A DNA stretch of 24,413 nucleotides. Origin: a virus. Below the pieces are notes generated by a model. It was not told the origin of the DNA. It saw only the letters and a list, made by a program, of their open reading frames with translations, and ran no database searches. Of this stretch, positions 1-24,413 are shown in pieces. Position numbers and translations under genes: made by a program. Where the stretch lies: the IMG/VR virus record IMGVR_UViG_3300025467_000071, positions 1 through 24,413 of that record, one strand, 5' to 3'. The first letter of the stretch is position 1. Each line of letters begins with the position of its first letter.

Positions 1-710
1 GTTCTGGTGGAGGTGGAGGTGGTGGGGGTTATGGGCCGGTAATAATTATAGACCCTGGATTTTATATAGGATCAGGAGACCCAACATTTAGTAATTCCCC
101 TCCAGTGGATTATTCTTTACCTGAAAACTCAACCGTACCAGAAGGTAAAGTGATTATAGGAAACCCAGTTTTAGCAGGTAGCCCGTTAACTTTGCAAGGC
201 ACTCTTGAAGAATTAAATAGCAATGTACAAACAAATATAGATGATCAAATTGGTGGTTTTGTGCAAGGTTTAACAGACGCTCTTACTGATTTAACTAATA
301 ATTCCGGTATTAATATTAATCAAACATATTCTAACCCTATAGTACAGAGTATTGCAAATTCAATAGTAGATCAAACCACAGCTGCTCAGCAATCTTTAGA
401 TGCTTCTACTCAATCTGCTACTGATTCAATATTTGCTTCTTTAGATGCAAATGTAGATGCACAAAGTCAAGCAATTACCGATTCTATTGCAAATTCTACC
501 GCCGTACCGCAAGGGGAAGTAGATGCTAATGGGGCTTATATTTCTCCTGATACGGGCCTTATATATCCACAAACTACAAACGATAGTACCAATGCAGGAG
601 CTGATGCAGGGGGTTCTGATGGTATCATGGGTAATGGAGATGGTGGAGAGTTAGACGGTGGAGGCTTTCTTGGTGGAGACGATAGTGGTAATAGTGACGT
701 TTTCGGTTAA
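1..710 (+). CDS. Gly/Asp-rich virion structural protein, 5'-truncated by window edge
   Basis: The frame is open from base 3 with no stop upstream, so the gene starts outside the window; the GTG at 105 is only an internal valine codon. The visible part has 235 residues. It opens with a polyglycine run (SGGGGGGGGYGP), followed by a Pro-containing stretch. A central Ser/Thr/Ala/Gln/Asp-rich region (about residues 65-165 of the visible part) looks helical or coiled. The C-terminus is very rich in Gly and Asp and ends in GNSDVFG. I recognise no enzyme motif. Low complexity, acidic composition and position just before two giant fibre-like proteins suggest a virion or tail-fibre component. That role is inferred from context only. 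Confidence 0.7.
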   Translation, partial: SGGGGGGGGYGPVIIIDPGFYIGSGDPTFSNSPPVDYSLPENSTVPEGKVIIGNPVLAGSPLTLQGTLEELNSNVQTNIDDQIGGFVQGLTDALTDLTNNSGININQTYSNPIVQSIANSIVDQTTAAQQSLDASTQSATDSIFASLDANVDAQSQAITDSIANSTAVPQGEVDANGAYISPDTGLIYPQTTNDSTNAGADAGGSDGIMGNGDGGELDGGGFLGGDDSGNSDVFG

Positions 711-721
711 TTTTTTACATC

Positions 722-1291
722 ATGTCATTTTTTTACCAAGCTGGTAAGATTACAACTGATAAATGTTGGGATAAACCTACTCTTTCAAGTGTAAAGAAAT
801 TTATAGAAACCAGACAAGAACAATTACACTGCAATAATTTAACACCCTGGGTGTGTGGATCTTGTGTATATGATATGAGTAGCACCTGGGATTTAGATAT
901 ATGGTTTACCGGAGAATATTTAAACCTGCAGTTATTAGAAGATACATTTCATGAATTGTATAATTTTGCTTTAAATGAATGCAGACTTAAAATTGACTTA
1001 AAGTGGGTTAGTTGTAACGTACAAAACACTGTTTGTTTGGAAGATAGTACATGGAAATTGACTTCTTTTAAACAAATACATTTAACTCCCACTATTTTAA
1101 CCGGAACAAAAAAAGACTTCAACAATGACTATAAAAACAATCCAAAATACACTTTAATCACTAGATATTTAGTGCAAAGCGAATTTGGCAATAATAGATA
1201 CGTAAGTAAAAAACTGCATCAAAGATTGAACTTAGACGGTAACCTTAAATATATGAGTATTAAAGATTTTATATCCGAAAAATGCAATTAA
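722..1291 (+). CDS. Small nucleotidyltransferase-fold-like protein (hypothetical)
   Basis: This 189-aa protein sits between structural genes, 11 bases after the preceding stop. Residues 44-60 read VCGSCVYDMSSTWDLDI. This fits the minimal nucleotidyltransferase signature hG[GS]-x(9-13)-Dh[DE]h, with G46-S47 and the acidic pair D57/D59. A third acidic residue lies in a predicted strand, KIDLKWVS (D92), where the family's third metal ligand is expected. The C-terminal half is basic and has no recognisable domain. No HEPN partner gene is adjacent, so a MNT/HEPN toxin-antitoxin pair is not supported. It may be a nucleotidyltransferase acting on a nucleic acid or protein, or a structural protein that resembles one by chance. 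Translation starts without a Shine-Dalgarno sequence. Confidence 0.6.
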   Translation: MSFFYQAGKITTDKCWDKPTLSSVKKFIETRQEQLHCNNLTPWVCGSCVYDMSSTWDLDIWFTGEYLNLQLLEDTFHELYNFALNECRLKIDLKWVSCNVQNTVCLEDSTWKLTSFKQIHLTPTILTGTKKDFNNDYKNNPKYTLITRYLVQSEFGNNRYVSKKLHQRLNLDGNLKYMSIKDFISEKCN

Positions 1292-1328
1292 CATACCGGT
1301 TTAGAAGTATAAAAGTCCTGTTTCCTGT

Positions 1329-1336
1329 AGTAAGTA
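1329..1336 (+). promoter_or_regulatory. AGTAAGTA box, candidate late promoter
   Basis: Exact AGTAAGTA, 7 bases before the ATG at 1344. It belongs to the set of AGTAARTA boxes that precede many starts here. It resembles the core of T4-type late promoters (TATAAATA). Function is inferred. Confidence 0.45.
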
Positions 1337-1343
1337 TTACCGT

Positions 1344-4300
1344 ATGATTCTTAGTGCTGCTCCAGTAGCTTTAACGTATGGATATGATAACAACTTAACG
1401 TTGCGTGGTGGCATAGTGTACACATTTGATGATTTAAACTTTTACAATACCACGCTATTAGGTAATACATTAGATATTACGCTAAACAAAAACGAATTAT
1501 TAGCATTAACAAATTTTTCTCGTTTAACTGATAGTATAACAACTCAGCCATTAATATCTCCAGGAGATTATGTTGTTAACTCTTTAATTACAGATCAAAC
1601 AGGTACCTTATATCTTTACGCTACTAACTTTAATTCTACGTCTGGTAGTACTTTATCGTTTACTACAGAATTAAGTGCAGCAACTATTTTCAATATTAAT
1701 TTTCCTTCTGAAACCAATACAATACAAATTTCTTATGTTAGTACAGACTCGTACAACAACTCTGTAACAAACTACTTAATTAGTAATGGTTTTTATAATC
1801 CTCTTTCTGCAGGCCCTATAAACTGGGTACCTGATCAATCTTATTATACTTTTGTCACTCTTGCAAGTGGTAGTTATGTAAGCTTATTTAATTCCAAGAC
1901 AGCCCAAATCGTTGCTCTTTCTGCCAATAGTTTGGTACCTCAAACCTTTACTAATTATAGTGTAGGTTCTAACAATTTAACAATACCTTCAGAGTGTATT
2001 TTAAATATAACTAGACTACATTTAGATAATGCTTATGGTAATACTCAAACATATGGACAGTCTGATTTAGTACAATATTCTAGATTAGATAACAATTTAA
2101 GTGTAGCAAGAAGTTCTGGTAATGCAAAATTTAATTATTTAGTATCAGCTCCTTTTAAAACCCTTTCAGGTGGCTGGATAGATACTAATATAAACACACT
2201 AAAAAATTATTATTCCCCACAGCACGTACAATCAACAGTTTTTAATGTTCCGACTCGTTACTACACTAAACTGTTTACTGGGCTAAATCAAACTGAGGGG
2301 TTTGATAAAATTTATTTAAGTTATAACTCTAATGTAGCAAAAATTAACTTTGTAAAAGATCAAGATAATTACTTTCACTATCCTTATGGTTCAGTGGTGC
2401 TACCTTTAAGTTCTTCTACATTAATTAGCTATGGTGCTCGCGCAGACGTTACACCGTTTCGTTCTGATAGGTTGGTCAAAAAAGTAGCTGACTATGCTTA
2501 TTACAGTAGCTGGGGCAACAGTGCTTCTGGTGCGTACTATCCAGGTACTAATACATACAACCGCAAAGGGGTATATTTTTGTTCGTGGCTATCAGCTGGT
2601 GCTAATGTAAACGTGTTACCGGTTTGGGTAGATAGGTATTATGACCCTAAACAGGTTAATCAGTATGGTATTGCTTATAGTGCTATATCTGCCTTATCTG
2701 GTATATTAGTAAACAGTACAAATAATTATCCTAATTTAATATGGGATGTACCTTCAACTAATACTTTTGAACCAGGGGTGTTATACTATTATCATAGATT
2801 TGGAGACAATGATAATGAAACATTAGTTAATTCATTTTCCGGTTTAACGTATTATATTGATAATTTCGGCGATATACTATATAATCAAGTAACAGGCTTA
2901 AGTGCAGGCATTATAAACTCGTTTACACCAAGTAATTCCGGTATTGATAGTACAGTAAAAACACCATATTATATTACTAATGGTACATATGGTACTATTA
3001 ATACAAGTATTAACGATTTCAATAACAATGAAGGTAATACTCTTTCTTTGTTCTTATATCAAGACAATTGGGCTGATTTAGCCGGAGATCAAATTATCGG
3101 TAATTATTTTAATGGCGGTATTGGTGTATTTGTTAACAACCCTATATTAACACCTTACTTCACTGTAGCAGCAGCTCCTAATATTCTTTATACATACAAC
3201 ACAGAATTACAAGAATTAAATTACGAGCTGTACGGTACATTTGAAACTTCTGCAACCGACCCGTTAAGTAGTAGTAGTTTTATATTAAAAGGTCTTTACG
3301 ATAACAGTTATTATGTTATTGACAATTATTCTTCTAACAAATTCGTCTCCACATTTGACCCGGATGGCTTATTAACAAATAAAGTAGCTTTAACCGCTTT
3401 TGATTCCACTATTACAAGCGAAGTTATTGTAAATGCTGAACTTATAACTAAAAATTCGACAAATTATATTATATTAAAAACAAGAAACAATGCCACTTCT
3501 TGTTGTTATAGACAATTTTTAACAAATGGTATTTTAGTAAGTTCAGTTTCTGCTGCTAACTTTAATAACTTTGTTCTTGACTTTGACGGCAAACCCTCGT
3601 TTTATAATTCAGATTGGTTATCTTCAAAAAGTCTAGTCGCTGTTAATGGCTGTGTAGATAGTAATAATAATGTGTACACTCTCAGTGGTGGAATACTGTA
3701 TAAAAACAATACAGGTATATTAACTGTTGCATACCCGGAACACATTAATTGTGATAAAAACGACAATGTTTGGATTACTTACAACAAAACTCATTTAGCT
3801 AAGATTAATAGTAATGGAACCATACTCTGGTCAAAGCAAATTAATACTAGTGATTCCTTAGTATATGATCAACCTACAAACAATAGGGTAATTAATTTTA
3901 TAGCCGAACTTAATAGTAATAATGTGTTACAGTACTACGGCTTAGTATTAGATGGTAAGTCTCAAACTGTATATAAAGTTGATGCAAACGGCGTATTAAT
4001 AAGCAAAGTAGCTGTACCGAACTTAATACCAAATGGGGATGTTACAGGGTTTGATTATCAAAGAAAGTTTGTTGCACCTTATGTTAATTCCCAAGGTATA
4101 AGAGCAAACATTGTTACTCAAGATCCTACTTTAACTACACCGGTACCTACCTACTTTACCCTTAGCTACAACACAAACTTGTTAGCCCCTGGTTGGCATC
4201 ACTTTGCAGTCACCGTAAGTAATAACAATGTAGCATCTTTATATGTAGATGGTAATATAGTTAATAGATCTGTTTGGAAATCACGTCTTCCAAGTGAAAA

Positions 4301-4742
4301 AGCTAATTTACGTACTATATACAACTACAAAAATAACCCGCAAATAACTATTGGAGCTAGTAACTTCAAAAACTCTACATTAAACGAATGGATAGGTTTA
4401 CCTGATAGATATCTGTACAACGGTAGAATTGCAGATATACGTTTTTATAACATAACACTTACTCGTTCTGATATATTAGCATTATCTAATCATTATCAGT
4501 ATAATCAATTTAATAATTTTGACTGGTTAATACCAACAGGGTTACGTGGTTATATTGAAGAAATTGAAAGGTTTTTCTTACATAGATTACCCGGTGCTAA
4601 ATCTCAATTTTTTGATATAAAGATTAAAAACTCTGGTATACTTGCACCTTCTGTGCAAGCTATAGTAGAGAATAATATACAAACCGCTGTTGCTAATATA
4701 GCTCCAGCATATGCTCAATTGCGTAACATAATTTGGGAGTAA
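1344..4742 (+). CDS. Giant virion structural protein with LamG-like C-terminal domain
   Basis: This 1132-aa protein is rich in Asn, Ser, Thr and Tyr and is predicted to be almost entirely beta structure, typical of tail-fibre or baseplate-associated proteins. Residues about 770-830 have blade-like repeats (DSNNNVYTLSGG, CDKNDNVWITYN) resembling NHL or beta-propeller units. Residues about 930-1060 resemble a concanavalin/LamG lectin fold: PGWHHFAVTV, then SLYVDGNIVN, then YNGRIADIRFYNITLT. The last 70 residues (GYIEEIERFFLHRLPG onward) form a distinct, more helical tail that could be an attachment module. The start at 1344 is favoured by the upstream AGTAAGTA box. The lectin-like domain suggests glycan binding at the host surface, which is inference. 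Its neighbour at 4755 has a similar composition and probably belongs to the same structure. Confidence 0.75.
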   Translation: MILSAAPVALTYGYDNNLTLRGGIVYTFDDLNFYNTTLLGNTLDITLNKNELLALTNFSRLTDSITTQPLISPGDYVVNSLITDQTGTLYLYATNFNSTSGSTLSFTTELSAATIFNINFPSETNTIQISYVSTDSYNNSVTNYLISNGFYNPLSAGPINWVPDQSYYTFVTLASGSYVSLFNSKTAQIVALSANSLVPQTFTNYSVGSNNLTIPSECILNITRLHLDNAYGNTQTYGQSDLVQYSRLDNNLSVARSSGNAKFNYLVSAPFKTLSGGWIDTNINTLKNYYSPQHVQSTVFNVPTRYYTKLFTGLNQTEGFDKIYLSYNSNVAKINFVKDQDNYFHYPYGSVVLPLSSSTLISYGARADVTPFRSDRLVKKVADYAYYSSWGNSASGAYYPGTNTYNRKGVYFCSWLSAGANVNVLPVWVDRYYDPKQVNQYGIAYSAISALSGILVNSTNNYPNLIWDVPSTNTFEPGVLYYYHRFGDNDNETLVNSFSGLTYYIDNFGDILYNQVTGLSAGIINSFTPSNSGIDSTVKTPYYITNGTYGTINTSINDFNNNEGNTLSLFLYQDNWADLAGDQIIGNYFNGGIGVFVNNPILTPYFTVAAAPNILYTYNTELQELNYELYGTFETSATDPLSSSSFILKGLYDNSYYVIDNYSSNKFVSTFDPDGLLTNKVALTAFDSTITSEVIVNAELITKNSTNYIILKTRNNATSCCYRQFLTNGILVSSVSAANFNNFVLDFDGKPSFYNSDWLSSKSLVAVNGCVDSNNNVYTLSGGILYKNNTGILTVAYPEHINCDKNDNVWITYNKTHLAKINSNGTILWSKQINTSDSLVYDQPTNNRVINFIAELNSNNVLQYYGLVLDGKSQTVYKVDANGVLISKVAVPNLIPNGDVTGFDYQRKFVAPYVNSQGIRANIVTQDPTLTTPVPTYFTLSYNTNLLAPGWHHFAVTVSNNNVASLYVDGNIVNRSVWKSRLPSEKANLRTIYNYKNNPQITIGASNFKNSTLNEWIGLPDRYLYNGRIADIRFYNITLTRSDILALSNHYQYNQFNNFDWLIPTGLRGYIEEIERFFLHRLPGAKSQFFDIKIKNSGILAPSVQAIVENNIQTAVANIAPAYAQLRNIIWE

Positions 4743-4745
4743 ATA
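4738..4745 (+). promoter_or_regulatory. AGTAAATA box, candidate late promoter
   Basis: Exact AGTAAATA ending 9 bases before the ATG at 4755. The TAA is also the stop codon of the preceding gene, so part of the match could be forced by the stop. Confidence 0.4.
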
Positions 4746-4754
4746 ACATAACAC

Positions 4755-7700
4755 ATGGGTTCTGTAAGCTTATATAATAATAGTTCTACTTCAGGGGGTA
4801 CACTTAGTAACTCTGTATCTATTCACTTTGATGATTATGTAGGATCTTACGGGGCTACCATTCTTAATAATATAGTAGTTACAAGTACTACTACTAGTTA
4901 TGTAACAGATTCTTCAGAGTTTCCTAATAACGCACAAGCTGTAGCATCTTTCGGTGGTTATACAGCAACGGATAATGAAAGTATTTATAGTTATAGCGTT
5001 GAAGCTACTGCTCAAGTAACGATTAATAATTTAAGAAGACAGCCTAGCGGAGACTGGGTAGCAGATAGTGTTGTAGTAGCTCCTGGTGGAACGTATTACG
5101 GTGTTAATTTCGGTGGGGGTGTGACGGTTTCAGGTAATGCAACCCCTGAAGGTGGTATATATGGTTTTGATTCAGGTAGTTCTAACATATCTGCTACTGT
5201 AAGCTGGTCAACACCAGCTGCACCAACAATTGCATGGGATGGTGGTAGTTTTCCTTCCAACTACACAGTCAATTCTGGTCAAACATATCGTCCAGGAGCC
5301 AATGCATATTCGGGTGCTAATGCATTAATTGCTATATTAATTGACAAGTCTTACGATGGTGGTAGTACATGGGTACCGTGGGCAGAAGTCCCATATAGCT
5401 ATGTTTCTTCGGCTGATAATACTGGTAATAATTCTACTGATACCGGTTCTGGTAACACTACTGTATTATGGCGTGCTCAAGCGCAAGACTCTTATGGTCA
5501 AGTAACTACCATATATCAGACTATAAACGTTAATGCTTACCCAACAGTTTCTTGGGGTACATTACCGAGTAGTTCTCCAGTAGTAGGCACTAGTTATAGT
5601 ATTACAGCTAATGGTAGCGATATTGATACAGCTTCTTGGGGTAGTATAGCTAGTACTGACATACAGGTATTATTTCCAGGATTCGGTAGTTATACAGATT
5701 TAGCAAACGACCCGGGCAGTACAGCAAGTTACAGTTCTACTTGGGATCATGGTACAGGTAATTACGTATTTAGGGCAAGTTCAACCGATAATAATGGGGC
5801 AACCAGTTCGTACATTTATTATACCGTTACAGTAGTAGGCCCAACACCTACACCGACAGCTACTACAACACCAGCTGTAACGCCTACACCCACTAGCACG
5901 CCGGCATCAACACCGTCCCCTACCCCTACTAGTACCCCGCGTGGTACGCCTCCTGCAACACCGACAGCTACACCTACTTCTACTCCGGCTTCTACACCAC
6001 CTGCTACTCCGACTCCTTCGGTAACACCGCTGCCGTCTAATACGCCGGCTCCTACTGTTACCCCTGCAGCCACAGTAACCCCCACAAATACACCGTCTTA
6101 TACTGTTACCCCTAGTGTTACTCTTACACCTGGTATCACTCCTACTCCTACAAGTACTCCGACTAGTACTGTAACACCTACCCCTACTGTAACCCCACCA
6201 CCTAGTGTTAGTGGTACACCTGGTGCATCTCTTACTCCAACACCTACCCCTACAGGAACACCGGCAGTTACGCCTACCCCAACAGTAACTCCGGCTTCTA
6301 CTCCTGGACCAACAGTAACTCCTACAATTAGTATAACGCCTTCTGTTACACCTTCTACAGGTGTGCTGGCAGCTTATACGCCTTGGACAGTAGCTACAAC
6401 AAATTCTCCAGTATGGGTACAGTCAGTGTATCCAATCAGTAAAAACGTTACAACTTATGGTATTAATTGGGGAGATGGTTCAGGTAATTCCTACTACGGT
6501 ACACTTTCAGGTTATACATCATATACTTCTTTACCAAGTAGTAGCAATTTCTTTTTATACAATTATACATTACCTATATCAGCAAATATAGGCTACACAG
6601 TAACTGTTGCAGCTTTAGCAGGTATTGGTGGTGTGCCTCGTGTATTAACTAACAGGTTTTACATTGATGCTACTTTACCTACTTACTCAACAGTTAATTT
6701 TTATGACCCAACAATAGATACGCCTGTATTACCGTGGAAATTAAACGATATTAAAATAGGTTCAAACGAATGGGCAGTAGCAGGTACCATAAACAATAGT
6801 TTACAAAAAATACAAGATAATTTTGACTATTTACAAAGTGTATCTCAAATTCTTTCTCTTAATATTAATTTTAATTTAGTAGAGTGGACTGGTATTTTAA
6901 ATCAAAGCAATACAACCCCTCTAACAGGGTATGCATGGAGAACAACTATACCTGGATTAAATGACGGCCTATTTAATACATATAATAGTGTAAGCGCAAT
7001 AGGTTTTGCAGACGGTACTGTAAAAGACTTTAAATCTTATAGATTTACAAACAATTCAGCTCCGGATTACTATAATTATATTGCGTTTGCTGGGTTAGGT
7101 AGTAACCCTGACTACATACAGGTACGTACTAATGACTATTACAACACTTTAGTATTGAGTGCAGCAAATATTGGTAGTTTTAACATGCCTAAGTTTAATA
7201 GCTTAAGCGCTATTGATTCTTATAATGATGAACTTTTCATACTTGACACAGATACAGTATACAAGGTCGATCTTAACATAAACGACGGCATATTAACCCC
7301 TATTGCCCAAGTAGGTGGAGAGTATGGTACAAGAAGTAATAATATAGGTTTCAATAACCCTGTAGAAATTAAAGCTTGGAACGCTAAAATTTATGTAGCG
7401 GATAGCAATAACAGCTGTGTTAAAGTTTACAACACCGCACTAGGTTGGTTAAGTACTCTTTACACAAGTCTATTAAGTGCATATAGTGTACAACGTATTG
7501 AAGTAAATAGAGCCAACGAACACGTATTTGTATTGGCGCAAACATTTGCTCCGGTGCCACCTATTGTAACGTATTCTACAACCATATCTGCTTCTTCTGC
7601 AACAGGTAACATGTATCAAATTAACTTTGTACATGACGGTTTAAGACTAAATGATAGTACATCATCTGGTATCAGTAATTCGTTTACTTTATATGGCTTA

Positions 7701-8690
7701 ATTTCTGGTGGTACATATTATTCCCCATTAACAGGCGCCATTTGGTCTAATGCAAGTTTACCGTATCAGCAATATGGTTCTATACCAGATACACAAACAG
7801 TTAAGTATGCCGCAGCATCTGGTTTAAATTATACAAACTTTGCTGTACAAGCTATAGGTTTAAGTGGGTTTAATTCAGCGCTTTCTAACGGTACTCCTAC
7901 ACCAAACATATATGCTTTTAAATCTCCGTATGCTATATTTGAGTTAGATCAAAAGAGTAATCTAATTAATGCTTTCCCTGTACCAAACAACACTGCTTAT
8001 ATTTTACCTTCAGGTAACATACAATCAAATGATGTTATTAACAAAATGGTAATTGATCCAACCGGTGCGTTTCTTTATTTAATTACCCCTTATTACATAT
8101 ACAAATATCTTACAACAGGTAAAGCGCTTAACAAAATAGTATTCCCAGACTTTGATACTTTAGGTGGTTTTGAATATCTAAAAACTGGGTTTATTGATGA
8201 CCGGTTAAACTTTTTCTTAGCTACTAATACTAGAATATTCAAATTTGTTGATTTACCTACAACTCTTAATCTGTACGATACAATAGGAGTTAATGCTTTG
8301 TTTACGCCTTTATCTGCTTGTTTAATTGATAGTAATGAATTTATACAAGACTGGGTTTATAATAAGAGCTTGTTGCGCATTATTCAAAACCATGAAATAC
8401 TTTATAAAGCAATTGAAGGAAAGTATTACATTAATCTTGATAGTAACGGCAATCTTATTATACCTAATACAAGTACAACAAGTATATGTTTAACTTCATT
8501 TGTGCCTTCAGATATATCTGAAGTGTTCTCTATAAACGATAGTTATTTTGTACACAGTAACGAATTAGTTACTAGTGATGTAATTAACCGTACGTTAACA
8601 AACATATATATTTTACAAAACGATATACTTAATTTGGTTACACCGAAAAAAGTAAAAGCTTTACCGAGCTATACTAGCAACAACCTTTAA
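4755..8690 (+). CDS. Giant fibre-like structural protein with Pro/Thr-rich linker
   Basis: This 1311-aa protein is mostly beta. Residues about 150-360 contain Ig/PKD-like units. Residues about 362-537 form a long Pro/Thr/Ser linker built from TPTPT-like units. A second PKD-like unit follows, with the diagnostic INWGDGSGN near residue 570. The segment LPWKLNDIKIGSNEWAV (about 659-675) leads into a helical stretch (INNSLQKIQDNFDYLQ). Beyond about residue 800 come repeated blade-like units (ELFILDTDTVYKVDL, IYVADSNNSCVKVYN) suggesting a beta-propeller. The likely role is a long tail or head fibre in which the linker separates globular heads. Pro and Thr codons vary widely along the linker, so it is not a recent DNA-level repeat expansion. 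The last 4 bases overlap the convergent minus-strand gene. Confidence 0.75.
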   Translation: MGSVSLYNNSSTSGGTLSNSVSIHFDDYVGSYGATILNNIVVTSTTTSYVTDSSEFPNNAQAVASFGGYTATDNESIYSYSVEATAQVTINNLRRQPSGDWVADSVVVAPGGTYYGVNFGGGVTVSGNATPEGGIYGFDSGSSNISATVSWSTPAAPTIAWDGGSFPSNYTVNSGQTYRPGANAYSGANALIAILIDKSYDGGSTWVPWAEVPYSYVSSADNTGNNSTDTGSGNTTVLWRAQAQDSYGQVTTIYQTINVNAYPTVSWGTLPSSSPVVGTSYSITANGSDIDTASWGSIASTDIQVLFPGFGSYTDLANDPGSTASYSSTWDHGTGNYVFRASSTDNNGATSSYIYYTVTVVGPTPTPTATTTPAVTPTPTSTPASTPSPTPTSTPRGTPPATPTATPTSTPASTPPATPTPSVTPLPSNTPAPTVTPAATVTPTNTPSYTVTPSVTLTPGITPTPTSTPTSTVTPTPTVTPPPSVSGTPGASLTPTPTPTGTPAVTPTPTVTPASTPGPTVTPTISITPSVTPSTGVLAAYTPWTVATTNSPVWVQSVYPISKNVTTYGINWGDGSGNSYYGTLSGYTSYTSLPSSSNFFLYNYTLPISANIGYTVTVAALAGIGGVPRVLTNRFYIDATLPTYSTVNFYDPTIDTPVLPWKLNDIKIGSNEWAVAGTINNSLQKIQDNFDYLQSVSQILSLNINFNLVEWTGILNQSNTTPLTGYAWRTTIPGLNDGLFNTYNSVSAIGFADGTVKDFKSYRFTNNSAPDYYNYIAFAGLGSNPDYIQVRTNDYYNTLVLSAANIGSFNMPKFNSLSAIDSYNDELFILDTDTVYKVDLNINDGILTPIAQVGGEYGTRSNNIGFNNPVEIKAWNAKIYVADSNNSCVKVYNTALGWLSTLYTSLLSAYSVQRIEVNRANEHVFVLAQTFAPVPPIVTYSTTISASSATGNMYQINFVHDGLRLNDSTSSGISNSFTLYGLISGGTYYSPLTGAIWSNASLPYQQYGSIPDTQTVKYAAASGLNYTNFAVQAIGLSGFNSALSNGTPTPNIYAFKSPYAIFELDQKSNLINAFPVPNNTAYILPSGNIQSNDVINKMVIDPTGAFLYLITPYYIYKYLTTGKALNKIVFPDFDTLGGFEYLKTGFIDDRLNFFLATNTRIFKFVDLPTTLNLYDTIGVNALFTPLSACLIDSNEFIQDWVYNKSLLRIIQNHEILYKAIEGKYYINLDSNGNLIIPNTSTTSICLTSFVPSDISEVFSINDSYFVHSNELVTSDVINRTLTNIYILQNDILNLVTPKKVKALPSYTSNNL
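5839..6360 (+). repeat. Pro/Thr-rich low-complexity segment
   Basis: About 175 codons are dominated by Thr and Pro with some Ser, Ala and Val, as irregular TPTPT, TPAST and TVTPT units. All four Thr codons and all four Pro codons are used. The repetition is therefore at protein level rather than as exact DNA copies. The complement also stays open for 88 codons as a Val/Gly-rich artefact. Confidence 0.85.
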
Positions 8691-8938
8691 GGGGTAAAAC
8701 CTTTTTGAAAGTCAAATTGCAACTTACGTGTATCAGCTTCCAGTATACGTAGTACTGTTTGATTTTCTTTCACATTGCACTTCCAAAATGCTTGTTTGTG
8801 AGCTTCATACACGTTTATTGCATTCACGCCTGTTTCCTTTAATACAATTTGTTCAGTTGTATTTTCGTCATAAATGCCTATAATAGCAATATAAAGTTTG
8901 TTCATGTATGTTGCAAAATATTTATTTAATCCGTACAT
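8687..8938 (-). CDS. Small hypothetical protein on the minus strand
   Basis: An 83-aa frame converges with the giant fibre gene (4-base overlap at the stops) and is divergent from the gene at 8987. The composition is protein-like. After the Met at residue 12 it reads MNKLYIAIIGIYDE, a beta strand with an acidic end, and later AHKQAFWKC. Translation could start at either Met (bases 8938 or 8905); the inner one looks more natural. I do not recognise the family. Its reality rests on good composition and on filling an otherwise empty 250-base gap. Confidence 0.55.
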   Translation of the reverse strand: MYGLNKYFATYMNKLYIAIIGIYDENTTEQIVLKETGVNAINVYEAHKQAFWKCNVKENQTVLRILEADTRKLQFDFQKGFTP

Positions 8939-8946
8939 AAAGCAAG

Positions 8947-8974
8947 TGGAAAATTATTTTAAATAGGTTATACT
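8947..8974 (+). promoter_or_regulatory. Candidate sigma70-like promoter
   Basis: TGGAAA (8947-8952), a 16-base spacer and TATACT (8969-8974), 12 bases before the ATG at 8987. The -10 is good and the -35 weak. The spacer length matches the stronger promoters at 9780, 16835 and 17554. Confidence 0.4.
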
Positions 8975-8986
8975 ATACCAGTCAAT

Positions 8987-9226
8987 ATGAGTACTACATC
9001 AAAAAATACTATCGTACGTGAGTTCAATAATCGCACTATTGGTAAGAAGCCAGCTTCACAGCGTTTAGCAGCTGCATTTGCATCAGCTGAACGTCAAATT
9101 AACCTTTCAAGGTTTAGTGTTGTAGGTTTTAATTCCCAATATAGCCAAGTATACCTAAAGCCACGTTTTTATAACGTTCGCGATTCAAAGGGACGCTTTG
9201 CTAAGCCATCGAAATCACGCCGCTAA
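8987..9226 (+). CDS. Small basic protein, probably highly expressed
   Basis: This 79-aa protein is strongly basic and ends in FAKPSKSRR. VRDSKGRFAKP near the C-terminus is a Lys/Arg/Gly patch of the kind found in small nucleic-acid-binding proteins. The gene is a self-contained unit: a candidate promoter lies directly upstream and a strong Rho-independent terminator directly downstream. Nine of its ten Arg codons are CGT or CGC and none is AGA, whereas neighbours use AGA heavily. This suggests selection for high expression or a different origin. Function is unknown; DNA or RNA binding is inferred from charge only. Confidence 0.7.
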   Translation: MSTTSKNTIVREFNNRTIGKKPASQRLAAAFASAERQINLSRFSVVGFNSQYSQVYLKPRFYNVRDSKGRFAKPSKSRR

Positions 9227-9237
9227 GTTATAACCCT

Positions 9238-9272
9238 AGGGGTCTTATGTTATTGCATAAGACCCCTTTTTT
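9238..9272 (+). terminator. Strong Rho-independent terminator
   Basis: A perfect 12-bp stem (AGGGGTCTTATG at 9238-9249 with CATAAGACCCCT at 9256-9267) and a 6-base loop are followed by T residues up to 9272. It lies 11 bases after the stop of the small basic protein gene and before the ATG at 9280. Confidence 0.9.
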
Positions 9273-9279
9273 ATCGTAG

Positions 9280-9519
9280 ATGGAAGTAAATTTTAAAGAT
9301 ATAGCGTTTGAATTGTCATATAGTAGTATGCAAATAGATGCTATTTATGCTGGATTAGGTATGTTAAATAGTTTAAAATTTAAGATTTCTAACAACACGT
9401 TTCTCCCTAGTTTTACTGAATGGATACAAAAAGCAGATAAAAAATTAATAATTGTATTTGATAAGCATTTTATACCTGTAAATGAAAATTTTAATGATTG
9501 GGAACTGTTGCAATATTAA
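9280..9519 (+). CDS. Hypothetical protein
   Basis: This 79-aa protein starts 7 bases after the T-tract of the terminator, so its own promoter is not obvious; readthrough is possible. It contains a mixed alpha/beta pattern (FKDIAFELSYSS, then KKLIIVFDKHFIPV) and ends in NDWELLQY. I see no Cys cluster, membrane segment or catalytic motif. I do not recognise the family. It is followed after 3 bases by the next small gene, suggesting co-transcription. Confidence 0.6.
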   Translation: MEVNFKDIAFELSYSSMQIDAIYAGLGMLNSLKFKISNNTFLPSFTEWIQKADKKLIIVFDKHFIPVNENFNDWELLQY

Positions 9520-9522
9520 ACT

Positions 9523-9777
9523 ATGAATTTGACATTGATTGGCAATGTTAACGAGCTAACGGCTGTTGAGCAAAAAGCACTATATACAGATGGTGCAGAT
9601 ATATACATGGGAGTGTATTATCTAGTTGCAGATATTGAGTATTTTACTCAGAGTGGTAAAGAGGTAATACCTAATTCTCCAGCATTACGGGCACTTTCAA
9701 GTAGTGCAAATGTAAAATGGGTAGTTACAAACTTTCGTGGAAAAAGAGTAGCTTTTGGGTCTTCTACAGCAAATTAA
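9523..9777 (+). CDS. Hypothetical protein
   Basis: This 84-aa protein lies 3 bases after the previous gene and is probably co-transcribed with it. The sequence is mixed, with predicted strands (IYMGVYYLVADIEYF, VKWVVTNFRGKRVAF). It has no membrane segment and no recognised motif. A promoter for the next gene begins just after its stop. Confidence 0.6.
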   Translation: MNLTLIGNVNELTAVEQKALYTDGADIYMGVYYLVADIEYFTQSGKEVIPNSPALRALSSSANVKWVVTNFRGKRVAFGSSTAN

Positions 9778-9779
9778 AG

Positions 9780-9807
9780 TTGCACTTGTTTAATTAAGTA
9801 CCATACT
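9780..9807 (+). promoter_or_regulatory. TTGCAC-N16-CATACT promoter, start codon at about +1
   Basis: TTGCAC (9780-9785), a 16-base spacer and CATACT (9802-9807). The ATG at 9815 begins 7 bases after the -10 box, so the expected transcript starts at or near the start codon. The same two hexamers with the same spacer occur at 17554-17581. The inverted repeat AGTACC/GGTACT (9797-9802 and 9809-9814) flanks and slightly overlaps the -10 box and could be an operator. Confidence 0.65.
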
Positions 9808-9814
9808 AGGTACT

Positions 9815-10108
9815 ATGAATAAAGCATTTTTACGTAGACAGGCAGCTTCTCAATGGAAAGACTTACAATGTGGTATTTGGGAACGATGGGATTATCGTTG
9901 CTGTTACCTTGTTATTCGTCAGCTCGATAACGGTAAATTTAAACCTATGATCGGGGCTATGGGAGATTTAAGCATGCCTGGGGCAGATTTACCACCAGAA
10001 GGTTATCATCAACTTAGTACTTTAGAAGAAGCTAAAAACTTTTTACACAAATATGTTGCCTATATTCGGGAAGTATGGGATAAAGAAATTATAGCTAAAA
10101 AAGCATAG
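9815..10108 (+). CDS. Hypothetical protein
   Basis: This 97-aa protein is rich in aromatic residues. It contains a Cys/Trp stretch (QCGIWERWDYRCCYLVI, residues about 19-35), then a helical C-terminus (LSTLEEAKNFLHKYVAYIREVWDKEI). The first part looks like strands and the second like a long helix. No family is recognised. It has its own sigma70-like promoter set so close that the mRNA may be leaderless. Expression early in infection is a reasonable inference. Confidence 0.65.
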   Translation: MNKAFLRRQAASQWKDLQCGIWERWDYRCCYLVIRQLDNGKFKPMIGAMGDLSMPGADLPPEGYHQLSTLEEAKNFLHKYVAYIREVWDKEIIAKKA

Positions 10109-10126
10109 TTAATTACAAACGACATT

Positions 10127-10480
10127 ATGACAACTCATCAAATACTATATGCTACATTAGTTTGGGCAATAGTGATTATTTTTCTCTATACTTTCATTAG
10201 CTGGAAACACGTAAAAGAGTGTTATGCAATGTGGTTCACAAGAGAGTATTGGACCAATTATAACACTATTGAATGTGTATCCTGGGCTGCTAAAGCAATT
10301 ATTATTATACCAGGTTTAATATTTGGTATTAATATTTGGCAATTTTATTATTTAACACTTATTACAAGCGCAACTTTAATATGGGCAAGCCGTAAAAAAG
10401 CGTTGCCTACATTAGTTGGTTTCAATACTATGTGGTTATGGCTCAGTATGATGGTACTAGCTCAACATTTAATACACTAA
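10127..10480 (+). CDS. Small integral membrane protein, about four helices
   Basis: This 117-aa protein is strongly hydrophobic. Predicted membrane segments are roughly 6-26, 50-70, 72-88 and 92-114. A Trp-rich loop lies between the first and second, and a basic SRKKA turn precedes the last. There is no signal-peptide cleavage pattern or catalytic motif. It lies 18 bases after the preceding gene and 1 base before the DNA-repair-like gene, so all three are likely co-transcribed. It could act in the host inner membrane, for example in lysis or superinfection exclusion, but nothing in the sequence decides this. Confidence 0.65.
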   Translation: MTTHQILYATLVWAIVIIFLYTFISWKHVKECYAMWFTREYWTNYNTIECVSWAAKAIIIIPGLIFGINIWQFYYLTLITSATLIWASRKKALPTLVGFNTMWLWLSMMVLAQHLIH

Positions 10481-10481
10481 A

Positions 10482-10934
10482 GTGCAAACATTTTTACCAT
10501 ATTCAGATTTTAAAAAATCAGCTGAATGCTTAGATGTTAAACGTCTTGGCAAGCAGCGCGTTGAAGTATTACAACTTCTCAACTCTTTTCACAGACCTAA
10601 CTACAAAGGTTGGAAAAACCACCCTTGTAGAGAAATGTGGCGTAATTATGAAAATGCATTAGCATTATATGGTATGGTAGTTTGTGAGGTTTGGAAAGAA
10701 CGTGGCTATAAAGATACATGCTATGAAAAGATAGGTGTTTACTACGATAAATCCAAACCTACTACGCTTCCTTGGTGGTTAGGTAATAAAGATATACATT
10801 TATCACATCAATCAATGCTAATACAGAAATATCCGGAGCATTATAGGCAGCAATTCCCTGATGCTCCAGATAATTTAGAGTATATTTGGCCTTCCAGTAA
10901 TCCCGATACCTTCCGTACATTAAACAGTAAATAA
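10482..10934 (+). CDS. Pyrimidine dimer DNA glycosylase family protein (Pyr_excise/MSMEG_6728-like)
   Basis: This 150-aa protein starts at GTG 10482. The N-terminus MQTFLPYSDFKKSAECLD, then KRLGKQRVEVLQLLN (residues 20-34), then GWKNHPCREMW (43-53) and ALYGMVVCEVWKERGYKDT match the Pyr_excise-type family. That family is named after T4 endonuclease V and includes the uncharacterised MSMEG_6728-like proteins. If the activity is conserved it would cut UV-damaged DNA at pyrimidine dimers, useful to a phage in sunlit water. Unlike T4 endonuclease V, the second residue is Gln and Thr is third, so the known N-terminal Thr mechanism cannot be assumed. The family assignment is fairly firm; the enzymatic activity is inference. 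Confidence 0.8.
   Translation: MQTFLPYSDFKKSAECLDVKRLGKQRVEVLQLLNSFHRPNYKGWKNHPCREMWRNYENALALYGMVVCEVWKERGYKDTCYEKIGVYYDKSKPTTLPWWLGNKDIHLSHQSMLIQKYPEHYRQQFPDAPDNLEYIWPSSNPDTFRTLNSK
10926..10933 (+). promoter_or_regulatory. AGTAAATA box, candidate late promoter
   Basis: Exact AGTAAATA ending 7 bases before the ATG at 10941. It lies in the last codons of the preceding gene. Confidence 0.45.
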
Positions 10935-10940
10935 TAACGT

Positions 10941-11078
10941 ATGAAAACACTCATTATTATTCTCGTTCTCGCAGCAGCAGGCTTCTTAGCTTATAAGAAA
11001 TTCTTCGCTAAGAAATCCGCTACATCAGCAGCTCCTGCAACTCCAGCAGCTACTAATTCAAATCAGCAACAGCAATAA
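10941..11078 (+). CDS. 45-aa single-pass membrane protein
   Basis: This short gene encodes 45 residues. It opens with a hydrophobic helix (MKTLIIILVLAAAGFLAYKK), followed by a basic patch (KKFFAKK) and a flexible Ala/Pro/Thr tail ending in QQQQ. The layout suggests a membrane-anchored peptide, possibly with the tail in the cytoplasm. The gene has an AGTAAATA box 7 bases upstream and a terminator hairpin 6 bases downstream. It uses CTC for Leu (three times) where neighbours prefer TTA, hinting at high expression. Lack of a Cys after the helix argues against a lipoprotein. A role in lysis is possible but unproven. Confidence 0.7.
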   Translation: MKTLIIILVLAAAGFLAYKKFFAKKSATSAAPATPAATNSNQQQQ

Positions 11079-11084
11079 TTAAAA

Positions 11085-11116
11085 ATAGTGCTTGATCTTA
11101 ATTGATTAAGCACTAT
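11085..11116 (+). terminator. Hairpin terminator after the 45-aa membrane protein gene
   Basis: A 13-bp stem with one G-U pair (11085-11097 with 11104-11116) and a 6-base loop. The following T-tract is interrupted (aattctttt), so termination strength is uncertain. Confidence 0.55.
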
Positions 11117-11320
11117 AATTCTTTTCGTTCTTTAAATACTTTGTAAGTTTAATCGCTTACATTAACAAAGACTCTTCTTTAAATGAGCCTGAACCCTGCG
11201 CGTTGTTAATGCTCCCGTGCATTAACGTATACCTTCGCGGTGTATCTATAGTAAAAGTACAGGGCTGTAGAGTTTTCATAAAGGCACTTTTTTTATTAAA
11301 AATTTATTAACAACTATAAT
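11117..11320 (+). ncRNA. Candidate structured RNA or leader in a 240-base gene-free stretch
   Basis: No plausible reading frame is seen here, but complementary segments are dense. Two adjacent hairpins are GTTAATGC/GCATTAAC (11205-11212 with 11219-11226) and GTATACC/GGTGTAT (11227-11233 with 11239-11245, two G-U pairs). They are enclosed by CCTG/CAGG (11195-11198 with 11260-11263), extended by AGC/GCT (11186-11188 with 11264-11266) across a 6-base bulge, giving a three-way junction. A further hairpin of TAAG/CTTA extended by CTTTG/CAAAG lies at about 11139-11170. A T7 tract at 11288-11294 could end the RNA. The segment AAAAGT (11253-11258) can pair with ACTTTT ahead of that tract. It may be a free small RNA or a regulatory leader for the gene at 11321. 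I do not recognise a known family. Confidence 0.4.
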
Positions 11321-11542
11321 ATGGATCCTAAAATACAAAAACTTATTGAATTAGGTATTTTTACAGACCCTAACACAGTAAAAAAAGAAACTCAGCGTAA
11401 TCGTTTTGGTATAATGGTATGGGACCACAAAACAGGTGGTTCATGTCAAGTACTTTCAGGAGATAGTTTTAACGAAGCAAAGCAGTATATGGCACTGCCT
11501 GGACATCGCTCTGGTATACGTAAGTACGGTTTTAGAGGTTAA
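11321..11542 (+). CDS. Hypothetical protein
   Basis: This 73-aa protein has a helical N-terminus (MDPKIQKLIELGIF) followed by a strand-rich segment (RFGIMVWDHKTGG) and a basic Gly-rich end (KYGFRG). No motif is recognised. The start codon is directly preceded by TATAAT (11315-11320). That cannot be the -10 box for this start, because transcription would begin inside the gene. Expression may come from the structured region upstream. It is followed after 8 bases by the GIY-YIG gene. Confidence 0.6.
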   Translation: MDPKIQKLIELGIFTDPNTVKKETQRNRFGIMVWDHKTGGSCQVLSGDSFNEAKQYMALPGHRSGIRKYGFRG

Positions 11543-11550
11543 TTAAACGT

Positions 11551-12132
11551 ATGGAAAAAGAGCATAAGTATCACTATCTTTATAAGACAATTTGTACAGT
11601 AACTAAAAAAGAATATATAGGCGTACATAGTACAGACACAATTGAGGACGGGTATTTGGGATCTGGTTACCTATTAACAGAAGACATTAAAAAGTATGGC
11701 AAAGAATATTTTTTACGGGAGATTATAGCATTTTTCGATGATAGAGAAACTCTTTTAAAGAAGGAAAGAGAACTCGTAGATGAAAACTATATAGGTAGAG
11801 TAGATACCTATAATTTAGTTAAAGGTGGTAACGGCAATGTTTATATTTCAGAAGAAACTATAGCCAAAAGACTTAAAACACTGCAAAAAAGCTATAAACG
11901 TTTCCCAGAACTTTTAGAGAAAAATAGAAAAAACGCACTACTTGGTGCAAAGCTATCTAAAACACCTGAAGCTAGAGCTAAACAAAAGAAAACTCTTCAG
12001 GAAAGAGGTCATCAAAAAGGAGAAAAGAATAGTCAGTACGGTACACGTTGGTATAACGATGGTTTTAAAAACGTTAAAATACCTGCAGGGGTTGTACCTG
12101 CACCTAACTTAATAAAAGGTAGATTACCTTAA
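11551..12132 (+). CDS. Free-standing GIY-YIG endonuclease (putative homing endonuclease)
   Basis: This 193-aa protein has an N-terminal GIY-YIG nuclease domain with YLY at 9-11 and YIGVHST at 22-28. YLGSG (35-39) and KYGKEYFLREI (48-58) follow, then a likely catalytic Glu in LLKKERELVDE (E72). The usual Arg after YIG is replaced by His/Ser/Thr, a variant I associate with phage-encoded members. The C-terminus has NSQYGTRWYNDG (about 157-168), resembling the DNA-binding tails of phage GIY-YIG mobile endonucleases. Such enzymes cut related genomes lacking the gene and spread by repair. No intron is visible around it, so it appears intergenic and free-standing. Confidence 0.85.
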   Translation: MEKEHKYHYLYKTICTVTKKEYIGVHSTDTIEDGYLGSGYLLTEDIKKYGKEYFLREIIAFFDDRETLLKKERELVDENYIGRVDTYNLVKGGNGNVYISEETIAKRLKTLQKSYKRFPELLEKNRKNALLGAKLSKTPEARAKQKKTLQERGHQKGEKNSQYGTRWYNDGFKNVKIPAGVVPAPNLIKGRLP

Positions 12133-12147
12133 ATTAAGGCTTTTTTT
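12127..12147 (+). terminator. Weak terminator-like hairpin at the convergent gene ends
   Basis: CCTTA/TAAGG (12127-12131 with 12135-12139, 3-base loop) is followed by C and seven T residues (12141-12147). The stem is short and low in GC. It overlaps the stop of the GIY-YIG gene and the end of the convergent small gene. Confidence 0.3.
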
Positions 12148-12283
12148 CTTGAGCTTGCTTAGCAGCTTCTTGAGCTTGTTGCTCTTCTTGTAATTTTTTT
12201 TGGATTTCAGCTTCAGTTGGTTTTGGAGCTGTTTTAACCACGTTACGACCGAATCCGAAAACGCTGCTTGATGTGTTTGGCAT
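12134..12283 (-). CDS. 49-aa Gln/Ala/Glu-rich helical protein
   Basis: On the minus strand an ATG (12281-12283) opens a 49-codon frame ending one base from the stop of the convergent GIY-YIG gene. It starts MPNTSSSVFGFGRNVV, continues KTAPKPTEAEIQKKL and ends in a highly charged helix (QEEQQAQEAAKQAQEKKP). The helix could form a coiled coil. Codon choice (GCT, CAA, GAA, AAA) looks like a real gene of this genome and it fills a 210-base gap. Function is unknown; a small structural or scaffold peptide is one option. Confidence 0.6.
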   Translation of the reverse strand: MPNTSSSVFGFGRNVVKTAPKPTEAEIQKKLQEEQQAQEAAKQAQEKKP

Positions 12284-12306
12284 AATAACATTACTTACAA
12301 CACTAG

Positions 12307-12334
12307 TTGATTATTCAATAATCCTGTATAAAAT
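12307..12334 (+). promoter_or_regulatory. Weak candidate sigma70-like promoter
   Basis: TTGATT (12307-12312), a 16-base spacer and TAAAAT (12329-12334), 9 bases before the ATG at 12344. An overlapping TATAAT lies at 12334-12339 but would start transcription inside the gene. Confidence 0.35.
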
Positions 12335-12343
12335 ATAATAACA

Positions 12344-12544
12344 ATGAATAGTATTGTGTTATTCTTTTTAATAACCATTTTAGCTTTAGCATTTGTGTTT
12401 GCTCCTATATCTTTAATATGGTCGCTTAACACGTTGTTTCCTACTTTAGCAATACAATACACCTTTAAGACATGGTGTGCATCTTTTTTTATAGTGTCTC
12501 TGTTTAGCGCGTCAGCTCTTAAGTTAAATACTAAACAACAATAA
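12344..12544 (+). CDS. Small two-helix membrane protein
   Basis: This 66-aa protein has two predicted membrane helices (about 4-26 and 40-60) with a short linker and a polar C-terminus (LKLNTKQQ). There is no cleavable signal or catalytic motif. It is divergent from the 49-aa minus-strand gene and is followed immediately by a large perfect inverted repeat that may end its transcript. Size and topology would fit a holin-like or membrane-modulating peptide, but no lysis enzyme lies nearby, so no function is assigned. Confidence 0.6.
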   Translation: MNSIVLFFLITILALAFVFAPISLIWSLNTLFPTLAIQYTFKTWCASFFIVSLFSASALKLNTKQQ

Positions 12545-12547
12545 TCT

Positions 12548-12606
12548 TTGGCGTACTTGGGTGGTTAGTGGGTGTTCAGGGTGTTTCCAAGTACGCCAAT
12601 TTTATT
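12548..12606 (+). terminator. 13-bp perfect inverted repeat with G-rich loop
   Basis: TTGGCGTACTTGG (12548-12560) pairs perfectly with CCAAGTACGCCAA (12587-12599), followed by TTTTATT. The 26-base loop is G-rich with several GG/GGG runs, unusual for this AT-rich genome. It begins 3 bases after the stop of the membrane protein gene. It could be a terminator with an oversized loop, or an RNA or DNA structural element. Confidence 0.55.
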
Positions 12607-12635
12607 ATATCCAAAAGAATAAATGCGGGAGAGAT

Positions 12636-12643
12636 AGTAAATA
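12636..12643 (+). promoter_or_regulatory. AGTAAATA box, candidate late promoter
   Basis: Exact AGTAAATA ending 5 bases before the in-frame GTG at 12649. This supports that GTG as the start of the metallopeptidase gene. Confidence 0.45.
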
Positions 12644-12648
12644 TAAAC

Positions 12649-13140
12649 GTGTCAAGCTTTAACTCACGCATATCTACTCTACAAGAAATACATTGCTGGA
12701 AAGGTTACCGTAAAATGGGCACCAAAATGAAAGGTGGTAAGCGCGTTAACAATTGTGTAAAGATAAAGGAAGAAACAACTGATACAAAATCTTTAAAAGA
12801 AATAACAACAGATTTTTTAAAATATGCAAAACACAAGCTAGGTTATAAAAATAAAGTTAAAATTGTTCTTAATAATGATAAAAATAAAGTAGAAGAGTTA
12901 AGAGCAATGGCTTGTTATAGCCCAGGAGAAAATAATATTTGGGTATATATAGGTAAAAGAAATACAGCTGATATCTTACGTTCTTTAGGACATGAATTAG
13001 TACATGCAAGACAAAATGAAACCGTTAAAGACAGAGCTATTGATGGTAAAACCGGTTCAGCAGATGAAAATGAAGCAAATTCATTAGCGGGGGTAATGTT
13101 AAGAGAATACGGTAAAGAGCACCCTGAAATATACAACTAA
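12649..13140 (+). CDS. Zincin-type metallopeptidase-like protein (HExxH)
   Basis: I choose the GTG at 12649 because it follows an AGTAAATA box. The frame is open further upstream, to a GTG at 12568, but that lies in the loop of a large hairpin. The result is 163 aa starting MSSFNSRISTLQEI. Residues 16-36 hold a Cys/Trp/Lys motif (CWKGYRKMGTKMKGGK, then NNCV). Residues 113-125 read LGHELVHARQNE with HExxH at 115-119. DENEANSLAG follows and E142 is the likely third zinc ligand. This His-Glu-His...Glu layout is that of gluzincins and resembles the ImmA/IrrE arrangement. It could process a virion protein or a host factor. The substrate is unknown, and the next gene starts 1 base after the stop. 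Confidence 0.7.
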   Translation: MSSFNSRISTLQEIHCWKGYRKMGTKMKGGKRVNNCVKIKEETTDTKSLKEITTDFLKYAKHKLGYKNKVKIVLNNDKNKVEELRAMACYSPGENNIWVYIGKRNTADILRSLGHELVHARQNETVKDRAIDGKTGSADENEANSLAGVMLREYGKEHPEIYN

Positions 13141-13141
13141 T

Positions 13142-13453
13142 ATGTCTTTTAATTCATACGCCAATAAAATAAATACAGGCCTTCTTGAAGAGGAAAGATA
13201 TAACATAAAAGTAAAAGTACCTGTACAATTTAAATCTCGTCTACAAGTAAGAGATTGGCTTGAAGATACTAACTTTCCTGGTACTAGTGCAGATACAGCT
13301 TTAAGATCTTTTATTGCCCAAAAGGCACGTAAAGCAGGTATACCTGAAAATGAAATAGGCCTATTAATATGGTATGCAAGAAATAATAATCCAATTATTA
13401 AAGTTGTACCTAAAGTAGAACCAATAATACGACTTCCGTATAAAGACGACTAA
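13142..13453 (+). CDS. Hypothetical protein
   Basis: This 103-aa protein starts 1 base after the metallopeptidase stop and is surely co-transcribed with it. Its N-terminus MSFNSYANKINTGLLEEE resembles the start of its neighbour (MSSFNSRI). It carries a basic region (VQFKSRLQVRDWLED), a helix (ALRSFIAQKARKAGIPENEI) and a Pro-rich end (PKVEPIIRLPYKDD). No catalytic motif or membrane helix is seen. A partner, substrate or regulator of the peptidase is possible from position only. Confidence 0.6.
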   Translation: MSFNSYANKINTGLLEEERYNIKVKVPVQFKSRLQVRDWLEDTNFPGTSADTALRSFIAQKARKAGIPENEIGLLIWYARNNNPIIKVVPKVEPIIRLPYKDD

Positions 13454-13456
13454 ATA
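13449..13456 (+). promoter_or_regulatory. ACTAAATA box, late-promoter variant
   Basis: TAAATA ends 5 bases before the ATG at 13462. The two preceding bases are AC rather than AG. The TAA doubles as the stop codon of the upstream gene. Confidence 0.35.
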
Positions 13457-13461
13457 ATACT

Positions 13462-14268
13462 ATGCCCTGGAAAGTACGTGGAAAATGCGTTTATAAAAAA
13501 GACACCGGTAAAAAAGTCGGTTGTACGAAAGGTTCTGTAAAAAAGTACCTTGCTGCATTACACATAAACGCACATGAATCAAAAACAGGAATAAAACCCT
13601 TTAAACAGTTTTTTGGAGAAAACTTACCTATGGGTGGTTATGCTTCTAACATGCCTACAATGAATGGGGATCAAACAGGGGTAGAAGAAGGAGAGTATTC
13701 ACAAGACACCGGGGATGAAATATCTTTAAATGATAGTGCTAGTAAAGATCAAATAGTAAATGACATTATTGATGACTTAGAAGATCTTAAAACTCATGAT
13801 TGGTCAAAGCCTTTAGATTCTGATTTAATTAAAGCAATGGCTGATTCTTTAAGAGAAGTAGGTATAGAGCCTACTGATTTTGATGCTGCTATGAATGCCT
13901 CTCCAGACAAACAAGAACAATACCTTATTACAGGCCCAAGTTCTTGGAAAGGTGGTAATGGAGCTTTGAATGATTTAAAATCCATTTTAGCTGGTAATGA
14001 ACCACAACCGGTAGATGAAGAAGAAAGTAATCCAGCTGCAGACCTACCTATGGGTACTACTAGTATGGGTGATTCGTTATCTCAAGAAAATTTTATAAAT
14101 CATAAAGGACCAGGACGCCCTGGAGACAGTAAGCGCCACGGTATTAAAAAGCATGCAAGTTTAAGCTCTTTAGATAAAATAGTACATAGTAAAACAGCAA
14201 GCCCTCGTAAAAAGCAATTAGCTCATTGGCAAGCTAATATGCGTAGAGGCAAAGCAAAACGTAGATAA
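13462..14268 (+). CDS. Hypothetical protein with Cys motif, acidic core and basic GRP-containing tail
   Basis: This 268-aa protein has three zones. The N-terminus (residues 1-40) has RGKCVYKKDTGKKVGCTKG followed by a helix (SVKKYLAALHINAHES). It is similar in style to the Cys/Lys/Gly motif of the metallopeptidase two genes upstream. The middle (about 60-200) is acidic and helical. The tail is strongly basic: HKGPGRPGDSKRHGIKKH contains an AT-hook-like PGRPG core, and TASPRKKQLAHWQANMRRGK ends the protein. I associate such motifs with proteins of marine phages but cannot name a function. The mixed acidic and basic layout could suit a DNA-associated or capsid-scaffold protein; this is inference. 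Confidence 0.65.
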   Translation: MPWKVRGKCVYKKDTGKKVGCTKGSVKKYLAALHINAHESKTGIKPFKQFFGENLPMGGYASNMPTMNGDQTGVEEGEYSQDTGDEISLNDSASKDQIVNDIIDDLEDLKTHDWSKPLDSDLIKAMADSLREVGIEPTDFDAAMNASPDKQEQYLITGPSSWKGGNGALNDLKSILAGNEPQPVDEEESNPAADLPMGTTSMGDSLSQENFINHKGPGRPGDSKRHGIKKHASLSSLDKIVHSKTASPRKKQLAHWQANMRRGKAKRR

Positions 14269-14274
14269 TTTGTT

Positions 14275-14297
14275 ATAATAGTGTAAAATACTATTAT
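14275..14297 (+). repeat. Inverted repeat covering the start of the APS kinase gene
   Basis: ATAATAGT (14275-14282) and ACTATTAT (14290-14297) are perfect complements around a 7-base loop. The first two bases of the ATG lie in the right arm. A TATAAT (14274-14279) overlaps the left arm, so this may be an operator on a -10 box or an RNA hairpin masking the start. Confidence 0.5.
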
Positions 14298-15060
14298 GAA
14301 GAAAATACTCGTAATGGGACTGCCTGGTGCAGGCAAAACAACTCTATCTTTAGAGTTAGCTAAGCTATTAGGAGCTACACATTTTAATGCCGATGAAATA
14401 CGCAATGAAATTAATAAAGACCTTAAGTTCAGTGTTGCAGACCGTCTTGAACAGGCTAGAAGAATGGGCGTGTTGTGCGATATTGTTTCTCGCTCTAATA
14501 GCTTTGCGATTGCCGATTTCGTATGCCCTACACCGGAAACTAGACAGGCATTCGGAAAAGCATTCGTAATCTGGGTAGACAGAATTACAGAAGGCAGATT
14601 TGAAGATACAAACAAAATGTTTGTACCCCCTGCTGAGTATGATGTAAGAGTTACAGCTGAAGGTACACCTTTGTTTTGGGCTAACAAAATTAAGAACATT
14701 ATACAGCCTGCATTTGATCCTAAATTACCAACAGCGTTTATGCTCGGTCGTTATCAACCTTTTCATAACGGTCACAAAGCTCTTATTTTAGAAGCTCTCA
14801 ATAGGGTAGGTCAAGTATGTATTGCTATTAGAGATACTAAAGGTACAGATGAAAAAAATCCGTTTGATTTAGATGAAGTAGAAGGTAATATTCGTACTGG
14901 TATGAAAGGCTATGAGAGTAAGTTCACTATTGTTAGAGTACCAAACATTACTAATATATTTTATGGTAGAGATGTCGGATATAAAATAGAACAAATTGAT
15001 TTAGATAAAACCTTACAAGAGATATCAGCTACTAAAATACGTAACGAACTTAAGGTATAA
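14296..15060 (+). CDS. APS kinase-like / HxGH nucleotidyltransferase fusion
   Basis: This 254-aa protein has two domains. Residues 1-137 resemble adenylylsulfate (APS) kinase: P-loop GLPGAGKTT (8-16), NADEIR (31-36), then NKDLKFSVADRLEQARR (40-56) as in the family's DLxFSxxDRxENxRR block, and DFVCPTPETR (74-83) at the place of FISPxxxxR. Residues 146-254 form a compact nucleotidyltransferase with GRYQPFHNGH (151-160; HxGH) and ISATKIR (243-249), as in NMN adenylyltransferase and cytidylyltransferases. The kinase domain would convert APS to PAPS with ATP. Domain order mimics animal PAPS synthases, but the second half is far shorter than ATP sulfurylase, so its substrate is open. A PAPS-using sulfotransferase lies at 19356, making PAPS supply a coherent though unproven role. 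Confidence 0.82.
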   Translation: MKKILVMGLPGAGKTTLSLELAKLLGATHFNADEIRNEINKDLKFSVADRLEQARRMGVLCDIVSRSNSFAIADFVCPTPETRQAFGKAFVIWVDRITEGRFEDTNKMFVPPAEYDVRVTAEGTPLFWANKIKNIIQPAFDPKLPTAFMLGRYQPFHNGHKALILEALNRVGQVCIAIRDTKGTDEKNPFDLDEVEGNIRTGMKGYESKFTIVRVPNITNIFYGRDVGYKIEQIDLDKTLQEISATKIRNELKV

Positions 15061-15072
15061 GTGGATTTATAT

Positions 15073-15080
15073 CATAAGTA
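15073..15080 (+). promoter_or_regulatory. CATAAGTA box, late-promoter variant
   Basis: TAAGTA ends 6 bases before the ATG at 15087. The two preceding bases are CA rather than AG. Confidence 0.3.
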
Positions 15081-15102
15081 TACGTAATGCGTAATACGTA
15101 TA
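15079..15102 (+). repeat. Perfect 8-bp inverted repeat with the start codon in the loop
   Basis: TATACGTA (15079-15086) and TACGTATA (15095-15102) are exact complements separated by 8 bases that begin with the ATG at 15087. As RNA this would present the start codon in a hairpin loop; as DNA it could be an operator. Confidence 0.55.
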
Positions 15103-15497
15103 AGATTTTAGCTGAATTATACAATGGTTTACAAGGAAAACCTTATGAACCAGAGAGAACTGTACGTCAAGTGCCATTTACAGATGATGAGTACAGAGTA
15201 TTAAGTAAGCTTTTTGACTTTCGTAGAAAAAAATCTAACTCTAATGAGCTAATGAGAATTTATGCACCAGGAGAGGTTGAAACGGTATTAAAGTATTCTG
15301 ATAATACGTATGTTTTAATGCTTGATGAAGGGCGTGGTATTGTTAAGCATGAGTATAATCACTTTTACGATCTTACAAAGTACTTGCGTCAAATATATAA
15401 AGCCAATAGAGATGCAGATAAAGAACAATCCATAGAAGGTCCTGATTTGCCTGCTGGTGTTACACAAGGTGGTCCTAGTCACCAAAGTCAATCATAA
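15087..15497 (+). CDS. Hypothetical protein
   Basis: This 136-aa protein starts within the loop of a perfect inverted repeat. The N-terminal half is helical and basic (TYKILAELYNGLQ, FTDDEYRVLSKLFDFRRKK). The central part has strands (TYVLMLDEGRGIVKHEYNHF), followed by a helix (YDLTKYLRQIYKANRDADKE). The tail is flexible with Pro, Gly, Ser and Gln. KHEYNHF contains two His and one Glu but does not match HExxH. The family is not recognised. It is probably expressed with the kinase fusion before it or the glycosyltransferase after it. Confidence 0.6.
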   Translation: MRNTYKILAELYNGLQGKPYEPERTVRQVPFTDDEYRVLSKLFDFRRKKSNSNELMRIYAPGEVETVLKYSDNTYVLMLDEGRGIVKHEYNHFYDLTKYLRQIYKANRDADKEQSIEGPDLPAGVTQGGPSHQSQS

Positions 15498-15531
15498 TAA
15501 TAAAGTGCAACAGTTTAAAAAAGCCGTGCGC

Positions 15532-15548
15532 GGGTAAATATTGTACCC
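15532..15548 (+). repeat. Short inverted repeat upstream of the GT-B gene
   Basis: GGGTA (15532-15536) and TACCC (15544-15548) flank a 7-base spacer, and a TAAATA (15535-15540) spans the left arm. It lies 9 bases before the ATG at 15558. An operator or weak hairpin is possible. Confidence 0.35.
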
Positions 15549-15557
15549 ACATATATT

Positions 15558-16628
15558 ATGGCTAAAGTTTTGTTTATACTCAAACGTAGAGAAGATTACA
15601 ATGGTGTAGCACACTCTCAAATTGGTTTAAGCACAGGACTCTACAATTCTGCAAGCTTTGTAAACAATATGCTTAAAGCATATAATATAGAGTCTAATTT
15701 AGTTGTAGTAGTAGATAATAATGATATAGATAGAGAAGTTACTAAGTATCGCCCTACACATGTTGTTATTGAAGCTTTGTGGGTAGTGCCTACTAAGTTT
15801 GATGTACTACAAAAATTACATCCAAATGTAAAATGGATTGTACGTTTGCATAGTGAGTTACCGTTTATGGCAGGAGAAGGTATGGCAATGGACTGGATAG
15901 GAGATTACTCGACTTATAAAAATGTAATAATAGCTTGTAATGCTCCTAGAATGTATAAGGAAATACAGAATTATTTACGTATAAAAAATAATTGGTTAAA
16001 AGAAACATCGAACAGCAAAGTTATATATTTGCCAAACCATTACCCAGGCTTTTATAGGGCGCCTAAACCTATAGACTATAATAAAGAAATAGTAAATGTA
16101 GGTTGTTTTGGAGCAATAAGGCTATTAAAAAACCATTTAGTACAAGCATTTGCTGCAATTGATTTTGCAAACAAAATAGGCAAAAAACTACATTTTCATA
16201 TTAATGCAGGGCGTATAGAAATGAAAGGTGAACCTGTATTACATAATTTGAAAGGGCTATTTTTACAATTACACGATAAAGGGCATGAATTAATTAATCA
16301 TGAATGGACACCTAGAGAAAATTTTGTCAATCTTTGCGGTCGTATGGATATAGGTTTACAAGTAAGTTTTTCAGAAACATTTAATATTGTAGGAGCTGAT
16401 TATATATCAGAAGGAACACCAATAGTAGGAAGTTCAGAAATACCTTGGTTAAAGAATGAGTGGTTTTACGAAACTAATTACTGTGCAGATCCTACTGATA
16501 GTCAAGATATTACAGCAAAATTAATAGATGCTTATTACCACCCAGCTAGAAATGTAAATCAGTGTCAAAGATCTTTAAAAAAATATTGTAAAGAAACAGA
16601 GTCTGTTTGGACTAAGTATTTTAATTAA
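15558..16628 (+). CDS. GT-B glycosyltransferase (family 4-like)
   Basis: This 356-aa protein has a two-Rossmann GT-B layout. The N-terminal half starts with a strand (AKVLFILKRRED) followed by NGVAHSQIGLS, as expected for an acceptor-binding domain, then VVIEALWVVP and VKWIVRLHSELPF. The C-terminal donor domain begins near residue 183 with CFGAIRLLKNHLVQAF. It contains the nucleotide-sugar signature SETFNIVGADYISEGTPIVG (about 272-291), matching the E...[ED]...G.P.V block of GT4 enzymes. It would transfer a sugar from an activated donor, but donor and acceptor cannot be read from sequence. Likely targets are virion proteins, phage DNA or host surface polymers. With the GT-A enzyme at 20275 it gives the window two glycosyltransferases of different folds. 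Confidence 0.75.
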   Translation: MAKVLFILKRREDYNGVAHSQIGLSTGLYNSASFVNNMLKAYNIESNLVVVVDNNDIDREVTKYRPTHVVIEALWVVPTKFDVLQKLHPNVKWIVRLHSELPFMAGEGMAMDWIGDYSTYKNVIIACNAPRMYKEIQNYLRIKNNWLKETSNSKVIYLPNHYPGFYRAPKPIDYNKEIVNVGCFGAIRLLKNHLVQAFAAIDFANKIGKKLHFHINAGRIEMKGEPVLHNLKGLFLQLHDKGHELINHEWTPRENFVNLCGRMDIGLQVSFSETFNIVGADYISEGTPIVGSSEIPWLKNEWFYETNYCADPTDSQDITAKLIDAYYHPARNVNQCQRSLKKYCKETESVWTKYFN

Positions 16629-16629
16629 T

Positions 16630-16830
16630 ATGTCTAAGCACACCGTAAAATTGCATAGTTGGAGATTTGGCAAACTTAAAGTTGTAGAACGTACGTTTGA
16701 AAGCATACATGATGCACTTAATTTTGCTAGACACAATAATGGTCACGGCATAAAGATCTATAATGAAGAGAATACGTTAGTGCATTCTGCCGGAGATGTT
16801 CCGCCAGAAAATACAGATTCGTACGCTTAA
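16630..16830 (+). CDS. Hypothetical protein
   Basis: This 66-aa protein lies 1 base after the glycosyltransferase stop and is co-transcribed with it. The pattern is a strand (HTVKLHSWRFGKLKVVERTF), a helix (SIHDALNFARHNNG), a strand (GIKIYNEENTLVHSAG) and a disordered end. The alpha/beta plan suggests a small folded domain. No catalytic residues are evident, and I do not recognise a named family. Confidence 0.6.
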   Translation: MSKHTVKLHSWRFGKLKVVERTFESIHDALNFARHNNGHGIKIYNEENTLVHSAGDVPPENTDSYA

Positions 16831-16834
16831 GTAC

Positions 16835-16862
16835 TTGAAAAACGTTTCATATGTAATATAAT
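16835..16862 (+). promoter_or_regulatory. TTGAAA-N16-TATAAT promoter, start codon at about +1
   Basis: TTGAAA (16835-16840), a 16-base spacer and consensus TATAAT (16857-16862). The ATG at 16870 follows 7 bases later, so the mRNA should be leaderless or nearly so. Two CATATG copies (16848-16853 and 16867-16872) flank the -10 box; the second contains the start codon. Confidence 0.7.
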
Positions 16863-16869
16863 ATATCAT

Positions 16870-17259
16870 ATGAGACTCAACATTAAAGTAGATGCTGCCG
16901 TACAGGATTACGCGGATTCCATTATAAAAGCAGCTAAAGACTATAAGTGTGATGTTGATATTGATGTAGTTACTAACGAAACAAGTAACACTACAGGTAC
17001 AGAGAAAGCTAATCAAATTTTAATTACATCAGAATTAGGCGTTGTAGTAGTGTTTCCTGATTTTACTAAATCTTCTGCCCGCGCTACAATATTTGATATG
17101 GGAGAGTTAAATCGTTTACAGAAAGAAGGCTTTAGTGATGACTTTATAGAAGAAAAGGGTCACGTTTACGGAGCATTACTAAAAAAGACTCAAAAGAATG
17201 CTGAAATGTTCGGCTATTATTTAACACATAAATTAAACTTAAAATCGAAAACAAACTAA
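16870..17259 (+). CDS. Hypothetical protein
   Basis: This 129-aa protein has an N-terminal alpha/beta pattern (LNIKVDAAVQDYADSIIKAA, KCDVDIDVVTNE), then hydrophobic strands (QILITSELGVVVVFPDF) and a helical, basic C-terminus (ALLKKTQKNAEMFGYYLTHK). No known motif is seen. It is driven by a near-consensus promoter abutting its start, so it is probably expressed early, together with the gene beginning 1 base after its stop. Confidence 0.65.
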   Translation: MRLNIKVDAAVQDYADSIIKAAKDYKCDVDIDVVTNETSNTTGTEKANQILITSELGVVVVFPDFTKSSARATIFDMGELNRLQKEGFSDDFIEEKGHVYGALLKKTQKNAEMFGYYLTHKLNLKSKTN

Positions 17260-17260
17260 C

Positions 17261-17551
17261 ATGTCGACAGATAAATTAAAAATCCATCCAGAACTTTTAA
17301 AAATGTATAACTCCCCAGGTTACCGTAAAAAGGTAAAACAGGCAATTACTAAAATTAAAGAGTTACATAACATAAAGAACAAGCTTAAAAGAGGCTTTCC
17401 AAAGCTTAGTTTACAAGCCACTGAGAAACAAAAAACTGCTCATGTAAAGCTATATACTAACAAGCCTGACGTTAACACAGCACATTATTTTTGTCAATTT
17501 ATTAATACAGCTCAAGATCGTAAAAATACAAAATCAGCTGATAAAAAATAA
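17261..17551 (+). CDS. Small basic hypothetical protein
   Basis: This 96-aa protein is very rich in Lys (SPGYRKKVKQAITKIKELHN, IKNKLKRGFPKL; tail RKNTKSADKK). A helical N-terminal half is followed by a short strand region (TAHVKLYTNKPDV) and a segment with one Cys (AHYFCQFINTAQ). The charge suggests nucleic-acid or ribosome association, but no motif confirms it. It follows the previous gene after 1 base in the same transcript. Confidence 0.6.
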   Translation: MSTDKLKIHPELLKMYNSPGYRKKVKQAITKIKELHNIKNKLKRGFPKLSLQATEKQKTAHVKLYTNKPDVNTAHYFCQFINTAQDRKNTKSADKK

Positions 17552-17553
17552 GC

Positions 17554-17581
17554 TTGCACTATTCCTATAAGGCACCATACT
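17554..17581 (+). promoter_or_regulatory. TTGCAC-N16-CATACT promoter, start codon at about +1
   Basis: TTGCAC (17554-17559), a 16-base spacer and CATACT (17576-17581), 6 bases before the ATG at 17588. Both hexamers and the spacer are identical to the promoter at 9780, which marks a phage promoter class. Confidence 0.65.
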
Positions 17582-17587
17582 GTATCT

Positions 17588-18133
17588 ATGAACCTTGATA
17601 CTAACCTTATAGCTATATCTAAATGTGGTAAGTACGTTTACCCGGTTGATTCTATTTCCGGTGCAAAAACCTTTGCACCTATTGAGTATTTTAAAAAGAC
17701 CCTAGCAGAAAAATACAATAACGATTTAAAGTTGTTTGTTAAAGAGTACGTCACGAGAGAGACTAAAAAGTACTTGGCTGCTGGATATACTCCAGAACAA
17801 ATTAAAGATTTAGCTTCTAAATGTAAAGGTAATAAGTTACCGAAGATAAACGTAAAGCTCAAGAAGCATCCTAATATGCCTAAAAAGGAAAGGCGTAAAC
17901 GTTTAGCTTCTCATGCAGAGTCTACCACTGTAGTAATTAACGAAGAAGGTAAAGAAGAGAAAGTAAGAACCTATCCTTGGACTGGTAATCCTGATTACTT
18001 TAGAAGTGAACCAGCTTATACAAATATTGCTGAAGTTACAAAAGAAGCTTGTTTAATGCCACACATTAATCTCGATGATGAATGTCATGGTTGTAAGTAC
18101 TACGATGTCTGCTTATGCCCTCTGAAACAATAA
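17588..18133 (+). CDS. Hypothetical protein with C-terminal Cys cluster
   Basis: This 181-aa protein has a helical N-terminal region (APIEYFKKTLAEKYNNDLKL, VTRETKKYLAAGYTPEQIKDL). A basic Lys/Arg middle follows (KKHPNMPKKERRKR). The C-terminus carries C155 and then a tight cluster CHGCKYYDVCLC (C166, C169, C175, C177). The CxxCx5CxC spacing could bind zinc or an iron-sulfur cluster. No enzyme family is recognised. The HAD phosphatase gene starts inside its last codons (19-base overlap), implying coupled translation and possibly a shared pathway. It has its own strong promoter. Confidence 0.65.
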   Translation: MNLDTNLIAISKCGKYVYPVDSISGAKTFAPIEYFKKTLAEKYNNDLKLFVKEYVTRETKKYLAAGYTPEQIKDLASKCKGNKLPKINVKLKKHPNMPKKERRKRLASHAESTTVVINEEGKEEKVRTYPWTGNPDYFRSEPAYTNIAEVTKEACLMPHINLDDECHGCKYYDVCLCPLKQ

Positions 18134-18645
18134 ACATATTTGTCGATCTAGACGAAACCTTAATACATACTCTCGGTATGAAAACCGTTGCAGGAGATGT
18201 AGAAAAGGTTGACAATCTTTGTGATAAGCCTGTAACTGTATCGTTAGGTAAGAAAGAGCATTATGTAGCAGTATTAAGGCCTGGTGCAAATTATCTCTTG
18301 TTTCGTTTAAGAGAAATAGGGCATGTTTATATGCTTACTAGAGCCGCTAAAGATTATGCTCAAGCAATGAACAAAGCTTTTAATTTCGGGTTTGACGAAG
18401 ACAGGATATTTGATAGAGAGTATGTTAAGGATTGGAAACACAAAAACCCTAAAATAAAGATAGATACTGGTAAAAACGTTCTTATTGATGATTTAAGAGT
18501 TTTTGATAATTTTGAAAAGGTAGCTTTTATTAAGAAATTCGGTATCGCCAAATACATTAATGTATCTGCATTTTGGGGCAATAAAGAAGAAGGATTTACA
18601 GTTGAAAGTATAGATAATATTGTAGAGGATGTTAAAACTAATTAG
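18115..18645 (+). CDS. HAD-superfamily phosphatase, FCP1/NIF-like
   Basis: This 176-aa protein has all HAD motifs. Motif I is FVDLDETLIH (D11 nucleophile, D13), the DLDETL form typical of FCP1/SCP-type phosphatases. Motif II is VYMLTRA (T75), preceded by LRPGANYLLFRLREIG, which matches the FCP1-like RPGxxxFL block. A Lys lies in DWKHKNPK (about 106-113) and motif III is NVLIDDLRVF (D125/D126). No long cap domain is present, so the active site is open to macromolecular substrates. FCP1-like enzymes remove phosphate from protein Ser/Thr, although phage members may act on nucleotides or nucleic-acid ends. The gene overlaps the upstream Cys-cluster gene by 19 bases. Confidence 0.82.
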   Translation: MPSETINIFVDLDETLIHTLGMKTVAGDVEKVDNLCDKPVTVSLGKKEHYVAVLRPGANYLLFRLREIGHVYMLTRAAKDYAQAMNKAFNFGFDEDRIFDREYVKDWKHKNPKIKIDTGKNVLIDDLRVFDNFEKVAFIKKFGIAKYINVSAFWGNKEEGFTVESIDNIVEDVKTN

Positions 18646-18664
18646 TGGATATTTAAATAATACA

Positions 18665-18672
18665 AGTAAATC
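18665..18672 (+). promoter_or_regulatory. AGTAAATC box, late-promoter variant
   Basis: AGTAAATC ends 6 bases before the ATG at 18679 and differs from AGTAAATA only in the last base. A second TAAATA lies at 18654-18659. Confidence 0.3.
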
Positions 18673-18678
18673 ATTATA

Positions 18679-18954
18679 ATGAAACTATTACCAAATCCGA
18701 AGCTAGTACAGCATTTAATTAAGAATAAATGTAAGGTTGCCTTTAAAAGTGCCGGTAAAGACGCAATGTACCTAATGATAGACTACACTGTACAAGCTAA
18801 GAAGCCTGCTGCTGGTCTTGATTTATTAGGTAATAGTCAAGAGGTTTTCGAAAAAGTTGCAAGTTCTGTACGCAAATACTATCCAAATGCTGAGCTATCT
18901 TCTCAAAACGGTAGTCACACAGTAGTTTATCGTATTACTTCTAATCAAAATTAA
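18679..18954 (+). CDS. Hypothetical protein
   Basis: This 91-aa protein has an alternating pattern: a helix (NPKLVQHLIKNKCKVAF), a strand (DAMYLMIDYTVQA), a helix (EVFEKVASSVRKYYPNAEL) and a strand (SHTVVYRITSN). It is probably a small alpha/beta domain. There are no metal ligands, membrane segments or recognised motifs. Confidence 0.6.
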   Translation: MKLLPNPKLVQHLIKNKCKVAFKSAGKDAMYLMIDYTVQAKKPAAGLDLLGNSQEVFEKVASSVRKYYPNAELSSQNGSHTVVYRITSNQN

Positions 18955-18975
18955 CATTAAAACACATATACAATT

Positions 18976-18983
18976 AGTAAATA
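18976..18983 (+). promoter_or_regulatory. AGTAAATA box, candidate late promoter
   Basis: Exact AGTAAATA in an intergenic gap, ending 7 bases before the ATG at 18991. This copy is not explained by an overlapping stop codon. Confidence 0.5.
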
Positions 18984-18990
18984 ATTATAT

Positions 18991-19320
18991 ATGTCTTGCT
19001 CAAGATACGCTTTATATTATGGTGGTACAGCTGGTGCAGGTAATGGTGTATTAGCTGTTACCTATCGTAACTGTGGTGACCGTACACCAACTAACCTTAC
19101 AGTTACTGGTGGTACATCTGGGGCATTTTATGGTGTAGTAATTGCAAGCACAGATTATGATGTACCTTCTTTAACTTGTACAACAGGATATGCTTCAGCA
19201 GGTGGTGCACCGGTTGGTGGGTTTGTATATAATATTCCAGTTGTGCCTTATGCAACGTATGTTACTACAAATTCCGTAAGTGCTTTATCAGCGCACGGTC
19301 TACCATATCCTACTACTTAA
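18991..19320 (+). CDS. Small Gly/Thr-rich protein, probably virion component
   Basis: This 109-aa protein is rich in Gly, Thr, Ala and Tyr and is predicted to be all-beta: CSRYALYYGGTAGAGNGVL, VTYRNCGDRTPTNLTVTGG, then GAFYGVVIAS. Three or more Cys residues are present. The composition resembles small decoration or fibre-associated proteins. The gene has an intergenic AGTAAATA box like those of the giant structural genes, supporting late expression. No named family is recognised. Confidence 0.6.
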   Translation: MSCSRYALYYGGTAGAGNGVLAVTYRNCGDRTPTNLTVTGGTSGAFYGVVIASTDYDVPSLTCTTGYASAGGAPVGGFVYNIPVVPYATYVTTNSVSALSAHGLPYPTT

Positions 19321-19342
19321 AGTTGTAGTTTAGCTTATTTAA

Positions 19343-19350
19343 AGTAAGTG
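19343..19350 (+). promoter_or_regulatory. AGTAAGTG box, late-promoter variant
   Basis: AGTAAGTG ends 5 bases before the ATG at 19356, which favours that ATG over the upstream in-frame GTG at 19350. Confidence 0.35.
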
Positions 19351-19355
19351 TGGGT

Positions 19356-20015
19356 ATGTTGATATTTGTTCATGTACCTAAAACAGCAGGCTCTACGTTT
19401 AAATCTCTTATATCAAAAGAGTTTAATTCTAAAGATATTTTAGTTATAGATTCTCCTAGCTGGATTAGCGAGGAATTAATAGTTAATAGATCTAATTTAC
19501 CGGGTAGTGTTGCGCAAAAACCAAACAGTAATATAAAGTTTATGTGCGGACATTTTAAAGCGACTAAAGCTTTAAACATGTATCCAGATGCAACATTAAT
19601 AACTTGGTTAAGAAACCCAGTAGAAAGAGTTGTATCCCAGTATTATTATTATCTAGGAGCTAGTTACACATACGGTGTTAGAACAGAACATAGAACATAC
19701 GATTTAGTAACGTTAGAAGATTTTATTAAATACTCTTCTCATCAAAACATTGCTACTTCTTTATTAGATGTTCCGTTAGATAGATTTAAGTTTATAGGTA
19801 TAAAGGAGCACTTTAAAGAAGAATTAAAAAGGTTTAACAGAGTTATGGGGTTTAATTTAAATCAGCCAACTGTAGATTATAATGTAAATAGTAAAAAACA
19901 AAATATAAACGAAAACTATTCTGTAAGTGAAGAGATACGTGAACTAATAAGATATCACAATAAAAAAGATGTTGAAATGTATGAAGAGTGTTTGAAAAAA
20001 GCAGGATACAAGTAA
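19356..20015 (+). CDS. PAPS-dependent sulfotransferase-like protein
   Basis: The ATG at 19356 is chosen over an in-frame GTG at 19350 because it follows an AGTAAGTG box; this gives 219 aa. The N-terminus MLIFVHVPKTAGSTFKSLI contains the 5'-phosphosulfate-binding loop (PKTAGST, 8-14). WLRNPVERVVSQYYY (84-98) is the 3'-phosphate-binding block with R86 and S94. CGHFKA (64-69) supplies a conserved His between them. These are the hallmarks of the Sulfotransfer_2-type family, which sulfates carbohydrates in eukaryotes and bacteria. No membrane anchor or signal peptide is present, so it would act in the cytoplasm. It would need PAPS, which the kinase fusion at 14296 could provide. A glycan acceptor is likely given the neighbouring glycosyltransferase, but this is inference. 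Confidence 0.82.
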   Translation: MLIFVHVPKTAGSTFKSLISKEFNSKDILVIDSPSWISEELIVNRSNLPGSVAQKPNSNIKFMCGHFKATKALNMYPDATLITWLRNPVERVVSQYYYYLGASYTYGVRTEHRTYDLVTLEDFIKYSSHQNIATSLLDVPLDRFKFIGIKEHFKEELKRFNRVMGFNLNQPTVDYNVNSKKQNINENYSVSEEIRELIRYHNKKDVEMYEECLKKAGYK

Positions 20016-20018
20016 ATA
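20011..20018 (+). promoter_or_regulatory. AGTAAATA box, candidate late promoter
   Basis: Exact AGTAAATA ending 5 bases before the ATG at 20024. The TAA is the stop of the sulfotransferase gene. Confidence 0.4.
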
Positions 20019-20023
20019 GTAAT

Positions 20024-20287
20024 ATGAGTGAACAGCAAGGACCTAGTTTATTGCAAATGGCTTTTAGTCTTTCTGAAACCGGAAAAGACGTTTTAGCAGG
20101 AGCTATAAAATCTGGAGTCATATTAGCTACAGAGGACGTAGTCACAGAAAGACAGTCAATGTGTCTATCATGCGACAAACTTAAAAAAGACGGTATTATA
20201 TCAAGGTGTATGGCTTGTGGGTGTGGTATGAATATAAAAACTCGCTTAGAAAAGTCTAAGTGTCCTTTAAGTAAATGGACCCGATAG
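20024..20287 (+). CDS. Zinc-ribbon-like small protein
   Basis: This is an 87-aa protein when started at the ATG at 20024, which follows an AGTAAATA box; a TTG at 19988 would lengthen it into the preceding gene. The N-terminal half is helical and Ser/Gly-rich (SLLQMAFSLSETGKDVLAGA). The C-terminal half has CLSC (47-50), CMACGC (62-67) and CPLSKW (80-85). Six Cys in a CxxC...CxxCxC...C arrangement probably bind zinc. Similar short proteins occur in phages, with function unknown. It overlaps the downstream glycosyltransferase by 13 bases, so the two may be translationally coupled. Confidence 0.7.
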   Translation: MSEQQGPSLLQMAFSLSETGKDVLAGAIKSGVILATEDVVTERQSMCLSCDKLKKDGIISRCMACGCGMNIKTRLEKSKCPLSKWTR

Positions 20288-21402
20288 TCTCATTAATAAC
20301 ACCTACTCACCGTCCTGATAAGCTTTTACGGTTATATGATTCCATAGCTAAACAAACTGATAAAAGGTTTGAATGGGTAGTAATACCTAACAACAGGGCT
20401 GATGTAACTATACTACCAGTTGAACCGTGGATAAAAATAGTACCCTATAACGGCGGAACTAATATTGGGGAAATTAAAAAATTCGGCTTTATGCAAGGCG
20501 TTGGTGAGTTGTTAGCAGAAGTAGATCACGATGATGAACTTGTACCTACTTGTATAGAGACGCTTATTAATAATAAAGATAAAGGCGATTTTATCTATTC
20601 TAACAATTTAGTATTAGATTCTAATAATAAACCTTATACTTGGGGACCAGATTTTGGGTGGAAATATAGTACCTATAACTATAAAGAAGAAGAGTGTTTA
20701 ATTAATGTAGCGTTTCCACCTTTACCAGCTAATTTTAGTTGGCAATTTTGGGCACCTAATCATATTAGAGTGTGGCGTAAAGACTTTTATAATAAAATAG
20801 GTGGGCATAACTCTAGTTTAAAGGCTTGTGATGATGGGGAATTAATGTGTCGTAGTATGATGTACGGTAAAATACATCATATAAATGAAGTACTCTACAT
20901 ATATTATCTACATTTAGATAACTCTCATTCTCAAAGTGATTTAAAGTTATGGATTGAAAATTACACCGACTATATGCACAAAGCATATACAGTACCTATG
21001 ACAGTTGCTTGGTGTAAAGCTAATAATTATAACATATACAATACTAATACTATTACACTACAGTCTACTAACGCCGGACTTATAGTGTTTGAAGATATAC
21101 GTAACATACGTAACCTAGATGTATACATGATGTTAGCATATAACATATTAATACCTGGAGGTATTTTATTATTAACTAACTCTATAGAAGCAGAAACCAT
21201 TATATCTAGTCCGCATTCTAAACAAATATCATACTGGGATCAAGCGTATAAGACCAACGCTTGTGCCTGTTTTATATCAAATGGTGTACATATAGTAAAC
21301 AACACAGTATATGGATACTTTACTAAAACTACAGAAAACACGCATGTAGCTATATCCAAAACGGATTATTCTTCTATATTGAATAACTACTACCAACAGT
21401 AA
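20275..21402 (+). CDS. GT-A glycosyltransferase (family 2-like) with partial methyltransferase-like tail
   Basis: This 375-aa protein has a GT-A domain in residues 1 to about 230. The N-terminal strand is IVSLITPTHRPDKLLRLYDS, followed by WVVIPNNR. The metal/nucleotide-sugar DxD lies in EVDHDDEL (82-89), and CDDGELMCR (185-193) sits at the position of the catalytic-base segment. From about residue 250 the sequence resembles the second half of a SAM methyltransferase: LIVFEDIRNI, a helix, then NILIPGGILLLTN (PGG at 294-296) and SYWDQAYKT. The Gly-rich SAM-binding motif I expected before it is absent, so this tail is probably non-catalytic or a remnant. It starts within the zinc-ribbon gene. 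The sugar donor and acceptor are unknown. Confidence 0.78.
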   Translation: MDPIVSLITPTHRPDKLLRLYDSIAKQTDKRFEWVVIPNNRADVTILPVEPWIKIVPYNGGTNIGEIKKFGFMQGVGELLAEVDHDDELVPTCIETLINNKDKGDFIYSNNLVLDSNNKPYTWGPDFGWKYSTYNYKEEECLINVAFPPLPANFSWQFWAPNHIRVWRKDFYNKIGGHNSSLKACDDGELMCRSMMYGKIHHINEVLYIYYLHLDNSHSQSDLKLWIENYTDYMHKAYTVPMTVAWCKANNYNIYNTNTITLQSTNAGLIVFEDIRNIRNLDVYMMLAYNILIPGGILLLTNSIEAETIISSPHSKQISYWDQAYKTNACACFISNGVHIVNNTVYGYFTKTTENTHVAISKTDYSSILNNYYQQ

Positions 21403-21405
21403 GTA
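21398..21405 (+). promoter_or_regulatory. AGTAAGTA box, candidate late promoter
   Basis: Exact AGTAAGTA ending 5 bases before the ATG at 21411. The TAA is the stop codon of the glycosyltransferase gene. Confidence 0.4.
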
Positions 21406-21410
21406 ATAAT

Positions 21411-21839
21411 ATGGACGATAACTCACATAATTTATTACAATCTTATTACAATGATGGTGATTGCAAATATCATTATGATTCGTTACAATATAACGGTAAC
21501 ACGTTTTATGTAGGGTTTACTCGGGCAATTACAGGTGGTGGAATATATATTACTGTTGGGCCGATCACAGGTAATAATGGATATAAGCCCACATCCGATG
21601 ACGTAACTGCTTTAGCTAATATTGTTACTGGTTTTCAAAATAAACCTTTAAACGGTAATGAATGTGTTGCTCTTGGATGGACATATTTAGGACACACTAG
21701 TTCTAATTTACCTAGAATTACAGCTGCAATAGCTGCTGCTAAAACTAATGGTTGGACGTTTGAGTCTTTGTTTTATCATTCAGGTTATTTTGTGTATGGT
21801 TGTGCAGGAGCTAAACAGTTTTACGATCAAAATACTTAA
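21411..21839 (+). CDS. Hypothetical protein, possibly structural
   Basis: This 142-aa protein is rich in Tyr, Gly, Asn and Thr. The first half is strand-like (YNGNTFYVGFTRAITGGGIY). The middle has DDVTALANIVTGFQNKPLNG, a helix (ITAAIAAAKTNGWTF) and a Gly/Tyr-rich end (FYHSGYFVYGCAGAKQFYD). Three Cys are present without a metal-binding spacing. It lies between a glycosyltransferase and the halogenase under a late-type box. It could be a virion protein that these enzymes modify, a hypothesis based only on position. Confidence 0.6.
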   Translation: MDDNSHNLLQSYYNDGDCKYHYDSLQYNGNTFYVGFTRAITGGGIYITVGPITGNNGYKPTSDDVTALANIVTGFQNKPLNGNECVALGWTYLGHTSSNLPRITAAIAAAKTNGWTFESLFYHSGYFVYGCAGAKQFYDQNT

Positions 21840-21851
21840 TTTTAACTTTTA

Positions 21852-23357
21852 ATGAAAGGCGCAAAAAACATCGTTGTAGTAGGCGGTGGTGCAGCTGGTT
21901 GGTTGACTGCTTTAACGTTACAAAAGCTTTTTTCTACTACCCAAAACATTACTCTAATTGAAAGCGATCAAATAGGTATATTAGGTGCAGGAGAAGGGGT
22001 AGTACCAAGTTTTAATTCCTTTTTATTTAAAATATTAAAACTACCCTTTTATGATTTTATAAAAAGCACTAGTGCTACCTTTAAATATTGTACTGCGTTT
22101 AAAAACTGGAATGGTAAAGAAGAGTTTTGGGTAAATGCATTTGCACCTACTACCATACAACATTATGATAAGGTAATTAACAAAGCACCGTTCATTAAGG
22201 ATACTATTACTAATAGGTATGATATGGTTATACCGCATGCATTTCATTTCGATGCTTCTTTATTAGCTAAATTTTTAAAAGAAAATGCTTTAAAACGAGG
22301 CATACATAGAATAGAAGGTAAAGTTGTATCGTTTAATAATGATACGAACGGCTTTATAAAAGAAATAGTATTTGAAGATGGTCGTAAAGTTAATAGTGAT
22401 TTTGTTTTTGATTGTTCTGGTTTTAAAAGATTAATAATAGGTAAACACTATAATTCTCGTTGGATATGTCTCAAGCATAGATTTCCAGGTAAAGCAGCGT
22501 TACCTTTCTTTCTCGATATAGATAAAGAATACAAACCATACACTCTCACCACTGCTATGAAGCACGGTTGGATGTGGAAAATACCTTTACAGCATCGCTA
22601 CGGTAGTGGGTATATATTTGATTCTGATTATATAACAGAAGATCAAGCAAAAGAAGAAGTTGAACAATATTTAGGTCATTCAATTAAACCTGTTAATCTA
22701 TTTAAATACAGCCCGGGGTATTACGAAAAAATATGCATAAAGAATTGTATGGCTGTAGGGCTTTCTACTGGTTTTTCAGAACCATTAGATTCTAATGCTT
22801 TAGGTGTAGTTGTTACTCTATTAAATACTGGGGTGCTATCAGTAACAAATACATTTGTAAAAATGCTTTCTGATCTTAACAACGAAACGTATAAAGAAGA
22901 ATTTAATAAATTACATTTAGATACAGTTAATAATTGGCACAGTGGTATACAAGTACACTATTTAACTAAACGAACAGATAGTTTGTTTTGGAAAGAGTTT
23001 AGAACAAAATATAAAATATACGATTCTCTTTTAGATTTATTAGAACGCCATAAAACAATTCGCTTAGAAGATGACCCTGTAATGAAAGACGGGCTACCGC
23101 CGTTTCCGCTTTTTAATTGGTTAACGATTTTTAAAAACAAAGAACTTTTAAATACAGACCTATACCCAAGCAAGCAAATAGGTGCTGATATCTTCACCGC
23201 AGAAAATGATTTAAACGATTGCTACATGGAGCCGTTAATGGATAAAAACTATTTTGTGAACAACATTACTAAAGATTGGGGTATTACCGGTTACGAGCCT
23301 TTAGATTTAAAAACAAAACGTTCTTATCGTTTATTGCAAAGATTCAACTCATTTTGA
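21852..23357 (+). CDS. Flavin-dependent tryptophan halogenase family protein
   Basis: This 501-aa protein has the length and motifs of the Trp_halogenase family. An N-terminal FAD-binding GGGAAGWLTALTL (11-23) is followed by GAGEGVVPSF (45-54). FKYCTAFKNW (77-86) supplies K78, which aligns with the catalytic Lys79 of PrnA. HFDASLLAKFLKENAL (132-147) is also family-typical. The diagnostic WxWxIP is GWMWKIP (239-245). GFSEPLDSNALG (307-318) corresponds to the EPLEST block, with Asp313 where PrnA has catalytic Glu346. Such enzymes use FADH2, O2 and halide to halogenate an aromatic substrate and need a flavin reductase, which is not seen here. The substrate is probably not free tryptophan, but sequence alone cannot say. 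Its end overlaps the convergent cyclase gene by 9 bases. Confidence 0.88.
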   Translation: MKGAKNIVVVGGGAAGWLTALTLQKLFSTTQNITLIESDQIGILGAGEGVVPSFNSFLFKILKLPFYDFIKSTSATFKYCTAFKNWNGKEEFWVNAFAPTTIQHYDKVINKAPFIKDTITNRYDMVIPHAFHFDASLLAKFLKENALKRGIHRIEGKVVSFNNDTNGFIKEIVFEDGRKVNSDFVFDCSGFKRLIIGKHYNSRWICLKHRFPGKAALPFFLDIDKEYKPYTLTTAMKHGWMWKIPLQHRYGSGYIFDSDYITEDQAKEEVEQYLGHSIKPVNLFKYSPGYYEKICIKNCMAVGLSTGFSEPLDSNALGVVVTLLNTGVLSVTNTFVKMLSDLNNETYKEEFNKLHLDTVNNWHSGIQVHYLTKRTDSLFWKEFRTKYKIYDSLLDLLERHKTIRLEDDPVMKDGLPPFPLFNWLTIFKNKELLNTDLYPSKQIGADIFTAENDLNDCYMEPLMDKNYFVNNITKDWGITGYEPLDLKTKRSYRLLQRFNSF

Positions 23358-24413
23358 AGTTGCTCTAAACACTCCGCCCCAATCAGCTGGTAAGTTAGCA
23401 TTTCTAAGCTCATTAATTCTTTCTATCATGTTTTCGTAATAGTGAGCTAATTCGGGGTTATAAGTTATTAAGGATTTGGCTAATTGTATAGCATTATCCC
23501 ATCTTTGCATTCTATAATCTGATAAAAATCCGTCATGTATTTGGCCTACATAAGGCTTTTCCATTGTAAGAAAGTTATTTTGTACAGCAGTATAGATCTT
23601 CACACCTTCTTTTTTACCTTTAACAGCTATACAATCTAGTTCAAAACACTTGTATTTGTCTTTAACGTATTCGTAGGTCTTAGGACCAATTACTATCTTT
23701 ACACCGTAAGGTTTAGATTGCCCTTCTAACCTCGAGGCCAAATTAACTCCGTCGCCCAAGCAAGTGTAATCGAAACGCTGAGTACTGCCCATATTACCAA
23801 CAACAACAGTATCTGTGTTGATTCCAAGACCCATTCCAAAGGCTGGCACCCCTTCTTGAGCAATTTCTTTATTAAATTCATCTAGATTACTTAACATTAT
23901 CATTGCTGTTTTCAATGCATTTAATGCATGCTCTTTATCATCTAATGGTGCATTCCAAAAGGCCATTTGTGCGTCACCTATATACTTGTCTAATGTGCCG
24001 TTATTGTCTAGTATAGCTTTAGTCATAGCAGTCATATAACGGTTCATTATCTTTGTTAGTCCTTGTACGTCTTTACCATAATGTTCTGATATAGTAGTAA
24101 AGCCTCTCACGTCAGTAAACATAATAGATAACTCTCTACTATCACCACCTAATCTTAATAGATCTGGATTCTCTTGCAACTTCTCAACCATTGCTGGTGA
24201 TAGATAGGTACCGAATTGTTTCTTGATTTGCTGCTTTAGCTTAAATTCTTGTACAAATCTAAAGAATAAAGCTCCTACCCAGGGTAGTAGTACTGCTAGA
24301 GTAGGCCATGTATAATCTAAAAGATATCCATTATTAACAAATAAACGCGAACCAATAAAAAAGGGTACACACAAGAATACAGTAACTAACAAACCATTTA
24401 GGATATACCCCAG
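23349..24413 (-). CDS. Membrane-anchored class III adenylate cyclase, 5'-truncated by window edge
   Basis: The frame stays open to the last base, so the N-terminus is outside; the TTG at 24392 (residue 1 in this numbering) is not a convincing start. Two hydrophobic helices (about 1-15 and 27-47) lead through a basic linker to FGTYLSPAMVEKL. The cyclase domain follows: FTDVRGFT (metal Asp94), LDKYIGDAQMAFW (adenine-specifying Lys136, metal Asp140), and DYTCLGDGVNLASRLEG with Thr210 at the second substrate position and Asn217/Arg221 of the transition-state pair. All catalytic residues are present, and Thr210 points to the IIIb subclass. It should make cAMP at the inner membrane. The helix-linker layout matches CHASE2-cyclases, so a periplasmic sensor domain may lie beyond the edge. 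Confidence 0.9.
   Translation of the reverse strand: MGYILNGLLVTVFLCVPFFIGSRLFVNNGYLLDYTWPTLAVLLPWVGALFFRFVQEFKLKQQIKKQFGTYLSPAMVEKLQENPDLLRLGGDSRELSIMFTDVRGFTTISEHYGKDVQGLTKIMNRYMTAMTKAILDNNGTLDKYIGDAQMAFWNAPLDDKEHALNALKTAMIMLSNLDEFNKEIAQEGVPAFGMGLGINTDTVVVGNMGSTQRFDYTCLGDGVNLASRLEGQSKPYGVKIVIGPKTYEYVKDKYKCFELDCIAVKGKKEGVKIYTAVQNNFLTMEKPYVGQIHDGFLSDYRMQRWDNAIQLAKSLITYNPELAHYYENMIERINELRNANLPADWGGVFRATSK

Follow-up and report, generated by a model that had tools for sequence, protein, structure and literature searches.

The gene at position 14,296 of a 24,413-nt stretch of viral DNA (the window; IMG/VR virus record IMGVR_UViG_3300025467_000071) probably encodes a compact, kinase-first bifunctional PAPS synthase, the second half of which would be a minimal ATP sulfurylase of a new type. 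This small two-domain phage enzyme very probably converts sulfate to PAPS, which a sulfotransferase of the same phage could consume. What is directly supported here is the presence of both domains with conserved active sites, and their linkage in genomes to sulfotransferases, to APS reductase and to an established sulfation operon. How the two domains act, in which direction the flux runs and which acceptor is used are inferred, as follows. The C-terminal HxGH domain, acting as a minimal NMNAT/PPAT-like ATP sulfurylase, would convert ATP and sulfate to APS and pyrophosphate, and the N-terminal domain would form PAPS by phosphorylating the 3'-OH of APS. The sulfuryl group of PAPS would then be passed on by the sulfotransferase encoded at 19,350; its acceptor would most likely be a surface glycan of the virion or the host, and the by-product PAP is presumably recycled by the host. 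The first-pass annotation had proposed such a pairing of PAPS supply and sulfotransferase, a reading whose activities are predicted and which gains support from co-occurrence in phages, haloarchaea, SAR11 and one Rhizobium reading frame. The fusion is not the oddity of a single phage but a widespread module, cells included.

The fusion of an APS kinase domain to a compact HxGH nucleotidyltransferase, noticed earlier from the letters, was confirmed by matches to PF01583 and PF01467. Its features are:

14296..15060, + strand: compact PAPS-synthase-like fusion, 254 aa (APS-kinase-like plus minimal HxGH adenylyltransferase), from profiles, conservation and fold
14296..14709, + strand: kinase domain, residues 1-138, from PDB profile, fold and APS-binding residues
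14317-14340, + strand: P-loop GLPGAGKT of the kinase domain
14392-14403, + strand: D33/R36 of the APS-binding set
14428-14445, + strand: F45 to R50 of the APS-binding set
14599-14601, + strand: F102 of the APS-binding set
14728..15060, + strand: adenylyltransferase domain, residues 145-254, putative minimal ATP sulfurylase from sequence, fold and context
14746-14775, + strand: GRYQPFHNGH (HxGH motif) of the adenylyltransferase domain
14962-14982, + strand: YGRDVGY (GRD loop) of the same domain
15022-15042, + strand: ISATKIR of the same domain

The whole 254-aa protein matched phrog_10255 'kinase' (E 1e-53), and an IMG/VR search found full-length relatives encoded in 590 of the first 600 candidate stretches. 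Given this full-length conservation and two active-site motif sets that are near-invariant among the relatives, the fusion is far beyond chance. It is distributed over hundreds of phages, alphaproteobacteria, SAR11 and haloarchaea. In Casjensviridae, a NADAR gene lies directly upstream of the fusion, adjacent and overlapping.

Several lines of evidence mark the first half as an APS-kinase-like domain. It matched APS_kinase PF01583 over residues 4-86 (E 2e-12; 47.7 bits, above the cut-off of 21.1), its best PDB profile matches are APS kinases (E 6e-15), and the PDB profile matches below 1e-7 that cover this half are APS kinases or the APS-kinase-like domains of PAPS synthases and fungal ATP sulfurylase. 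Its fold aligned with APS kinase 4fxp at Z 19. With the curated apsK model TIGR00455, the window protein scored 40.7, below the cut-off of 138.7, and haloarchaeal homologues of the whole fusion scored above it (160 and 155 bits). In the M. tuberculosis CysC, APS is bound by Asp480, Arg483, Phe492, Arg497 and Phe576 (PMC4373884). These correspond to D33, R36, F45, R50 and F102 of the window protein, so that the kinase domain has the APS-binding Asp, the two Arg and the Phe pair around the adenine. The first four residues are present in 100% of the viral copies, and the F102 position is F or Y in 99%. The KGLY lid with its ribose-contacting Lys was not found in the phage kinase, which lacks most of the APS-kinase lid, Lys562 included; phage and SAR11 forms have lost the lid, and haloarchaea retain it. 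A conserved APS-kinase Asn is replaced by Q or H in most phage copies.

The second domain was confirmed to be short, with about 110 residues. It matched CTP_transf_like PF01467 over residues 149-192 (E 6e-6), and its nearest sequences are NMNAT (E 1e-8), the likeness lying in its N-half. The scores stay below the curated NMNAT cut-offs (36 bits against 127 for NF002243, 32 against 181 for TIGR01527). Comparison of the isolated domain with known folds, as had been proposed, placed PPAT (Z 11.7) and NMNAT (Z 10.7) nearest; the matches listed were mainly these two, Sat was not among them, and the fold does not settle the substrate. A Pfam search gave no match to Sat (PF01747). Homology to Sat was also sought by hhalign against four Sat sequences and rejected (4% probability), only the SxTxxR and HxxH pieces being aligned. 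Its motifs follow one another in parallel with those of ATP sulfurylase: HxGH, the GRD loop, then S[AG]TxxR here, and RNP/HxxH, GRD loop and SGTxxR there (PMC3779200). Sat's QxRN sulfate-binding loop has no exact counterpart in the domain, and 19% of the viral copies carry G in place of the D of GRD. Whether this domain is a minimal sulfurylase or an unrelated nucleotidyltransferase had been left open by the first-pass annotation; the former is now favoured by its context, which pairs it with APS kinase on the one hand and with APS reductase on the other. The second domain has the look of a miniature ATP sulfurylase not recognised before, and no account of it as a sulfurylase was found in the literature searched.

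The second gene of the proposed route and its neighbours are:

19350..20015, + strand: sulfotransferase, Sulfotransfer_2 type (PF03567, E 7e-9), start GTG 19350 or ATG 19356
19377-19397, + strand: PKTAGST, 5' phosphosulfate loop of the sulfotransferase
19611-19628, + strand: RNPVER, 3' phosphate motif of the sulfotransferase
15558..16628, + strand: probable glycosyltransferase (phrog_2170, E 0.0015, weak), between fusion and sulfotransferase
20275..21402, + strand: family 2 glycosyltransferase (PF00535, E 3e-7), downstream of the sulfotransferase

The earlier call of a sulfotransferase with PAPS-binding motifs at 19356 held, this position being an in-frame ATG behind the GTG start at 19350. 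The protein belongs to Sulfotransfer_2 (residues 4-212; 36.6 bits, cut-off 22) with both motifs present, and its match to PF06990 (E 6e-6) is below the family cut-off. It is encoded on the same strand as the fusion, 4.3 kb away, with other small genes between them. The products of 15558..16628 and of 20275..21402 are each a possible maker of the glycan acceptor.

Absence of co-occurrence in related phages would have counted against the pairing; the two were found to co-occur. Based on Pfam, a sulfotransferase is present in 18 of 48 fusion-bearing viral records versus 2 of 37 fusion-free controls (Fisher p 6e-4). With our own iterative sulfotransferase model, one lies within 300 bp of the fusion in 17 of 44 groups; this model agrees with Pfam but could drift, and the Pfam counts were therefore kept as the primary evidence. 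No PF13469 or PF03567 sulfotransferase was found in many fusion records, some longer than 100 kb, and in phage DLP6, as annotated, no recognised sulfotransferase lies within 8 kb. Judging co-occurrence by the window's own sulfotransferase would be misleading, since at the sensitivity of the search used it occurs in only four near-identical viral contigs and the partner in other fusion carriers is a different sulfotransferase. A sulfotransferase adjoins the fusion in 7 of 7 haloarchaeal plasmids, and in one Rhizobium a single 555-aa reading frame comprises sulfotransferase, kinase and adenylyltransferase. DUF2061 is the commonest gene downstream of the fusion in phages, following it in 26-27 groups. 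In Mesorhizobium, DUF2061 stands between the nod sulfotransferase and cysD-cysNC in the Nod-factor sulfation operon, and elsewhere it is fused to the CysN C-terminus (two CysN-DUF2061 fusions; our DUF2061 model also matched two CysNC proteins that lack Pfam support and were not counted).

SAR11 genomes encode APS reductase and lack sat and cysDN (PMC5069961). Of 13 loci examined in SAR11 genomes that carry the second domain without the kinase, 12 have it immediately upstream of aprM-aprB-aprA; the fusion lies ca. 1.2-1.7 kb from aprMBA in two more. Among 27 SAR11 genomes tested that carry the fused or split enzyme, none had CysD above the cut-off and three had Sat. CysD is present in most alphaproteobacterial carriers outside SAR11, which counts against the proposed reading. 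In a sample of 118 SAR11 genomes (117 classified), sulfotransferases were found in 33 of 44 with the kinase versus 16 of 73 without (p 2e-8) and in 1 of 16 with the second domain alone, counts that are not independent because the genomes share ancestry. The second domain may be the ATP sulfurylase thought missing from this abundant ocean bacterium. We lean towards seeing in it the founder of a third class of ATP sulfurylases, a minimal one (ca. 110 residues, NMNAT/PPAT-like), which would run forward with APS kinase to feed sulfation in phages, alphaproteobacteria and haloarchaea, and in reverse when alone beside the SAR11 APS reductase, converting APS and pyrophosphate to ATP and sulfate as the 'missing sat'.

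The NMNAT and PPAT likeness of the second domain, together with its lack of a profile match to ATP sulfurylase, would suit an enzyme whose kinase half is an APS kinase and whose second half adenylylates another substrate (NMN, phosphopantetheine-like or a sugar), PAPS then arising only from host APS. Kinase-only relatives also adjoin sulfotransferases, and the kinase can therefore work without the second domain. Yet the second domain, where it stands alone, is found within the APS reductase operon, most SAR11 carriers show no other APS source that can be recognised, and the fusion to APS kinase recurs across bacteria, archaea and phages, which makes another substrate unlikely. An NAD-pathway enzyme was considered at first, either nicotinamide riboside kinase plus NMNAT (an order-reversed NadR) or NMNAT with the adenosine 3'-OH of NAD phosphorylated by the APS-kinase-like domain. 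The NMNAT-like N-half agrees with it, and the NADAR gene of Casjensviridae could hint at NAD metabolism. This reading was demoted when linkage to sulfotransferase, DUF2061 and aprBA appeared, and it is highly improbable given also the APS-binding residues kept in the kinase half and the haloarchaeal kinase halves, which are true APS kinases by the curated cut-off.

That the fusion makes PAPS while the window's sulfotransferase is an unrelated passenger on host PAPS agrees with the distance between the two genes, with the restriction of this sulfotransferase to four contigs, and with three close relatives (L010, L013 and L088) that carry the fusion and in which no PF03567 or PF13469 protein was detected. 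Against this, sulfotransferases are strongly enriched with the fusion, within 300 bp of it in 17 of 44 groups by our own model, and the two genes of the window share a strand and a single stretch; we regard a passenger as quite improbable. If PAPS supply and sulfotransferase do form a complete phage sulfation route, anionic decoration would join the modifications known for virions and host surfaces, and could plausibly affect adsorption and exclusion. The second domain also offers a concrete candidate for the ATP sulfurylase that SAR11 genomes lack, so that a simple enzyme assay could test what becomes of APS in a dominant marine lineage; if true, SAR11 retention of 'cysC' and cysQ without sulfate assimilation would be explained.

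Among known systems, the animal PAPS synthases (PAPSS1/2) similarly combine, in one chain, an APS kinase first and a sulfate-activating domain second. The model of the whole fusion aligns with PAPSS1 structures 1xjq and 1x6v (Foldseek, VIA-align), with a full-length rmsd of about 18 Å (VIA-align), so that domain placement differs. These structures exceed 560 residues versus 254 for the fusion, their second domain is Sat rather than a bare HxGH domain, and the kinase lid of the fusion is short. Sat-type ATP sulfurylase (PF01747) shares with the second domain the HxxH adenylyltransferase superfamily and a GRD loop followed by S[AG]TxxR; there is no sequence-profile match, the spacing from GRD to SxTxxR is about 20 residues instead of at least 60, and the QxRN loop and extra domains of Sat are missing. 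The closest sequences and folds are the archaeal and NadM-Nudix NMN adenylyltransferases and phosphopantetheine adenylyltransferase. The second domain differs from these in its GRDVGY loop and in being joined to, or encoded next to, APS kinase or APS reductase rather than NAD or CoA genes. The families labelled phrog_10255 'kinase' and PGAP 'cysC' are the same as that of the fusion, named for the first domain only, the second being unrecognised by both. Rhizobial NodPQ/NodH (CysD-CysNC plus sulfotransferase) likewise brings PAPS supply and sulfotransferase together, with DUF2061 between them; however, CysD belongs to the PP-loop enzymes and has a GTPase as its partner, and here one small chain would replace both.

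The ORF at 14296-15060 encodes a protein of 254 residues with two domains, an APS-kinase-like P-loop domain followed by a short HxGH nucleotidyltransferase. Database matches bore out the first-pass annotation both on this fusion and on the gene that it placed at 19356 (ORF 19350-20015), described as a sulfotransferase with PAPS motifs.

Genes of the window bearing on the proposed pathway and on its phage origin
14296-15060, whole fusion protein (phrog_10255, E 1e-53)
in 14296-15060, APS-kinase-like domain (PF01583, E 2e-12)
in 14296-15060, HxGH nucleotidyltransferase domain (PF01467, E 6e-6)
15558-16628, glycosyltransferase, assigned on a weak basis
19350-20015, Sulfotransfer_2 protein (E 7e-9; motifs PKTAGST and RNPVER)
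20275-21402, glycosyltransferase
21852-23357, tryptophan-halogenase-like gene, with relatives in Pelagibacter phage HTVC008M and cyanophages
23349-24413, minus strand, adenylate/guanylate cyclase catalytic domain, with relatives in HTVC008M and Methylophilales phage Melnitz

The phage relatives of the last two genes indicate that the window, an IMG/VR virus record of 24,413 bases, is a genuine phage. It also encodes a GIY-YIG type homing endonuclease (11551-12132; phrog_314, E 3e-34) and, at 4755-8690, a probable virion adhesin: this protein of 1311 residues contains a long stretch of Thr/Pro-rich repeats and has no PHROG match. In the proposed pathway, the C-terminal domain of the fusion would convert ATP and sulfate to APS and PPi, the N-terminal domain would use APS and ATP to form PAPS and ADP, and the product of gene 19350, judging from its family and motifs, would convert PAPS and an acceptor to the sulfated acceptor and PAP. 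A glycan acceptor is plausible, since the window carries two glycosyltransferases.

The activity predicted for the N-terminal domain is strongly supported. APS kinases were the top matches in a PDB profile search (E 6e-15), and the AlphaFold model of the fusion (mean pLDDT 90) matched them with a Z of 19 over 138 residues. In M. tuberculosis CysC, APS is held by Asp480, Arg483, Phe492, Arg497 and Phe576 (PMC4373884), to which D33, R36, F45, R50 and F102 of the window correspond; among viral copies the first four are invariant and the last is F or Y in 99%. Most of the APS-kinase lid is gone from the phage form, whereas the haloarchaeal form keeps it and scores above the curated apsK cut-off; a module with an undoubted APS kinase in front therefore exists.

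Relatives of the fusion were encoded by 590 of the first 600 IMG/VR candidate stretches, and full-length homologues occur in Casjensviridae, phage DLP6, many alphaproteobacteria, SAR11 and SAR116, as well as on haloarchaeal plasmids (27-30% identity). Among viral copies, the residues at the two active sites hardly vary, and the three motifs of the adenylyltransferase (G-R-x-Q-P-x-H-x-G-H, G-R-x-V-G-Y, S-x-T-x-x-R) are invariant or nearly so, archaea included. Many SAR11 genomes encode the kinase and adenylyltransferase as separate genes, adjoining or a few kb apart; at three such loci (L295, L296 and L297), large secreted-repeat-type proteins lie in the several kb between them.

Whether the second domain is a minimal sulfurylase or an unrelated nucleotidyltransferase had been left open, with a fold comparison proposed. 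NMNAT and PPAT proved closest in both sequence and fold, and Sat was excluded by sequence, so that function must be read from context. There, gene neighbours lead us to infer sulfate as the substrate and favour a probable sulfurylase. A GRD loop and then S[AG]TxxR follow HxGH, which is the order of the substrate-binding loops in ATP sulfurylase (PMC3779200). Counted as doubts are the presence of CysD in most non-SAR11 alphaproteobacterial carriers and the NADAR-domain gene directly upstream of, and overlapping, the fusion start in Casjensviridae (L002:7559-8002, L003:7559-8002, L004:1559-2002). A weak Sulfotransfer_4-like gene precedes the NADAR gene in L002 and L003.

SAR11 genomes with the adenylyltransferase but without the kinase carry it upstream of the genes aprM, aprB and aprA, at a distance of about 50-75 bp, at 12 of the 13 loci examined (L285:7596-11193; also L284, L286-L292 and L310-L312), with AprA and AprB assigned by TIGR02061 (E 2e-299) and TIGR02060 (E 4e-56). 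This standalone enzyme, directly upstream of the operon, is a candidate for the missing ATP sulfurylase. Two further genomes have the whole fusion some 1.2-1.7 kb from aprMBA. Ca. Pelagibacter was described as possessing AprBA and lacking cysDNCHIJ and sat, although a table in the same paper lists cysC and cysQ (PMC5069961). Of the SAR11 genomes carrying the enzyme, fused or split, 27 were tested: CysD was above cut-off in none and Sat was present in 3. Across 118 genomes surveyed (117 classified), sulfotransferases were found in 33 of 44 with the kinase and 1 of 16 with the adenylyltransferase alone, and CysD exceeded the cut-off in 7 of the 118, none with the compact kinase; the genomes being related and some incomplete, these counts are not independent trials. 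APS is the metabolite common to both settings, kinase with sulfotransferase and adenylyltransferase beside aprMBA.

The suggested co-occurrence of fusion and sulfotransferase in related phages was recovered: a PF13469 or PF03567 protein was above cut-off in 18 of 48 fusion-bearing viral records versus 2 of 37 fusion-free controls (Fisher p 6e-4), and many fusion-bearing phages had none detected with these two Pfam families. The 40 control records were obtained about half through a random 15-mer and half as neighbours of a relative of the window's pyrimidine-dimer glycosylase; three proved fusion-bearing, all matching PF03567 at E <1e-4 and one above cut-off. With our own sulfotransferase model, the gene lay within 300 bp of the fusion in 17 of 44 groups. 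Annotated haloarchaeal plasmids conserve a cassette of sulfotransferase, fusion and usually YqcI/YcgG, in that order (7/7; L313-L317, L322, L323); on one of them, L315, the YqcI gene is upstream on the opposite strand. A Rhodoferax plasmid has the order tail-fibre assembly, sulfotransferase, APS kinase, and in Rhizobium sp. BK376 a single predicted reading frame of 555 residues (L203:7137-8804) joins Sulfotransfer_2, APS_kinase and CTP_transf_like domains. The first reading, made on one phage, stands and extends beyond it, the module spanning phages, bacteria and archaea: the fusion is probably a compact PAPS synthase common to all three, its second half probably an ATP sulfurylase of a new kind.

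The commonest neighbour of phage fusions is DUF2061, a small membrane protein whose gene comes immediately downstream in 26-27 groups, while no control locus has it there; no DUF2061 gene was found in the window. DUF2061 recurs with sulfate activation beside a phage fusion (L025:6896-7099), in a Nod operon (L326:4971-5204) and fused to CysN (L318:9181-10767), Microvirga and Methylocystis having it joined to CysN in one protein. The genes of Nod-factor sulfation are nodH and nodPQ. In Mesorhizobium huakuii, the order sulfotransferase, DUF2061, cysD-cysNC, beside nodBC and nodIJ, is, in the light of nodH/nodPQ, a Nod-factor sulfation operon, and CysD/CysNC there hold the position beside DUF2061 that the fusion takes in phages.

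Follow-up and report, generated by a model that had tools for sequence, protein, structure and literature searches.

A predicted CHASE2 adenylyl cyclase at the end of a phage curli-type secretion cassette

The gene that is cut off by the right end of the 24.4-kb IMG/VR virus contig IMGVR_UViG_3300025467_000071 (positions 1 to 24,413; hereafter, the window) is almost certainly the terminal gene of a phage curli-type (type VIII) cassette and, judging by its sequence, should encode an inner-membrane adenylyl cyclase with a periplasmic CHASE2 sensor. The cyclase is real, intact and phage-borne, and it is ordinary in kind: Wittmers et al. 2022 (PMC9599517) have described this cassette, cyclase included, from marine pelagiphages, so that the window cyclase belongs to an already described kind of phage gene. 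The additions made here are the predicted CHASE2 domain, which is unmentioned in the text of PMC9599517, a cNMP-binding gene in some of the relatives, two chromosomal cassettes in Caulobacteraceae, and bacterial relatives linked to secretion and adhesins. The domain architecture, the adenylyl-type active site, purifying selection and, in the relatives, a near-constant linkage with csgF, csgG, curlin and FecR genes are all apparent from the sequences; sensing and its coupling to export are what we infer.

Within the window, the gene is a 354-aa open frame on the minus strand (23349..24413); when the bases of the segment are shuffled, the longest run without a stop averages 72 codons and does not exceed 142. 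An initial annotation, made from the letters alone, called it the only large minus-strand gene, and the ORF list for the 24.4-kb window indeed contains no other minus-strand frame of comparable size, the second largest (14223-14699) being 158 aa long and overlapping plus-strand ORFs. The cyclase stop overlaps a convergent flavin-halogenase gene by 9 bp. The protein matches PF00211 (Guanylate_cyc, E=7e-20) in Pfam and positions 343-681 of the 681-position PHROG profile phrog_35576 (E=1.5e-121), so that the window carries about half of a known phage family protein, namely its C-terminal 354 aa (full-length residues 332-685, followed by the stop, of a total of about 685).

The complete protein can be read in two IMG/VR contigs, L002 and L003, which extend through the cyclase gene and, across 11,062 bp, are 99.57% identical to the window (full-length numbering is that of L002, i.e., the window protein residue plus 331). 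Its 685 aa comprise a helix, CHASE2, three helices, the catalytic domain and a helical tail. The initial annotation placed the sensor, CHASE2 or another, beyond the window; in these near-identical contigs, extended rightwards, CHASE2 (PF05226, residues 18-323 of L002, E=2.1e-40 in Pfam) precedes the three helices, the N-terminal half with this domain thus being read in L002/L003, outside the window itself. CHASE2 family domains face the periplasm. The AlphaFold2 model (mean pLDDT 88.5) has helices at 2-24, 309-331, 334-359 and 366-398 flanking CHASE2, in agreement with the suggested membrane anchor, and one helix before CHASE2 with three after it is the receptor-cyclase architecture, found in L002. 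The window itself encodes, all on the minus strand, membrane helix 2 of the three (full-length 334-359, 24330..24407) and helix 3 leading into the linker before the catalytic domain (366-398, 24213..24311), both delimited from the model; the class III catalytic domain (about 417-607, 23586..24158), delimited by PF00211 and superposition on CyaB 3r5g; and the helical C-terminal tail that ends in the conserved motif W.GV.RATSK (23352..23576). Small ORFs of about 125 aa that match this tail only are present at L051:3045-3431, L067:15009-15395 and L080:1500-1874, in phage contigs that have a full cyclase as well. Of the first 65 residues, about 15 differ between L002 and L003, and the remainder is almost identical, which suggests recombination near the gene start.

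The catalytic part superimposes on that of P. aeruginosa CyaB (3r5g; Z 23.3, rmsd 1.9 over 189 residues) and Spirulina CyaC (1wc1; Z 22.9), a PDB comparison that covers the catalytic region only, the CHASE2 assignment resting on Pfam. CyaB and CyaC share the catalytic fold and the specificity residues with the window cyclase but have other sensor parts and are cellular genes. The PF00211 match, the adenylyl-type residues and the CyaB-like fold all agree with the original call of a class III adenylate cyclase, and the catalytic residues are intact, with Thr at the IIIb position, just as was read from the letters: the metal-binding Asp residues D432 (window residue 101, 24111..24113) and D478 (residue 147, 23973..23975), the adenine-specifying Lys K474 (residue 143, 23985..23987), the class IIIb Thr T548 (residue 217, 23763..23765), and the transition-state Asn N555 (residue 224, 23742..23744) and Arg R559 (residue 228, 23730..23732), all on the minus strand. 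D432, K474, D478 and R559 are kept in all 75 phage and all 80 bacterial relatives, and position 548 is Thr in 70 of the 75 phage proteins. N555 is kept in 73 of 75; the exceptions, Melnitz (L082) and L091, have Ser in place of the transition-state Asn and their activity may be altered. The base-selecting positions F430, K474, I476 and T548 match those of the CyaB/CyaC adenylyl cyclases, and dN/dS between the window and L004-L006, L008, L087 and L020 is 0.05-0.13, with dS near or past saturation in the distant pairs and no value for the L009 pair. Given the conserved catalytic and base-selecting residues and these low ratios, we conclude that selection maintains an adenylyl cyclase active site; conversion of ATP to cAMP is the predicted reaction. 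The cyclase of L046 (9008-11098) groups with the window clade in its CHASE2 half and has Asp at position 548 and divergent catalytic motifs; its catalytic domain looks exchanged. Membership in the PycC family was considered and rejected. The pyrimidine-selecting sets are Y50/D94/R97 in BcPycC, F100/R142/Q144 in EaPycC and F60/K104/F109 in AnPycC (PMC11224242), and the window cyclase has F430, K474, I476, M481 and T548 at the equivalent positions, the first Phe alone being shared, with two of the sets; its only sequenced neighbors are the convergent flavin halogenase and, in L002, GIY-YIG and FecR genes, with no PycTM or PycTIR effector among them.

The full cassette is found in cultured phages. 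In Melnitz, which infects Methylophilales, and HTVC008M, which infects Pelagibacter, it stands near T4-like baseplate genes and has the order csgF-csgG-curlin repeat-FecR-curlin repeat-cyclase, with the cyclase last. The window relatives share with the pelagiphage module of PMC9599517 the order csgF-csgG-curlin-FecR-(curlin)-cyclase, and the window and pelagiphage cyclases belong to the same family, phrog_35576 (42% identity with Melnitz, 43% with HTVC008M); the window phage, however, belongs to another contractile-tail lineage, positions 548/555 differ (Thr/Asn in the window, Asp/Ser in Melnitz, Ser/Asn in HTVC008M), and some window relatives add a cNMP-binding gene. The initial annotation proposed to look for the gene in related phages; relatives were found, and wherever a phage cyclase locus has 6 kb or more of upstream sequence (53 loci, some contigs appearing repeatedly among them), csgF, csgG, curlin and FecR genes are all present, with FecR directly adjacent to the cyclase in 38. 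In a reciprocal sample that starts from csgG, with at least 5.5 kb downstream, the cyclase is present in 47 of 51 loci and FecR in all 51; each sample consists of the best 80 matches, so that the counts give no measure of overall frequency. Of the earlier reading, the phage-encoded receptor-type cyclase stood; membership in the curli cassette, which took database searches to see, had been missed. The phage csgF/csgG curli cluster was first noted in 2020 (PMC7029224), and Buchholz et al. (PMC9004378) proposed the phage CsgG as a regulated pore with a role in lysis, the cyclase being unmentioned there; a literature search for a phage adenylate cyclase by set phrases returned no paper. A T4 late promoter (TATAAATA) lies within 250 bp of csgF in 3 of 64 cassettes against a 2% background, which is uninformative, and a CRP-like site is found near csgF in one of the 64.

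In the window's own lineage, the only visible part of the cassette is the end of FecR: L002 opens with 155 bp that encode its C-terminus (NKLKSNFKGN...NIEQR*); the cyclase lies 1.9 kb downstream, beyond an insertion (L002:159-2048) that includes a GIY-YIG homing endonuclease gene, and both L002 and L003 end before the csgF-csgG-curlin region. An assembly chimera or host chromosome at the right flank was considered and set aside, given that the cyclase gene carries on in both L002 and L003 and that L002 extends as far as FecR. The genome is that of a virus, as originally suspected: besides the IMG/VR record, T4-like terminase and tail sheath genes were identified by blastp to Melnitz in long contigs of the closest relatives, and one long contig of near relatives also has relatives of polymerase, UvsX, gp46/47 and the gp55 sigma factor; no member of the gp23 capsid family was detected in the closest long contigs. 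By these terminase, sheath, polymerase, UvsX, gp46/47 and gp55 relatives, the window phage is assigned to the contractile-tail phages, in a lineage distant from Melnitz.

Phage curli modules have so far had no agreed function. The best overall explanation of the cyclase, which we hold to be somewhat favored over the others taken together, is periplasmic sensing coupled to fiber export and signaled by cAMP; the specific coupling, from an export or envelope cue to cAMP, is about evenly balanced between right and wrong. During infection, the phage would export a curlin-like polymer through CsgG/CsgF; FecR and/or CHASE2 would read a periplasmic cue linked to polymer export or envelope state; and the cyclase would pass this cue on as cAMP to whichever cyclic-nucleotide receptor is available. 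In general this would be a host CRP-type protein, and for one subset of the relatives it may be a phage cNMP-binding protein encoded divergently from csgF. With the pattern of CHASE2, FecR and secretion genes, and with the viral cNMP-binding gene of some phages, what was a list of auxiliary genes can be read as a signaling circuit open to experiment, with a periplasmic cue, cytoplasmic cAMP and a receptor supplied by host or phage. Given that cassette-bearing phages are in culture (Melnitz, HTVC008M), cAMP is measurable during infection.

The strongest support for this mechanism is that the CHASE2 cyclase recurs with FecR and cNMP-binding secretion parts across secretion systems. Alphaproteobacterial CHASE2 adenylyl cyclases (e.g., in Bradyrhizobium, beside FecR/RTX adhesins) have the same CHASE2, helices, class III domain and C-terminal tail, often with a FecR gene upstream as in the phages; they differ in that the identity is 33-40%, residue 548 is Ser in 76 of 80, they form a separate clade, and the linkage is to type I rather than type VIII secretion. 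Of 68 bacterial loci, 30 have a FecR gene no more than 600 bp upstream of the CHASE2 cyclase, and the FecR gene of Bradyrhizobium L130 encodes a giant protein with nidogen, cadherin and RTX domains. Five loci from marine alphaproteobacteria have the cyclase flanked by cNMP-binding genes; in L149, the order by Pfam is OEP, ABC/C39, a cNMP-binding/HlyD fusion that belongs to a type I secretion operon, the CHASE2 cyclase, and two cNMP-binding genes. Thus, bacterial CHASE2 cyclases beyond the phage clade, as judged by their gene neighborhoods, have a connection to surface export as well. Two Caulobacteraceae genomes, of 299 searched, have the complete csgF-csgG-curlin-curlin-FecR-CHASE2 cyclase cassette, on contigs of chromosomal appearance (GC 51-67%, with no recognized phage genes; TonB-type receptor, acyl-CoA dehydrogenase and glycosyltransferase genes nearby, by eye). 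Their cyclases fall within the phage clade (SH-aLRT 98 and 100), a placement suggestive of exchange between the phages and Caulobacteraceae; the tree, midpoint-rooted and from a quick search, does not fix the direction of that exchange. In one of these contigs, a PycTM gene (L120:12491-13084, PF18967, E=8.8e-25) is located 442 bp downstream of the cyclase; in the second genome (L206), a TetR-type gene occupies that position.

Among the alternatives, general reprogramming of the host survives best and is nonetheless rather unlikely. Under this explanation, the cyclase raises cAMP for host CRP-type regulators of metabolism and the envelope, and the linkage to curli genes is historical or a matter of co-expression only. 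The intact active site is compatible with it, and so is the fact that most cassette-bearing phages have no cNMP-binding gene near the cassette, so that a host receptor would be needed there. The linkage with csgF-csgG-curlin-FecR, however, is nearly absolute in both directions (53/53 and 47/51), constitutive cAMP production would not require a conserved CHASE2 sensor, and the bacterial relatives adjoin secretion and adhesin genes as well.

In one group of phages the receptor itself might be viral. The window relatives L008, L031, L046, L086, L096 and L209 have, divergent from csgF, a cNMP-binding gene (in L008, PF00027, E=4.6e-21, with an intact phosphate-binding cassette GEGALVSGAPRNA), the product of which has a hydrophobic C-terminal segment and is a candidate phage cAMP receptor. 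A pore in its C-terminal half was considered and is not callable, this half being modeled at very low confidence. The 24.4-kb window contains no cNMP-binding gene. The gene was found at 19 viral loci, next to the cassette at 6 of them; a further 3 contigs have a CHASE2 gene elsewhere, and one 185-kb viral contig has the cNMP-binding gene without CHASE2; the partnership of cyclase and binding protein in phages is accordingly a lead rather than a rule. That the CHASE2 cyclase and the divergent protein with its hydrophobic C-terminus form a self-contained viral cAMP circuit in this one group is doubtful; if true, the periplasmic signal of the exported amyloid would be passed through cAMP to a viral membrane effector without host regulators.

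An extension of the proposal of Buchholz et al. (PMC9004378), in which the CsgG pore and the cyclase together monitor the envelope and determine when lysis occurs, is improbable. Downstream of the cyclase, 13 of 64 cassettes have a gene for an SLT-type lysozyme and 7 have one of the holin family; ahead of csgF, 39 of 64 encode a 94-aa membrane protein of phrog_18771 (e.g., L043/L044 at -532), with more than one copy in some loci. The hydrophobic segment of the phage cNMP-binding protein would fit as well. Yet the lysis neighbors are a minority and none adjoins the window cyclase, no function is known for phrog_18771, that hydrophobic segment lies in the part of the binding protein that is poorly modeled, and the curlin-repeat genes, superfluous for a simple lysis pore, are retained with the pore in all 53 loci.

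The role of a decoy for, or counter to, cyclic-nucleotide defense of the Pycsar type, raised in the initial annotation, can be given next to no weight: the PADLOC match to PycC (E=4.8e-26) covers only the shared catalytic fold and the PycTM neighbor of one Caulobacteraceae contig is not conserved in the second genome, whereas the substrate-selecting residues are adenylyl-type, unlike the UTP/CTP sets of PMC11224242, and the cyclase is predicted to be membrane-bound with a periplasmic sensor and is locked into the curli cassette. Pycsar systems (PycC with PycTM or PycTIR) have in common with the phage cyclases the class III fold and, as a general idea, a cNMP-binding partner; they differ in that the window cyclase lacks pyrimidine-selecting residues and has a CHASE2 membrane sensor, and no Pycsar effector was detected among the recurrent phage cassette neighbors tested.

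As for the other genes of the window, the one convergent with the cyclase (21852-23357) is of the flavin-dependent tryptophan-halogenase type (PF04820, E=5.6e-92) and stands in a run with sulfotransferase and glycosyltransferase genes (19350-21402). The gene at 14296-15060 encodes an adenylylsulfate-kinase-like domain fused to a cytidylyltransferase-like domain, and the relative of this fusion in L008 adjoins the cNMP-binding gene.
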